From positions 5,577,980 to 5,641,979 of the forward strand of contig NZ_KI912107.1 of assembly GCF_000517085.1 (NCBI RefSeq): a DNA stretch of 64,000 nucleotides, in the 5' to 3' direction. Origin of the DNA: Saccharicrinis fermentans DSM 9555 = JCM 21142. Lineage in GTDB: Bacteria > Bacteroidota > Bacteroidia > Bacteroidales > Marinilabiliaceae. Below the pieces are notes generated by a model. That model worked only from the letters and a program-made list of their open reading frames with translations. It was not told the DNA's origin and made no database searches. How positions within the stretch are numbered: the stretch's first letter is position 1; the number at the start of each line of letters is the position of its first letter. Made by a program: the position numbers and the translations under genes. Shown here piece after piece: positions 1 through 64,000 of this stretch.

Positions 1-2344
1 CGCCTAATACGGGATCTACGGTTGCTGTTATTATTTTTATACCATTTATATCGATGGCACTGTCTACCAGGTCGCGTTTCTTCATGTTAATAAAGTTTCT
101 TTTTATACCATCCAGATCTTTACTTAACTTGGAGTTGTCGGCCATTAGTGATTCTATATTTTTTTGTAGGTTGCCAGATGATTTAAACATATCCTGAATA
201 GCCAGCAATAGGTTGTGCTGTGTCATAATCATCTCTTCGGCCTTTACACCGGTAACCGCTTCGATTCGTCTGATGCCTGAAGCAATAGATGCCTCGCTGA
301 TAATTTTAAAGAAGCCGATTTCACCCGTATGTTTAACATGTGTGCCTCCACAGAGCTCAATGGAATCGCCAAACTTAATGGCTCGAACAACATCGCCGTA
401 TTTTTCGCCAAAAAGCATCATCGCACCAAGATCTTGGGCTTTAGCAACGGGGATGTCGCGCATTTCTTCCAAGGCGAAATTTTTACGTATTCTTTGGTTA
501 ACCAGCTTTTCAACTTTCTCTATTTCTTCGCGGGTCATTTTTTGAAAGTGCGCAAAGTCGAAACGTAAGTAATCAGGATGAACCAGTGATCCTTTTTGTT
601 CCACATGCGTACCTAGTATTTCTTTTAGCGCTTGGTGTAAGAGGTGTGTGCTTGTATGGTTGTTGGCAATGTTCTGACGTTTATCCCTGTTAACAACAGC
701 TTTAAAGTCGCTTTTTAAATCTTTGGGTAGTTTTTTTGCTAGGTGAACAATTAGGTTGTTTTCCTTTTTGGTATCGATAATTTCTATTTTCTCGGTGCCA
801 TTATCTATATAACCGGTATCACCTACCTGCCCACCGCTTTCTGCATAAAAGGGCGTAATGTTAAAAACCAATTGGTACAAGGATTTATTTTTGACTGTAA
901 TCTTGCGGTATTTTACAATTGTTAAATCAGTTTCCAGGTAGTCGTAACCAATAAATTCTTCCACATCATCTTCCATTAAAAGAACCCAATCTTCCGTTTC
1001 TATGGCAGTAGCACTTCTGGCCCGATTTTTCTGTGCTTCCATTTCCTTTTCAAATTCACGGCGGTTGATCACCAGATCGTTTTCTTTTAGTATCAGTTCT
1101 GTTAAATCCAATGGAAATCCATAAGTATCATATAGTTCAAATGCAACTTTACCATCCACTACTTTGTAATTACCATCTTTGGTTTGTTGGATGATTTTAT
1201 CTAACATAGAAATTCCTGTGGCCAAAGTTCGTAGAAATGACTCCTCTTCCTCTTTAATAACTTTGGTTATCAGTTCTTGTTGTTTTTTTAATTCAGGATA
1301 GGCATCACCCATGGAATTCATGAGAGCAGGTAGTAATTTGTACATGAACGACTGGCGTTGTCCTAGGAAAGTATATCCATAACGAACAGCCCTACGCAAT
1401 ATACGACGAATCACGTAACCAGCCTTATTGTTGGAGGGTAACTGTCCGTCGGTAATAGAAAAGGAGATTGTTCTGATATGGTCGGCAATGACGCGCATGG
1501 CAATATCCGTATCTTCCTTTTTTCCATAAGGTGTATTTGTTATGTTGGCTATCTCGTTAATGATAGGCACGAATACATCGGTGTCGTAGTTTGATTTTTT
1601 ATTTTGAATAACGCGACAGAGGCGTTCAAAACCCATTCCTGTATCTACGTGTTTGGCTGGGAGTGCTTCCAGACTGCCATCTGCTTTTCTATTGTACTGT
1701 ATAAACACCAAGTTCCATACTTCTATCACCTCAGGGTGATCTGCATTTACCAATTGGGCTCCGGGTACTTTTTTTCGTTCCTCTTCGCTTCGTAAGTCAA
1801 CATGTATCTCCGAGCATGGTCCACAGGGCCCCATCTCACCCATCTCCCAAAAGTTGTCTTTACGGTTCCCGTTGATGATTCGGTCCTCAGGTAGGTGCTG
1901 TTTCCAATGGTTAAAAGCCTCCATATCTTTATCCAGTGCCATATCTTTGTCACCCTCAAATACCGAAGCATATAAAATATTCTTGTCAATTTTAAGAATT
2001 TCAGTCAGGTACTCCCAAGCCCAGTTAATGGCATTCTCCTTAAAATAATCACCAAACGACCAGTTTCCAAGCATTTCAAACATCGTATGGTGATATGTGT
2101 CACGCCCAACCTCTTCCAGGTCGTTGTGTTTACCGGAGACACGCAGGCATTTTTGTGAATTGGCTACCCTGGGTGCGAATGGTTTGCTGTTTCCAAGAAA
2201 AATATCTTTAAACTGATTCATACCTGCATTGGTGAACATGAGGGTAGGGTCGTTTTTAACCACCATAGGTGCTGAAGATACAATTTGGTGTTGTTTTGAT
2301 TCAAAAAAAGACCAAAAACTTTTTCTTATCTCAGAAGCATTCAT
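1..2344 (-). CDS. alaS: alanyl-tRNA synthetase (partial, C-terminus outside window)
   Basis: Charges tRNA-Ala with alanine in the cytoplasm and edits mischarged Ser/Gly. About 781 codons are visible in one open frame; the family is about 870 aa, so only the C-terminal part is missing beyond base 1. The ATG is at 2344 and the product opens [17 protein letters not shown], the usual class II AlaRS N-terminus. The editing-domain zinc motif HTSTH lies near residue 563 and its partner CGGTH near residue 666, matching the family spacing. It is divergent from the M23 peptidase gene, with overlapping candidate promoters in the 135-bp gap. No odd feature. Identification is certain. Confidence 0.97.
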
Positions 2345-2398
2345 ATAATATAGTAATTATTGATTTTTATAATTGTGAATAAGCACTAAAATTGGAAG

Positions 2399-2428
2399 TT
2401 GCAAAGGTAGATTATTTCGCTAATTTTG
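2399..2428 (+). promoter_or_regulatory. candidate promoter of the M23 peptidase gene
   Basis: TTG at 2399-2401 and TAATTTTG at 2421-2428 are separated by 19 nt, an exact fit to the Bacteroidota housekeeping promoter. The start codon lies about 50 nt downstream. Confidence 0.55.
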
Positions 2429-2434
2429 TAGCAA
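2402..2434 (-). promoter_or_regulatory. candidate alaS promoter
   Basis: On the minus strand there is TACCTTTG (2402-2409), fitting the Bacteroidota -7 consensus TAnnTTTG, with TTG at 2432-2434 as a -33 element (22-nt spacer, slightly long). It would start transcription about 50 nt before the alaS ATG. It overlaps the opposite promoter for the M23 gene. Confidence 0.4.
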
Positions 2435-2479
2435 TTATCATTAAAAATCAACGTTAAGAAATACAAACTTTGTTTCTTC

Positions 2480-3451
2480 ATGTCAAAAGTTAAGTTCAGA
2501 TATAATCCCGAAACATTAAGTTACGATAAAATTGAAACCGGGTTCAAGTATTATTTATCGAGGATATTCTTTGGTTTTTTCTTTGGTGCCGTATTGGGAC
2601 TGGTGTTCTTTTTCGCCTATTCGTACGTGATCGAAAGTCCCAAAGTACAGCGTCTCGAGAGAGAGAATGCCCGATTGACAACCCAATTTGATATATTGAG
2701 CAAGCGATTGGATGAAACAGTCAAGGTACTGGATGATATTCAAAGAAGAGATGAAAATATTTATAGGGTTATTTTTCAGGCTGATTCTATTCCGCAATCT
2801 ATCCGTAAGGCCGGTTTTGGTGGTGTTAATAGATATGAACCTTTGGAAGATTTGGATAATGCAGAATTGGTGATTTCCACCGCTAAAAAGTTGGATGTCA
2901 TTATGAAACAAGCTTATGTTCAGTCTAAATCTTTTGACGAGATTATTGAAATGGCCAAGAATAACGAGAAGCTGATCAAGTGTACTCCGGCCATTATGCC
3001 TATTTCCAATAAAGATTTGAAACGTACGGCCTCGGGGTGGGGCTACCGTATTCACCCTATTTATAAGACACGACGTTTTCATTCAGGAATGGACTTCACG
3101 GCTCCTACCGGTACCGATGTGTATGCTACAGGTGATGGTAAGGTGTCCAAGATTACCCGTGAGAAAACAGGATACGGTAATCGTATAGAGATTGACCATG
3201 GTTTTGGTTTTAGGACGCTTTATGCCCACCTCAGTGCGTTTAATGTTAAGTTGGGCCAAAAAGTTAAAAGAGGAGATGTGATTGGCTTTGTTGGCAGTAC
3301 CGGAACATCTACCGCACCTCACCTGCATTATGAAGTGCATGTGAAAAATAAAAAAGTGAATCCTTCGCACTATTATTTTAATGATTTATCTGCTGAAGAG
3401 TACGAGGAAATGATAGAGATTTCATCTAACTCTAACCAGACTTTTGATTAA
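2480..3451 (+). CDS. membrane-anchored M23 (LytM-type) peptidase
   Basis: Predicted periplasmic zinc endopeptidase or peptidoglycan-remodelling factor. Residues 1-28 are cytoplasmic and basic, a single transmembrane segment spans about 29-50, and a coiled coil follows (about 52-95). The M23 domain occupies about 175-310, with zinc ligands His201 and Asp205 in FHSGMDF and the HLHYEVH motif near residue 282. All canonical LytM residues appear present, so it may be catalytic rather than a degenerate EnvC/NlpD-type activator. It stands alone after a promoter and is divergent from alaS, an arrangement I believe is common in Bacteroidota. The exact substrate cannot be told from sequence. Confidence 0.9.
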   Translation: MSKVKFRYNPETLSYDKIETGFKYYLSRIFFGFFFGAVLGLVFFFAYSYVIESPKVQRLERENARLTTQFDILSKRLDETVKVLDDIQRRDENIYRVIFQADSIPQSIRKAGFGGVNRYEPLEDLDNAELVISTAKKLDVIMKQAYVQSKSFDEIIEMAKNNEKLIKCTPAIMPISNKDLKRTASGWGYRIHPIYKTRRFHSGMDFTAPTGTDVYATGDGKVSKITREKTGYGNRIEIDHGFGFRTLYAHLSAFNVKLGQKVKRGDVIGFVGSTGTSTAPHLHYEVHVKNKKVNPSHYYFNDLSAEEYEEMIEISSNSNQTFD

Positions 3452-3658
3452 TATTACTGGCCATTCCTGTGCTTTGTTCCTGTTAAAACAGACTGTAATG
3501 ATATTTCACTGTGGATGATATTATTGTTCGTGGGACACTTTAAACCCGGAAAATGCGTTGGGAAATATAGGACGAGGTTCTAATGCATCATGCGGGTTTA
3601 ATTTTATTTAGGTATTTTTTATTTACCTTTGAGAATATACACTAATCCCATTCGATCG

Positions 3659-4489
3659 ATGGTAAACCTAGTTGAAAACAGTGTGCTGCTGGACAAGCAT
3701 AAATTGGTCTATTATGAAACCGGACAAGGTATACCTATTTTATTTGTTCATGGAATTACTACTTATTCGTTTATATGGCGAAAAGTTGTGCCGTATTTTG
3801 TAAAGGACTATCGAGTGATTGTGGTCGATTTATTGGGCTGTGGACATTCTGATTTAAGGACTGACATCTCCTTTGGGATTGCTAATCAGGCTCGGTTTTT
3901 GTGGATGTTATTGGACAAGCTGGGCATTGAAAAGTTGCATGTAGTTGCCCATGATGTGGGAGGCGGCGTGGCTCAAATAATGAGTGTGGTTAGACCTGGT
4001 GCATTGCTCTCTGTTAGCTTATTAAACGCAGTGGCGTACGATTTTTGGCCTGTGCAGCCTATTACGTCCATGCGTATTCCTATCCTTCGCCAGTTCGCAG
4101 TGGCCACCTTAGATGGAGGTACCTTGAGACTAATTATTAAAAGAGGATTGTTTCGTCAGGAGGCTTGCACCGAAGAACTCTTTCAATTGTTTAAAAGTTC
4201 TTTTCATACCAAGGAAGGACGTAATGCTTTTTTGCATTTTGCCGGATGTCTTGATAATTCAGATTTGTTAATGATTTCGGAAGCTTTGCATGGTTTGGAT
4301 ACCAATTTTTTGGTGGTGAGGGGCGATAATGATGTTTATTTGAGCCCTTCAATTGCAGAGAAACTTGCAAAAAAATTGAAGTGTGCTAAAAAAGTTAATA
4401 TTCCAATGGCTGGTCATTTTATGCAAGAGGATGTGCCTGATGTTCTTGCATCAACGATTCTTGGTTTTATTCGGGAGGTTAGCATATGA
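3659..4489 (+). CDS. alpha/beta-hydrolase fold protein
   Basis: Serine hydrolase of the alpha/beta family, 276 aa from the ATG at 3659. An upstream in-frame TTG at 3629 exists, but a TAnnTTTG-like box (TACCTTTG, 3624-3631) overlaps it, so the ATG is preferred. The N-terminus has the oxyanion-side motif FVHGITTYSFIWR. The nucleophile-elbow region reads AHDVGGGVAQIM, with Asp where the nucleophile usually sits, as in haloalkane dehalogenase-like and some epoxide hydrolase-like members. The distal GHFMQED supplies the catalytic His. There is no signal peptide, so it is cytoplasmic. Its last codon overlaps the histidine-kinase start by 4 nt, so the two are translationally coupled. Substrate unknown. 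Confidence 0.85.
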   Translation: MVNLVENSVLLDKHKLVYYETGQGIPILFVHGITTYSFIWRKVVPYFVKDYRVIVVDLLGCGHSDLRTDISFGIANQARFLWMLLDKLGIEKLHVVAHDVGGGVAQIMSVVRPGALLSVSLLNAVAYDFWPVQPITSMRIPILRQFAVATLDGGTLRLIIKRGLFRQEACTEELFQLFKSSFHTKEGRNAFLHFAGCLDNSDLLMISEALHGLDTNFLVVRGDNDVYLSPSIAEKLAKKLKCAKKVNIPMAGHFMQEDVPDVLASTILGFIREVSI

Positions 4490-5895
4490 TGGGTAACAAT
4501 GAGGATAAATTTACCTATGAAGAATTGTTGGAACGCGTTAAGCAGCTGGAGTTCGAAAATGAATCTATGGCAGAACGTGCCGGTGAGGTGCTGTTGCTGA
4601 GTGTGCTGGGGGATGCTCTTTCTGTTTTAGAAGACAAAAATAAATTGATTGAAGAACTTCTTGAAAAGGTGTCGATACTTAAAAATATCCCGCATTGCTA
4701 TTGCTATGAATGGATAGAAGGAAAGTTTAAACTGATAGAATCTTACACCGTTATGCCAGATGTTCATCAATGTCCAACTGAAATTATACTTAGCGAAGAG
4801 GTGGTCAGGGGCATCAACGAGCATGGTGTTTATTGTGGATGTGCGCAGGAGGTTATTCATGCTGAAAATGAGTGGGCTGTATCAGAAACAACTGAGGTGT
4901 TGATTATCCGTTTTCATAATAATTGGGTGAATAGTGGGGTTTTCTTGTTTTTGGATGAAAAGAGTGGCTTTTCGTTGGAAACAAAATATCTAGTCATTAG
5001 ACAAGCCGTTAATATGGTGTTGGAACAGATAGAAAAACTGGAGTATATCAAAGAGATAGAACAACTGAATAAGGACTTGGAAGATAGGGTGGTAGAACGT
5101 ACCGAAGCATTGGTTGAGATGAATAGTAAGTTGCTCAATGAGATCGAGGAACGAAAGGTGATAGAAGAGGAATTGCGTTATGCTAAAGATAAGGCACAGG
5201 AGTCGGATCGCTTGAAGTCTATCTTTCTGGCCAATATGAGTCATGAAATACGGACACCGATGAATGCGATTGTGGGATTTAGCGAATTGATGGAAAGTGG
5301 GACCTGTGATGAAAAGGAATTGCGGGAGTTTACTCGTTTGATTTACGGTAATAGCCTTTCTTTGCTTAATCTGATCAATGACTTGTTAGATTTCTCCAAA
5401 ATTGAGGCCAACCAATTGTCATTGCATCGTTCTACATGTAATGTCAACGAGATATTAGATGACGTTCGATCTTTGGGGGAAACATTGTTGAAACAATATA
5501 AAAAGGAGAATTTGAGTATTCGTATTCATAAGTCAGTTACGGATGAGGAGGCCCATGTGTTTACTGATAGTTTGAGATTGAAGCAGATATTGATTAACTT
5601 ATTAAGCAATGCCATTAAATTTTCGTTTGAAGGACAGATAGTGATCGAGTATAAAATAGAGAAGGAAAATGTTTGTTTTGCAGTGAAGGACCAAGGAATT
5701 GGCATTGCAGATAAGATGCAGGCCCTTATATTTAAACGTTTTAGTCGGGTGTCGGATGATATCAATAAACCCATAGCCGGAAATGGCCTCGGTCTAACCA
5801 TTACAAAAACATTGGTTGAAATGCTAGGTGGTGTCATTGGGGTTGAGTCTGAAATAGGGCGTGGCTCTATTTTTAAATTTAGTATTTTACGGTGA
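4486..5895 (+). CDS. sensor histidine kinase without transmembrane segments
   Basis: Cytoplasmic signal-transducing kinase, 469 aa. The N-terminal about 190 residues look like a GAF-type sensor region but show no motif I can name. A coiled coil covers about 190-240. The HisKA H-box is FLANMSHEIRTPMNAIVGF with the phospho-acceptor at His253. The HATPase domain follows, with N-box LINLLSNAIKFS, G1 DQGIGI and G2 NGLGLTITKTLV. There is no receiver domain and no response regulator next to it, so the partner must be encoded elsewhere. It overlaps the hydrolase gene upstream by ATGA. The signal it senses is unknown. Confidence 0.92.
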   Translation: MMGNNEDKFTYEELLERVKQLEFENESMAERAGEVLLLSVLGDALSVLEDKNKLIEELLEKVSILKNIPHCYCYEWIEGKFKLIESYTVMPDVHQCPTEIILSEEVVRGINEHGVYCGCAQEVIHAENEWAVSETTEVLIIRFHNNWVNSGVFLFLDEKSGFSLETKYLVIRQAVNMVLEQIEKLEYIKEIEQLNKDLEDRVVERTEALVEMNSKLLNEIEERKVIEEELRYAKDKAQESDRLKSIFLANMSHEIRTPMNAIVGFSELMESGTCDEKELREFTRLIYGNSLSLLNLINDLLDFSKIEANQLSLHRSTCNVNEILDDVRSLGETLLKQYKKENLSIRIHKSVTDEEAHVFTDSLRLKQILINLLSNAIKFSFEGQIVIEYKIEKENVCFAVKDQGIGIADKMQALIFKRFSRVSDDINKPIAGNGLGLTITKTLVEMLGGVIGVESEIGRGSIFKFSILR

Positions 5896-6025
5896 AGCTT
5901 TTATTAGGAAGGTCGGTTTTGTATGTATTATGGGGGGAGAACGGAAGTTGGTAAAAAAGATAAACCAGACTGCTCTTAATTGTAATCATTATAAATTAGT
6001 TACGTGGATGTTAAAAAGTAGTTGT

Positions 6026-6041
6026 TGTAACAATTGTTACA
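6026..6041. promoter_or_regulatory. perfect 16-bp palindrome upstream of nrfH (CRP/FNR-type operator)
   Basis: TGTAACAATTGTTACA is a perfect dyad in the 205-bp gap before nrfH, about 60 bp from its start codon. The TGTAA-N6-TTACA layout matches sites bound by the CRP/FNR superfamily (including HcpR-like nitrosative-stress regulators). The regulator itself is not in this window. Confidence 0.6.
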
Positions 6042-6100
6042 GCTATTTATCGTGTGAATGAGTAAATTTAGCTAACTATTGACACGGTAATACGAATGTT

Positions 6101-6682
6101 ATGATAAAACACTTGGTGCCACCTCCACAATGGCGTTTCCCGGTTATGATTGTGTTAGCCATATTTATTGGTTTGGCACTTTTTATATTTAAGGTTTCCA
6201 ATGCCTCTTCATATTTGTCAGATAATCCTGAGACCTGTGTGAATTGTCATATTATGGCACCTCAGTATGCTACCTGGAACCATAGTTCGCACAGGGAATG
6301 GACCAATTGTAACGATTGCCATGTTCCGCACAATAATGTGGTGAATAAATATTATTTCAAAGCTAAAGATGGTTTAAGACATGCTACAGTTTTTACCATG
6401 CGGGCCGAACCGGAGGTGATTTTTATTAAAAAGGAGGGGGCCGAGGTTGTTCATAAGAACTGCATTCGTTGTCATCATCAGCAAATTACCGACCCTAAGT
6501 TGGTAGCCACTGTTGATGGTCATTCGTCTCATACGCAAGACCGGAAGTGCTGGGAGTGTCATCGTGAAGTGCCGCACGGAAGAGTCAATAGTCTCTCCAG
6601 TACGCCTAACGCGCATGTGCCATTGCCTACCAGTCCGGTTCCTGATTGGTTAAAAAGATATACAGATAAGAATAAACCTTAA
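6101..6682 (+). CDS. nrfH: cytochrome c nitrite reductase, membrane tetrahaem subunit
   Basis: NapC/NirT-family quinol oxidase that feeds electrons from menaquinol to NrfA during nitrite ammonification. The 193-aa protein has one N-terminal membrane anchor (about 14-34) and a periplasmic domain with four CXXCH haem sites: CVNCH, CNDCH, CIRCH and CWECH. Length and haem number fit NrfH. It sits 10 nt upstream of nrfA and is certainly co-transcribed. A palindromic operator lies upstream. It could be called a generic NapC-type cytochrome, but the nrfA neighbour decides. Confidence 0.95.
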   Translation: MIKHLVPPPQWRFPVMIVLAIFIGLALFIFKVSNASSYLSDNPETCVNCHIMAPQYATWNHSSHREWTNCNDCHVPHNNVVNKYYFKAKDGLRHATVFTMRAEPEVIFIKKEGAEVVHKNCIRCHHQQITDPKLVATVDGHSSHTQDRKCWECHREVPHGRVNSLSSTPNAHVPLPTSPVPDWLKRYTDKNKP

Positions 6683-6692
6683 AAATGATCCT

Positions 6693-8177
6693 ATGAAATT
6701 GTTTGACAAGCGTCCATGGTTAGCATGGCTGATGTTTTTTGCCACAATAATAGTGGTTTTCTTATTGGGGCTTTTGGCTTCTTCTATTGTTGAACGTAGG
6801 GCCGAGGCTACTTTTGTGAACGTTCCAAGAACCGATATTTCGGAATTTGAGCCCAGAAATGAGGTTTGGGGGGAGAATTACCCTCGTGAGTTTCAATCCT
6901 ATTATCAAACAGCAGATACCAGCTTTGCCAGTAAGTATAACGGTGGAGCAGTGATTGATATGTTAGAACTTGATCCGCGCTTGGTTGTTTTATGGGCTGG
7001 TTATGGTTTTTCAAAGGATTACAAACAGGGTAGGGGACATTACTATGCTGTTACCGATGTTAGAAATACCTTAAGAACCGGGAGTCCTGCTGATGATAAA
7101 TCGGGTCCTATGCCTTCTACATGCTGGACTTGTAAGGGGCCTGATGTACCTCGTCTGATGAATGAGCATGGAGTGGCTGAATTTTACAAGGGAAAATGGG
7201 CCCGGTTGGGTAGTGAGGTGGTCAATCCTATAGGCTGTGCTGATTGTCACGATCCAAAGACCATGAATCTTCGTATTACACGTCCGGCGTTGATAGAAGC
7301 ATTTGAGCGACAAGGGAAGGATATCACCCAATCGTCACATCAGGAGATGCGTTCGTTGGTATGTGCGCAATGTCATGTGGAATATTATTTTAATAAGAAA
7401 ACGGAGGAAGGTGCTAATTATCTTACTTTGCCCTGGGATAAAGGAATGAATGTGGAAGCCATGGAGGCGTATTACGATGAAATGGAATTCTCTGATTGGA
7501 CGCATCAATTAAGCAAGGCTCCTATGTTAAAAGCACAGCATCCTGGATATGAGGTGTACTCAACAGGTATTCATGCCGATAGGGGCGTGTCTTGTGCCGA
7601 TTGTCATATGCCTTATAAAAGTGAGGGAGGACAGAAATTTACGGATCATAAAATACAGTCACCTCTTAATAATGTAGCCAACTCCTGTCAAGTGTGTCAC
7701 CGTCAGGAGACTGCTAATTTAATAGCCAATGTTTATGATCGTCAGGATAAGATCATTGAGAATAGAGATAAGCTGGAAGAATTGGTGGTTCGTGCCCATG
7801 TGGAAGCAAAAAAAGCATGGGATATTGGGGCTTCGCAGGCGCAAATGGAAGATATTTTAATGGGAATCAGGCATGCTCAGTGGCGTTGGGATTATGCAGC
7901 CGCAAGTCATGGAGCTTCTTTTCATTCGCCTGTGGAAATTGGACGAGTTATAGGAACGGGTATTGATATTGCACAGGAAACCAGGATTAAGCTCGCGCGA
8001 TTACTGGCTGAGCTTGGACATAACCAAGAAGTGCCCTATCCGGATATTGAAACCAAAGCAAAGGCACAGCAGTTTGTTGGCTTGGATATGGAACGATTGA
8101 ATCAGGAAAAGAAAGTCTTTAAGGAGGATGTAGTTCCTGAGTGGATTAAGGAAGCCCAGGCTCGAGAAGATTCGTAA
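6693..8177 (+). CDS. nrfA: ammonia-forming cytochrome c nitrite reductase, catalytic subunit
   Basis: Six-electron reduction of nitrite to ammonium in the periplasm. The protein is 494 aa with an N-terminal signal/anchor (about 11-31). The catalytic haem is bound by the special CWTCK motif, followed by four CXXCH sites: CADCH, CAQCH, CADCH and CQVCH, giving the standard pentahaem NrfA. It pairs with nrfH to form the membrane complex. All haem motifs are intact. It indicates anaerobic nitrate/nitrite respiration or nitrite detoxification. Confidence 0.97.
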   Translation: MKLFDKRPWLAWLMFFATIIVVFLLGLLASSIVERRAEATFVNVPRTDISEFEPRNEVWGENYPREFQSYYQTADTSFASKYNGGAVIDMLELDPRLVVLWAGYGFSKDYKQGRGHYYAVTDVRNTLRTGSPADDKSGPMPSTCWTCKGPDVPRLMNEHGVAEFYKGKWARLGSEVVNPIGCADCHDPKTMNLRITRPALIEAFERQGKDITQSSHQEMRSLVCAQCHVEYYFNKKTEEGANYLTLPWDKGMNVEAMEAYYDEMEFSDWTHQLSKAPMLKAQHPGYEVYSTGIHADRGVSCADCHMPYKSEGGQKFTDHKIQSPLNNVANSCQVCHRQETANLIANVYDRQDKIIENRDKLEELVVRAHVEAKKAWDIGASQAQMEDILMGIRHAQWRWDYAAASHGASFHSPVEIGRVIGTGIDIAQETRIKLARLLAELGHNQEVPYPDIETKAKAQQFVGLDMERLNQEKKVFKEDVVPEWIKEAQAREDS

Positions 8178-8288
8178 ATGAACTGTTTGTGATCAGCGTG
8201 AATGGTAAATGGTGATGAAGTGGGGTTTTGTCATTTTTAAAAAAGGCAGGATAGGCTATATTAGTGCATCTAACAAAAGAAAGCAGCC

Positions 8289-10301
8289 ATGAATGTTCAT
8301 TCATTTAAATCTATGATTTTGGCGGGAATACCAGAAGAACTGCCTAAAACAAAAGTCTACGATGAAACCATTAATCACGCTCCTGTTCGTAAGGATATCC
8401 TTACAAACGAGGAAAAGAAATTGGCGCTTAAGAATGCGCTAAGGTATTTTCCGGAAAGACACCATGGTGTTTTGGCACCAGAATTCCTAAAGGAGTTAAG
8501 GGATTATGGTCGAATTTATATGTATCGTTATCGTCCCGATTATGAGATAAAAGCCCGTTCTATTGATGATTTTCCTTGTAGAAGTAAACAGGCGGCGGCT
8601 ATTATGCTGATGATATGTAATAACTTGGATCATGCTGTGGCGCAACATCCGCATGAATTGATTACTTATGGCGGTAATGGGGCGGTCTTTCAGAATTGGG
8701 CGCAATATTTGTTGACCATGCAATACTTAGCGACGATGACTGATGAGCAGACTTTGGTGATGTACTCGGGACATCCTATGGGGCTTTACCCTTCACATGC
8801 GCATGCCCCAAGGGTTGTTGTGACCAATGGGATGGTGATTCCAAATTATTCTAAACCCGATGATTGGGAACGTTTTAATGCATTGGGAGTTTCACAATAT
8901 GGTCAAATGACTGCAGGCTCCTTTATGTATATTGGGCCTCAGGGTATTGTTCATGGAACAACCATTACTTTATTGAATGCGATTCGTAAATTGAAGGTAA
9001 ATAATGATTCAGGTGGGCCTCGGTTATTTATTAGTGCTGGTCTGGGTGGAATGAGTGGTGCACAGCCTAAAGCGGCTAATATTGCGCAATGTATAAGTAT
9101 TATTGCTGAAGTGAATCCCAAGGCTTTGCAGACTCGTTATGCCCAAGGTTGGGTAGATGAGGTGACAGAGAGCCTGATGGAATTGGAAAAAAGGGTTGCG
9201 CTTGCTAAAAAAATGAAAGAAGTGGTTTCTATTGCATATAAAGGTAATGTAGTGGAGGTGTGGGAGTACTTTGCTAAGAAACATATTTCGGTGGACTTGG
9301 GTTCGGATCAGACTTCGTTGCATAATCCATGGGCTGGTGGCTATTATCCGGTTGGATTGACTTATGAAGAGGCAAACAGGATGATGGTTGATGCGCCCGA
9401 ATTGTTCAAGAACAAGGTGCAGGACTCGCTACGAAGGCATGTTGAGGCTATCAATACATTAACGGCATAAGGGATGTACTTTTTTGATTATGGAAATGCT
9501 TTTTTGCTGGAGTCAGGAAGGGCAGGAGCTAAAATTTTTAATGTTAGGGGTGAGTTTAAGTACCCTTCGTATGTGCAGGATATTATGGGACCCATGTGTT
9601 TTGATTATGGATTTGGCCCTTTTCGCTGGGTTTGTACCAGTAATCAACCGGATGATCTGGAAAAAACAGATCGGATAGCCTGCGCTGTATTGGAGCAGTT
9701 GTGTGAAAAAGCACCCGAAGAGATAAGGCAGCAGATGTCTGATAATATTCATTGGATCAAAGAGGCAGGTGATAATAACTTGGTGGTGGGGTCACAGGCT
9801 CGTATCTTGTATGCGGATGCTGAAGGAAGAATGCGCATAGCAGAAGCATTTAATGAGGCCATTAAAAATGGAGAAATCTCTGCACCTATTGTCCTGGGTC
9901 GCGATCATCATGATGTTTCGGGAACAGATAGTCCTTATCGCGAGACTTCAAATATTTATGATGGTTCCAGCTTTACTGCTGATATGGCGGTGCAGAATGT
10001 GATTGGGGATAGTTTTCGGGGAGCAACATGGGTATCTATACATAACGGAGGTGGTGTTGGATGGGGTGAGGTTATCAATGGAGGTTTTGGGATGGTTATT
10101 GATGGCAGTTCGGAGGCAGATCAGCGCTTGAAGTCAATGTTATTTTGGGATGTGAATAATGGAATTTCGCGCAGAAGCTGGGCTAGAAATAAGGGGGCTG
10201 TATTTGCCATTAAAAGAGCTATGGAGCTAAATCCTCAGCTTAGGGTTACACTCCCTGTTATTGCTGATGATGGTATGATTGATCAGCTGTTTGAGGAGTG
10301 A
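8289..10301 (+). pseudogene. hutU: urocanate hydratase split by one in-frame stop codon
   Basis: Histidine-degradation enzyme converting urocanate to imidazolonepropionate with bound NAD. The 5' part (8289-9470, 393 codons) contains GLGGMSGAQPKAANIA, and the 3' part (9474-10301, 275 aa) contains QARILYADAEGRMRIA and DHHDVSGTDSPYRE. Both parts are in the same reading frame and are separated only by TAA (9468-9470) and GGG, so a single base change restores a family-length protein of about 670 aa. The stop falls in LTA-stop-GMYFFDYGNAF, where I would expect Lys or another sense codon. No other lesion is visible. Alternatives are a sequencing error, stop readthrough, or re-initiation at the ATG at 9474. 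No other hut gene is adjacent. Confidence 0.85.
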
Positions 10302-10509
10302 TTTTGTTATTGGAAAAATTTAAGATGTTTTACTTGAATTCTTATTGAAGATTGAAAGTTAGGTTTATGAATGAAGAGGAATAACGCTAATTATTTGAAA
10401 TGAATCTTACTCACTATATATGTCTTTTTTATTTGGGAAAGCTAATTTTTAACGGTCTTCATGAACAAGCCTCGCTAGTTTGTCATTGCCATAAAAAAAT
10501 ACAAAAGGT

Positions 10510-10860
10510 TTAAAGCAATAGATCGTTGTCAACTTCCATTAGAATGCCATATGGACGAGCAATAGATTGAGCGAGTTGGTTTAGTCCGATGTTGCGTGTG
10601 TACCTGACATACTCTTTCCCTTTTACATAAATAACCAAGGCAGGTACAGTAAATATGCTTAATTGTGCAGCCAGAAATGGAGCGTGTTCTATATTACAGT
10701 AGGTCAATAGTACCCGAGGAAAATCTGACTGTATTAACTCTTTTACCTTGGGCAATAAAACTTTGCATACACTGCATTTGTCGTGCGAAAAATAAGCCAG
10801 TAAGATATTGTGTGTATCTTTTAATCTTTCAAAATCCTGTACATTAGAGATGTTTTTCAT
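10510..10860 (-). CDS. thioredoxin-family protein
   Basis: Small cytoplasmic thioredoxin-fold protein of 116 aa with redox motif CSVC (in SHDKCSVCKVLLPKV, near residue 32) and the conserved cis-Pro loop FTVPALVIY. There is no signal peptide. It is shorter and more divergent than TrxA (which has WCGPC), so it is probably a specialised thiol oxidoreductase or monothiol-exchange protein rather than the main thioredoxin. It lies 9 nt downstream of the CoA-binding-protein gene on the same strand and is likely co-transcribed with it. Confidence 0.85.
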   Translation of the reverse strand: MKNISNVQDFERLKDTHNILLAYFSHDKCSVCKVLLPKVKELIQSDFPRVLLTYCNIEHAPFLAAQLSIFTVPALVIYVKGKEYVRYTRNIGLNQLAQSIARPYGILMEVDNDLLL

Positions 10861-10869
10861 TTGTATGCC

Positions 10870-11232
10870 TTAGTACTGGTTTGTGCTTAGCATCACCAAG
10901 GTGCATCCATGAACTACCTCTATTTGGTGGTCTTCTGCTAGTTTCTCCAAAGCCTCATTTTCGGTGCCTGGGTTTAATATAATTCTTTCCGGTTTTAGTT
11001 TTGTGATTATGTCGAAGTAGGAGGGTTGGTTCTTGGGGCCTACATACATAGTAATGGTATGAATGTCTTGAATATTACCTACTTCTGTGTTTATTTTAAT
11101 GCCGTCTACATGGCCCTCTCTTAGGCCTAGAGCTACTACCGGGTGGTTGTTTTCATTTAATTTTTTGATGGCTTTGTGTGCGTATCTTTCGGGATTTTCA
11201 CTGGCTCCGATGACTAATGTTTTTTTCTTCAT
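10870..11232 (-). CDS. CoA-binding domain protein (YccU-like)
   Basis: 120-aa Rossmann-fold protein of the CoA_binding_2 type. It opens KKTLVIGASENPERYAHKA, the typical nucleotide/CoA-binding start of this family, and ends with the conserved HGCTLVML. It is cytoplasmic. The biochemical role of the family is not established. It precedes the thioredoxin-like gene by 9 nt on the minus strand. Confidence 0.85.
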   Translation of the reverse strand: MKKKTLVIGASENPERYAHKAIKKLNENNHPVVALGLREGHVDGIKINTEVGNIQDIHTITMYVGPKNQPSYFDIITKLKPERIILNPGTENEALEKLAEDHQIEVVHGCTLVMLSTNQY

Positions 11233-11367
11233 GTTACCTTTTTGATTTTAATTGTAAGTAACAAATGTAATAAGGTATATTTAAATATCCAAATGTATAG
11301 ATATTATCATTCATTTAACAAGTAACTGGCCATTGTTTATTTACCCGGTTTTATGGTAAACTTAATT

Positions 11368-11544
11368 TTAGCTTTCAATATGTTTATTGGTTAAAATATA
11401 AATGATTAAGCCACTTATCTCAAAGATACCTGCAATGATAAGGTGTATGTTGGCAATGCGATTTTGTGTAGTAGTGTAGAATAATAATAAAACAATTCCA
11501 GACAGGATAAATAATAAGCCGATATTTTTAAAAAACTGTTTCAT
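11368..11544 (-). CDS. 58-aa two-helix membrane protein
   Basis: Short open frame starting at ATG 11544 and ending with TAA at 11368-11370. The product opens MKQFFKNIGLLFILSGIVLL and has two hydrophobic helices (about 8-24 and 33-51) joined by a short polar turn TTTQNRIAN. The composition (charged N-terminus, hydrophobic helices, polar tail) looks like a genuine small membrane protein rather than chance. It lies just after the saccharopine-dehydrogenase-like gene (24 nt), in the same direction, and could be its operon partner. Function unknown. Confidence 0.65.
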   Translation of the reverse strand: MKQFFKNIGLLFILSGIVLLLFYTTTQNRIANIHLIIAGIFEISGLIIYILTNKHIES

Positions 11545-11568
11545 TGTTTATTGGTTTAAAGTAAGTTG

Positions 11569-12921
11569 TTACCAATTTGATGACCATTTATTGGGGTCTA
11601 ATTCTTCTTCCATAAAAACAAAATTAAAATCTTTTTTTAATTGTTTAAGTATGGGGTCGTAAATTTCTTTGTAAAAAGGACGTATAATTCCTTTGTGTGC
11701 AATTTTATTCTGTAATAAGAGTTCGGCACCTAAGGCAGCTGGGTATGATACGGTGTTGGCGATGGCCGTGTTTTCATTGTCGGAGCCTGACAATTTAAAG
11801 GTGCCAGACAGGAGTTTTTTGGTACCGTTGGGAAGTTTGTATAATAGTTGGTGGTTAAGTACTATTAAGTCTTTGTCAGACGGTAGCATTTTCATTTTGC
11901 TAAGCATCTTGTTGGTGAGTACTGAGAGAGGGGTGCGAGCGGAAGGACTGAAATGAGCGGAAGAAAAAAGTCCGATCCATTCCATTGACATGATGGAGGA
12001 TGAATGAGTTTTGAGTCCCATTTTTTGTGCAAAATGATCTCTCAAATATTTTGTATTTTCTAATTTAGTGAGGTAGGATGTTAGTTCGGCATAGGTGGTG
12101 ATATCTTTTGGGAAAGATTGTTCAGAAAGGTAACCGCACTCAATGAGGGTGTCCATCACTTCGCACCAGCCTTTATATCTTAGGGTTCCTCTGAAGAAAG
12201 TTTCTGCTTCAGGAATTCTGTATAGGCTGATGTATTTTAATGCATTGCGGTTGGCATAAGCTTCCATTTCGCCTAATCCTTCGAAATTGAGAAGAAGGGT
12301 GTTTTTCATTAGTGCCGAGGCATCATGTTCGATGATTGTGTTGTTTTTAAGGTAGGTGGCGTGAGATGAGCTTGCCTTCATTACACCTGTGGGACTCCAT
12401 GAGAATTTGTACCTAAAAGGGTTGTCAAGAGATTCTGGAGAAGGAAGCGCACCGCAAACTGAAATAAATTTTTCAACTTTACCTCCTTTTTCTTTTATGG
12501 TGTCGATCATTTGTGAAGCCCACATATGGTCTATGCCTGGATCTAGTCCCATTTCGTTTAATATACAGATGTTGTTTCTGTACGCTTCGGAATGTAATTC
12601 ATCCATGCCCGCCTGTTGGTAGGATGTGGTGATCATATTCTTTTTGTTACGAATACAGGCCTTACATACCAGAAGATGCAGGTGGTAGGGTAATAGACTT
12701 ACTATCACCAAGTGCTGTTTAACCAATGTGTGTAATTTATTAATATCATCGGAATGCCATTCAACAGCCGTGCCTTGGGGGTTGTTTTCAATAATAAGTT
12801 CCGCCTGGTAAAGGAGTTCGGAGGCAACTGTGATCTTGTATTTTTTGCGTAGCAGATATTTAACAAGGGGGGCTGCTACTTTTCCGGCGCCCAGTATTAG
12901 TATTTGGTTGTTATTGTTCAT
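11569..12921 (-). CDS. saccharopine dehydrogenase-like (saccharopine reductase) protein
   Basis: NAD(P)-dependent enzyme of lysine/alpha-aminoadipate metabolism by family. From the ATG at 12921 it has 450 aa; an upstream in-frame ATG would add 23 residues, but the Rossmann start MNNNNQILILGAGKVAAPLV fits this start. The signature GLDPGIDHMWASQMID and the substrate-region motif FRYKFSWSPTGVMKAS closely resemble yeast saccharopine reductase (Lys9) and the C-terminal half of the LKR/SDH enzyme. The partner lysine-ketoglutarate reductase is not nearby, so direction and substrate (lysine breakdown or another amine conjugate) are inference. Confidence 0.85.
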   Translation of the reverse strand: MNNNNQILILGAGKVAAPLVKYLLRKKYKITVASELLYQAELIIENNPQGTAVEWHSDDINKLHTLVKQHLVIVSLLPYHLHLLVCKACIRNKKNMITTSYQQAGMDELHSEAYRNNICILNEMGLDPGIDHMWASQMIDTIKEKGGKVEKFISVCGALPSPESLDNPFRYKFSWSPTGVMKASSSHATYLKNNTIIEHDASALMKNTLLLNFEGLGEMEAYANRNALKYISLYRIPEAETFFRGTLRYKGWCEVMDTLIECGYLSEQSFPKDITTYAELTSYLTKLENTKYLRDHFAQKMGLKTHSSSIMSMEWIGLFSSAHFSPSARTPLSVLTNKMLSKMKMLPSDKDLIVLNHQLLYKLPNGTKKLLSGTFKLSGSDNENTAIANTVSYPAALGAELLLQNKIAHKGIIRPFYKEIYDPILKQLKKDFNFVFMEEELDPNKWSSNW

Positions 12922-13006
12922 ATCTACTATAATATACAATTCATTCTTAAAAAAATCAATATTTATTCGAGCTTCTTTAAACTTTATCATTACCGATTTT
13001 TAATTT

Positions 13007-13014
13007 TATATTTG
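13007..13014 (+). promoter_or_regulatory. candidate -7 box of mutS promoter
   Basis: TATATTTG matches TAnnTTTG and lies 63 bp before the mutS GTG. No clean TTG is found at the expected -33 position. Confidence 0.35.
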
Positions 13015-13077
13015 CACGAATGATGCAGAAATGTATTTGTTTTAAATTAGGATTATAACAAGATAAAAAGGGATTCG

Positions 13078-15700
13078 GTGGCTAAAAAAGAAGGAAAGAA
13101 AGCGGTGCAAACTCCGTTGATGAAGCAATATTATTCCATTAAAGATAAGCATCCAGACGCAATATTATTATTCAGGGTGGGTGATTTTTATGAGACATTT
13201 TCGGACGATGCAATCAAAACGGCGGAGATATTGGGAATTACTTTGACTAGAAGAGCTAATGGAGCAGCTTCTTATGTTGAGCTGGCTGGTTTTCCACATC
13301 ATGCCCTGGATACTTATCTTCCTAAGTTGGTGCGTGCCGGTCAAAGGGTGGCCGTGTGTGATCAGTTAGAAGATCCTAAGATGACTAAAAATATTGTGAA
13401 ACGTGGTGTTACTGAGTTGGTAACGCCAGGGGTGGCTATGGGCGATAATGTGCTGGAACATAAAGAGAATAACTTTTTAGCCTCGGTGCATATGGATAAA
13501 AAGGTAGCAGGTGTTGCCTTTTTGGATATTTCAACAGGTGAGTTTCTGACTGCAGAAGGTCGTTTTGAGTATATTGATAAGTTGTTGAATGGATTTAAAC
13601 CCAAAGAAGTACTTTTTGAAAAAAGCAAGAGGAGTCAATTTATCGAAAATTTTGGTGATAAATTTTATACCTATGGTTTAGAAGACTGGGTGTTTACTGA
13701 AGATTCTGCGCATGATAGACTGCTAAAGCATTTTGAAACCAAATCATTAAAGGGATATGGGGTTCATAATTTGAAATATGGAATTGTGGCTGCTGGTGCA
13801 GTGATGCATTATCTGGATTTAACCCAGCATAACAGGGTGCAGCATATCACAGGCTTATCCAGAATAGAGGAAGATAAATATGTATGGTTGGATAAGTTTA
13901 CTATCCGTAATCTAGAACTCTTTGGGACAGTCAATGAGGGTGGTAATTCCTTGGTTTCGGTGATTGATAAAACAGTTTCTCCCATGGGGAGTCGTATGCT
14001 CAAAAGATGGGTGGCTTTGCCTCTGAAAGAGGTGAAGTTGATTGAAGATCGATTATCGGCTGTTGAGTACTTTTTTAAAGAGCCGGATTTTAAAGAACAC
14101 TTGGAAGATTTGTTGCGTCCGGTAGGAGATTTAGAGCGTTTGGTATCGAAAGTGGCCGTGGGTAGAATTTCTCCTAGAGAGGTGGTGCAGGTGAAAATGG
14201 CTCTGACCGCAATTGAACCTATCAAAAAAGGGTGTGAGGATAGTAGTAATGAAACTTTGAAAGGTATTGGTGAGCAGCTCAATCCTTGTGTGAGTATAAG
14301 AACCAGAATAGAAAATGAAATTGCTGCAGATCCTCCTGTTCAAATTAATAAAGGAAATGTAATTGGTGAAGGGGTATCCGAAGAGCTGGATGAGCTTCGT
14401 AAAATTGCTTTTTCAGGCAAGGATTATTTGAATAATCTGGTTCAGCGAGAAATTGAAAGGACAGGTATTCCGTCTCTTAAAATTAGTTTTAACAATGTTT
14501 TTGGCTATTATATCGAGGTACGAAATACACATAAAGACAAGGTGCCTGAGGAGTGGATCAGAAAGCAAACTTTAGTGAATGCAGAGCGTTATATCACTGA
14601 AGAGCTGAAGGAATACGAGGCTAAGATCTTGGGTGCTGAAGAAAAAATATTGACGCTGGAAACAACTATTCAATAATCTGGTGATGAGTCTGGGGGAATA
14701 TTTGGCAGCGATTCAATTGGATGCTAGTTTGCTGGCCAAGCTTGATTGTTTGTTGTCATTTTCAACCATAGCCGCTCAAAATAAATATGTTCGTCCTGTT
14801 ATTGAAGATAGTGATGTGATTGATATTAAGTCGGGTCGCCACCCTGTAATCGAAACGCAGTTGCCTGCAGGTGAGGAGTATGTGCCTAATGATGTTTACT
14901 TAGATAGCGAGAAGCAACAGGTTATCATTATTACGGGACCTAATATGGCTGGTAAGTCGGCCTTGCTTCGTCAAACAGCCTTGGTTGTGTTGATGGGGCA
15001 AATAGGGTGTTTTGTACCGGCCGAATCGGCCAGAATCGGTGTGGTTGATAAGGTATTTACCCGTGTTGGAGCTTCAGATAATATCTCAGCTGGGGAATCT
15101 ACTTTTATGGTGGAGATGAATGAAGCAGCTAGTATTTTGAATAATATTTCAGCACGTAGTCTTATACTATTTGATGAGTTGGGACGTGGAACGAGTACGT
15201 ATGATGGTATCTCCATTGCTTGGAGTATCGTAGAATATATCCATGAAAATAAGCGAGCTAAGGCAAAGACCTTGTTTGCTACTCACTATCATGAGCTGAA
15301 CGAAATGGAGAGATCGTTTGCGCGATGTAAGAACTTTAATGTGTCGGTGAAAGAAGTAGATAATAGGGTAATATTCTTACGTAAGTTGGTGCGAGGAGGT
15401 AGTGAACATAGCTTTGGTATTCATGTGGCACGGATGGCAGGAATGCCCAAAAGTGTGGTGAATAGAGCCAATGAAATACTGGAGGAGCTGGAAGGTACGA
15501 AGCGTAAAGGAAACTTATCGAAGCCAGTAAACGATTTGGGTCAACAACGCGAAGGCTATCAAATGAGCTTTTTCCAACTGGATGATCCAGTGTTGAAACA
15601 GATTCGTGATGAGATTGCGAATACCGATATTAATAATTTAACCCCCATGGAAGCCCTCAATAAATTAAACGAAATAAAAAAGTTTACAGGTATTAGCTGA
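13078..15700 (+). pseudogene. mutS: DNA mismatch-repair protein MutS broken by a frameshift
   Basis: Mismatch recognition ATPase. The first part (13078-14676, GTG start, 532 codons) opens [19 protein letters not shown] and carries the mismatch-contacting GDFYETF motif plus core and clamp domains. The second part, in another frame (ATG 14681; homologous reading from about 14666 to 15700), carries the Walker A motif [11 protein letters not shown], Walker B LFDELGRG and signature ATHYHELNE. Across the junction, GAAACAACTATTCAATAA would read [16 protein letters not shown] if two bases (a CA unit) were restored. This points to a 2-nt deletion in a short CA repeat. Together the parts make a normal-length MutS (about 870 aa). 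If real, the cell lacks MutS-dependent repair; a sequence error is the main alternative. Confidence 0.85.
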
Positions 15701-15770
15701 TGTTTTATTCTGGTAATCAATAAAGTGAAAAATGGGCAAAAAAAAAGTTTGTTCAAAAGGGAAAAAAAAT

Positions 15771-15800
15771 TTGTCAGTAATTTAAAATGCTCTATATTTG
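15771..15800 (+). promoter_or_regulatory. promoter of the tRNA-Gly/tRNA-Leu operon
   Basis: TTG at 15771-15773 (TTTG from 15770) and TATATTTG at 15793-15800 with a 19-nt spacer fit the Bacteroidota promoter consensus very well. Transcription would start about 60 nt before tRNA-Gly. Confidence 0.6.
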
Positions 15801-15868
15801 CATCCGCAATCACGAAATACTACATGCGAGTAACGACAGGCATGAACGGTTGTAGAGTGTTGACAGAG

Positions 15869-15941
<73 letters not shown>

Positions 15942-15963
15942 CTCCGGATGATAAGTCCAGGAT

Positions 15964-16047
15964 GCTCGAGTGGTGGAATTGGTAGACACGCAAGACTTAA
16001 AATCTTGTGTCCATTAGGACGTGCGGGTTCAAGTCCCGCCTCGAGTA
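15964..16047 (+). tRNA. tRNA-Leu (UAA)
   Basis: 84-nt class II tRNA with a long variable arm (TGTCCATTAGGACGT). The acceptor GCTCGAG pairs with CTCGAGT (one G-U at the end), with discriminator A. The anticodon TAA is at 15998-16000 in loop CTTAAAA. The T-loop TTCAAGT is canonical. It is 22 nt from tRNA-Gly and shares its transcript. Confidence 0.96.
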
Positions 16048-16054
16048 CAAGTTT

Positions 16055-16095
16055 AAAAAGCGCTTAGAACATTTGTTTTAAGCGCTTTTTTTTTT
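16055..16095 (+). terminator. rho-independent terminator after tRNA-Leu
   Basis: AAAAGCGCTTA and TAAGCGCTTTT form a perfect stem around a short loop, running into ten T residues. It ends the tRNA transcript. Confidence 0.85.
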
Positions 16096-16216
16096 GGTGT
16101 GCCGTGCATGGTAACTAACTAGATGATACAAGGGGTCGTGGATCACGTGCAAAAGTTGGGTCTGTTGAAAAATAAGTATTTATTTAGCTGTTAAATAGAA
16201 ACGGAAAAAATAAATT

Positions 16217-16303
16217 GTGAAAGAAGAACTATCATCGGAGCTACTGGCTCTATTCTTACCAGAAGGGATATTAAGTTACCAAGTTGTAGAGTTGCTATGT
16301 TGA
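16217..16303 (+). mobile_element. possible fossil N-terminus of an ISAon1-type transposase ORF
   Basis: A 28-codon frame from GTG reads VKEELSSELLALFLPEGIL and then a stop. The ELLxLxLPEGxLxYF pattern is what I recall from the N-terminal-region proteins of ISAon1-type elements common in Bacteroidota. Nothing else of a transposase is readable in the 354-bp gap (16096-16449), so at most this is a decayed scrap. The rest of the gap shows no gene. Confidence 0.4.
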
Positions 16304-16449
16304 CGCGTTAAAAGGTTTAGAGAGTTGAATTCCAGCCTTGAAATGACTTCAAGTAAAACAAAAGTAGTTACAATTGATCCATAACCATATTCAATAACTC
16401 TCAATGAATGAATAATCTCCATTTAGACACACAACAATTAGCAAAACTC

Positions 16450-17619
16450 CTAATAATTTAAGCCAAAAGCCCATAAAGGTAATACATTCAAATACCCAAA
16501 TTCAATGTCATCTTTTACGATATATGATTTTCCATTTTTTTCTATTTGTTTTTGCTGTTTATTCTTCCCTCCAACTTCGAATGAGGAGTCTTTGATAACA
16601 AAATCAGCATTCTTTGATGATATAACCTCATTTCTTACTCTCATTTGATTCAGAAAAAAGGTTTCTCTTATATTACCTATATTAGATTTTTCGCCAGCTA
16701 AACTATAAATTAAATTGGTATTGTCAAGATAGACTTTGTCAACTTTACCTAGACTTCGAATTCCACTGGTTTCATTTCGTAGTTGACTGATAAGGCCTGC
16801 CTTCTCCATATACATAAAGTAGTCATCTAGAGAGTTTCTGCTAACACTAATCATTTCGGCAATCTTTGATAAATTGGGTTTGAATGGTACACTTTCAGAG
16901 ATTATAGACAATAAACGCTTCAATTTCCGGCTAGTTCCAACATTCATATTTGCATATTGAGGAATGTCGGTTTCTAAAGTTTGAACTACTATTTGTCCTA
17001 AGCGAAGATTAAGCTCATTTTCAATTCCAAATGGATAATAACCTCGCTGCAGGTAGTCATTGAATAATGGTAGTGGGTGTTTTATATCCGCAAGCTGAAT
17101 CTCTCTATTTACAATATTTTCGAGAGTGAAAGTTTCAACTTTTTTATTGTGAAAGAAATGGAGGTATTCTCTAAAAGAAAGTCCTTGTAATTTGTATATT
17201 AATGCACGTCTACTTAAGTCAGCAGAACCTTTTAGTATGTCGAGTACAGAAGACCCCGTAAATACAACCTTCAAGTCTGGATATGAGTCATAAATATTTT
17301 TTAATTCTCGAGACCAATCTTCATATTTGTGAATCTCATCAATAAATAAGTATTCCCCAGCATTCTTATAAAAAATATCAGCTAAATCTACTAATCTATT
17401 TTCGCTAAAGTACATATCGTCAGCAGATACGTACAAAGCTTGTTTACTACCTAAATTCTCTTTTATATACTGTAGAATCATTGTTGTTTTTCCAACACCT
17501 CTAGGACCAATAATCCCGACCATTCTGCTATTCCAAGAAATTTCTTGATACAGATAGCGCTTAAAATCTGTAGTCGTATTTTGTAATAAAATTTCAAATT
17601 TCTGATATAGAGTTCTCAT
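16450..17619 (-). CDS. AAA-family ATPase with DUF4143-type C-terminus
   Basis: Predicted cytoplasmic P-loop ATPase, 389 aa from ATG 17619 (an in-frame TTG adds four codons). The Walker A is GPRGVGKTT near residue 38 and the Walker B is YLFIDEIH near residue 94. Next comes the sensor-like VVFTGSSVLDI, then the winged-helix and nuclease-like C-terminal part seen in AAA_14/DUF4143 proteins. The family is widespread and patchy in Bacteroidota, often single genes of suspected mobile or defence-related origin, but no function is proven. It is a lone gene between a decayed IS scrap and a cluster of dyads, consistent with an acquired cassette. Confidence 0.85.
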   Translation of the reverse strand: MRTLYQKFEILLQNTTTDFKRYLYQEISWNSRMVGIIGPRGVGKTTMILQYIKENLGSKQALYVSADDMYFSENRLVDLADIFYKNAGEYLFIDEIHKYEDWSRELKNIYDSYPDLKVVFTGSSVLDILKGSADLSRRALIYKLQGLSFREYLHFFHNKKVETFTLENIVNREIQLADIKHPLPLFNDYLQRGYYPFGIENELNLRLGQIVVQTLETDIPQYANMNVGTSRKLKRLLSIISESVPFKPNLSKIAEMISVSRNSLDDYFMYMEKAGLISQLRNETSGIRSLGKVDKVYLDNTNLIYSLAGEKSNIGNIRETFFLNQMRVRNEVISSKNADFVIKDSSFEVGGKNKQQKQIEKNGKSYIVKDDIEFGYLNVLPLWAFGLNY

Positions 17620-17655
17620 CGCGTTAAACAATTTGTTTATACAAATATAATAAAA

Positions 17656-17705
17656 TGCACAACCAAATGTGCAATATTTGAATATATTGCACTATTAATA
17701 GTGCA
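17656..17705. promoter_or_regulatory. three overlapping dyads upstream of the DUF4143 ATPase
   Basis: TGCACA-N6-TGTGCA (17656-17673), TGCAATAT-N6-ATATTGCA (17670-17691) and the perfect 18-bp TGCACTATTAATAGTGCA (17688-17705) share TGCA ends in a 50-bp stretch between the divergent ATPase and GH2 genes. This looks like a tandem operator. Confidence 0.5.
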
Positions 17706-17750
17706 GTGCTGTTTTTTATGTGATAAAAGTTAAAGAATTATCTTAATACC

Positions 17751-17779
17751 TTGATGTATATTGTATTTATATAAATTTG
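17751..17779 (+). promoter_or_regulatory. candidate promoter of the GH2 gene
   Basis: TTG at 17751-17753 and TAAATTTG at 17772-17779, spacer 18 nt. A second -7-like box, TAAGTTTG, occurs at 17824-17831. It would be too close to the ATG at 17847 but could serve the ATGs at 17859/17862. Confidence 0.45.
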
Positions 17780-17846
17780 TAGTTTTACATTTTACTTATG
17801 GACTTGTAAGTGAAAAATATATATAAGTTTGGTGTGAAATAATTTA

Positions 17847-20297
17847 ATGGCTATAGTAATGATGAATCTAAGTAAGGTTTTGTTTTTTCTGTTTTTGGTT
17901 TGTGGTTCAAGTTTATTTGCTCAACGATTTAATAAAGAACTTGTTCAATGGAAATTTTCAAGGGAAGATAATGCGTCCAATTCACAAGTTGATTTTGACG
18001 ATTCTGATTGGGAAACTGTGACAGTTCCTCATGATTGGGCTATATATGGTCCGTTTGATCAGGAAGTGGATAAACAGCTTGTGAGAATTGTACAGAACAA
18101 TGAAAAAAAGGCCACAGAGAAGACAGGTCGGACAGGTGCTTTGCCTTTTATTGGAGTTGGTTGGTATAGAACAAAGGTTCAGTTGCCTGAATATGCACAA
18201 GGAAAGCAAACGTTGCTTACTTTTGATGGTGCCATGAGTCAGGCAGAAGTCTATGTAAATGGTCAAAAGATTGGTGTTAGACCCTATGGTTATAGTTACT
18301 TTTATTTTGATATATCTGATTACTTTGATTCAGAAAAGGACGTGGTGATAGCTGTCCGTCTTAAAAATAAAGCTTTTTCTTCACGTTGGTATCCCGGAGC
18401 AGGTTTATATCGTAAAGTCAGGCTTATTGTTAAAGATAAGGTGAGTTTTAAGCATTGGGGGCATTTTATTACTACTCCTTATGTATCAGAGGATGTTAGT
18501 AAAGTGAATATTCGCTCTCAGGTACAGGGCGATCATGTTAAGGTGATTACTATTATTAAAGATGCGCAAGGAAATGTTGTTGCTAAAGATGAAGCGGCGG
18601 ATAGGTTTGCAGACGAGATAGAACAAAATATAGCGGTTACAAATCCAAGACTTTGGAGTCCTGAGAATCCGTATTTATATACTGCCGAACTGAAATTATA
18701 TCAAAATGATGTTTTAAAAGATACTGAGAAGATACGTTTCGGAATCAGGCAGATCAAATATTCAGCCACTAATGGTTTTGAGTTAAATGGCAAGGTGACT
18801 AAGTTTAAAGGGGTCTGTTTGCATCACGATTTGGGTCCCCTTGGCACGGCAGTGAATAGAGCAGCGCTAAAAAGGCAGCTTACCATCCTTAAAGATATGG
18901 GCTGTAATGCTATTCGTTCGGCTCATAATATGCCATCGTTTGAGCAATTGGAGCTCTGTGATGAGATGGGTTTTTTGTTTTTGGCGGAAAGCTTTGATGA
19001 GTGGAAAAAGCCCAAAGTAAACAATGGTTATCATCTGTATTTTGACGATTGGGCTGAAAAAGATGTTATTAATTTGGTGCGTGCAACGCGTAATCACCCA
19101 TGTATTGTAATGTGGAGTGCTGGTAATGAGGTTCCTGATCAGTACGGAAGTGAAGGTGTTAAAAGAGCAAAATGGCTACAGGATATTTTCCACAGGGAAG
19201 ATCCGACCAGACCTGTTACTGTTGGTATGGATCAGGTGAAGGCTGTGATGGAAAGCGGTTTTGGTGCTATATTGGATGTTCCAGGATTAAATTATCGAAC
19301 ACATTTATATGATGAGGCCTATGAAAAATTTCCTCAAGGTATTCTTTTGGGCTCTGAGACAGCCTCTACTGTAAGTTCAAGGGGTGTTTATAAGTTCCCT
19401 CTGGTACAGGAAGCAGGTAAAATATATGCTGACTTACAGTGTTCTTCTTATGATTTGGAATATTGTAATTGGTCCAATATTCCTGAAGATGATTTTGTTT
19501 TGCAGGATGATAGACCTTGGGTGATTGGTGAATTTGTATGGACAGGTTTTGATTATCTAGGCGAGCCTACTCCTTATGATAAGTATTGGCCTTCACGTAG
19601 TTCATATTTTGGTATTTGTGATTTGGCTGGTTTGCCCAAGGATAGGTATTATTTGTATCGTAGTAGATGGAATACTAAAGAGGAAACTTTGCATATACTT
19701 CCACACTGGAATTGGAAGGGGAGAGAAGGTGAAATTACACCCGTATTTGTGTATACCAATTATCGTAGTGCAGAATTGTTTGTGAATGGGAAAAGTCAGG
19801 GCATTCAACGAAAGAATGAGGATACTAAGTTAAATCGTTATCGTCTGATGTGGATGGATGTTAAATATGAGCCAGGAACATTAACAGTGGTGGCTTATGA
19901 TGATGATGGAATTGCCGTAGCAGAGAAGTCGATCGTAACCGCAGGAGAGCCTTGGGGTATAAAATTGGAGGCAGACAGATCCATAATAGATGCCAATGGA
20001 GAAGATATAAGTTATGTGACAGCAACAATTGTTGATAAAGAAGGGAATCCTTGTCCAGCCGCAATCAATAAGCTTTCCTTCAAAGTGAAGGGTAGTGGTA
20101 AATTTAGAGCAGCTTGTAATGGAGATGCCACCTCCTTGGAGTTATTTCATCAACCTAGTATGAAAACTTTTAGTGGAAAGTTGGTGGTGTTGGTTCAGTC
20201 ATCTATGAAAGCTGGAGATATTGAGCTGACAGTGACAGGTGCTGGATTGAAAAAAGAAAAAATTACAATAGCTGCGGGAAATGCACATGACCTATAG
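17847..20297 (+). CDS. glycoside hydrolase family 2 enzyme (beta-galactosidase/beta-mannosidase-like)
   Basis: Secreted retaining exo-beta-glycosidase, 816 aa from the first ATG. The signal peptide is best from the internal MMNLSKVLFFLFLVCGSSLFAQ (ATG 17859 or 17862). Domains in order are an N-terminal sugar-binding jelly roll (about 30-200), an Ig-like domain, a TIM barrel (about 300-600) and C-terminal Ig-like/DUF4982-type domains. The probable acid/base Glu is in WSAGNEVPD and the nucleophile Glu in LLGSETASTVSSRG. Other GH2 enzymes in this architecture cleave beta-galactosides. In a mannose/N-glycan locus it might remove beta-Gal from complex glycans, but that is inference. It is transcribed alone, convergent with the first GH92 gene. 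Confidence 0.88.
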   Translation: MAIVMMNLSKVLFFLFLVCGSSLFAQRFNKELVQWKFSREDNASNSQVDFDDSDWETVTVPHDWAIYGPFDQEVDKQLVRIVQNNEKKATEKTGRTGALPFIGVGWYRTKVQLPEYAQGKQTLLTFDGAMSQAEVYVNGQKIGVRPYGYSYFYFDISDYFDSEKDVVIAVRLKNKAFSSRWYPGAGLYRKVRLIVKDKVSFKHWGHFITTPYVSEDVSKVNIRSQVQGDHVKVITIIKDAQGNVVAKDEAADRFADEIEQNIAVTNPRLWSPENPYLYTAELKLYQNDVLKDTEKIRFGIRQIKYSATNGFELNGKVTKFKGVCLHHDLGPLGTAVNRAALKRQLTILKDMGCNAIRSAHNMPSFEQLELCDEMGFLFLAESFDEWKKPKVNNGYHLYFDDWAEKDVINLVRATRNHPCIVMWSAGNEVPDQYGSEGVKRAKWLQDIFHREDPTRPVTVGMDQVKAVMESGFGAILDVPGLNYRTHLYDEAYEKFPQGILLGSETASTVSSRGVYKFPLVQEAGKIYADLQCSSYDLEYCNWSNIPEDDFVLQDDRPWVIGEFVWTGFDYLGEPTPYDKYWPSRSSYFGICDLAGLPKDRYYLYRSRWNTKEETLHILPHWNWKGREGEITPVFVYTNYRSAELFVNGKSQGIQRKNEDTKLNRYRLMWMDVKYEPGTLTVVAYDDDGIAVAEKSIVTAGEPWGIKLEADRSIIDANGEDISYVTATIVDKEGNPCPAAINKLSFKVKGSGKFRAACNGDATSLELFHQPSMKTFSGKLVVLVQSSMKAGDIELTVTGAGLKKEKITIAAGNAHDL

Positions 20298-20736
20298 GTT
20301 TCATTTTTAAATTTCGATCAAGGGTGTCATTTATTTGCTGTAACTGATATCCCCTAAAGATTAATGTTTTTTTTCTCGCTGATCATTTTTAAGATAGAGC
20401 TGGCACCCGCAGAATATAGTTTTTCTGATAAGATATCAATGGCCTCATCGATGAGTCAATGAGGCCATTGGTGTTAAATATTTTCTTAGAAAATCTATTG
20501 CGAATAAAATTACTGGCAATCAAGTCGCCAGCTAACTTGTTTTACATATCTGAATTTATCTTTCAAATATCATATGAACTCAACAGGATTAATCATTCTT
20601 CTGTGTGTGAAACCATTCCCATGGCTCGTTTCAGCTCACTATAGCATTGCTATGCTTCATTTCAACAAGTTTTTTATTGATGTATTGTAAATTCTCATGA
20701 CAATGTTCTAATACTTCGTCCTGGTAAAAATATGTT
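20298..20736. other. 439-bp convergent gap: 12-bp inverted repeat and a diverged repeat copy
   Basis: Between the convergent GH2 and GH92 genes. CAATGGCCTCAT (20437-20448) and ATGAGGCCATTG (20459-20470) form a perfect stem with a 10-nt loop, a possible transcription stop though not followed by a T-run. The minus strand of about 20550-20635 is about 70 percent identical by eye to 25483-25565. No credible gene is seen. Confidence 0.5.
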
Positions 20737-23022
20737 TCATTTCCAGAAAATAACTTTCTCTTTTCCCATCTCGAAAATTAGTTCACCGCCCTTCATGATG
20801 TCAGCGTGATGAATGAGATGGCTATCTAATGCTTTTCCATTTAAATATACTTTTTGCACATATTTGTTTTCAGTTGAGTTATTTTTAGCGATTACTTCAA
20901 ATGTTTTATTGTTGCCAACAGCAATACGAATATGATCAAAAACGGGAACCCCTATGGAGTACATATTGTCACCGGGGCAAACAGGGTAAAAACCCATGGC
21001 ATTTAAAATATACCAGGCCGACATTTGTCCGCAATCCTCGTTTCCACATAGTCCATCGGGTGTGTTGGTATAAAATTTTGAACGAATATCGCTAACGACT
21101 TCTTGTGTGCGCCAAGGCATGTCGGCGTAGTTAAATAAGTAGGCAATGTGGTGGCTAGGTTCGTTACCATGTGCATATTGTCCGATTAGTCCGGTAATAT
21201 CGGCTGATTTTTCTTCTCCTAATACTTCGGAGGTAATGGTGAATAAGGAATCCAGTTTTATGCCGAATTGCTTCTTGCCACCCAAAAGATTCATTAAGCC
21301 ATTTATATCATGTGGTACATACCAGGTCCATTGCCATGCATTACCTTCAGCATAGGGAGTTTTCCAGTGTGCAGAAAAGCGAGGGTTAAATGGTTTTTTC
21401 CATGAGCCATCTCTGTTTTTTCCTCGCATAAAGCCAGTTTCCTTATCAAAATAGGCTTTATAATGCTGTGATCGTTTATAATAGTGATTTGCAATATCCG
21501 TTTTTCCCATTTCTTTTGCCATTGTTGCAATACACCAATAATCATAGGCAAATTCTAATCCTTTGGATGTTGATGAAATTTCCAGGTCATTAGGTATGTA
21601 TCCATATTGCTTATCATACAGTTTTGCTTTGGGCATGAGTGCCGGGATAAATGCGGGTGTTGGGTATTGAATTGGTCTAATGGAATCGTATTCAACAGCT
21701 TCAATCATGGCTTGTAATGCTAAATCAGCATCGAAATCACGGTTGCCTTTCATATAAGCATCAGCAATAACTGGAACAGCATGAGAGCCGATCATAGTTC
21801 CTGTGTAGTTGGCTGCTAATTCCCACATGGGTAATATTCCACCCTCTTTACTCTTACGTAAAAGATCTCTTATTAAATCTTGGTTATATTCGGGTTTAAT
21901 AATGGTGAAAAGGGGATGTTGCGCTCTGTAAGTATCCCATAAAGAATAGATTGTATAGCTCTTTTGTTGTGATGAGTGTATTTGGTGATCCATCCCGCGG
22001 TATCTACCGTCAGCATCGGTATAAATAATGGGAGAGAGGTTCGTGTGATAAAGAGCGGTGTAGAATACGGTTTGTTCGTCGGCAGTACCTCCACTTATTT
22101 GGATTTTAGAAAGCTCTTTTTGCCAACTGGCTTGTGCGTTTTTAACTACCTTGTTGAAGTTGAAATCAGGTATTTCTGCCATTAAATTTTGTGCAGCTCC
22201 CTGATGATCCACAGGACTAATTCCAACACTAACAAAGACTTCTTCTTTATCGCTTGTGTTAAAGCTGATGATTGCTTTTACCTTGGTGCCGGATATACTC
22301 TTTTTATTTTTGATCAAGACATCGTTGTTGTACAATTGGACGGTAAAAGGTTTGGAAAACTTTGCGTTAAAATAGACATAGTGGTTGATGGCCCATCCTT
22401 TTGTTTTGCGATAACCGGCTATTTCTGTGTTGCTTATTATCTGTATGTCGGCCTCTGTAACTGGTTGTTGATGAATGCTGTGTGCTAAGTCGAGAATGAA
22501 ACCGGCATGATCTGATTTAGGAAACGTGTATTTATGAATACCTGCTCTTTGGGTGCTGGATAGTTCCACTTTTACCTGTGGATCATCTAAAAATACGCTG
22601 TAGTAGCCCGGGTGTGCTTCTTCGTTTTCTTTTTTGAAGGATGATTTATAGCCAATACCTTTGGGTTCACCTTCGCCGGATTGGAGAGATGCTTTGCCCG
22701 TATAAGGCATTAGTAAGATGTCGCCCATATCACCTATGCCTGTGCCACTCAGATGGGTATGACTAAAGCCAAGAATGACTGAATCAGAATAATGGTATCC
22801 TGAACAAGCATCCCAACCCTTGGTGCGTGTATCCGGACTCAGTTGGACCATTCCAAAAGGGACAGTGGCTCCGGGATACATATGTCCGTGGAAATCGGTT
22901 CCTATAAATGGGTTTACCAATGCGTTGATATCTTCAACATTTGTGGTGTTCACCTGTTCATCTCCGCAAGAGTAAGAAATGAATAGTACCAGTAGAATTA
23001 GAGGCAAAAAAACTGTTTTCAT
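20737..23022 (-). CDS. GH92 alpha-mannosidase, lipoprotein (GH92 copy 1)
   Basis: Calcium-dependent inverting exo-alpha-mannosidase, 761 aa, with lipoprotein signal MKTVFLPLILLVLFISYSCG and acidic residues after the Cys that favour surface export. The GH92 N-terminal beta-sandwich starts at VNPFIGTDFHGHMYPGA, and the (alpha/alpha)6 catalytic domain follows from about 300. The probable catalytic acid is the Glu of AEGNAWQW; the HGNEPSHH loop and the NEDCGQMSAW aspartates are intact. It is the only GH92 in the window on the minus strand and is divergent from GH85 across a 385-bp gap, so both may be turned on together to attack high-mannose glycans. Linkage specificity is not assignable from sequence. 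Confidence 0.93.
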   Translation of the reverse strand: MKTVFLPLILLVLFISYSCGDEQVNTTNVEDINALVNPFIGTDFHGHMYPGATVPFGMVQLSPDTRTKGWDACSGYHYSDSVILGFSHTHLSGTGIGDMGDILLMPYTGKASLQSGEGEPKGIGYKSSFKKENEEAHPGYYSVFLDDPQVKVELSSTQRAGIHKYTFPKSDHAGFILDLAHSIHQQPVTEADIQIISNTEIAGYRKTKGWAINHYVYFNAKFSKPFTVQLYNNDVLIKNKKSISGTKVKAIISFNTSDKEEVFVSVGISPVDHQGAAQNLMAEIPDFNFNKVVKNAQASWQKELSKIQISGGTADEQTVFYTALYHTNLSPIIYTDADGRYRGMDHQIHSSQQKSYTIYSLWDTYRAQHPLFTIIKPEYNQDLIRDLLRKSKEGGILPMWELAANYTGTMIGSHAVPVIADAYMKGNRDFDADLALQAMIEAVEYDSIRPIQYPTPAFIPALMPKAKLYDKQYGYIPNDLEISSTSKGLEFAYDYWCIATMAKEMGKTDIANHYYKRSQHYKAYFDKETGFMRGKNRDGSWKKPFNPRFSAHWKTPYAEGNAWQWTWYVPHDINGLMNLLGGKKQFGIKLDSLFTITSEVLGEEKSADITGLIGQYAHGNEPSHHIAYLFNYADMPWRTQEVVSDIRSKFYTNTPDGLCGNEDCGQMSAWYILNAMGFYPVCPGDNMYSIGVPVFDHIRIAVGNNKTFEVIAKNNSTENKYVQKVYLNGKALDSHLIHHADIMKGGELIFEMGKEKVIFWK

Positions 23023-23407
23023 TGTATCTGATTTATTAATGTGCTGGAAGTCTGTATGCAGCAGGTGTAAATTAAGCTAATTATTAAGTTTATATTTAAT
23101 GTATATAGATCTTTTTTTATAAAAAGACAAAGTTTCAAAATCCAAGGCTTATATAAAAGTTGTAGAGGTGTAATATCGTTAAATGACAATAAATAGTGGC
23201 CGTAGAATATTATTTAGAGGTATGGGGGGATATATTAATTTGTTAAAAGCCGACAAGTAAATATTGAGGAATGTTAACGATTAGCAACTGATTTTTACAA
23301 ATAACGGAATAGAGTACAAAAAGTATGTTAGCACACAATATATAATTTTGATCAACATTAAATAGGATTGTAATTTTGAAACCGAAAATTAAGTTATAAT
23401 AAAGAGT
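23023..23407. other. divergent promoter region between GH92 and GH85
   Basis: 385 bp, AT-rich, no gene. The plus-strand promoter for GH85 is listed separately. No clear minus-strand promoter for the GH92 gene was recognised. Confidence 0.5.
23348..23378 (+). promoter_or_regulatory. candidate promoter of the GH85 gene
   Basis: TTG at 23348-23350 and TAATTTTG at 23371-23378 with a 20-nt spacer; the start codon is about 30 nt further on. Confidence 0.5.
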
Positions 23408-25399
23408 ATGCAATCATTGAAAAATATATTATTCAAAGAAGCATTGTTTTTGATGTTTTTTTCGATGGTATCAGTTGCTATAAAGGCCCAGTTGGCTGAT
23501 ACTTTACAACCATATTCGGCCTATTGGTTTATAGATGAGTTGTTGGAGTGGGATGTAAGTAAAGATGCTGACGCAATTTATAATAGAAGCTTTACCTCGT
23601 TAGCAACTAAATATTATAATCCTGATTTTAAGGTTAATAGTCATGCAAGAGCAAACGAGGCAAAGGTAGAGGTATTACCCATATTTGCACCAACATCATC
23701 TAATCCTTCCCAAGGTTCTCTAGTAAAAGATTATTATGCATTTACATATTGGCAATATTGCGATTTGATGGTGTATTGGGGAGGATCATCTTATGAAGGA
23801 ATGATTGTTGCACCCCCGGCACCTGTTATAGATGCAGCGCATCGAAACGGAGTTCCTGTTTATGGAACCGTTTTTTTTCCTCCTATGGCTTATGGAGGTA
23901 AGAGAGAATGGGTATCTCAGTTTGTTCAACATAAAGATGGTATTTTTCCTGTGGCTGATAAACTAATTGAGGTGGCTAAATATTTTGGTTTTGATGGTTG
24001 GTTTATCAATCAGGAAACCGGAAAAAAAGGAGAGGTAGAGCAGGATTTTGCGTTGGCTAAAGCCATGCAGGAATTTATGATATATTATAAAAAGCATTCA
24101 GATTTGTCTATTCAGTGGTACGATGCCATGTTAAATGATGGAACAGTTAATTGGCAACATGAAATTAATGATCGTAATCAAATGTTTTTTCAAAGTGGAG
24201 ATACCTTGGTTTCAGATCAGATGTTTTTAGATTTTAGATATAATTCAGAAAATCTGCGAAGAACAAAAAAGAAAGTTGAAAAATTGGGTCGTAATATATA
24301 TGACGTTTATGGAGGTATCGATGTGCAGAATAATGGATATGAAACAGAAATAGGTTATACCTATCCCCAAGGAGCTAATTTTAATGTTCTATTTCCTGAG
24401 GGAGAATCTCATGCGGCTTCATTGGCCTTTTATGTTCCCTCATGGACCTTTTCCAGTGCTAAAAATATTTATGATTTTTATCAACGAGAAAGTCGCTTTT
24501 GGGTGGGAGAAAAAGGTAATCCTGCAAAGACCGAAACCAGCCATAATTGGAAGGGAGTGGCTTATTATGTTCCGGCAAAAACAGCCGTTACAAAAAAACC
24601 TTTTGTAACGAATTTTTGTACAGGTCATGGAGAGAAATATTTTCGTAATGGGGAGGATGTTACTTCTGTACACTGGAGAAACGGATGGAATAATCTATCT
24701 CTTCAAGATATACAGCCAACATGGAGGTGGGTGGTTGAAAGCGAAAAATTAAGTATTGGCTATGATTTTACAGATGCTTATAATGGAGGTAATTGCTTGG
24801 AAATAAAAGGTTATTCCAATGAGAATGATATTATTCCTTTGTTTGGTACTAGGTTGGATGTAACGAATAGTACAGTTCTACGTATCGGTTGTAAGAAATT
24901 AAGTCATTCAGACGTGAACTTATTGTTGACGTTTGAAAATGGTAAAGAAAAGATTATTCCAATTTATGAATCTAATGGAGAAGAGTGGTGTTTAGACTCT
25001 TTTAATATAGGAAATTATGAAGATCAGAAATTATGTCGAATAGCGCTAATGTTGGGGAAAGGACAAAATCATCATGTGCGAATAGGACAATTAAGTGTTA
25101 TAGATAGAGTGTCTTCTTTACCTTCTGTATCAGGTTTTTCCATAGAGGAAAAGGCAGAAATTAAACATGGAGTATTAAATATGAGAGTAAAATGGGAGAG
25201 GCTAAATCAGGATGTTTTTTATTATCGCATTTATAAAATCAACGCAAATGGTCAAAAGTCTTTTCTTGGGGGAACAACCAGTAATGCATGCTTTTTACCC
25301 ATGGTGCCAAAGCGTAAAGATGAGAAACTTACACTAGCTATTGAGGCCGTCGGAATGGATTATGTATTATCCCCCTTTTCATTATTGGAAGTAGAGTGA
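23408..25399 (+). CDS. GH85 endo-beta-N-acetylglucosaminidase
   Basis: Cuts the GlcNAc-beta-1,4-GlcNAc core of N-linked glycans, leaving one GlcNAc on the protein. The protein is 663 aa with a signal peptide ending near AIKAQ (residue 28). The GH85 TIM barrel spans about 35-390. The signature FDGWFINQETG holds the catalytic pair Asn201 (substrate N-acetyl assistance) and Glu203 (acid/base), as in the N-x-E motif of ENGases. The C-terminal region (about 430-660) is beta-rich, a likely carbohydrate-binding/Ig-type module. It is positioned between a GH92 gene and the SusCD operon, giving the endo-acting step of the pathway. High-mannose preference is inferred from the neighbouring mannosidases. 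Confidence 0.93.
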   Translation: MQSLKNILFKEALFLMFFSMVSVAIKAQLADTLQPYSAYWFIDELLEWDVSKDADAIYNRSFTSLATKYYNPDFKVNSHARANEAKVEVLPIFAPTSSNPSQGSLVKDYYAFTYWQYCDLMVYWGGSSYEGMIVAPPAPVIDAAHRNGVPVYGTVFFPPMAYGGKREWVSQFVQHKDGIFPVADKLIEVAKYFGFDGWFINQETGKKGEVEQDFALAKAMQEFMIYYKKHSDLSIQWYDAMLNDGTVNWQHEINDRNQMFFQSGDTLVSDQMFLDFRYNSENLRRTKKKVEKLGRNIYDVYGGIDVQNNGYETEIGYTYPQGANFNVLFPEGESHAASLAFYVPSWTFSSAKNIYDFYQRESRFWVGEKGNPAKTETSHNWKGVAYYVPAKTAVTKKPFVTNFCTGHGEKYFRNGEDVTSVHWRNGWNNLSLQDIQPTWRWVVESEKLSIGYDFTDAYNGGNCLEIKGYSNENDIIPLFGTRLDVTNSTVLRIGCKKLSHSDVNLLLTFENGKEKIIPIYESNGEEWCLDSFNIGNYEDQKLCRIALMLGKGQNHHVRIGQLSVIDRVSSLPSVSGFSIEEKAEIKHGVLNMRVKWERLNQDVFYYRIYKINANGQKSFLGGTTSNACFLPMVPKRKDEKLTLAIEAVGMDYVLSPFSLLEVE

Positions 25400-25890
25400 A
25401 GTATTTTGATGATCTAGAATGTGTTACTAATGTGCACTGTGCGTTATTAATTGTGGTTCAATAATTTAAAATAAGGTTGATTTTAATGAAATGGAACGAG
25501 TCATGGGAATTGTTTGGCACATAAGGAGATGATTCATTTAGACGAGTTTCATATGACTTATGAAAGAAAAAGATAACCGATGAAAGCTTGTGTCAAACGA
25601 AGTAGTATTTTTTACATCAAAACAAAGGCGCTAAAAGGTAATAAAAAGCCGTTTTAGAGTAATTAATAAATTTGCTGAACTGGGAGGCAAGTTATAGATT
25701 TGTAATTGACAATAATTTACAAAAGGAAACATAAATTAACACTATTTTTAACATAAATCAACTACATGGAATACACAGTAGGATACAAAAAGACAGTTTG
25801 TGCTTAATTTGCCTTACATCTGTCAGAATAATCAGAAACATATTACGAATGGAATTTTAGAAAGAAGAAAAACTATTAAAAATTAGAATC
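25400..25890. other. 491-bp leader region before susC, with a diverged repeat copy
   Basis: No gene. It holds a diverged copy (about 25483-25565) of the sequence seen inverted near 20.6 kb, and a good promoter at 25672-25702, leaving a leader of about 180 nt before the SusC start. Confidence 0.5.
25672..25702 (+). promoter_or_regulatory. candidate promoter of the susCD operon
   Basis: TTG (TTTG) ends at 25674 and TAGATTTG lies at 25695-25702 with a 20-nt spacer, an exact fit to the consensus. The predicted leader is about 180 nt. Confidence 0.5.
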
Positions 25891-28800
25891 ATGATGAAAA
25901 GTTTTTTAAGTCTTTTTTTACTTGTCTTTTTGGTTTCGGCAACTCTGGTTGCTCAGCATAAAGTTACAGGTAAAGTGATAGATGAAATGGGGGACCCCGT
26001 TCCCGGGGTAAATGTAATTGAAAAAGGAAACAATGTTAATGGTACAATCACTAATATTGATGGGGTGTATACGCTTGAAGCAGAAAGTGGAGAGGCATCT
26101 TTAACTTTTTCTTTTATAGGGTTTAAGCAACAAGAGGTAGCCATTGCAGGCCAATCCGTTGTTAATGTAACTTTGATCTCAGATATTACAGGTCTAGATG
26201 AAGTGGTGGTGACTGCTTTAGGAATAAAAAGGGAGAAAAAAGCACTGGGGTATGCTGTGCAAGATGTAAAAGCAGAGCAGTTAACACAATCTGGTGATGC
26301 TAACCTGGTAAGTTCGTTACAAGGTAAGGTGGCTGGTGTGCAAATTAATCAAGCCGGTACTGGGGTAGGTGGAACGTCCCGTATTGAAATACGTGGAGCA
26401 AGTTCATTAAGTGATAATAATAGTCCGCTTTGGATTGTGGATGGAGTTCCTTTTGATGATGGTAATAGCCGAAATGGTAGTGAGTGGGGAGGTACTTCAC
26501 GAGCAGGAGGAGCATTTGACTTGAATCCTGAGGATATTGAATCTGTTTCGGTTCTTAAGGGGCCTAGTGCTGCTGCGTTATATGGAGAACGAGGTGGTAA
26601 TGGAGTTATTTTGGTCACTACAAAAAAAGGAACGAAAGGTTCAGGCTTAGGAATTAATTATGCGGGGTCTGTTACTATTTCGGAAGCTGCTTATATGCTT
26701 GATCTTCAGGAAAAATATGGTCAAGGTACAGATGGAGAATATAGCAACGAAGCTGTAAGTTCTTGGGGACCAGAAATGGAAGGACAAATGTTTGAATCTT
26801 GGACAGGAGAAACGATTCCATTTGAAGTACAAAAAGACCGATTAAAAGATTTTACCAGAACAGGAGTTAGTCAAAATCATAATATATCGATGCATAATGG
26901 AAATGATGATGGTAGTTACCGTGTATCGGTGGGTAAAAATATGTTAGAAGGTATTTATGAAGGGCATGAGGTTGATAAAACGAGTTTTGACTTAAGAGCT
27001 GATTATAATATCAATAGTTGGTTAAATGTGGATACGAAGTTTTCTTACTTTTTAACAGAAGGAAAAGAAAGACCTGAGATAGGGAATTATAGTTATGTAT
27101 CTTATTTCAATACGATGCCTATGAATATTCGAAACCAGGATTTAGAGCCGGGTTATGATATTATTGAGGCAAAACATGTTGAAAAATTATATACGACAGC
27201 AGGTCCAAATTATCGAAATCCATATTTTTTGCAAGCACAAACCACTAATGAGGATACAAAAAATAGATTTTTTGGTTATGCAGCAGCAAATATCACCATT
27301 ACATCAGATTTAAAAGCTAAATTCAAGTATGGTATGGATTTTTTCAACTTTAGAGCTACTGAAGGATATTTGTACTCTGATAACGTAGATAGTAGCAGAC
27401 GTCCAAGTTATCGTTCGGAACAATCTAGTTTTAAAGAAGAGAATTATGAATTCTTATTGAGCTATAACAAGCAATTAAATGAGGATTTTCAATTGGGTTT
27501 AAATGTAGGAGCCAATACGATGAATCGTTATGAACGAGGATTAAGTACTTCTTCGGGAAAACTTTCGTCTGAAGATGATTATTTCCTGGAAGCGGGTGCT
27601 AATATTGAGGCCTGGGAAGATATTACAGAACAGGAAACCCGTTCTATTTATGGTTTTGGTCAGTTGGCATATAGAGGTATGTTGTATCTGGATCTTACAG
27701 CGCGTAATGATTGGTCATCTACTTTAACAGCTCAGGATGCAGATTTTGATAATTCATATTTTTACCCATCCGTTAGTTTGTCAGGTATTGTATCCGAAAT
27801 GATTGCCTTACCAAGCTGGGTTTCCTTTGCTAAATTAAGAGGATCATGGGCAAAAGTGGGTAAAGCTACTGATCCATACCAAACAAGTGAGAACTATACT
27901 TTGGAAACTTGGAATTATGGATATACTATTGGAAATGTGCCCATCACACAGGTGTTTAAGGATTTGAAACCAGAACTTTCTACTTCTTGGGAGCTTGGTG
28001 CTGATGTCCGTTTGTTTAACGGACGTATAGGTTTGGATATGACCTACTATAATGAAGAAACAAAAAATCAAATTCTTGAAGTTGAAGGGGTTCAGAGTTC
28101 AGGATACCCCTATCGTTTGATCAATGCCGGATTAATTCAAAATAAGGGTCTTGAAGTAATGTTGAGTACAGTGCCTATTAAAACCAATGATTTTAAATTA
28201 GGACTGGATTTCAACTTTGCGAAGAATAAAGGCACTTTGGAAGAATTAGAGGATAAGAATGATCCGACTGCGTTGAAAGAATTTACTTTCGGTAGGAGTA
28301 TTTGGGCTGTTGAAGGAGGTAAATTAGGTGATATTCGAGGAACTATTTATGTTAGAGATGATCAAGGACGTCTTGTTGTTGGTGAGGATGATGGATTACC
28401 CATTCGTACTGAGTCATCTGATAATGTGATTGGAAATATGCAGGCAGATTGGACGGGTTCTATTAATTTAAGAGCTGATTACAAAGGGATTTTTCTTGGC
28501 GCACTAGTATCGGTGCAGCAAGGAGGAGATGTTGTTTCATTGGCTGAACAAGGAGCCACCAGTGCAGGTACAGCAAAGCGTACTTTAAAAGATGATAGAA
28601 TGTCATTTTTTGTGGACGGAGTTACTGCGGATGGAAGTGCAAATCATACCATCACTACAGCTGAGGATTATTTCAGCCATATAGCTACTGTGGATGAGGA
28701 GTTTGTTTATGATGCATCACATATGAAATTAAAGGAAGTGGTTTTGGGATACAATATTCCTCAGTCATTTTTTAATAAAATACCTAATAATCCAGTTAAG

Positions 28801-28971
28801 TCAGCACGTATCTCTTTTGTAGGTAGGAATTTATTGTATTTTTATAAGGACACACCGGGTACTGTACCCGATGCAGGAGCCTTTAGTACCGAATATACGG
28901 CGCAAGCATATGATGTTTCGTCGGTACCTGCAACCAGAACCTATGGTTTTTCTTTAAATATTGGATTTTAA
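25891..28971 (+). CDS. SusC-like TonB-dependent glycan importer
   Basis: Outer-membrane barrel importing oligosaccharides, 1026 aa. The signal peptide ends near LVAQ (residue 22). A carboxypeptidase-D-like beta-sandwich domain (about 24-95, KVTGKVIDEMGDPVPGVNV) precedes the TonB box region GLDEVVVTALGIKRE. Next is the plug (about 110-240, GKVAGVQINQAG; WIVDGVPFDDG) and a 22-strand barrel ending in RTYGFSLNIGF with terminal Phe. There is no N-terminal FecA-type signalling domain, so it is not a direct partner of an anti-sigma factor. It is followed after 16 nt by SusD and forms the SusCD pair for the N-glycan fragments made by GH85. Confidence 0.95.
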   Translation: MMKSFLSLFLLVFLVSATLVAQHKVTGKVIDEMGDPVPGVNVIEKGNNVNGTITNIDGVYTLEAESGEASLTFSFIGFKQQEVAIAGQSVVNVTLISDITGLDEVVVTALGIKREKKALGYAVQDVKAEQLTQSGDANLVSSLQGKVAGVQINQAGTGVGGTSRIEIRGASSLSDNNSPLWIVDGVPFDDGNSRNGSEWGGTSRAGGAFDLNPEDIESVSVLKGPSAAALYGERGGNGVILVTTKKGTKGSGLGINYAGSVTISEAAYMLDLQEKYGQGTDGEYSNEAVSSWGPEMEGQMFESWTGETIPFEVQKDRLKDFTRTGVSQNHNISMHNGNDDGSYRVSVGKNMLEGIYEGHEVDKTSFDLRADYNINSWLNVDTKFSYFLTEGKERPEIGNYSYVSYFNTMPMNIRNQDLEPGYDIIEAKHVEKLYTTAGPNYRNPYFLQAQTTNEDTKNRFFGYAAANITITSDLKAKFKYGMDFFNFRATEGYLYSDNVDSSRRPSYRSEQSSFKEENYEFLLSYNKQLNEDFQLGLNVGANTMNRYERGLSTSSGKLSSEDDYFLEAGANIEAWEDITEQETRSIYGFGQLAYRGMLYLDLTARNDWSSTLTAQDADFDNSYFYPSVSLSGIVSEMIALPSWVSFAKLRGSWAKVGKATDPYQTSENYTLETWNYGYTIGNVPITQVFKDLKPELSTSWELGADVRLFNGRIGLDMTYYNEETKNQILEVEGVQSSGYPYRLINAGLIQNKGLEVMLSTVPIKTNDFKLGLDFNFAKNKGTLEELEDKNDPTALKEFTFGRSIWAVEGGKLGDIRGTIYVRDDQGRLVVGEDDGLPIRTESSDNVIGNMQADWTGSINLRADYKGIFLGALVSVQQGGDVVSLAEQGATSAGTAKRTLKDDRMSFFVDGVTADGSANHTITTAEDYFSHIATVDEEFVYDASHMKLKEVVLGYNIPQSFFNKIPNNPVKSARISFVGRNLLYFYKDTPGTVPDAGAFSTEYTAQAYDVSSVPATRTYGFSLNIGF

Positions 28972-28987
28972 TAAAAAATTGAATAGC

Positions 28988-30556
28988 ATGAAAAAAATAT
29001 ATTTAGCAATAATATCATTGGTGATGGTAGGCATCATCAGTAGCTGTTCCGATGATTTTGGCGACATGAATGTTCCATCTAATGCAACAGATGTCGTGGA
29101 GCCTAAGTTTTTCTTAAACGCAATGGAACAAGGTGTTTATAACAATTATCAAAGAAATGTAAATCTTTATCCAGATGTATATAGTCAATATTGGGCCAAT
29201 ACGGTATCTGGTTTTGAAGCCTCACGCTATGAGTATGTGGATGATTGGATCGGTAACCAATGGAGTGAGCATTATGCAGCTATGTTGCGCCGTGCAGATG
29301 CTATGGAGCAAATGTTTGGCGAAAATCCAAATTATGTAGATGCCATTGCCATTAAAGATATTTGGATGTGTTATTGGTGGTCGAGAATGTCGGATACTTA
29401 CGGTGATATACCGTATTTTGGAACGCCTTCCGGAGAGGCCGTTGCTTATACCTCACAAGAGGAAATTTATACCGACTTATTTAAAGTACTAGATAATGCG
29501 GTAACCAGTATCACCGGGGGCGCAGATCAGTATGTGTATTCCGATGGATATGATCTGATTTTTGATGGAGATGTGGATAAGTGGAAAAGGTTTGGTAACT
29601 CGCTACGTTTACGTCTGGCCATGCGTATTTCTAATGTTAATCCAGAACAGGCAGAGGCAGAAGTTAAAGCAGCCATCGACGGTCCAGGAGGGTTAATGAC
29701 AAGTAATGATGATGTGGCCAAAGTTTCAATGTGGAGTGAAGGATGGTACGATTACATAAACCAGATGGGATGGAATTGGAATAATATTCGTATGTCAGAG
29801 ACATTCTCGAACTATTGTTATAGTGAATCTTCTGTAGATGAAGATCCTCGTGCGTCTATTTGGTTTGCCTATCAAAGAGATGTGGAGGGTACGGCTACCG
29901 CAATGACGAAAGAAGAGGTGGGTAAAACACGTTATTTTGGTTTGAAAAATGGGCTAAATACGATTGATGATTCGTTTAAGGAAGATTATGCTACCCTTAA
30001 TCTTGACGGTGGATATGTTGATTTTACGCAAAGTGGAGAAGATGCGATGTCATGTCCCGTGATGTTTTATTCGGAGGTGCAATTTCTGTTAGCTGAAGCA
30101 GCCTTAAGAGGATGGGTGTCGGAAAATCCAAATACTTACTATAAGGCAGGCATTCAGGCTTCAATGGATTATGTAGGTGTTGAAAGTGATGATGCTACAG
30201 CTTATATAGAAGGTGTGGCTGATTTAGCCGGATCTAATGAAGCACAGTTAAAGAAAATTATTACCCAAAAGTGGTTGGCTAACTTCCCCAATGGTGTGGA
30301 AGGTTGGGCCGACTTCCGTAGAACTGATTATCCTGATTTGACTTTGCCTGCAGGTGGTGTAAGCAGTAGCTCTAGTGTGGCTGAAGGGACTTATGTGAAA
30401 CGAATCAGGTATCCGGATAACGAGCATCGTTTGAACGAAACTAATATGCCAGTCTCTCTCAATTCCTTAGATGCAGATCGTATGGATATTAGAGTTTGGT
30501 GGGATGTATCTGATACAAAAACAAAGTCGGATGGGTTAATGAATTCTAACTTTTAA
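28988..30556 (+). CDS. SusD-like surface glycan-binding lipoprotein (SusD_2 type)
   Basis: Lid and binding partner of SusC, 522 aa from ATG 28988 (an in-frame start at 28961 lies inside susC and would spoil the signal). The lipoprotein signal MKKIYLAIISLVMVGIISSC is followed by SDD, an export tag for the cell surface. The protein is built of TPR-like helices, with a C-terminal block including GWADFRRTDYPDLTLP typical of the SusD/RagB class. The overall pattern fits the SusD-like_2 subgroup. It lies 16 nt after susC and 18 nt before the LamG lipoprotein gene, so the three form one operon. Confidence 0.93.
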   Translation: MKKIYLAIISLVMVGIISSCSDDFGDMNVPSNATDVVEPKFFLNAMEQGVYNNYQRNVNLYPDVYSQYWANTVSGFEASRYEYVDDWIGNQWSEHYAAMLRRADAMEQMFGENPNYVDAIAIKDIWMCYWWSRMSDTYGDIPYFGTPSGEAVAYTSQEEIYTDLFKVLDNAVTSITGGADQYVYSDGYDLIFDGDVDKWKRFGNSLRLRLAMRISNVNPEQAEAEVKAAIDGPGGLMTSNDDVAKVSMWSEGWYDYINQMGWNWNNIRMSETFSNYCYSESSVDEDPRASIWFAYQRDVEGTATAMTKEEVGKTRYFGLKNGLNTIDDSFKEDYATLNLDGGYVDFTQSGEDAMSCPVMFYSEVQFLLAEAALRGWVSENPNTYYKAGIQASMDYVGVESDDATAYIEGVADLAGSNEAQLKKIITQKWLANFPNGVEGWADFRRTDYPDLTLPAGGVSSSSSVAEGTYVKRIRYPDNEHRLNETNMPVSLNSLDADRMDIRVWWDVSDTKTKSDGLMNSNF

Positions 30557-30574
30557 CATTAAAAAGTATATACT

Positions 30575-32431
30575 ATGAAATCGTATAAATTAAAGTGGCT
30601 ATTGGGATTAATTTCTGTTTTTATAGCTATCTCGTTGGGCTCTTGTGAGGATGATGAGACGAAAGGGTCTTGGGAAACACAGTCTTTAGAGGCCTTGATC
30701 ACGGAAGCGGAAAATTTAATGGAAAATGCAGAAGAAGGTATTAATGCAGGTGATTATAAGCTCGGTTCGAAGGATCAATTGCAAGAAGTGGTAGATTGGG
30801 TTTATTGGAGGATAGATAATTCTGATTCACAGGATGACATCGCTGATGCGGCCATTAAGTTGCAGAAATATATCGATATTTTTAAAGCCAGTACAGTAGC
30901 TGTTGCTATGCCATGGATCAAACAGGAAAATGATACTTATATTCAGATCTCTGATAATATTAAATCTGTGTTAGATGGAGCCTGGACAATAGAGTTGAAA
31001 TGCTATATCGTTGATTTAAATTCAAAAGGTTATTCAAACAACTTGTTTTCGGCAGAACAATCAGATCCAGACAGTGGATTTGGAGTTAGGTACTTTAGTG
31101 ATGGTAGTATCCAGGTTGTAACAGGTAATAGTAACTGGGTTGATTCCGGTGATCAAGCTGGTGCAGGAACTATGAAGTCTGGAGAATGGATGGATGTTAC
31201 CATGACCAGTGATGGAACTCATCATGAATTATTTATCAATGGAGCTAAAGTAGCCGCTATTGATAATACGCATTTATTAGCTGCAGATGCTTCTTTTGTT
31301 ATTGGTAACAGTCCTACTTGGACAGATCGCGTTTGTAATGCTGTGGTTAAGGATTTTAAAGTGTGGGATTCGGTGTTGGACGCCGCTACCATCGATGCAA
31401 ACAGGACTCAATCATTTGAAGGAACCGAGTCGGGTCTTATTTGTTACTTTCCTTTTGGATCTGATTTGGGGACTGAATTTAGTGATGTAACAGGTAATTA
31501 TACCGCAACAACTGTAGGTGAGATTGAGTGGGTAGCTGAGCCTCCTGTTGTAGTGTTAGATTATGACAATTTGAATGCTGCAATTGTAAAAATGGAAACA
31601 CTTAAGGCTAATGTGACTGAGGGTGAAAATGACGGAGATTATCCAGTTGGGACATTGGATTATATTGATAACATCATTGCAGAGGGCAATGATATGCTTG
31701 CTAATGAAACTCGTCAGTCTGCTTTAGATGATTTTGCCACAACTATTGACGAACAAATAGCTATTATCAATTCTATGTTGGTAGGTGATGCCGATGGTAT
31801 TTATGTTGATCGTGAAGATTCTGATGCTGTGGGATTTAGAATTACACCTAATTATACTCCACAAGGAAGTTATACCGTAGAGTTTGATGTAAAATTAAAA
31901 ACGCTTTTTTTCGAAAGTGGTAGTGATGGAGAAATTTTCGGTAATGGAACTTACGGATTAAGAGTTTATGGGTATAACGAATATACCGAAGAGGCTATTC
32001 TAAATGCCGGTCGTATATGGAATTTCACAGAAACGAGTGGTGGTTGGTCAGGGCCTGAATCTCCTGCTTTGGCGCTTAAACCTGGTAATTGGCAACATGT
32101 TGCCATTGTTCATGATCAAGACGCATTAACCACGTCTATTTATGTAGATGGTGTAATGGTTGTTTCCCAATCTGATATCAGTTATCCTAACGAGTCTGGC
32201 TGGGGTGAAACCTGGTTAGGGAACTCCTGGGGAGGTAAGATGAATGGTTCTATTAAGGAATTCCGTATTTGGGATGAGGCTTTGGATGCGAATGATTTAA
32301 ATGCTCAAATAGCTGGATCAGAGGCTAATTTAAGAATGTATTTCCCATTGACAAAAGTGAAAGGAGTTCAGTTTACTGATGAAACTGGAAACTTTACAGG
32401 AGATATGAGGGGTATTGAATGGAATAAATAA
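30575..32431 (+). CDS. two-module LamG surface glycan-binding lipoprotein
   Basis: Probable SGBP in the SusE position, 618 aa. The lipoprotein signal ends ISLGSC and is followed by EDDET, a surface tag. The protein is an internal duplication: helical FIVAR-like hairpin (about 38-108), LamG/concanavalin-like domain (about 110-310), second helical hairpin (about 328-398), second LamG domain (about 400-618). Matching blocks are ELFINGAKVAAID / SIYVDGVMVVSQ and VKDFKVWDSVLDAATI / IKEFRIWDEALDANDL. No catalytic residues are expected. It ends the SusCD operon at a strong terminator. Confidence 0.88.
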   Translation: MKSYKLKWLLGLISVFIAISLGSCEDDETKGSWETQSLEALITEAENLMENAEEGINAGDYKLGSKDQLQEVVDWVYWRIDNSDSQDDIADAAIKLQKYIDIFKASTVAVAMPWIKQENDTYIQISDNIKSVLDGAWTIELKCYIVDLNSKGYSNNLFSAEQSDPDSGFGVRYFSDGSIQVVTGNSNWVDSGDQAGAGTMKSGEWMDVTMTSDGTHHELFINGAKVAAIDNTHLLAADASFVIGNSPTWTDRVCNAVVKDFKVWDSVLDAATIDANRTQSFEGTESGLICYFPFGSDLGTEFSDVTGNYTATTVGEIEWVAEPPVVVLDYDNLNAAIVKMETLKANVTEGENDGDYPVGTLDYIDNIIAEGNDMLANETRQSALDDFATTIDEQIAIINSMLVGDADGIYVDREDSDAVGFRITPNYTPQGSYTVEFDVKLKTLFFESGSDGEIFGNGTYGLRVYGYNEYTEEAILNAGRIWNFTETSGGWSGPESPALALKPGNWQHVAIVHDQDALTTSIYVDGVMVVSQSDISYPNESGWGETWLGNSWGGKMNGSIKEFRIWDEALDANDLNAQIAGSEANLRMYFPLTKVKGVQFTDETGNFTGDMRGIEWNK

Positions 32432-32476
32432 AATTGATTGATGATGTTGATCTGATGTGGTCAACGGTGTTTCGTG

Positions 32477-32515
32477 CCGCAAGTCTCTCTGCATTGAGAG
32501 ATTTGCGGTTTTTTT
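32477..32515. terminator. terminator between the SusCD operon and the AraC gene
   Basis: CCGCAAGTCTCTC and GAGAGATTTGCGG form a 13-bp stem (one G-T pair), then seven T residues. It serves the plus-strand operon and may also block the convergent AraC transcript. Confidence 0.85.
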
Positions 32516-32519
32516 ATGA

Positions 32520-33371
32520 TCAGAATACTTTGTGGTTAATGGCTCGGTATTCGTTGGGAGTCATGCCATTGTATTTTTTGAATACTTTATAGAAATGTCC
32601 GATGGCATTAAATCCACAATTATAGCAAATGGTTTTGATGGGTACATTAGTCATGGTCAATCGTTGTGCAGCATAGTTCATTTTTATTTTTGTCACTGTT
32701 TCAGTGAGCGTTTGATTGAGGTATTGTTTTATAATTTTGTTTACATGATCGGTAGTTCGATTGGTAAGTGCTACAAATCCAGGTACACCCTCTCTGAATA
32801 ATTGCGGTGAATTATATTGTTCTAGAGCAAGGGCTAACCAATGGGGCATATCGTTAGCCATGTCTTCGAACGATTCACTTAACATTCTAAAAATCTGCAG
32901 TATGATGATGTCTAAATTGATATATGAACGTTTTTTGGAAAGAATATAATCAGAGAGAGAAGATATTTCATTGAGTTGATCGGCGTTCAATTGAACCATA
33001 TACGGCATTTTCTCCTTTGTCCAAAAAAATGTCTCCGAGTCGGGGAAATATCGGTCTTTAAATAGTTTTAAGCTTTCTAAATAAAAAGCAATATTGGTAA
33101 CAACCAGACCTGTGTTGTTTCCCGTGGAGACAAAGGTATGCGTATCTTGAGGTCGTATTAGGCATAGTGTTCCTTTTTCTATATTATGTTTTTCCCCATT
33201 TATATAGTGTATTCCTGATCCTTCTTTTATCCAAAAAACTTCGGCATAATCATGATCATGATATTCCAAATTTTCATCTGCCGTTATGGTTCTACGTACA
33301 ATATGAAAAACATCTTTGGGTTCAATTAAAAAGGAAGGCAGGCTAATTCTTATTTTATTTTTAATATCCAT
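32520..33371 (-). CDS. AraC-family transcriptional regulator
   Basis: 283-aa regulator with an N-terminal cupin-like sensing domain (YHDHDYAEVFWIKEGSG, near residues 37-53) and a C-terminal double HTH (about 185-280) ending in the AraC signature FYKVFKKYNGMTPNEYRA. It is divergent from the long GH92 operon starting at 33897 across 525 bp and convergent with the SusCD operon, so it is the best candidate for local control by a mannose- or GlcNAc-derived ligand. It has no membrane segment. Confidence 0.92.
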   Translation of the reverse strand: MDIKNKIRISLPSFLIEPKDVFHIVRRTITADENLEYHDHDYAEVFWIKEGSGIHYINGEKHNIEKGTLCLIRPQDTHTFVSTGNNTGLVVTNIAFYLESLKLFKDRYFPDSETFFWTKEKMPYMVQLNADQLNEISSLSDYILSKKRSYINLDIIILQIFRMLSESFEDMANDMPHWLALALEQYNSPQLFREGVPGFVALTNRTTDHVNKIIKQYLNQTLTETVTKIKMNYAAQRLTMTNVPIKTICYNCGFNAIGHFYKVFKKYNGMTPNEYRAINHKVF

Positions 33372-33896
33372 TACAAAATAGTTTTATTTTCTGTATGTGA
33401 GATCTCCTTACTTCTGCCATCGGCTTATCTCAACAAAAATGTAACATGTTGTAAATAAGACTAGCAGAAGTCATCGTATCTCGAAAATATTTATCCATTT
33501 GTTTGTGAATAAGATTTTCTATTCAAAAGTAACATCATTTGCTGGTATCTGCCTTATTCTTGTGCAACTTTTTGCGCAGGAAGTGATTTACTTGGTTAAT
33601 CATCAGTTGGTCGCATACTTAAAATGGTCGATTATGACGATATTAATAGTACTTTATGTTTAAAAGTTAGCTAGTGTATTTGGGGTTAGAATGCTGACGG
33701 ATGACTTATACTGTAATTCGTTGAAATTAAAATTTTTCGATGTTTTGGAGTTGTGATGATAGAGAGGATGTATTTACAACGGAATAGCACAATAAATTTC
33801 AGTTGAGACACAATATATCTAATTGTGCTGTGTGTGGTTTAATTTTAACTTTGAATGTTGTTAATAATACAAATCATTGAATAATTTTTTTTAATA
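33372..33896. other. 525-bp divergent control region, AraC gene / GH92 operon
   Basis: No gene. It contains the promoter listed at 33823-33853 and an imperfect dyad around AACATGTT (33441-33454), which might be an AraC-class site. Confidence 0.5.
33823..33853 (+). promoter_or_regulatory. candidate promoter of the GH92 operon
   Basis: TTG at 33823-33825 and TAACTTTG at 33846-33853, spacer 20 nt; the start codon is 43 nt downstream of the -7 box. Confidence 0.5.
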
Positions 33897-36194
33897 ATGA
33901 AGAATCTAATATTCTTTTTGTGGCTGGTATTTGTATTTAGTGCTTGCTGCCACAATCAAACAATATCGAAAGAAAATACGCCCATTGACTATACCAGTTA
34001 TGTGAATCCATTAATGGGAACTGATTCTGATTTTTCGCTCTCCAATGGGAATACCTATCCAGCGATTGCACGTCCGTGGGGAATGAATTTTTGGACACCA
34101 ATGACGGCTAAATTTGGTGATGGTTGGACTTATAAATATAGAGACTATCAGTTAACCGGTTTTAAACAAACCCATCAGCCGAGTCCTTGGATCAATGATT
34201 ATGCTGCATTTTCATTGATGGCTGTTACCGGTGATTTGGAATTTGAGGCAGAAAAAAGAGCTTCGTGGTATTCGCATAAAGCAGAAATTGTAAAACCTCA
34301 CTATTATAGTGTTTATTTAGCTGACTATGATACAAGAGTAGAAATTACACCAACAGAGAGAGCTGCAGCTTTTAAATTTACATTTCCACAAAATGAGCAT
34401 TCATACATTTTATTAGATGCTTTTAAAGGGGGGGCTATGGTCAAAGTGTTGCCCGAGGAAAGAAAAATTATTGGCTACTGTAGAAACAATAGTGGAGGTG
34501 TCCCAGATAATTTTCATAATTATTTTGTGGCTGAGTTTGATAAAGATTTTGAGATTATTCATACTTGGGATGGTGATCAATTGAAAAAGGGTTCAGCTTT
34601 TGCTCAAGCAGATGAAGTTGGGGCGGTCATTGGTTTTAAAACCAAAGCAGGTGAAGAAGTTCATGTAAAAGTAGCTTCTTCATTTATAAGTGCCGAACAA
34701 GCTCAATTAAATCTTGATCGAGAATTGGGAAATAAGTCTTTTGCTCAGGTAAAAGAGGAAGGTAAAACAGAATGGAACAAAGAATTAGGACGTATAAAGG
34801 TTGAAGGAAAGAATGTGGATCATATTCGTACTTTCTATTCTACGCTTTATCGTGTTTTGTTATTCCCTCGTAAGTTTTATGAGTTTAATAAAGATGATCA
34901 GATTGTTCATTATAGTCCTTATAATGGGGAAGTTCTTCCTGGTTATATGTTTACCGACAATGGCTTTTGGGATACTTTTAGAGCTGTTTTTCCATTTTTT
35001 ACATTGATGTATCCAGAATTGAATAGTCATATCATGGAAGGTTTAGCAAATACCTACGATGAAAGTGGTTGGTTGCCGGAGTGGGCTAGTCCAGGGCATA
35101 GAGGCTGTATGATAGGTTCCAATTCTGCATCCTTGATAGCCGATTCTTACCTCAAGGGAATCAAAGGCTATGATATTGAAAAACTTTATGAAGCGATTAT
35201 TAAAAATACGGACCATGTCAATAATCAAATAAATTCAGTGGGACGTTATGGTCATGATTATTATAACTCATTGGGGTATATACCATATGATGTAGGTGTA
35301 AATGAGAATGTAGCACGCACACTAGAATACGCCTATGCTGATTACTGTATTTGGAAGTTGGCTGAAAAGTTGGGCCGGCCTCAGCCTGAAATAGATTTGT
35401 TTAAGAAAAGAGCACAGAACTATAGAAAAGTTTTTGATAGGGAATCAGGTTGGATGCGAGGTCGTAACAAAGATGGTTCTTTTCAGGCTCCTTTTAATCC
35501 TTTTAAATGGGGTGATGCTTTTACTGAGGGAAATAGTGTGCACTATACCTGGAGTGTTTTTCAGGATGTTGAGGGACTGATTGGATTGATGGGAGGAGAT
35601 GAGGCTTTTGTAAGTAAGCTGGATACTGTTTTTAATCTGCCTCCTGTTTTTGATAATTCCTATTATGGTTTTACCATACATGAGATTCGTGAAATGCAGA
35701 TTGTAGGAATGGGAAATTATGCCCATGGTAATCAACCTATTCAGCATATGTTGTATCTATATAATTACGCAGGACAACCGTGGAAGACGCAAGAAAAAGT
35801 TCGTGAGGTAATGAATAAGCTTTATACACCCCATGCAGATGGGTATTGTGGAGATGAGGATAATGGACAAACATCAGCTTGGTATGTTTTTAGTTCTTTG
35901 GGTTTTTATCCTGTATGTCCGGGAACTGATCAGTACGTGCTTGGAGCTCCATTGTTTGATAAGGCTACCATAACCCTCGAGGATGGCAAAGAACTAATTA
36001 TTGAAGCGGTAAATAATAGTGATGAAAATAAATATGTTGAGCATGTTGATTTTAATGGCAATTCGTTAGATCGTAATTATTATACGCATGAAGAATTACA
36101 GAGTGGTGGGAAAATTACCATTGAAATGTCGCCTACTCCAAATAAAAAGAGAGGGGTCACCAAAGATGCAGCGCCATATTCTATGAGTAAATAG
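33897..36194 (+). CDS. GH92 alpha-1,2-mannosidase-like lipoprotein (GH92 copy 2)
   Basis: 765 aa with lipoprotein signal ending VFSACC. It has the GH92 beta-sandwich from VNPLMGTDSDFSLSNGNTYP and an (alpha/alpha)6 domain. The probable acid is Glu544 (FTEGNSVHYTW). From it, an adjacent His595-Glu596 pair (IHEIREM) lies at +51/+52 and Asp655 (GDEDNGQTSAW) at +111. These offsets equal those I recall for the alpha-1,2-mannosidase BT3990 (Glu533, His584-Glu585, Asp644), so alpha-1,2 specificity is predicted. Its loop reads GNQP where most other copies have GNEP. First gene of a run of GH92 genes with 70-110-nt gaps. Confidence 0.92.
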   Translation: MKNLIFFLWLVFVFSACCHNQTISKENTPIDYTSYVNPLMGTDSDFSLSNGNTYPAIARPWGMNFWTPMTAKFGDGWTYKYRDYQLTGFKQTHQPSPWINDYAAFSLMAVTGDLEFEAEKRASWYSHKAEIVKPHYYSVYLADYDTRVEITPTERAAAFKFTFPQNEHSYILLDAFKGGAMVKVLPEERKIIGYCRNNSGGVPDNFHNYFVAEFDKDFEIIHTWDGDQLKKGSAFAQADEVGAVIGFKTKAGEEVHVKVASSFISAEQAQLNLDRELGNKSFAQVKEEGKTEWNKELGRIKVEGKNVDHIRTFYSTLYRVLLFPRKFYEFNKDDQIVHYSPYNGEVLPGYMFTDNGFWDTFRAVFPFFTLMYPELNSHIMEGLANTYDESGWLPEWASPGHRGCMIGSNSASLIADSYLKGIKGYDIEKLYEAIIKNTDHVNNQINSVGRYGHDYYNSLGYIPYDVGVNENVARTLEYAYADYCIWKLAEKLGRPQPEIDLFKKRAQNYRKVFDRESGWMRGRNKDGSFQAPFNPFKWGDAFTEGNSVHYTWSVFQDVEGLIGLMGGDEAFVSKLDTVFNLPPVFDNSYYGFTIHEIREMQIVGMGNYAHGNQPIQHMLYLYNYAGQPWKTQEKVREVMNKLYTPHADGYCGDEDNGQTSAWYVFSSLGFYPVCPGTDQYVLGAPLFDKATITLEDGKELIIEAVNNSDENKYVEHVDFNGNSLDRNYYTHEELQSGGKITIEMSPTPNKKRGVTKDAAPYSMSK

Positions 36195-36308
36195 TTCTGA
36201 GTCGTTTGATATATGTGAATGTTTGTGTTATACGAATACTGAAAATAGGAAGTTTAGAAGTTCGAAGTGTTGGAATTTATGTGGAATGAGTTTGAATTAC
36301 ATTCAAAA

Positions 36309-39300
36309 ATGAATATTAAAAGTCTCCTAACAATCATCTTTTTTGCAGTGATATTTTGTGCCTGTGAGAGAGAATCTGCTAATCTTATTGGATATGTGGA
36401 TCCGATGATTGGTACAGATGGTATTGGACATACATTTCCGGGAGCTACCGTTCCTTTCGGAATGGTACAACTGAGTCCGTCAAATGATTTTAAATCGTGG
36501 AACTGGTGTTCTGGTTACCATTATTCTGATACTATTTTAAAAGGTTTTGCACATACACATATCAGTGGAGCTGGATTGGCCGGCTTAGGAGATATTTTAT
36601 TGATGCCAACTGTGGGGGTAGTTCAGTTAAATCCAGGAACAGAGGATGATCCGGCATCAGGTTATCGTTCCAGATTTTCGCATAAAAGTGAAAAAAGTAC
36701 GCCTGGTTATTATTCTGTTTTGTTGGACGATTACAATGTGAAAGTTGAATTGACAGCTTCTGAAAGAGTTGGATTTCATAGATACACAATGTCTAAACCA
36801 GGAGTGTTGAATGTTATCATAGATCCTACCCATAATATCATGGAAAGGATTGTAGAGACAGGTGTTGAAATTGTCTCAAATACTACACTAAGGGGATTTA
36901 AAAGATGTGAAGGGGAGGGAGGAGCAAGGACTGTTTATTTTTATGCGAAGTTTTCTAAACCTTTTGTATCTTATGGTGTAGCCAAGGGAGATAGTATAAT
37001 GGAAGGTGAAAAGAGGCTGAAGGGAACAAATACGAAAGCATATATCCAAGCGAAATTAAAGCATGATGAAGTGCTTGAAATCCAGGTGGCTTTATCTTTT
37101 GTTGGATATCAAGGGGCAAAGGCAAATTTGAATGCCGAGGTTCAAGGCAAGTCCTTTGATGATGTAAAACGATTGGCTCAAAGTAAGTGGGAAGAGAAAT
37201 TAAATAAGATGATCGTTACAGGTTCGTCACAAGCCGATAAAAGAACCTTTTATACAGCGATGTATCATTCATTTATATCACCTAACTTAATTTCAGATGT
37301 GGATGGGAGATATTGGTTAGAAGGTAAGGTCTATCAATCGGATTTTCCACAGTATTCAAATTTTTCTACCTGGGATACTTTCCGTGCTTTAAATCCATTG
37401 TTTACTATTGTTGAACAAGAAAAAACAGCTGAGTTTGTTAACTCTTTGGCAAGTAGATATACAGAAACAAAAGTAGGATTGCCGGTTTGGGAGTGTATGG
37501 GGCATGATAATGTTTGTATGATCGGATATAGTGCTGTTTCTCCAATGGTAGATGCAGCTTTAAAAAATATAAAGGGAATTCAACCTGAAGAAGTATATGA
37601 AGCAGTGAAGGCCGCTGCGATGTCGTTGGAGAAGCATTCTCCTAACTACGACAAAAATGGGATGGATTATTACTTAAAAATGGGCTATGTTCCTGGTGAG
37701 TTGAATTGTGCTGTGTCTAAAACAACCGAACAAAATTATTATGACTGGTGTATCTCAGCTTTGGCTGATCGCTTAGGTAAGAAAGATGATGCGGCGCTTT
37801 TTGCTGAACGAAGTGTTGGTTATAAAAATTTGTATAGATCCGATAAAAAACGTTTGTATTCTAAATATACAACCGGAGAATGGCGGGAAATGAAATTGAA
37901 TGTGTGGGATGACTTAATTGCCAATTATGTTTCTGGAAATATCTGGGGGTATTCGGCATTCGTGCCCCATGATGTAAATGGTCTAATGGAGTTGATAGGA
38001 GGTAAGGATGAATTTGCTAAGTGGTTGGATGATATTTTTTTAGATACGACTTCGATAGATGGACATACCCATGTGGATATCTCAGGTTTTATTGGAAAAT
38101 ATGGGCATGGAGATGAACCTTCGCAACATATGCCTTATTTGTATAATTATGCTGGTCAACCTTGGAAAACGCAAGAAAGAGTTCGACAAGTAATATCTGA
38201 ATTCTATCATGATAAACCTGATGGCCTTGTTAATAACGATGACTTGGGACAGATGTCAGCTTGGTATTTGTTTAGTGCGATGGGGTTTTACCCTGTCTGT
38301 CCCGGTGATATGAAATATATGATAGGTTCTCCATTATTTAAAAAAGTAGTTATTAACTTAGAGAATGGAAAGCAATGGATTATTAAAGCCAATAATGATC
38401 CAAAGAAAAATATTTATATTCAGTCTGTTACATTGAATGGGGAGCCATATACTAAATCATACTTGACCCATGAGCAGATAATGAATGGTGGTAATCTGGT
38501 GTTTGAAATGGGGGCTGCTCCTAACAAAAAATGGGGTGTTTTACCCGAAGATAGACCAATATCTAAAGTACATACCGAAAAGGCCAATCGCTTACCTCAA
38601 ATTACTCATAAACCATTTGATAAAGATAGGAGTGAGGTATTCGAAGAGGCCTATCAGGTAAAACTGGTATGTAATACAGAGAAGGCTGACATTTATTATA
38701 CCCTGAATGGTGACATACCCCATAAAAATAGTAAACGTTACAAAAAGCCGTTCGTCATTCATAAAACAACAAATTTAAAAGCCATTGCATATGCTGATGG
38801 TATGCAGCCTAGTTTTGTTTATGATCGCACTTATTATGCAGGAAGAAGATTTGGAGACTTGAAAGATGGATTTCCTCGAATTACGATGATTACCAGGCCT
38901 AAAAAGTTCGGCGATTCAGATGGTAATATGTTGATGGATTTAAAAGTGGGGTCGGGAAGTTTTAATGATGGTAGATGGACTGGATTTGACGGTGAAGATA
39001 TGGTAGCGACCATTGATTTTGGGCAAGCAATATCCATCGACAATGTAAGTATTGGATATTTATCCAATACAGCAGTTTGGATTTTTCCTCCATCAGCCAT
39101 GGTCATTAGAGCTTCCTTGGATGATGATAAATATGAAATAATAGGTTCGAAGAAATGGAGGTTTTCGCAAGAAGAGCTGGAAGGACCTTTCGTGAAAAGA
39201 GAAGAGTTTACTTTTAAGAGTCAAAAAATCAGATACCTTAATATTGAAGTTTCAAACTATGGGATAGTACCTGATTGGCATGCTGCAGCAGGACATAAGG

Positions 39301-39335
39301 GTTGGATGTTTGTTGATGAGATCTTGATTAATTAG
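36309..39335 (+). CDS. GH92 protein with C-terminal chitobiase-like and discoidin-like modules (copy 3); acid Glu replaced by Ser
   Basis: 1008 aa from ATG 36309 (an in-frame ATG 42 nt earlier would spoil the signal). The signal MNIKSLLTIIFFAVIFCAC is followed by a GH92 unit from DPMIGTDGIGHTFPGATVPFG. At the site where the other five copies have Glu ten residues before the V-x-x-D block, this one has Ser542 (NYVSGNIWGYSAFVPHD). The Asp pair NNDDLGQMSAW and the GDEPSQH loop remain. After about residue 740 come a chitobiase-type Ig-like module (YYTLNGDIPHKNSKRYKKPF) and an F5/8-type C (discoidin) module ending IRYLNIEVSNYG. It may be inactive, specialised, or a binding protein. Confidence 0.9.
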   Translation: MNIKSLLTIIFFAVIFCACERESANLIGYVDPMIGTDGIGHTFPGATVPFGMVQLSPSNDFKSWNWCSGYHYSDTILKGFAHTHISGAGLAGLGDILLMPTVGVVQLNPGTEDDPASGYRSRFSHKSEKSTPGYYSVLLDDYNVKVELTASERVGFHRYTMSKPGVLNVIIDPTHNIMERIVETGVEIVSNTTLRGFKRCEGEGGARTVYFYAKFSKPFVSYGVAKGDSIMEGEKRLKGTNTKAYIQAKLKHDEVLEIQVALSFVGYQGAKANLNAEVQGKSFDDVKRLAQSKWEEKLNKMIVTGSSQADKRTFYTAMYHSFISPNLISDVDGRYWLEGKVYQSDFPQYSNFSTWDTFRALNPLFTIVEQEKTAEFVNSLASRYTETKVGLPVWECMGHDNVCMIGYSAVSPMVDAALKNIKGIQPEEVYEAVKAAAMSLEKHSPNYDKNGMDYYLKMGYVPGELNCAVSKTTEQNYYDWCISALADRLGKKDDAALFAERSVGYKNLYRSDKKRLYSKYTTGEWREMKLNVWDDLIANYVSGNIWGYSAFVPHDVNGLMELIGGKDEFAKWLDDIFLDTTSIDGHTHVDISGFIGKYGHGDEPSQHMPYLYNYAGQPWKTQERVRQVISEFYHDKPDGLVNNDDLGQMSAWYLFSAMGFYPVCPGDMKYMIGSPLFKKVVINLENGKQWIIKANNDPKKNIYIQSVTLNGEPYTKSYLTHEQIMNGGNLVFEMGAAPNKKWGVLPEDRPISKVHTEKANRLPQITHKPFDKDRSEVFEEAYQVKLVCNTEKADIYYTLNGDIPHKNSKRYKKPFVIHKTTNLKAIAYADGMQPSFVYDRTYYAGRRFGDLKDGFPRITMITRPKKFGDSDGNMLMDLKVGSGSFNDGRWTGFDGEDMVATIDFGQAISIDNVSIGYLSNTAVWIFPPSAMVIRASLDDDKYEIIGSKKWRFSQEELEGPFVKREEFTFKSQKIRYLNIEVSNYGIVPDWHAAAGHKGWMFVDEILIN

Positions 39336-39413
39336 AAATTATGTGAGAGTATGGGTTCTAATGGCTGAATTGGTGATGATATGTGTTAGAGAACTAAAAA
39401 GTAAGTGTGATAA

Positions 39414-41672
39414 ATGATGATGGTGAATAAACTAAAATATATAGTAGTCCTATTAATGGTATTTGAGGTAGCTGCATTTTGTCAGAATTATACGCAATAT
39501 GTTAATCCATTTATAGGAACAACGAATTTTGGTACAACAAATCCAGGAGCCATTGTTCCACAGGCAATGGTTTCTGTAGTACCATTTAATGTTACAGGTT
39601 CAGATCTGAATAAGTGGGATAAAGACGCCCGTTGGTGGTCAACACCTTATTCTTGGGATAATCAGTTTTTAACAGGTTTTTCTCATGTCAATCTTAGTGG
39701 AGTAGGGTGTCCTGATTTAGGGGTAATAATGGTAATGCCAACGACGGGTACTGTTGATGCCAATCTTAAACATTATGGATCTATAATGTCCGGGCAAAGG
39801 GCAGAGCCCGGATATTATACCTGTAAGCTGGAGAAATACAATGTGAAAGCAGAAGTTACTTCGACCAAAAGAACGGGCTTGAGTAAATTTACTTTTCCGA
39901 AAGGAGAATCTAATATTATTATTGACCTAGGTAACAGTCTCACCAATGAGTCGGGTGCTTATGTAAAAGTTGTAAGTGATCGCGAAGTAGAAGGTTGGAG
40001 AATGACTGGTAACTTCTGTTACCACGGAAATTCGGAGCGTCCAGTTTATTTTGTGGCTCGTTTCAATAAACCAGCTACCTCTTTTGGAGCTTTTAAAAAA
40101 ATGCCTGCCATGATGGGGGCAGAAAAGGATTGGTCTGCAAGCTCAGGTAAGTTTAAATACTATACACAATTTCTTCATCCTCTAGCTGGTGATAGTATAG
40201 GTGCATATTTTTCTTTTGATACAGATGCCGGTGAGTCTGTAATGGTTCAAGTAGGGATATCATATGTAAGTATTGCAAATGCCCGGCAGAATCTGGAATA
40301 TGAATCCAATGGATTTTCTTTTGAAAAAACCCGAAATGAGGCTCGAGAGGAATGGAATAATGTTCTTTCAAAAGTTAGAGTGGAAGGAGGAACTGAGGAT
40401 CAGAAAACTGTTTTCTATACGGCTTTATACCATATGAATATTCATCCCAACATCATCAACGATGTGAATGGACAATATCCAATGATGGAAAGTTATGGTA
40501 TTGGAGAAGTGAAAGATAGGGATCGATATACTGTTTTTTCTCTTTGGGATACGTACCGGAATTTCCATCCTTTGATGAGTTTGTTATATCCTGAAAAACA
40601 GTTGGATATGGTTCGCTCTATGGTGGATATGTACAAGGAAGGCGGCTGGTTACCTAAATGGGAACTGAATAGCAAAGAGACCTATACGATGAATGGGGAT
40701 CCTTCATTTCCTGTTATAACGGATACTTATTTACGTGGATTAACCGATTTTGATGTACAAACGGCCTATGAGGCCATGTTAAAGTCTGCCACAACTCCTC
40801 AAAAGGATAATAAGATTAGGACAAATAATGATTTTTATTTACAGAAGGGCTATGTGCCTTTTACTGAGGATTATGACAACTCAGTGTCAATAGCTTTGGA
40901 GCTTTATCTGGCAGATTGGAATTTGGGTGTTTTGGCTAACAAGTTAGGATATAGAAAAGAAGGGAAAAGATTTATTAGTCAATCCAAAGGATATAAAAAC
41001 TACTTTGATAAGAAGACTTTTAAAATGCTTCGACCTAAAAAAGCAGATGGAACTTTTATTGCTGATTTCGATCCCTTGCAAGGACAGAATTTTGAACCAG
41101 TGCATGGTTTTCATGAAGGTACTGCCTGGCAATATACCTTTGGAGTACCCCATGATATCAATGGCTTAATCAAGTTAAATGGTGGAGGAAAGCAATTTGC
41201 AAAAAAGCTGCAAGATATTTTTGACCATCAATTATTTGATATGGCCAATGAGCCGGATATGCATTACCCTTTTTTGTTTAACTATGTGAAAGGTCAGGAA
41301 TGGAGAGCGCAAAAAGAAGTACAAAGACTTTTGGATACTTATTTTAAAAACGAACCTGGAGGTATTCCCGGGAATGATGATTGTGGAACCATGAGTGCAT
41401 GGGTAGCCTATAGTATGATGGGGTTTTATCCCGTTTGTCCTGGAGATATGAATTACACGATTACGAAACCTGTATTTGATAAAGTAACTATTGAGCTAGA
41501 TGCTCGGTTTTATGCCGATTCAACATTTCAAATCATCAAGCATTCAGGAGCTGATAAGGAATATATTAAAAGTATAAGGTGGAATGGACAAGCTGTTAAA
41601 TCTTTTTTCATTCATCATGATAGGGTAGTTAATGGAGGAAAGCTTGAAATTCATATGGGAGAAAAGGAATGA
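39414..41672 (+). CDS. GH92 alpha-mannosidase (GH92 copy 4)
   Basis: 752 aa; start may be any of the first three Met (39414, 39417, 39420). The signal peptide is cleaved near AAFC-Q, probably type I, since Phe before Cys is unusual for a lipobox; it is thus likely periplasmic. The protein starts NYTQYVNPFIGTTNFGTTNPGA. The probable acid Glu is in FHEGTAWQYTF, the loop is ANEPDMHYPFLFNY, and the Asp pair is GNDDCGTMSAW. The AWWSTPYSW-type N-terminal insertion and the PDMHY loop separate it from the other copies, so a different linkage preference is plausible. Co-directional with and close to the flanking genes. Confidence 0.92.
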   Translation: MMMVNKLKYIVVLLMVFEVAAFCQNYTQYVNPFIGTTNFGTTNPGAIVPQAMVSVVPFNVTGSDLNKWDKDARWWSTPYSWDNQFLTGFSHVNLSGVGCPDLGVIMVMPTTGTVDANLKHYGSIMSGQRAEPGYYTCKLEKYNVKAEVTSTKRTGLSKFTFPKGESNIIIDLGNSLTNESGAYVKVVSDREVEGWRMTGNFCYHGNSERPVYFVARFNKPATSFGAFKKMPAMMGAEKDWSASSGKFKYYTQFLHPLAGDSIGAYFSFDTDAGESVMVQVGISYVSIANARQNLEYESNGFSFEKTRNEAREEWNNVLSKVRVEGGTEDQKTVFYTALYHMNIHPNIINDVNGQYPMMESYGIGEVKDRDRYTVFSLWDTYRNFHPLMSLLYPEKQLDMVRSMVDMYKEGGWLPKWELNSKETYTMNGDPSFPVITDTYLRGLTDFDVQTAYEAMLKSATTPQKDNKIRTNNDFYLQKGYVPFTEDYDNSVSIALELYLADWNLGVLANKLGYRKEGKRFISQSKGYKNYFDKKTFKMLRPKKADGTFIADFDPLQGQNFEPVHGFHEGTAWQYTFGVPHDINGLIKLNGGGKQFAKKLQDIFDHQLFDMANEPDMHYPFLFNYVKGQEWRAQKEVQRLLDTYFKNEPGGIPGNDDCGTMSAWVAYSMMGFYPVCPGDMNYTITKPVFDKVTIELDARFYADSTFQIIKHSGADKEYIKSIRWNGQAVKSFFIHHDRVVNGGKLEIHMGEKE

Positions 41673-41730
41673 TGGGGGTAGTATATGAGAGGGAGTGCTG
41701 TAGTGCCAATGAAGGATTGAATTAATTGAT

Positions 41731-42486
41731 ATGAAGCGGAATAGTTTTGAACTTGAGATATGTGCAGCGAATATCCAATCTGTAATAGCGGCAGATAAAG
41801 GTGGGGCTGATAGAGTAGAGCTTTGTGATAATTTAATAGAAGGAGGAACAACACCTTCTTTAGGGATTATTTCTGTGGCTAAAGAGATGGCTTCTCTGGA
41901 TGTTTTTCCCATGATTCGACCACGGGGTGGTAATTTTGTTTATGATGATATTGAACAGGAAATTATGTTACGGGATATAAAGCTGGCAGTAGAAAGAGGT
42001 GCAGATGGAATAGTCATAGGAGCTTTAACGGTTAATGGAGCAATTGATTATGATTTTTGTTGTAGGTTGATTGAAGCAGCCAGAGGATTGCCCATCACTT
42101 TTCACCGTGCTTTCGATCAGTGTAAACAGCCATTTGTTGCCTTAGAGATATTAATATCTATGGGGGTTAAACGATTATTAACCTCGGGACAGAAGAATAA
42201 GGCTATAGATGGAGTCGATTTGATAAGTATGTTGCAAAAAAGTGCAGCAAATAGCTTACAAGTGATGCCCGGGAGTGGTATTGATGAAAATAATATCACT
42301 AAGCTGGCACAGCAAACAGGTGTAAAAGCTTTTCATGCTTCTTTACGTGATATATACAAGCAGGAACCTGTTTATACACGCAGCGAAGTGAGGTTTAATG
42401 GATCTAAGGATTTGCCAGAAAACCAAGTGAAGACATCCAATATAAAGAGAATTAAAAGTATAATTAGCGAAATAGAAAGAATATGA
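41731..42486 (+). CDS. cutC: CutC-family protein
   Basis: 251-aa TIM-barrel protein, cytoplasmic, of the family named for E. coli CutC (copper homeostasis), though that role is disputed. It begins FELEICAANIQSVIAADKGG and has RVELCDNLIEGGTTPS, MIRPRGGNFVYDD, TFHRAFDQ and LLTSGQ, all classic CutC blocks. Its stop codon overlaps the start of the transglutaminase-fold lipoprotein by ATGA, and it follows a GH92 gene by 58 nt. Location inside a mannosidase operon suggests a sugar-related enzymatic role rather than copper handling. That is inference. Confidence 0.9.
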   Translation: MKRNSFELEICAANIQSVIAADKGGADRVELCDNLIEGGTTPSLGIISVAKEMASLDVFPMIRPRGGNFVYDDIEQEIMLRDIKLAVERGADGIVIGALTVNGAIDYDFCCRLIEAARGLPITFHRAFDQCKQPFVALEILISMGVKRLLTSGQKNKAIDGVDLISMLQKSAANSLQVMPGSGIDENNITKLAQQTGVKAFHASLRDIYKQEPVYTRSEVRFNGSKDLPENQVKTSNIKRIKSIISEIERI

Positions 42487-45071
42487 AATATAATGATATT
42501 CTAAAACCTATGTTTATTCTTTTATTGGTGGTATTAATGCTGCCACAGATGGGATGCGATAATAGTGTAAGTAACGACAATAGTAGAGTTATAGAACGCG
42601 ATTTTCAGCAAGTATATAAGAAATATAAAGATCAGAATAAGACGCTGTTTTCTGTTTTTCAAAAAAAAATGACTGAAAAAGAAAAGTTTTATCTGAAGTT
42701 TCTTTATGCGTATATGCCACTGAACGATATGGCTGATTATCCGGGTGAATTTTTTCTAAATAATGTGCGATTAGCCATGGCAGCCAGAGATTCATTTAGC
42801 TGGGGATCATCGATTTCTGAGGATGTTTTTCTCCATTTTGTGCTTCCGTATAGGGTAAATAATGAAAACTTAGATACTGCACGGATCGTATTTTTTAAAG
42901 AGTTGTATCCTCGTATTAAGGATTTACCGATTGAGCAAGCAGCCCTTGAGGTAAACCATTGGTGTCATGAAAAAGTAAATTATCAGCCAACAGATTCGCG
43001 TACTATTTCTCCTTTGGGAGCTATTAAAACGGCTTATGGTCGGTGTGGAGAAGAATCCACTTTTGCAGTAACAGCGATGCGTTCTGTAGGTATTCCTGCC
43101 CGGCAGGTTTATACCCCTCGTTGGGCTCATGTTGATGATAATCACGCATGGGTTGAAGTTTGGGTGAATGGTAGATGGCAGTATCTGGGAGCTTGTGAGC
43201 CGGAGCCGGTTTTAAATATGGGGTGGTTTGACGCACCGGTATTACGCGCTATGATGGTGTATACAAAAGCTTTTGGAAAATACATGGGTGAAGAGAATGT
43301 GATTGATTCACAGAATAAGTATGCCACTCTTAATTCTCTTCATAATTATGCGCCAACAAAGGATATTTGGGTAAAAATTCAAGGAGAAGAAGAGACTCAC
43401 ATTGAGTTTGGTTTGTATAATTATGCCGAATTTTTTCCTATCAAGAGCCAGGATATAAAGGCAGGAGCGTTTGCACATATTAAAACAGGATTAGGAGATA
43501 TAAGAGTTTTTGCCTCCAACAAATCGGGGCATTTTGCTATTAAAAAAATCAACGTATCAGACGTGGACACGGTTTTTATCGAGCTGGATAAAAGGGTGGG
43601 TAATGAATTTAATATGTCGTTCGAAAATGTTCCTCCGGTTGAAAAAAAGCCAGCCTCTGTTGATGCTGTAGGAACCCAAGCAAATAAAAAACGTTTGTCA
43701 GAAGAAGATCAAATAAGGAGTGATTTTATTAGTTCTTTTTACGACCGTGAGAGGCTAAAGGTATTGGCCAAAGAGATAGGACTAAATGCGGATACGCTTT
43801 GGCCTTATATGAAAGAAGCAAGAGGTAACTATTCTGAAATTGAATTATTTTTAAAGAAGGGTGTACAGGTCAATAAGCAAAACCTTATTCCGCTGTTGCA
43901 AGTTATTGCTAAAAAAGATTTGCACGATGTTTCTGCTGATGTGTTGTTGGATCATTTAAAGTGGTTTAAAATATTTAATGGAATAGAGTGTGATCATAGA
44001 TTGGTTAATAAGTATATTTTAAATCCTAGAATTTATTTAGAAGGGCTTTCTCCTTACCGTGCCTTTTTACAAAAGGCTTTTGATCAGATTACTAAAGATG
44101 ATGTCTCAAAAGCTGTTAAAGAAGTTGTTGTTTGGATCAATGGCCATATCATGGTTGATGAAAGCAGTAATTATTACAAGGTAAATATCTCTCCCCAAGG
44201 AGTTTTTAATATGAAAACATGTGATAGTTTTAGTCGTAAGTTGTTTTTTATCGCGACTCTTCGTTCGTTGGGTATCCCTGCTCGTTTAGAGCCGGCAACT
44301 CATGAGGCGCAGTATTTTAACAATAAATGGATTAATATAAGCTTTGATCAAAGTTATAAAAACGATCAGCCTGAGATGGCTAAAGTGAAATTTGCAGCTG
44401 ATGAAGATTATGATATAGAACCTTTATATCGTGTTCATTTTAGTATCGCAAAGTTTAAGGACGGAAGGTTTCAGACGCTTCATTACGATTGGGAAAAACC
44501 ATTGTCATCATTTCCTGAAGAAATTGAAATAGAGGCGGGTTATTACCAATTGCTGACAGGAAATAGAATGGAGGATGGTTCTGTACTGGTAAATCAACAA
44601 TTTGTCAATATAGAGCCTGGCAGTCAACAAGAGTTAAAGATCAAGATAAATGAAGACAGAAAAGCGTTGAAGGAAATAGCCTGTTGTAAATCATTCAATC
44701 TAAATGATAGTCTTTCTGTGTTAGGATGGATTGATCCTGGTTCAGAACCGGGGAATCATTTTTTTAATGACTTTAAATCATTGAGAGATACCTATGAATC
44801 GGCGAAAGTGCCATTTACTTTTTTCTGTACAGATAAAAGTATGAAGGCAGAAATTGTTGAAAATACTTATGAGGGCTGTATTGTGAAGGAAGATAGTGAC
44901 TTGATTGTACTTAAAGCGTTTTATGAGCAAACTAAATTGTCCCGTGAAATTCAGCTTCCGGTATTTGTGGTGGTAGATAATAATGGTGAGGTGTATTATC
45001 ATTCGTCAGGATATAATATTGGCACGTCCGAACAGCTATTAAAGATATATAAACGGTTACTCTTGCAATAG
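42483..45071 (+). CDS. secreted transglutaminase-fold lipoprotein
   Basis: 862 aa with lipoprotein signal ending LPQMGC. The transglutaminase-like core is at about 150-290: Cys188 in YGRCGEES, His221 in DDNHAWVEVW, and GACEPEP at 236-242. The RCGE and CE pieces resemble eukaryotic transglutaminase-fold peptide:N-glycanase, but the position aligned with the catalytic Asp is Gly236, so Glu239 or Glu241 may stand in. A second, degenerate transglutaminase-like segment runs at about 570-635 (Cys580; ATHEAQYF; NISFD). The C-terminal about 100 residues look thioredoxin-like (LPVFVVVDNNGEVYYH). It overlaps cutC by 4 nt. Function unproven; a protease, amidase or deglycosylase acting on glycoproteins would fit. 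Confidence 0.85.
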   Translation: MKYNDILKPMFILLLVVLMLPQMGCDNSVSNDNSRVIERDFQQVYKKYKDQNKTLFSVFQKKMTEKEKFYLKFLYAYMPLNDMADYPGEFFLNNVRLAMAARDSFSWGSSISEDVFLHFVLPYRVNNENLDTARIVFFKELYPRIKDLPIEQAALEVNHWCHEKVNYQPTDSRTISPLGAIKTAYGRCGEESTFAVTAMRSVGIPARQVYTPRWAHVDDNHAWVEVWVNGRWQYLGACEPEPVLNMGWFDAPVLRAMMVYTKAFGKYMGEENVIDSQNKYATLNSLHNYAPTKDIWVKIQGEEETHIEFGLYNYAEFFPIKSQDIKAGAFAHIKTGLGDIRVFASNKSGHFAIKKINVSDVDTVFIELDKRVGNEFNMSFENVPPVEKKPASVDAVGTQANKKRLSEEDQIRSDFISSFYDRERLKVLAKEIGLNADTLWPYMKEARGNYSEIELFLKKGVQVNKQNLIPLLQVIAKKDLHDVSADVLLDHLKWFKIFNGIECDHRLVNKYILNPRIYLEGLSPYRAFLQKAFDQITKDDVSKAVKEVVVWINGHIMVDESSNYYKVNISPQGVFNMKTCDSFSRKLFFIATLRSLGIPARLEPATHEAQYFNNKWINISFDQSYKNDQPEMAKVKFAADEDYDIEPLYRVHFSIAKFKDGRFQTLHYDWEKPLSSFPEEIEIEAGYYQLLTGNRMEDGSVLVNQQFVNIEPGSQQELKIKINEDRKALKEIACCKSFNLNDSLSVLGWIDPGSEPGNHFFNDFKSLRDTYESAKVPFTFFCTDKSMKAEIVENTYEGCIVKEDSDLIVLKAFYEQTKLSREIQLPVFVVVDNNGEVYYHSSGYNIGTSEQLLKIYKRLLLQ

Positions 45072-45149
45072 ATACTGTTCTATGTTTTTTATAATATAAA
45101 CATAGGATATAGTATTAAAAAATAGTGACTTAACGAATACAATAAATCG

Positions 45150-46466
45150 ATGATAAAAAAAGGAAATAGGGAAGGGCATCCTGCTTTTTGGGTTCCCTCG
45201 GTATATTTTGCAATGGGATTACCATTTATTGCCATTGCTCAGGCATCTGCTTTGATGTATAAAAACATGGGTATAAGTGATACGCAAATTGCTTTGTGGA
45301 CCTCCTTGATCATGCTTCCATGGACATTGAAGCCCCTGTGGAGTCCAGTTTTAGAGATGTTTAAAACAAAAAAGCATTTTGTGGTAGCGACTCAGTTGGT
45401 TACAGGAATTACCTTTGCTTTAGTTGCTTTGTCTTTACCATTGAATCATTTTTTTAGTTATTCCATAGCATTGTTAGGGGTAATTGCATTTAGTGGTTCT
45501 ACGCATGATATTGCAACAGATGGTCTTTATCTAAGTGTCCTTTCTCCTAAGTTACAAGCTAAATACATTGGTTGGCAGGGGGCCGCTTATAATGTTGCTA
45601 AAATTGTATCTGCAGGAGGGGTGGTCTATTTAGCTGGAGTTTTAGAGGAGTCTTTGGGGGTTAAATATGCTTGGATGATTGTGATGGGTATTTATGGTGG
45701 AGTAATGTTTATGTTGGGATTGTATCATATTAAAATGTTACCAAGTGGAGGTGAAGCTACAGAAGTAAAGTCGTTTAGCGAGGGAGTGGAAACATTGGTG
45801 GATGTGATAAAGACGTTTTTTCAGAAAAAATTTATCGGTTGGTATATCATGTTTATTGTTCTGTTTCGATTTGCCGAAGGATTTGCCATTAAAATTGCAC
45901 CATTGTTTTTTAAGGCTGCTAATACCGAGGGGGGGTTAGATCTTCCAACCAAGGAAATTGGTTTGGTTTATGGAACATTTGGTGCCGCAGCTTTTGTTTT
46001 AGGATCCCTACTGGGAGGCTATTTTATCTCCTCCAAAGGTTTGAAAAGAACACTCTTTAAATTGGCATTGGTTTTTAATATACCATTTGGAGTTTACTTG
46101 TTCTTGGCTTTTTATCAACCCGAAAATATTTATATAATTTCAGGAGCTGTGATAGTAGAATATTTTGGATATGGCTTTGGTTTTGTGGGTCTTATGTTGT
46201 TTATGATGCAGCAGATTGCGCCTGGAAAATATAAAACAGCCCATTATGCTTTTGCGTCAGGAATCATGAATTTAGGCTTTATGATTCCATCGATGTTAAG
46301 TGGTTATTTAAGTGATTTATTAGGATATAAAGTGTTTTTTATCTGGGTTTTAGTGGCTACGGTTCCTGCTTTATTGGTGGCTTATTTTGTGCCGTTTACC
46401 TACGAGGATCCAGAAAAGAATCAGAATGATGTTAAAAGGAATAAAGAAATAGATTATGTTGAGTAA
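45150..46466 (+). CDS. MFS transporter, AmpG/PAT-like
   Basis: Inner-membrane porter of 438 aa with about 12 hydrophobic helices. It starts [20 protein letters not shown] and carries the helix-2 region [19 protein letters not shown], typical of the AmpG-like branch that moves GlcNAc-containing disaccharides. The gene end overlaps the GH130 phosphorylase gene by 11 nt. The pair therefore reads as importer plus cytoplasmic phosphorylase for Man-beta-1,4-GlcNAc. Substrate is inferred from this coupling. Confidence 0.88.
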
Positions 46467-47427
46467 AAATAGAATTCCCTGGCAAGAAAAACCAGAAGGC
46501 AGTAAGGATGTTATGTGGCGGTATTCCGAGAATCCTATTATCGGAAGGTATGAAACAGCTACGTCTAATAGTATTTTTAATAGTGCTGTTGTTCCCTATG
46601 AAGATGGTTTTGCGGGTGTGTTTAGGTGTGATAATAAATCCGTACAAATGAATATACATGCAGGTTTTAGTGAAGATGGAATACATTGGAATATTGAGGA
46701 TGACCCCATTGTGATGAAGGAAGGGAATACTTCTATGATAGATTCTGATTATAAATACGACCCGCGTGTTACTTTTATTGAGGATAGGTATTGGGTAACC
46801 TGGTGTAATGGTTATCATGGACCAACGATTGGTATTGCTTATACATTCGATTTTAAGGAATTTTTTCAGTGTGAAAATGCATTTTTACCTTTTAACAGAA
46901 ATGGAGTGCTCTTTCCTGAGAAAATAAATGGGAAGTATTGTATGTTGAGCAGACCAAGTGATAATGGACATACTGCCTTTGGAAATATCCATTTAAGTTA
47001 TAGTCCGGATATGAAATATTGGGGAGAGCATCGCTCTGTTTTAAAAGTAACTGCTTTTGAGGATAGTGCTTGGCAATGTCTGAAAGTAGGTGCGGGTGGT
47101 GTGCCTATTAAGACCCATGAGGGATGGCTGATGTTTTACCATGGAGTTATCAAAACATGTAGCGGGTTCCGTTATTCAATGGGAGCTGCTTTGTTAGATT
47201 TGGAACAGCCAGATAAAGTATTGTATCGCTCCCAACCATATTTGTTGGCCCCTGCGGTTGATTATGAGCAGAATGGTGATGTGCCCAACGTGATTTTTCC
47301 GTGTGCTTCATTGCACGACGAAGAAGGAAAAGTAACGGTGTACTATGGGGCCGCTGACTCTGTTGTGGGAATCGCCTTTGGTCGTATCCCTGAGATTATT
47401 GAGTGGTTAAAAAATAATTCTATCTAG
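46456..47427 (+). CDS. GH130 beta-1,4-mannosyl-GlcNAc phosphorylase-like
   Basis: Inverting phosphorylase, 323 aa, no signal peptide, so cytoplasmic. The five-bladed propeller hallmarks are present: [11 protein letters not shown], the general-acid region [27 protein letters not shown], and the closing [15 protein letters not shown]. The family splits Man-beta-1,4-GlcNAc or related mannosides to alpha-mannose-1-phosphate. In a locus with GH85 and GH92, Man-beta-1,4-GlcNAc(-GlcNAc) is the expected substrate. Its start lies inside the MFS gene, implying coupled translation. Confidence 0.92.
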
Positions 47428-47496
47428 TTGATTAAGCATATCTTTTATTGCTAAGTGTTTGTATTGTTGTGAAATAGGTGCCCAATCTAATAAATA

Positions 47497-49695
47497 ATGA
47501 AACGATTACATATATATATATCTTTGTCTGTTCTGGCTTTCTTTTCATGCCAGAATAAAAATGTTGACTTAACAAAGGAAGGCCATATTTTAACATCTTA
47601 TGTTGATCCATTTATTGGTACTGATGGACCAGGGAATACTTATCCAGGTGCTGTTATGCCTTGGGGAATGGTACAACTAAGTCCGGATAATGGGCTGGCC
47701 GGCTGGGATAGAATAGCTGGTTATTACTGGCAGGATTCAACCATTGCAGGTTTTAGTCATAAGCATTTAAGTGGAACAGGTGCTGGTGATTTATATGATA
47801 TATTGATAATGCCATATAATAGTAGGTTTACGAAGGATTTATGGCCTGATCAAAAGGAATATCGTCCTTACGCACAGTTTAGTCATGATCAAGAAGAGGC
47901 TGTTCCAGGCTATTACGCTGTTGATTTATTAAGTTCTGGTATAAAAGCTGAGTTGACGACCACTGAAAGAGTGGGCCTTCATCGGTACACTTTCCCCAAG
48001 GATAAGGAGTCTAAGATTTTATTGGATCTTGGATATAAATTAAACTGGGATGAGCCAACAGAAACGTATTTAAAATTAGAAGATGAGCATACTATTGTGG
48101 GATATCGATATTCCACGGGGTGGGCACCAGATCAGCGAGAGCATTTTGTTTTAAAAATATCCAGGCCAATAAAAAATATTGTTTTTTATGCGGGGGAAGA
48201 AAAAGTGGATGCACATAAAGTAAAAGCCACTAAAACAAAGGCCGAAATTATTTTTTCTTCAGATGAAAATGAGCAGGTAATCATTAAGTTAGCTTTGTCT
48301 TCTCACTCCATTGAGGGCGCAAAAAGAAATATGGAGTCGGAGTGCCCAGACTGGGATTTTGACCAAGTGAAGTCTTCTGCTTTAAGAGCGTGGAACAGAC
48401 AGTTGGGAATGGTTGAAGTAAAGGGAAGTGAAGATCAAAAAAAGATATTTTATACCAATTTATACCACTGCTTTTTAACCCCGTCCTTGCACGCTGATGT
48501 GGATGGTATGTATAAGGGAGCGGATGGTCATATGCATCAGGCTATTGGGTATGAAAAAATGGAAACATTTTCGCTTTGGGATACTTATCGAACTGCACAT
48601 CCTCTCTATACCATTCTGGCACCTGAAAAGGTCAGTGATATGGTACGGTCGTTTTTAAGTCACTATGATGAAACAGGCTTGCTCCCTGTTTGGAGTATGG
48701 CTGGTAATGAAACGAATATGATGATTGGTTACCATTCCGTTCCTGTTATTGTGGATGCCTATTTTAAAGGAATCCCAATGAATGCCCAAAAAGCATTTGA
48801 GGCCTGTAAAGCCACTGCCATGAGTGATGCATGGAGCTTGAAGGATTATAAGAAGTATGGGTATGTGCCGGCTGATGATCAAAGTAATGGACATTGGAGT
48901 GTGTCTAAAACACTAGAATATGCATATGATGATGGGTGCATCGCTGTTTTTGCAAAGGCATTAAATAAAATAGAAGATTACAAGTATTTTAAGCAGAGAG
49001 CCGATAATTGGAAGCATTTGTATGACAAGGAATCAACTTTCTTTCGACCAAGAAAGAAAGATGGCTCATTTGTTAAACCTTTTAGCCCCAAGGAATATAC
49101 TGAGTATTATTGTGAGAGTAATGCCTGGCAGTATTTTTGGCATGTACAACACGATATTCCAGGTCTGATTCAACTGTTAGGTAAGAAAGCATTTGTGGCT
49201 AAACTAGATTCTATGTTTAGTTATGAACACGAAGCAGGTGATAAATTACCTATTTTTTCAACGGGTATGATAGGACAATATGCCCATGGTAATGAGCCTA
49301 GTCATCACGTAGCCTATTTGTATAATCAAATAGGGCAGCCCGAGAAGACACAGAAGATGGTTCGTAAGATCATAGAATCACAATATAGTATTAAACCGGA
49401 TGGCTATTGTGGAAATGAGGACTGTGGACAGATGTCTGCTTGGCTGGTGATGTCTGCATTGGGTTTGTATCCGGTGAATCCTGCCAATGGTGTATACCAC
49501 CTCACTTCACCTTGGGTGGAGGAAGCCACTATCCATCTGCCCAATGGTAAAAATTTCTCCATTAAAACGAAAAGTAAAGGAGAGAACAAAATATTGATAG
49601 ACGCAGTTCATCTCAATGGAAAAGAAATGGAGATGTTGACAATTACCCATCAACAGTTAATGGATGGAGGAGAATTGCTTTTTATGTTGAAGTAA
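47497..49695 (+). CDS. GH92 alpha-mannosidase, lipoprotein (GH92 copy 5)
   Basis: 732 aa with lipoprotein signal ending AFFSC. The GH92 unit starts SYVDPFIGTDGPGNTYPGA and contains ESNAWQYFW (acid Glu), HGNEPSHHVAYLYN and GNEDCGQMSAW, all intact. The motif set matches copy 1 most closely, suggesting a related specificity. It lies 69 nt after GH130 and 83 nt before the NagB-like gene, so it is probably in the same operon. Confidence 0.93.
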   Translation: MKRLHIYISLSVLAFFSCQNKNVDLTKEGHILTSYVDPFIGTDGPGNTYPGAVMPWGMVQLSPDNGLAGWDRIAGYYWQDSTIAGFSHKHLSGTGAGDLYDILIMPYNSRFTKDLWPDQKEYRPYAQFSHDQEEAVPGYYAVDLLSSGIKAELTTTERVGLHRYTFPKDKESKILLDLGYKLNWDEPTETYLKLEDEHTIVGYRYSTGWAPDQREHFVLKISRPIKNIVFYAGEEKVDAHKVKATKTKAEIIFSSDENEQVIIKLALSSHSIEGAKRNMESECPDWDFDQVKSSALRAWNRQLGMVEVKGSEDQKKIFYTNLYHCFLTPSLHADVDGMYKGADGHMHQAIGYEKMETFSLWDTYRTAHPLYTILAPEKVSDMVRSFLSHYDETGLLPVWSMAGNETNMMIGYHSVPVIVDAYFKGIPMNAQKAFEACKATAMSDAWSLKDYKKYGYVPADDQSNGHWSVSKTLEYAYDDGCIAVFAKALNKIEDYKYFKQRADNWKHLYDKESTFFRPRKKDGSFVKPFSPKEYTEYYCESNAWQYFWHVQHDIPGLIQLLGKKAFVAKLDSMFSYEHEAGDKLPIFSTGMIGQYAHGNEPSHHVAYLYNQIGQPEKTQKMVRKIIESQYSIKPDGYCGNEDCGQMSAWLVMSALGLYPVNPANGVYHLTSPWVEEATIHLPNGKNFSIKTKSKGENKILIDAVHLNGKEMEMLTITHQQLMDGGELLFMLK

Positions 49696-49778
49696 TGCTT
49701 GTTTGTGCCAATTGATTGGATGGTTGAGATCCTGCGCAATGAATAAGGTTATTGTTTTAAACAAAAAATAAATTTAAT

Positions 49779-52094
49779 ATGGTTACTAGATTTTCGCCCG
49801 TTGAAGAGCTATTCTTTCATAAATCAGGCGTTAAAAAAACAAGTACTAAAATACCGTATATTACGGTTGATAATTTTCCTCAGCTTGGAATGTTTACAGC
49901 ATTTCGGTTTTTAGAGTGGGTTGCAGATAACCCAGAGGGTGTAATCAGTTTGCCTACAGGTAAAACGCCTGAGTATTTTATTCGTTGGACGCAATATTTG
50001 TTGGAGAATTGGAACAATGCAAAGGGGAAGAAAATTAGAGAAGAGCATGGTTTGAAAATTGACAAAAAACCGGATTTAAGTAAACTACATTTTGTTCAGA
50101 TTGATGAATTTTATCCGGTGAGTTCTTCTCAGAAAAACAGTTTTTATCATTATGTAAATGAATTTTACATCAAGGGGTTTGGCCTTGATCCTGATCGGGC
50201 ATTGTTGATTAATTGTGATCAGATTCCCTTGGTTGATGGCAAAAAATTTGCAGAGGTTTTTCCTGATAGTATTGTTGATTTGTCATTGCGTTATCGTGAG
50301 GCGAAAAGCAAAAAGGAAAAAGAGCAGCAGGACTCAATTTTTATGATTGATGATTGGTGTGTGAAGTATGAACGAAAAATTAGAGAAAAGGGTGGTATTG
50401 GATTCTTTTTGGGCGGTATTGGACCAGATGGACATATTGCTTTTAATACACGCGGTTCTGATCATTTTTCCACTACTCGTTTGACGGGTACCAATTTTGA
50501 AACGCAAGCACAGGCTGCCGGAGATCTTGGTGGTATTGAAGTGTCACGTAATCGTTTGGTTATTACCATAGGACTGGAGTCTATCACTTACAATAAGGAA
50601 GCTGTGGCGATTCTTTTTGCTGCTGGTGAAGCAAAGGCTCCTGTGGTAAAAAATGCCCTTGAAAGTGAGCTGTCGGTGTTATACCCTGCTACTGTGTTGC
50701 AGGCTTTGCCGAATAGTAAGTTCTATATTACCAAAAGTGCTGGTGTTAAGTTGAAAGATAGTGTTGAGGCTTACTACAAAACAGGTGAGTGGACAAAGGA
50801 AAAAACAGAGCGAGCTATTATTGATTTGTGTAAAAGAATTAATAAATATGGTCCTAAACTGGAACTTGCAGATCTGAAGTCGGATCCCTACTGCAGTATG
50901 ATACCTGACTTATCGCTGGATACGATTCAGGAAGTGATGGAGTCTGTTCAGTCTAAATTATTGAAAGGAATACAACAGGAGAAAAATCAGGTTTTTTATC
51001 ATACCGGACCGCATCATGATGATATACCGTTGGGTATGCAACCACATGTAAACAGAATACTGAGGGAGCCTAGTAATAAATCTGTTTTTTCGGTGCTTAC
51101 TTCTGGGTTTACAGCGGTTACAAATCGTTTTGTGACTGAAACATTGGATTGTACCAAGAAATTATTGGATGAAGGAAGAATTCAGATGATTAAGTTTCCT
51201 GATTTTTTTGAATCAGGTTATAAGTACAAGTGGGACAAAGATGTGTATCATTTTCTTTTGCATGTGGCTTCAGATGAATCTTTGGAGAGAGTCAGGGGAC
51301 TTTGTCACAGGGTGGTCAGAGCTATTGTTGAAATATGGGCTGTAAGAGATTATGAAGAGCTTAGAAATACTATCAATGCAATTTTATCTAATATACGCGA
51401 TAGTTACGATGGACAAAAGAATCCGCCTAAAATACAGAAGTTAAAGGGCATGATTCGTGAGTTTGAGGAGGAACTGGTCTGGGCACACTCGGGAGTGCAA
51501 GTAAAAAATGTTCGTCACCTTCGTTTGGGTTTTTATACAGGAGATATCTTTACGGAGCAACCCAATAGAGAACGAGATGTTACACCTATCCTAGAAGAGT
51601 TTAGGAAAGAGAAACCTAATGTGATCAGCTTGGCATTGGATCCGGAAGGAAGTGGACCGGATACGCATTATAAGGTTCTTCAGGCCATTGCTGATGCTAT
51701 CCGATTGTGGAATAAGGAAGCGGATTTGAGTGAACTGCGCATCTGGGGGTATCGAAATGTTTGGTTTAAATTTGCTCCCTCAGAGGCCAACGTTATGGTT
51801 CCTGTAAGTTTGAATGCCATGGATGTTTTGGATAAATCATTTAGTGATTGTTATTTGAGTCAGGTCAATGCTTCTTTTCCTAGTTATGAGTTGGATGGTA
51901 GATTTAGTACTCTGGCAAAAAATATTTGGGTAGAGCAATTGGAAACTGTTCAGTATTTGTTAGGTAAAGATTACTTCTATACACACGAAAACCCAAGCAT
52001 CAGAGCCAGTCATGGACTGATCTTTTTTAAGGAGATGAATGTAGAAGAGTTTTTACTTCATGCACGAGAACTGGAAAAGTCAATGGAGGGTTAA
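49779..52094 (+). CDS. NagB-like glucosamine-6-phosphate deaminase fused to a PIG-L/LmbE deacetylase domain
   Basis: 771-aa cytoplasmic two-domain protein. Residues about 35-345 form a NagB-like isomerase/deaminase: LPTGKTPEYF, FVQIDEFYPV, GIGPDGHIAFN and ATVLQAL. Residues about 405-700 form a PIG-L/LmbE deacetylase-type domain with the metal motif TGPHHDDIPLG. Such long NagB-like proteins are known in Bacteroidota and could deacetylate and deaminate GlcNAc-6-phosphate, i.e. combine NagA and NagB chemistry. That combined activity is inference, and no separate nagA is seen here. It is the last gene of the operon, before a terminator. Confidence 0.9.
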   Translation: MVTRFSPVEELFFHKSGVKKTSTKIPYITVDNFPQLGMFTAFRFLEWVADNPEGVISLPTGKTPEYFIRWTQYLLENWNNAKGKKIREEHGLKIDKKPDLSKLHFVQIDEFYPVSSSQKNSFYHYVNEFYIKGFGLDPDRALLINCDQIPLVDGKKFAEVFPDSIVDLSLRYREAKSKKEKEQQDSIFMIDDWCVKYERKIREKGGIGFFLGGIGPDGHIAFNTRGSDHFSTTRLTGTNFETQAQAAGDLGGIEVSRNRLVITIGLESITYNKEAVAILFAAGEAKAPVVKNALESELSVLYPATVLQALPNSKFYITKSAGVKLKDSVEAYYKTGEWTKEKTERAIIDLCKRINKYGPKLELADLKSDPYCSMIPDLSLDTIQEVMESVQSKLLKGIQQEKNQVFYHTGPHHDDIPLGMQPHVNRILREPSNKSVFSVLTSGFTAVTNRFVTETLDCTKKLLDEGRIQMIKFPDFFESGYKYKWDKDVYHFLLHVASDESLERVRGLCHRVVRAIVEIWAVRDYEELRNTINAILSNIRDSYDGQKNPPKIQKLKGMIREFEEELVWAHSGVQVKNVRHLRLGFYTGDIFTEQPNRERDVTPILEEFRKEKPNVISLALDPEGSGPDTHYKVLQAIADAIRLWNKEADLSELRIWGYRNVWFKFAPSEANVMVPVSLNAMDVLDKSFSDCYLSQVNASFPSYELDGRFSTLAKNIWVEQLETVQYLLGKDYFYTHENPSIRASHGLIFFKEMNVEEFLLHARELEKSMEG

Positions 52095-52124
52095 GTGATT
52101 GATTGGAACTAGGTTTTGATAAAG

Positions 52125-52162
52125 ATGCTTCTTGACATGTTCAAGAAGCATCTTTTTTTTCG
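52125..52162 (+). terminator. terminator after the NagB-like gene
   Basis: GATGCTTCTTGA and TCAAGAAGCATC form a perfect 12-bp stem with a 5-nt loop, then nine T residues. Confidence 0.9.
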
Positions 52163-52250
52163 TGCATGGTTTCTTGTTCTTTTATAACCGATAATTATTC
52201 CTCTATGGCGAGTATCTTATATTATTAATAGAAAAATGATTTATTTTCGA

Positions 52251-52274
52251 ATTAGCTAAAACGTTTTAGCTAAT
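52251..52274. promoter_or_regulatory. perfect 24-bp palindrome, LacI-type operator
   Basis: The half-site ATTAGCTAAAAC is followed directly by its exact reverse complement, giving a CG centre as in LacI/PurR operators. It lies 14 bp before the start of the decayed lacI-family gene and so was probably its own operator. Confidence 0.7.
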
Positions 52275-52288
52275 TAACATTCAGTGAA

Positions 52289-53087
52289 TTGAAGAAAAAT
52301 TCGATAAAGGATATTGCTATAGAATTAAACGTTTCGGTTTCTACCGTTTCTCTGGTTTTGAATGAGAAAGGAGATGAGAAAAGGATTAGCAGTATTACCA
52401 AGCGCGTATTATAAAGTAGGCACATGAAAAAATTATAAGGCTAATGATAGCATCGACACAAAGGAATAGTTTGGACATTAAGAACCTAATAGAGATGAAG
52501 TTTCCCTTTGTGTTATTTGATTGCCATTATCCCGAATTAAATACCGATTATGTAATTGCTGATAATAAAGGAGGTGTAATTCATGCAGTTAATCATCTTG
52601 TTGAGCAAGGTTCAAAAAAGATTGGTTTTGTAACTCTCCATAGTGAAATAGAGGTACTTAAGTAGCTTTTTTATGGATATAGAGATGGGCTTGAAGAAAA
52701 TGGACTAAATTGATATTCGTCATACATTCAATATGTTGAGAATGCTGATTATCAAAGGCAAGTAAAGTTAGTTATTCATAGGCTTCTGGGATCACCCAAT
52801 CGGGTATATTCTATAGTTTTTTTACACATTACCTCGCGGTTTGTGGACTAAGGGAGCTGCGAGCAAGAAACATTAAAATTCCTGATGAAATTAAATTTGC
52901 TAAGCTTTGACCAATATAATACGTTTGATTTTATAAAACCTTCTCTAATAGCTATAACACAGCTTATTATTCAAATTGGGGATGGTGCTGTAAATATACT
53001 TTTAGGAAAATTAAACTTAACAGCGAATGGAATAACTAAAAAAATACTTGATACAGGTTTTATCGCTCGTAAATCCAGTACGAGTTA
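52289..53087 (+). pseudogene. decayed LacI-family repressor
   Basis: The TTG at 52289 begins KKNSIKDIAIELNVSVSTVS, a clear LacI helix-turn-helix. The frame stops after ITKRVL; the following KNYKAN block is in another frame. The next readable part (52444-52665, DIKNLIEMKFPFVLFD; VNHLVEQGSKKIGFVT) belongs well into the sugar-binding domain, so roughly 50-60 codons are deleted. A further frame change and stops lead to a last piece (52885-53087) with the C-terminal end of the family. It carries several independent lesions, so it is a true pseudogene rather than a sequencing slip. It probably once controlled the adjacent GH92 genes. Confidence 0.85.
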
Positions 53088-53275
53088 GAGATTGAAGGAA
53101 ATGTAAATGAGCCTAAAAAAATGACACCTAACTCTTATCTTTTTCTGAGAAGGAACATCCGATGTGTTCGTATTTACCTATTGTGTTTAGGAGAAAACAA
53201 TATTGAATGTTTATTTAATCTAAAATTAAAATCAATTTTGCGTCATTTAAAATACAGATTGAGAAATAGGATATA

Positions 53276-55912
53276 ATGGAAAAACTGATTAAAAATTTTC
53301 TGAAGTTGACTTGTGTAGGTCTGAGTTTGATTTCTTGCGGAGGTCCAAATACAAAAAGCAAAGACTCTAAGTTGTCTTATGTTGACACTCGCGTTGGCAC
53401 AGCGGCAAGTATTGCTGATATTACAGTTACAGAGGTAGAAGAACCGATGGGCTATGTTTCACCTATTGTAGGTTATCCATCTGCATTAACCCATTGGACT
53501 CCCCAAACAGCTGAATGGACAAAACGAGTAATAACTGTTCCTGTGCCTTACTGGTACGATCAGGATAAAATTCAGGGTTTTAGAGGAACTCGTTATCCCA
53601 ATGGTGCTGTGGTTGGTGATTGGGGAGCCATGTGTGTTATGCCAATGATAGGTAAAGTGAGGATAGATGCAGATGCCCGCGCTTCGAAATTTAGTCATGA
53701 TAATGAAATCGCTAAACCCCACTATTATTCTGTTCTTTTAGATGATTACGCTATAAAGGCAGAATATACAGCTGCTGCAAAAACGGCATTCTTCCAATTT
53801 ACCTTTCCTGAAAGTTCATCATCCACCGTGTTGATTGATGGCGTTTACGTGCCTGGAAACTATAGGGTTATTCCAGAAAGAAATGAAATAGAAGGATATT
53901 CTGTTATTGCTGGGCATTTTAAAAATTATTTTGTGGCCAAGTTTAATAAGTCATTTAAAGTGTACAATGTCGATTTGTTACCCAATGTAGTTGATGCTAC
54001 ATTAGTTCCGGATGGTTTTAAGGCTGAATATTTTAATAATGATAAATTAGAGGGAGAACCGGATGTGGTAGTAACGCATACTGAATTAAATTATGATTGG
54101 TTGAAGGAACCTGTGGAGGGTGTGGTTGCCGATTTTTTCTCGGTGAGATATTCGGGTGCGTTTGTCGCACGATATTCAGGAGAACATACATTTGAATTAA
54201 CAACAAAAGACGGTACACGAATGTATTTCGACGATGCTTTGGTGATTGACGAATGGAAATATAGAGCAACGGGTACTAATGTGTACAAAGTTAATCTTAA
54301 AAAAGGCGAGAAATATAAAATACGTATCGAGTATTACGATGGTTCCAGTACGACGGAAATGCATTTAAGATGTGCCGAGCCTATAAAAATAAATCCAGAT
54401 TTGGCTTCACAATTGGCGTTGAAAGGAGCCGATGGTAACGCGGTATATGTAACTTTTATTACGAAAGAACAGGAAGAAGTAATGATGAAAGTTGGGACTT
54501 CTCTTATTGATTTATCACAGGCTCGTGCAAATATGAATGAAGAGTTCCCTGATTTCGATTTTGAAAGAGCTGTTGCTAAAAGTGCCGATGTTTGGGATAA
54601 TGAATTAAATAAGATACAGGTAGAAGGTGGCGAAGATGATAAAGCGATTTTTTATACAGCTTTAACCAAGTGTTTCGTAAATCCTCGTAATTTGAATGAG
54701 AATGGAAAATATTTTAGTCCGTTTGATTTTAAAGTGCATGAAGGAGAGATGTATACAGATCTTTCTATCTGGGATACATTTCGTTCATTACATCCGTTAT
54801 GGGTAATTTTAAAGCCGGATGAAACGACCAATATTATCAATGGTATGCTCAATGCATATAAAGAGGGTGGTTGGTTACCAAAATGGCCCAATCCTTGGTA
54901 TCGAAGTATTATGATGGGAACACATGCCGATGCTGTGATTGCCGATGCATATGTTAAAGGTATTCGTGGTTTTGATACTGACTTGGCCTTTAAAGCAATG
55001 CTTAAGAATGCAACAGAGAAAGGGAATAGAGGTTTTTCGGGAAGAGTTGGAATTGAATATTTTAATGCTTTAGGCTATGTTCCTGCTGATGTTTTTGGCT
55101 TTTATGGAGAGCCTGTGGCTAGAACACTCGAATTTTCTTATGACGATTATTGTATTGCCCAAATGGCAAAGGCTTTGGGGGAAAAAAATAAGTATGAAGA
55201 GTTTATGCAACGTTCGAAACGTTACATGAATGTTTTAGATAAGGAAACAGGTTTGGTTCGTGGAAAGAAAAAAAATGGAGATTGGTTAGCTCCTTATGAC
55301 AAGAGTATTAGCGTTTGGGCGCAAGGAAGCGATCATGATACCGAAGTGTATTATAAAAACCATACTTTATTAGTTCCTCACGATATTCCAGGTCTAGCAA
55401 ATTTTATGGGTGGCCAAGATAAACTAGAAGCTTACCTAGATGATTTCTTTGCGAATAATATGTATTACGTAGGTGATGAGTTTTCGATGCATGCGCCTTA
55501 TATGTATAACTTTATTAGTGCTCCTTGGAAAACACAAAAAACAGTGAGAGAGATGCTGGCTAAGTATTTTTTTAATGATGTGGGAGGACTTCCGGGAAAT
55601 GACGACTGTGGGCAGGTTTCGTCATGGTATGTTTTTGGTGCAATGGGCTTTTACCCCGCTTGTCCGGGTGACCCTATTTACCAACTTTGTAGTCCTGTAT
55701 TTGATAAAGTCTCCATGAATGTGGGAGAAGGAAAAATATTTACCATTATAGCTAATAATAATTCAAAGGACAATATGTACATCCAGTCAGCTACTTTAAA
55801 TGGGAAACCTTATAATAAAAGTTGGTTATATCATAAAGACTTGGTAAATGGGGGAGAACTGGTTTTTGAATTAGGACCTAAGCCAAATAAAGATTGGGGA
55901 CTTACGCAATAA
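53276..55912 (+). CDS. GH92 alpha-mannosidase with an inserted PA14 domain (GH92 copy 6)
   Basis: 878 aa with lipoprotein signal ending LSLISC. The GH92 unit begins YVDTRVGTAASIADITV. A PA14 module (about 242-370) is inserted in the N-terminal beta-sandwich: GFKAEYFNNDKLEGEPD, YSGEHTFELTTKDGTRMYFD and YKIRIEYYDGSSTTEMHL. In the catalytic domain, the Glu of DTEVYYKNHTLLVPHD aligns without gaps with the acid of the other copies. The loop is GDEFSMHAPYMYN and the Asp pair GNDDCGQVSSW. It is transcribed after the dead lacI gene and ends at its own terminator. Confidence 0.92.
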   Translation: MEKLIKNFLKLTCVGLSLISCGGPNTKSKDSKLSYVDTRVGTAASIADITVTEVEEPMGYVSPIVGYPSALTHWTPQTAEWTKRVITVPVPYWYDQDKIQGFRGTRYPNGAVVGDWGAMCVMPMIGKVRIDADARASKFSHDNEIAKPHYYSVLLDDYAIKAEYTAAAKTAFFQFTFPESSSSTVLIDGVYVPGNYRVIPERNEIEGYSVIAGHFKNYFVAKFNKSFKVYNVDLLPNVVDATLVPDGFKAEYFNNDKLEGEPDVVVTHTELNYDWLKEPVEGVVADFFSVRYSGAFVARYSGEHTFELTTKDGTRMYFDDALVIDEWKYRATGTNVYKVNLKKGEKYKIRIEYYDGSSTTEMHLRCAEPIKINPDLASQLALKGADGNAVYVTFITKEQEEVMMKVGTSLIDLSQARANMNEEFPDFDFERAVAKSADVWDNELNKIQVEGGEDDKAIFYTALTKCFVNPRNLNENGKYFSPFDFKVHEGEMYTDLSIWDTFRSLHPLWVILKPDETTNIINGMLNAYKEGGWLPKWPNPWYRSIMMGTHADAVIADAYVKGIRGFDTDLAFKAMLKNATEKGNRGFSGRVGIEYFNALGYVPADVFGFYGEPVARTLEFSYDDYCIAQMAKALGEKNKYEEFMQRSKRYMNVLDKETGLVRGKKKNGDWLAPYDKSISVWAQGSDHDTEVYYKNHTLLVPHDIPGLANFMGGQDKLEAYLDDFFANNMYYVGDEFSMHAPYMYNFISAPWKTQKTVREMLAKYFFNDVGGLPGNDDCGQVSSWYVFGAMGFYPACPGDPIYQLCSPVFDKVSMNVGEGKIFTIIANNNSKDNMYIQSATLNGKPYNKSWLYHKDLVNGGELVFELGPKPNKDWGLTQ

Positions 55913-55948
55913 TATAGTGATAGTTTCATTTGATTTAGATTTAGTGAG

Positions 55949-55983
55949 AGTGCTTCTTAGTTAATTTTAAGAAGCACTTTTTT
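55949..55983 (+). terminator. terminator after GH92 copy 6
   Basis: AGTGCTTCTTA and TAAGAAGCACT form a perfect 11-bp stem, followed by a run of T. The TGCTTCTT/AAGAAGCA stem resembles the terminator at 52125. Confidence 0.88.
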
Positions 55984-56074
55984 ATGAAACTAAGATCATT
56001 GTTGTGCTAATACGGAGAATCATTCTTCTTTAGCGATGTTCCCTTTGGTTGTATCGTTTTATTTGCAATATTGC

Positions 56075-56098
56075 ATATGTTCAAACATATGAACATAT
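56075..56098. promoter_or_regulatory. inverted repeat upstream of the GntR gene
   Basis: ATATGTTC (56075-56082) and GAACATAT (56091-56098), 8 bp apart, lie 13 bp before the gntR ATG. This is a likely autoregulatory operator. Confidence 0.55.
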
Positions 56099-56111
56099 AG
56101 AGTGAGAGAGT

Positions 56112-56843
56112 ATGGAAAAACTAAAAATTGATCATTCAAGTTCAATGCCTTTGCATGCACAGGTTGAAAAATTGTTACGACAGCTGATTGAGCAACCTGA
56201 GTATAAAAAAGGTGGATTGCTGCCTAAGGAGGTTGATTTAGCAAAAAGATTAGGCATTTCGCGGAACACCTTGCGACAAGCAACAAATAAACTTGAGTAT
56301 GAAGGTTTACTTATTCGCAAGAAAGGGGTGGGTACCAAGGTAGCAGAAAAGGGCATTACTACTAATCTAGACAATTGGTTGAGTTTTACCCAAGAAATGT
56401 CTGATAAAGGTATAGAATTTAAAAACTATGCGATGATGGCAAAGTGGGTAGATGCAAATGACAAGATAGCTGCCTTTTTTAATATTCCTAAAAATCAGAA
56501 AGTGTTGTACTTATCTAGATTGAAAGGCTTGGATGATTGTCCTTTTGTTTATTTTGAAAGTTATTTCCATCCTAAAATTGGCCTATCTATAAAAGAGGAT
56601 TTTAATAGACCGTTGTATGATATCTTAGAAAATGACTACCACGTTGTTCCGAGTTTTTCCAAGGAAAATATTAAGGCTTGTGCAGTTACAAAAATAATAG
56701 CCGACAAACTTGAAATTAATGTGGGTGATCCAATTCTAGTTAGGGAACGATACGTTTCTGATCCTGGGATGAAACCTATCGAATATAACATCGGCTTTTA
56801 TATCGCTGAAAAATTTACCTATTCAATTACTATTAAACGCTAA
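56112..56843 (+). CDS. GntR/HutC-family regulator with UTRA domain
   Basis: 243-aa transcription factor. The winged HTH (about 8-75) includes LPKEVDLAKRLGISRNTLRQA and the wing KKGVGTKVAEKG. The UTRA effector domain (about 95-240) senses small molecules, usually sugar phosphates such as GlcN-6-P in NagR. It heads the run of ROK kinase, MFS, two glycosidases and mannose-6-phosphate isomerase, and a dyad lies just upstream. It is the likely regulator of that operon. Confidence 0.92.
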   Translation: MEKLKIDHSSSMPLHAQVEKLLRQLIEQPEYKKGGLLPKEVDLAKRLGISRNTLRQATNKLEYEGLLIRKKGVGTKVAEKGITTNLDNWLSFTQEMSDKGIEFKNYAMMAKWVDANDKIAAFFNIPKNQKVLYLSRLKGLDDCPFVYFESYFHPKIGLSIKEDFNRPLYDILENDYHVVPSFSKENIKACAVTKIIADKLEINVGDPILVRERYVSDPGMKPIEYNIGFYIAEKFTYSITIKR

Positions 56844-56874
56844 TATATTATCACAAATCATAAAAATAGATGTT

Positions 56875-57810
56875 TTGGAAAAGAGATTCTCAATTGGAGT
56901 GGATGTGGGAGGTAGTCACATTAGTTGTACCACCTACGATTTAAAGGAAGGTAAATTGGTTGAAGGAACTACCCGAAGCCTTCCTATGGATAATAAGGGC
57001 AGTAAAGAGAATGTTCTCGATTGCTTTTTTGAATTAATTAACCCGGCCATCAACGATATTGATAAGGGTAGTTTTGCGGGTATTGGGATGGCCTTCCCAG
57101 GGCCTATAGACTATGATAAAGGTATTGGACTATTTTCCGGTAATAATGCTAAGTACGAAAATTTATGGCAGGTGAATATCCGTAAGGAGTTAAGTCTTAA
57201 ACTTAGAATTGACGAAAACTTAATTCGTTTTATCAATGATGCAACAGCCTTTGCATTGGGCGAATATTTTAATGGAACGCTAAAAGGTATTCAAAACTGC
57301 TTAGCTATTACTTTAGGAACTGGTTTTGGAGCTGCATTTATAGAAAATGGAATCCCCGTATTATGTGATCAAAGAGTTCCCAAGGGGGGATGTCTTTGGC
57401 ATTTGCCTTTTGAGGGTGGTATTGCCGATGAATATTTCTCAACCAGAGGTTTGAAAGAACGGTTTGAGAAAGCTTCAGGACGATCTGTTACTGGTGTTAA
57501 AGATGTTGCTGATTTATATGCTACAGATGAAAATGCAAAAATGGTGTTTGATGATTTTGGAGAAAAATTAGCTCAGTTCTTAACCCCTTGGGTAAAGAGT
57601 TTTGAGATCGAAGCCATGGTGATTGGAGGAAATATCTCAAGAGCATTTAAGCTATTCGATGAAACACTTACCGAAGCTTTTCGAAAAGAAGGTATAACAC
57701 TTCAGATACAGGCTTCTGCATTATTGGAAGATGCCGCATTTATTGGAGCAGCCTATCTCCAAAAAGATGAGTTCTTTGAGCGTATCAAAGAACAATTGAA
57801 ATTTATGTAA
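56875..57810 (+). CDS. ROK-family sugar kinase
   Basis: Phosphorylates a hexose or N-acetylhexosamine in the cytoplasm. It is 311 aa from TTG 56875; no in-frame ATG precedes the phosphate-binding IGVDVGGSHISCTTYDL. Other ROK blocks are GIGMAFPGPIDY, INDATAFALGEY and ITLGTGFGAAF. The usual Cys-rich zinc motif is absent; the region reads GCLWHLPFEGG. Given the isomerase downstream, mannose is the best guess, with GlcNAc as the alternative. Confidence 0.88.
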   Translation: MEKRFSIGVDVGGSHISCTTYDLKEGKLVEGTTRSLPMDNKGSKENVLDCFFELINPAINDIDKGSFAGIGMAFPGPIDYDKGIGLFSGNNAKYENLWQVNIRKELSLKLRIDENLIRFINDATAFALGEYFNGTLKGIQNCLAITLGTGFGAAFIENGIPVLCDQRVPKGGCLWHLPFEGGIADEYFSTRGLKERFEKASGRSVTGVKDVADLYATDENAKMVFDDFGEKLAQFLTPWVKSFEIEAMVIGGNISRAFKLFDETLTEAFRKEGITLQIQASALLEDAAFIGAAYLQKDEFFERIKEQLKFM

Positions 57811-57894
57811 AGGCCAGGAATTAAGTGCAAAAATTAATAAAGGATAGAATACTGTTTTTTAAAATTTCGGTGTTCTTATCTTCTAAATAAATGT

Positions 57895-59076
57895 ATGATG
57901 ACTACCACTAAAACCAAAATATTACTACCTGTTTTATTTTCATTTTTTATTGTGAGTTTCGTCGACCTGGTTGGTACCGGTGTCGACGAACTTAAGCAAA
58001 GTGCTGAAACGCCTGCTTATCTGTTGCAGTTAATTCCGTTTGTGGCTTTTATTTGGTTTTTCTTATTGTCGGTGCCCGCTGGTATTTGGCAGGCTAAAGT
58101 CGGAAAGAAGAAAGTATTGAATACTTCTATTCTTATAACAGCTGCCGGACTTTTTATTCCTGTTTTAGGAAATTCTTTAGCTGTTATCTTGATTTCTTTC
58201 TCCTTTTTAGGTATTGGAAATACCATTATGCAAGTAGCAGCTAATCCCTTGTTAATGGATGTGGTTCCTGCTGATAAAGGATCTGGATTTTTGAGTTTTT
58301 CGCAATTTATGAAATCTCTAGGTTCGATGGTTGGACCTTATGTGGCAGCTGTTGTAGGTCCATCTCTGGCTGGGAGGCTGGGTTTTGAAGGTGAAGGTGC
58401 CTGGAGATTTGGATTATACCTGTTTGGAATCATTGCGTTTGCTTCATACGTGTGGTTGCAAATAACTGATATTGAAGAAACAAAGAGTAAGGGTGCTCAG
58501 GTATCTTTTAAATCGTGCATTCAATTATTGAGCAATAGATACATCGCCTTAATGGTTTTGGGGATATTTGCCATTGTGGGTGTCGATGTTGCCATAAACT
58601 CTAATATTGGAACTTTCCTTCATCTAAAAATAGGAATGGGAGAAGAAACAGCCAAATACGGTAAGTCGGTTTATTTCTTTGCAAAGATGGTGGGGACCTT
58701 TATGGGAGGTGTCCTGTTAATGAAGGGTAATGCAAAGGTTTTTCTCCGGATATCAACACTTGTTGCCTTGGTATTTGTTGGGGCACTTACCTTGGTTCAG
58801 AATGATATTGCGGCATGGATATTAGTAGGCATAGTAAGTTTGGGAGTATCTAATGTATTCCCGTTGATTTTTTCCATTACTGTCGGTAATTTTCCGGATC
58901 GTTCCAACGAAATATCAGGCTTGATGATGATGGCCATCTCGGGTGGAGCTATTTTTCCGTTTTTGGTTGGTTTAGCCATGAATTACAATGTGAATGGTGG
59001 GCTTTGGATAATAGGTGGGTTGATGGCTTTTATTTTGATTCTTAGTGTTGTGAAAGTAAACCCAAGAGTACAGTAA
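57895..59076 (+). CDS. MFS sugar transporter (FucP-like)
   Basis: Inner-membrane proton symporter, 393 aa, about 12 helices. The start LPVLFSFFIVSFVDLVGTGVDE and NTIMQVAANPLLMDVVP resemble the fucose/glucose/GlcNAc permease branch common in Bacteroidota. It lies 84 nt after the ROK kinase gene and probably brings in the free hexose that the kinase uses. Confidence 0.9.
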   Translation: MMTTTKTKILLPVLFSFFIVSFVDLVGTGVDELKQSAETPAYLLQLIPFVAFIWFFLLSVPAGIWQAKVGKKKVLNTSILITAAGLFIPVLGNSLAVILISFSFLGIGNTIMQVAANPLLMDVVPADKGSGFLSFSQFMKSLGSMVGPYVAAVVGPSLAGRLGFEGEGAWRFGLYLFGIIAFASYVWLQITDIEETKSKGAQVSFKSCIQLLSNRYIALMVLGIFAIVGVDVAINSNIGTFLHLKIGMGEETAKYGKSVYFFAKMVGTFMGGVLLMKGNAKVFLRISTLVALVFVGALTLVQNDIAAWILVGIVSLGVSNVFPLIFSITVGNFPDRSNEISGLMMMAISGGAIFPFLVGLAMNYNVNGGLWIIGGLMAFILILSVVKVNPRVQ

Positions 59077-59277
59077 AAGGATTTATTGCGAATTGAAATG
59101 AATGCTGATTAGGTGCTATTTAAACTTGTTGAAACTTACCTTAGTAGTACGGTTTGTTATCATAACAAGTTGTTGGTTATAAGCAATTTTAAATCTCATG
59201 AGAATATCAGGATACATCATTTAGATCAAAAGATAAAATTTAATAACACGAAAATAAACACATTAATTTTTAAAGTT

Positions 59278-61455
59278 ATGTTTAAGAGAGAGGTGCAGCA
59301 ATGCTTACTTATACTACTGGCCGTTAGTTCGTTTGTGACAGCACAAATAAATATTACGCCTGCTGATCCTGCATATTATGCAATGGACAGAGAGCATATT
59401 CTTTTTGATGATTCACAAGTGTTATTGGTAAATTATAGAGGGAGCGTTTCCCCAAAACAGTATAGTATTACTCAATTTACGAATGTGCAATTTCAACCAT
59501 TTCAGGCCCAGCGCTATAATTTTAATCTGAACTTCTTTGATAAGGGGACTGGGCGTTTAATTGAAGACGATGTGCCAACAAAATGGAAATCTTGGATTGA
59601 TGACGGTGAAAGTTATGATCCTTTAGGATCTAATTTTCGACCTAATGCTCCTTCTGTTATGGTTACTCAGGATGAGAAATGGCAACCTAATCAATACTTC
59701 CGTTCTGCTACCTTCCATAAGGAGTATGATCATACTTGGGTTAGTTTTTCAGCAAAAAGCTGGACTAATGTAGCTTTTGACGATGATGAGGTCTTTATTA
59801 AATTGAAGTTGACCAATCGTAGTTTAAAAGATTTAGATATGATCTTAATACCTAATCAGGTAGCAGATCATATAGTTTGTCATTTTAAGGAAGGTTCTAC
59901 TGTAGCTGATTCTATTGATGCATTTACAATAGGCAGTTCAACTGCTCATGTTAGGGTTTCTTCTTCAATCAGTAAGATAAGTGATCGTGGATTTGAAATT
60001 AGCATTGCTCCAGGGAAATCGGAGACCTATTATTTTGCTGTAAAGTTTTATGAAGCAACGGACAAAGCTCCTGAAATTGTTCAGAGTGATATTAAGAGCA
60101 GAATGGTGGCAGCAGATAAAAAGACCCGTGAAATGTTGAATTGGGCCTATAATCAACTTCCGCAGTTCACAAGCGATAACAAACAATTAGAAGAGTACTA
60201 TTATCGTTGTATGTTGTCGGTTTTGATGTGTCGGTTTGAAAACCCAAATTATATTTCAGATGTATTTTGGGCTGTTGGAACATGGCCATTTACAATAAGC
60301 TGGGATAATTCTTATTCCTCAGATGTTTTGGCAATGCTTGATCCGGAAAGTTTGAAAGGAGCTATTCTTACAGATTTTGAACATGTAAAAATGAAAAGGA
60401 CATATGTGGGCTGGAACGGAGCTTATTGGGATAATTTATACATCCAAGAGCCTTTTGCTTTACAGATTATGATAGAGGCCTATTTTAGACATACGGGTGA
60501 TTACAGATTGTTCGAAGAAGAAGCATCGGGAAAATCAGTTTGGGAATGGATGCAAGGTTGGGTGGATGAGCTACAAGAAAATTACACCAACGATTTGGGT
60601 TTGATCGATGTGGGCTACAATACTGAAAAGATTATCGAAATTAGAACTGACGGTTATAATCACGCTGTTCCTATTACAAATACATTAACTATTGATTTGC
60701 TTTATACGATGGCTGAATGGGCGAAGAAATTAGGAGATAGAAGAATGCAAAAAAAGTATTTTGCAGATGCAGAAAGTTTAAAGGTGTTGGTTGATAAATA
60801 TCTTTGGAATGATGAACTTAAGTGGTTTGATAACTTATATCCTGATGGAAATAAAGAGACCATTTGGACTTATCATCTTTTTGATATGTTAGGAGCTGAT
60901 TATCTTTCGGATAAGCAAATTTATGGTTTGGTAAGTCATCTGCAAGAAGGTGAATTTCTGGGCAGGTTTGGTGTTTATTCTATTGCCCGCAGAGATTCGG
61001 TTCATTGGGATTTAATTGATTCTGATTGGGGCGGTGGTGGCCAATACGCAGGAATGCCCGGCAGAATATCTCGTAACCTTTACAAAAAAGGCTTTGCCGG
61101 AAAAGGTTGGGATGTATTAAAAAGAAACATGCGGTATGTTGATTACTTTCCTTATTTACCTCAAAATCCAAGAATAGATACACCAGAGCAAGATTTATCA
61201 TCCATGCCTGTTCAGATTGCTGCAGGCGCAGGAATGGAAGCCATTATATTTGGGACCTTTGGACTTACCATGGAGGAAGGTCAATTAACAATCAAGCCTT
61301 TCAATCATGAAGATATAGGGAAAGCTACTCTTCAAAATATCAGGTACAATGGTAAAATATATGGCATCCAACTTAATAGGAAAACTTTTTCTGTATTTGA
61401 AAATAAAAAACTGATTGCAACTAAGTTTTATGGTGAAAAAGTGGAGTGTAAATAA
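59278..61455 (+). CDS. secreted six-hairpin glycosidase, family not assigned
   Basis: 725 aa from ATG 59278, which gives a good signal peptide MFKREVQQCLLILLAVSSF ending near VTAQ; the longer open frame upstream lacks one. The N-terminal beta-sandwich (about 30-270) is followed by an (alpha/alpha)6 barrel (about 280-640) with VGTWPFTISWDNSYSSD, YVGWNGAYWDNLYIQEP and SDWGGGGQYAGMPG. A C-terminal beta-sheet cap follows. The layout resembles GH63/GH37/GH78-type clans, but I cannot name the family. It is expected in the periplasm, acting on an alpha-linked sugar. Part of the GntR operon. Confidence 0.75.
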   Translation: MFKREVQQCLLILLAVSSFVTAQINITPADPAYYAMDREHILFDDSQVLLVNYRGSVSPKQYSITQFTNVQFQPFQAQRYNFNLNFFDKGTGRLIEDDVPTKWKSWIDDGESYDPLGSNFRPNAPSVMVTQDEKWQPNQYFRSATFHKEYDHTWVSFSAKSWTNVAFDDDEVFIKLKLTNRSLKDLDMILIPNQVADHIVCHFKEGSTVADSIDAFTIGSSTAHVRVSSSISKISDRGFEISIAPGKSETYYFAVKFYEATDKAPEIVQSDIKSRMVAADKKTREMLNWAYNQLPQFTSDNKQLEEYYYRCMLSVLMCRFENPNYISDVFWAVGTWPFTISWDNSYSSDVLAMLDPESLKGAILTDFEHVKMKRTYVGWNGAYWDNLYIQEPFALQIMIEAYFRHTGDYRLFEEEASGKSVWEWMQGWVDELQENYTNDLGLIDVGYNTEKIIEIRTDGYNHAVPITNTLTIDLLYTMAEWAKKLGDRRMQKKYFADAESLKVLVDKYLWNDELKWFDNLYPDGNKETIWTYHLFDMLGADYLSDKQIYGLVSHLQEGEFLGRFGVYSIARRDSVHWDLIDSDWGGGGQYAGMPGRISRNLYKKGFAGKGWDVLKRNMRYVDYFPYLPQNPRIDTPEQDLSSMPVQIAAGAGMEAIIFGTFGLTMEEGQLTIKPFNHEDIGKATLQNIRYNGKIYGIQLNRKTFSVFENKKLIATKFYGEKVECK

Positions 61456-61566
61456 TAGTCTTGTGTGAATTAAATGCTCCTTAATGGAGATTGTTGTGTT
61501 GAGTGTTTGGTGTGTGGATTCAAGATTTTAGTTAAGGAAGTAATATTGAAAAAATCTATATAAATC

Positions 61567-62859
61567 ATGAGAATTAGTTTATTAATTGGCTTAATGGCAA
61601 CTGTTCTTTTTGCTTGTAATTCAAAATCAACGATAAGTAAAGAACTTAGAGCTTCTATTCAGAGCAATGAAAGTTTTGCATTTGTAAAGAAGAAAGCATT
61701 GGAGGTGGTAAAGACTGGTTTTAATGCTGGAGATGGTTATGGTGAAGTTTGGATTCGGGATTATAATACATTTATAGAGTTATCGGCTGAAGTTTATCCT
61801 AAGGAAGAACTGAAGGAGAATCTTCGTGTGTTTTTTCGCTTACAGGGTAATGATGGGAATATAATTGATGGTTTTATTCCAAAAGAAAAGGCTGAAGACG
61901 TTGAAGGTGGATATACCTATATTTATAATGATTTAGAACCTGTTTATTGTGGGCACAAAAACACCGTAGAAACAGATCATGAGTCCTCTTTGGTGCAGGC
62001 TGTTTATAAGTATGTACGCAAAACGGGTGATAAAGCTTTTCTGGGAGAAAAGATAGGAGACAAAACAGTAGCCGAAAGATTGCAATGGTCTATGGAATTT
62101 TTGATGAACCATAGATGGAGCAAAGCATATGGCTTGGTATATGGTGCTACCACAGCCGATTGGGGTGATGTTCAGCACTGTCATCCTTGGGGTGTTTATG
62201 TTACCGACGAAACAAAATATTGTATTGATATTTATGATAATGCCATGATGGTCATTGCGTTAAATAATATCATGGAACTACTCCCTGAAACGCAGCAAAA
62301 ATGGTTGCCTATTCGAAATAATATGGTTGATCATATAATGAAAACCCTTTGGGACAATGATAAGCAGAAATTTATTCCTCATGTTTACCTGAAAGAATCT
62401 CCTTATCCTGTTGATTTTAATGAGAATGAGATCTTCTATCATGGGGGAACGGCGGTGGCCATTGAGGCTGGCTTATTAAGCAAAGCGCAAATTAAAGTTT
62501 CCTTGGATAAGATGATTGCCAATGTAAAAGCTTCTGGTGCCGGCTCCATTGGTTTAACGATGTATCCTCCTTATCCTAGTTGGGCTTTTGAAAATAAAGG
62601 TATGGTTCCTTATGGTTATCAGAATGGAGGAGATTGGACATGGTTCGGTGCCAGAATGATTCAGCAATTGGTAAGGTATGGTTTTTATCAGGAAGCATAT
62701 GACCAATTGGTGCCAATGACTGACAGAGTCTTGAAAAATAAAGGGTTCTATGAGTGGTACACGGTTGATAATAAACCAACAGGATCAGGCACTTTTAGAG
62801 GGTCGGCAGGCGTATTGTACAAAGCTATTGAGATGTTGGAAGGTGCTGTTGAAAAATAG
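61567..62859 (+). CDS. six-hairpin glycosidase lipoprotein, family not assigned
   Basis: 430 aa with lipoprotein signal MRISLLIGLMATVLFAC. A single (alpha/alpha)6 domain has GYGEVWIRDYNTFIEL near residue 58, VETDHESSLVQAVYKYV, TTADWGDVQHCHPWG and YCIDIYDNAMMVIALN. The Trp-Ile-Arg-Asp and Asp-Ile-Tyr-Asp-Asn blocks are reminiscent of GH63- or glucosidase-like barrels. Substrate unknown. It sits 112 nt after the other six-hairpin gene and may act with it on the same linkage. Confidence 0.75.
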   Translation: MRISLLIGLMATVLFACNSKSTISKELRASIQSNESFAFVKKKALEVVKTGFNAGDGYGEVWIRDYNTFIELSAEVYPKEELKENLRVFFRLQGNDGNIIDGFIPKEKAEDVEGGYTYIYNDLEPVYCGHKNTVETDHESSLVQAVYKYVRKTGDKAFLGEKIGDKTVAERLQWSMEFLMNHRWSKAYGLVYGATTADWGDVQHCHPWGVYVTDETKYCIDIYDNAMMVIALNNIMELLPETQQKWLPIRNNMVDHIMKTLWDNDKQKFIPHVYLKESPYPVDFNENEIFYHGGTAVAIEAGLLSKAQIKVSLDKMIANVKASGAGSIGLTMYPPYPSWAFENKGMVPYGYQNGGDWTWFGARMIQQLVRYGFYQEAYDQLVPMTDRVLKNKGFYEWYTVDNKPTGSGTFRGSAGVLYKAIEMLEGAVEK

Positions 62860-63026
62860 AATTGAGCATTGGATATATGAACTATGGATTAAGGGTGGAG
62901 AATGAAGGTTCTTATGTTTAATTGTAAATAGGTATAATGAAGGTGTCAAATTACAGTGTTTATGTATGGCAAGTGTTTATGCCTAGTCTATGAAGGCAGG
63001 GAGTTTGAAAATGTGATATTTATATA

Positions 63027-64000
63027 ATGATGAAAAAAATAAGAGAAACAAAACAATTTCTTCTGCCAACAACTAAGCAGGAGGTAGAAAATGGTACCTA
63101 TGATATTTATCCCAGCCTAAAAATGGAGGGAGGTAAAATTAGTACTGATATCCGTGAGTTGGCAGAGATGGTGGTGGATGAAAAGGTGGTGCTTATCGAT
63201 GGCTTTGAAGGTGTTTTTTATGACAAATATGCTTCGGATCTAGAAGATATGCTTGTACAGATGGGGAAAAAAGTAAACTTTATCTTTACTTCTCAATTAA
63301 TGAAATCATCATCAGAAATTGATGATATGATTGCTCCTTTTTTAGGGGGTGATGATCCCATATTTGGAAAAAGGACTAGTCTGAGGTTGATGGATTTTTT
63401 TGTGGAGGAAAGAATTAAAAATATAAAAACAGATCCTCAATATGATATTAATATTGTTATTGGTACAGGAGCCACATTATCGGCCTTGAAAGGATATGTT
63501 ATTTATATAGACCTGCCCAAAAATGAACTCCAGTTTAGAGCTCGGGCTGAGTCGGTTTGTAACCTTGGAGCTGATAAGCCATTTGCGAGTAAAGCGATGT
63601 ATAAACGATTTTATTTTGTGGACTGGGTGGTGCTGAATGCACATAAGGCAGCAATTATAAACGACATTGATATGGTAGTAGACGGCCAGCAAACGGATGT
63701 AGTTGTATGGATGAAAGGAGATGACTTTAGGAAGGGCTTACAAAAAATGTCTGAAAATGTATTTCGAGTTCGTCCTTGGTTTGAACCTGGAGCCTGGGGA
63801 GGTCAGTGGATTAGGGATAGAATAAAGTCGTTAAATCAGGATGTGATCAATTATGCCTGGTCCTTTGAATTAATTGTTCCTGAAAACGGCCTTTTATTTG
63901 AGAGTGATGGTAAGTTATTAGAAACTTCGTTTGATTGTTTGATGTTTCAGCAGTATCAATCAGTTTTGGGTGTACATGCAGAGCAGTTAAAATATGAGTT
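63027..64000 (+). CDS. mannose-6-phosphate isomerase, long class I form (partial, 3' end outside window)
   Basis: Interconverts mannose-6-P and fructose-6-P. 324 codons are visible, open to the window end. The start is ATG 63027 or the next ATG at 63030. The N-terminal about 235 residues have a nucleoside-kinase-like look (VVLIDGFEGVFYD; VIGTGATLSALKG). After these, RVRPWFEPGAWGGQWIRDRI opens the cupin-type isomerase domain typical of the long Bacteroidota form. It completes the mannose route of this operon. Confidence 0.85.
   Translation, partial: MMKKIRETKQFLLPTTKQEVENGTYDIYPSLKMEGGKISTDIRELAEMVVDEKVVLIDGFEGVFYDKYASDLEDMLVQMGKKVNFIFTSQLMKSSSEIDDMIAPFLGGDDPIFGKRTSLRLMDFFVEERIKNIKTDPQYDINIVIGTGATLSALKGYVIYIDLPKNELQFRARAESVCNLGADKPFASKAMYKRFYFVDWVVLNAHKAAIINDIDMVVDGQQTDVVVWMKGDDFRKGLQKMSENVFRVRPWFEPGAWGGQWIRDRIKSLNQDVINYAWSFELIVPENGLLFESDGKLLETSFDCLMFQQYQSVLGVHAEQLKYE

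Follow-up and report, generated by a model that had tools for sequence, protein, structure and literature searches.

The window analysed here is a stretch of 64,000 nucleotides from Saccharicrinis fermentans. The locus that it holds, annotated for 25 of the 32 window ORFs of at least 200 residues, is an N-glycan utilisation locus, and those of its features that are given with coordinates here are encoded on the + strand. A GH85 endo-beta-N-acetylglucosaminidase family gene (23408..25399; PF03644, E 2e-84) is followed by a SusC/SusD pair (25891..30556) and by three consecutive GH92 genes (33897..41672, that is 33897-36194, 36267-39335 and 39414-41672). Next come CutC (PF03932; 41731..42486) and its partner, a transglutaminase-fold protein of 862 residues called TGL hereafter (42483..45071), for which hydrolysis of the GlcNAc-Asn amide is proposed. 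The start codon of TGL overlaps the cutC stop codon (ATGA), and the pair stands between GH92 genes, as the first-pass annotation of this DNA had indicated. Downstream of TGL are genes for an AmpG-like MFS transporter (45150..46466; TIGR00901, E 9.7e-40, under the curated cut-off), a GH130 protein of the mannoside phosphorylase family (46456..47427), a further GH92 (47497..49695) and a NagB-like protein resembling glucosamine-6-phosphate deaminase (49779..52094; NF002557, E 2.5e-54, under the curated cut-off, with a weak Pfam match at E 0.0057). Another GH92 gene and then GntR, ROK and MFS genes complete the series. Elsewhere in the window, mutS is split into two ORFs, 13078-14676 (domains I-IV) and 14681-15700 (domain V), the first of which is closed by a stop codon near 14675; this can be read either as a frameshift in the sequence or as a broken gene.

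The TGL ORF is a genuine gene. Its product matches PF01841 (Transglut_core) over two stretches at E 7.8e-26, above the gathering score. This is the sole Pfam family above cut-off in the protein, a PF01112 domain being absent, and a NCBIfam search up to E 1 returned no models. The N-terminal signal extends to Cys25 (42483..42557), making TGL a probable lipoprotein. Cys25 is kept in 67 of 80 aligned TGL sequences, and a strict lipobox is present in only 49 of the 80, the TGL of the window not being among those. N-terminal helices and the catalytic transglutaminase-fold core form residues 33-290 (42579..43352), with Cys188 encoded at 43044-43046, His221 at 43143-43145, Gly236 at 43188-43190 and Glu239 at 43197-43199. 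A small beta domain (residues 293-370; 43359..43592) belongs to the family of a solved Bacteroides fragilis fragment, 3e8v. This entry, a 'possible transglutaminase-family protein' whose title gives no function, covers residues 289-370 of an apparent TGL-family member (profile E 5e-28), so the solved part is the small beta domain only. A second, degenerate transglutaminase-like core (residues 541-618; 44103..44336) lacks the conserved Cys and His, and a thioredoxin-fold tail closes the protein (residues 730-862; 44670..45068). No CxxC pair was found across the 862 residues. In the tail, E-P-x-x-H replaces CxxC at residues 755-759 (44745-44759) and is invariant in 80/80 sequences. The first-pass annotation had described a secreted transglutaminase-fold protein with a Cys188/His221 core, a Gly at the catalytic Asp position, a degenerate second core and a thioredoxin-like tail. 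This description proved sound; moreover, Cys188 and His221 are both present in all 80 aligned sequences, as is the Gly.

Because the whole-protein VIA search was dominated by the thioredoxin tail, the core was modelled by itself. Its best sequence match is 3isr (E 6e-6), a PF01841-superfamily protein of Cytophaga hutchinsonii that keeps Asp in the aligned place, whereas TGL has Gly; the same Gly aligns with the Asp of the peptide:N-glycanases (PNGases). Human transglutaminase 3 provides a further transglutaminase-like comparison, and we know of no link between these PF01841 proteins and either glycans or CutC. Like TGL, NGLY1/Png1 (1x3w, 3esw, 2f4m) combines a transglutaminase fold with GRCGE and HxWxE motifs, together with an ACE motif in the mouse enzyme. 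However, NGLY1/Png1 has a Cys-His-Asp triad and carries two CxxC zinc-binding pairs, whereas TGL has lost the Asp, has no such pairs, is predicted to be secreted, and bears the extra beta domain, the degenerate second core and the thioredoxin-fold tail. PNGases were absent among the best 50 Foldseek matches of the core model and present in the VIA list. Sequence similarity to PNGases is marginal, and structural similarity is higher to transglutaminases than to PNGases.

The distribution of TGL was assessed in a sample of 178 genomes that spans the order of the source organism. TGL was present in 58 of them, CutC in 77 and GH92 in 123. The TGL matches number 59, a single one in each of 57 genomes and a pair of neighbouring ORFs in G080, and in 8 of these matches one or two stop codons fall within the matched stretch. 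CutC accompanied TGL in 55/58 genomes, versus 22/120 genomes without TGL (OR 82, p 4e-24), and the figures among GH92-positive genomes were 54/56 versus 21/67. GH92 itself was found in 56/58 TGL genomes versus 67/120 others, and in 75/77 CutC genomes versus 48/101 others. At least 13 families are mixed for TGL. CutC occurs with TGL in 13/13 of those listed and is missing without TGL in 12/13, family f17 being the sole mismatch; since CutC tracks TGL in this way, kinship is unlikely to be the full cause of the link. The starts of the two matches lie at most 3.5 kb apart in 20/55 pairs; the remaining 35 are not close, and 26 of the 55 pairs are on separate contigs. In a second set of 49 TGL genomes, which overlaps the first sample by at least 3, CutC was present in 41. 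TGL therefore occurs without CutC in 3/58 and 8/49 genomes, respectively.

The TGL family is widespread, with at least 582 stretches encoding a relative. In the flanks of 80 relatives, CutC was the commonest recognised neighbour (20), followed by GH92 (8), sugar-type MFS transporters in three pooled groups (8), GH31 (6) and GH20 (3). These labels were assigned by BLAST against a small set of reference proteins, which misses distant members; many of the loci end at contig ends and many come from metagenome-assembled genomes. At the density of the 58 TGL genomes, the same 1.38 Mb would hold 1.2 GH92 genes (a little low, GH92 being counted up to 8 per genome) and 0.3 CutC genes. With looser clustering, 10 loci would count as having GH92; the value of 8 was used because two of the 10 rested on unverified fragments and a GH97 protein had been clustered with the GH92 proteins. 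A recognised GH92 is thus absent from the flanks of 72/80 loci, and from these counts most TGL loci are not glycan loci. A Pfam tally of 105 of the 136 operon neighbours that fell within set limits (CutC excluded) yielded 146 families, including GH92 (6), MFS (5), GH31 (4), radical SAM (4), GH20 (2), alpha-fucosidase (2) and glucosamine isomerase (2). In locus L060 the gene order is GH20-TGL-CutC.

As CutC can stand beside an asparaginase-like gene, PF01112 was examined as well. It had a match in 60/178 order genomes, and 15 held a distinct class, AspG, separated by score in this sample (200-237 bits) from isoaspartyl peptidases (311-402 bits). Short fragments in G113, G052 and G118 (76, 63 and 46 bits) were left unclassed; the first two are TGL genomes, and no PF01112 match was found in the G113 genome when re-sampled as G506. 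Fourteen of the 15 AspG genes were viewed as loci, G118 being left out for its contig end, and 12 entered alignment A3. A profile of these 12 sequences matched a solved glycosylasparaginase in the PDB at E about 1e-149. The neighbours labelled in the 14 loci were GH20 (5; also identified by Pfam), sugar-type MFS (4), GH2 (3), CutC (3) and GH92 (2). One of the MFS transporters (L083) scored above the curated cut-off of gluP and matched the GlcNAc transporter NagP below cut-off.

AspG and TGL were not seen together in one genome. The 58 TGL genomes of the order sample and the 49 of the second set yielded no AspG-class gene, leaving aside the two unclassified fragments of G113 and G052. In the order sample this exclusivity reaches p 0.003, with 42 versus 11 families and none in common, and may be partly due to phylogeny. 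PF01112 matches did occur in 12/49 genomes of the second set (13 matches, 79-191 bits), and were taken as peptidases since they lie below the 274-547 bits of AspG matches in the phylum sample. As a control, the isoaspartyl-peptidase class, which has the same Pfam family as AspG (54 genomes by score, fragments excluded), showed no association with TGL (20/58 vs 34/120, p 0.49).

AspG is also linked to CutC. Over all 178 order genomes the association was not significant (CutC in 9/15 vs 68/163, p 0.19), because TGL there holds most of the CutC; among order genomes without TGL it was clear (9/15 vs 13/105, p 1e-4). In a phylum sample of 296 genomes, AspG was found in 129, CutC in 92 and TGL in 2, both without AspG. 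AspG was present in 82/92 CutC genomes (AspG by CutC, [[82,47],[10,157]]); 51 of these pairs lie on one contig and 42 have starts at most 2.5 kb apart. CutC without TGL or AspG was seen in 13/77 CutC genomes of the order (G016, G034, G043, G057, G068, G099, G100, G104, G110, G140, G152, G157 and G159) and in 8/92 of the phylum sample. Inspection by eye of loci from 12 of those 13 order genomes (L102-L113) revealed no third amidase; such genomes may hide one, or CutC may have a different role in them.

The shared CutC partner, the lack of AspG-class genes in TGL genomes and the common GH20 and sugar-type MFS neighbours indicate that, in terms of gene content, TGL occupies the place of AspG. AspG (EC 3.5.1.26; 3ljq, 9gaa, 1p4k) likewise stands beside CutC in the phylum sample, in some loci also with GH20, sugar-type MFS, GH2 or GH92, and the bond that it cuts is the predicted target of TGL. 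Otherwise they differ: AspG is an Ntn-hydrolase of about 330 residues that undergoes autoproteolysis and uses a Thr nucleophile, whereas TGL is Cys-based and has about 870 residues, and no sequence relation was found between them. A published study (PMC6960285) states that the Lactobacillus casei glycosylasparaginase AsnA2 cuts the GlcNAc-Asn bond to give Asp and 1-amino-GlcNAc, that the latter is not metabolisable but breaks down at acid pH, and that the Elizabethkingia glycosylasparaginase carries a signal peptide. Another report (PMC12381499) describes a Runella zeae operon, probably for N-glycans, in which an asparaginase occurs together with a PNGase and a GH18.

The genome of the window also contains a PNGase F-II-like gene, outside the window at about 5.89 Mb (G000:C3; L122:7268-8992; match to 4r4x at E 6e-137). 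PNGase F-type enzymes have a fold unlike that of TGL. Strong PNGase F matches (more than 140 bits) were found in 17 order genomes, the window's own included; PF09113 matched in 62 genomes, of which the 45 with weaker matches only were left out. PNGase F was considered as an alternative to TGL and rejected, 13 of these 17 genomes also carrying TGL. PNGase F/F-II (4r4x) and PNGaseL (PMC12381499) share with TGL the predicted hydrolysis of an N-glycan amide. The PNGase F-II-like gene is followed, after 98 bases, by a CBM9-like gene (L122:9091-10194). CBM9-like proteins, with 39-47% identity, also occur near TGL in L014, L022, L024, L053, L064 and L119. In L078, a CBM9-like domain and TGL share a single ORF of 1235 residues (8915-12622), in which the signal of TGL itself is apparently missing; this suggests a natural gene fusion.

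GH85 action leaves a GlcNAc on Asn. Since the genome of the window has GH85, GH92 and the PNGase F-II-like enzyme but no PF01112, the GlcNAc-Asn bond is an unfilled step, and by analogy with AspG we place TGL there. With CutC linked to AspG, and no AspG-class gene in TGL genomes, TGL most likely fills the step of AspG. We therefore consider that TGL is probably a lipoprotein amidase acting on the GlcNAc-Asn stub and replacing AspG in its order, the main evidence being gene content. In this scheme, GH92 exo-mannosidases, GH2/GH20 enzymes and the GH85 endo-glycosidase would strip the N-glycan to its GlcNAc stub, and TGL, at the cell surface or in the periplasm, would hydrolyse the GlcNAc-Asn amide on peptides or on free Asn. 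Cys188 would be the nucleophile and His221 the base, with another group in place of Asp, for which Glu239 of the GACE motif is a candidate. Hydrolysis would release Asp (or an Asp-peptide) together with 1-amino-GlcNAc; the latter would yield GlcNAc and ammonia, followed by import and use, and CutC would act further along, in the cytosol.

The first-pass annotation had proposed a deglycosylase or a glycopeptidase, and of these ideas it is action on the glycopeptide stub that we favour; the proposal is thus supported in part, although GH92 lies close to only 8 of the 80 relatives. Release of whole or GlcNAc-containing glycans by a secreted, NGLY1/Png1-like peptide:N-glycanase is unlikely: the catalytic Asp is replaced by Gly, the CxxC pairs are absent and the closest folds are those of transglutaminases. 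Moreover, the organism already has its PNGase F-II-like enzyme, which makes TGL less likely as a stand-in for a PNGase, and across the order TGL accompanies strong PNGase F rather than replacing it. A cysteine glycopeptidase could instead trim the peptide near GlcNAc-Asn and leave the amide to another enzyme, and 3isr was indeed deposited as a 'putative cysteine protease'. Such trimming leaves GlcNAc-Asn, so AspG should accompany TGL, yet it was found in neither set (0/58 and 0/49); we regard this reading as improbable.

It is hardly more probable that TGL leaves the glycan-Asn bond untouched and works with CutC in some common process, either as a lipoprotein for binding or handling or as an enzyme for another amide or ester. 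The link of TGL to CutC is stronger than that to GH92, the majority of TGL loci fall outside glycan loci, and the degenerate second core and cysteine-less thioredoxin fold resemble binding modules. Against this, the Cys/His core and the residues around it do not vary in 80/80 sequences, which is typical of catalysis, and CutC goes with GH92 in the order (75/77) and with AspG in the phylum sample (82/92).

If TGL is indeed the GlcNAc-Asn amidase, its family would gain an apparent first function, the last N-glycan step in this order an enzyme, and CutC a pathway that can be tested; the pair would further illustrate clearly how one enzyme can take the place of another, unrelated in origin, next to a common partner gene. 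CutC, which was named for copper although its copper role is doubtful, is also present in humans, and it is found in E. coli. In this phylum it looks like a part of GlcNAc-Asn catabolism. Our guess, based on its position beside both amidases, is that it might handle 1-amino-GlcNAc or a later product. A broader and more speculative view, which we hold only tentatively, is that AspG and TGL, although unrelated, are amidases of a single pathway, with CutC handling their common product (1-amino-GlcNAc or a derivative, also formed by PNGases). TGL would then be a new Cys-dependent, Asp-less GlcNAc-Asn hydrolase, and TGL, AspG and CutC would form the GlcNAc-Asn module of the phylum. Among the titles and abstract openings listed from open-access journal papers, none connected the TGL family or CutC with either N-glycans or glycosylasparaginase. 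Finally, in two TGL genomes where TGL lies elsewhere, NTP-transferase-like and Mur-ligase-like genes adjoin CutC (L114 and L120, the Pfam basis for these labels coming from L120 only).
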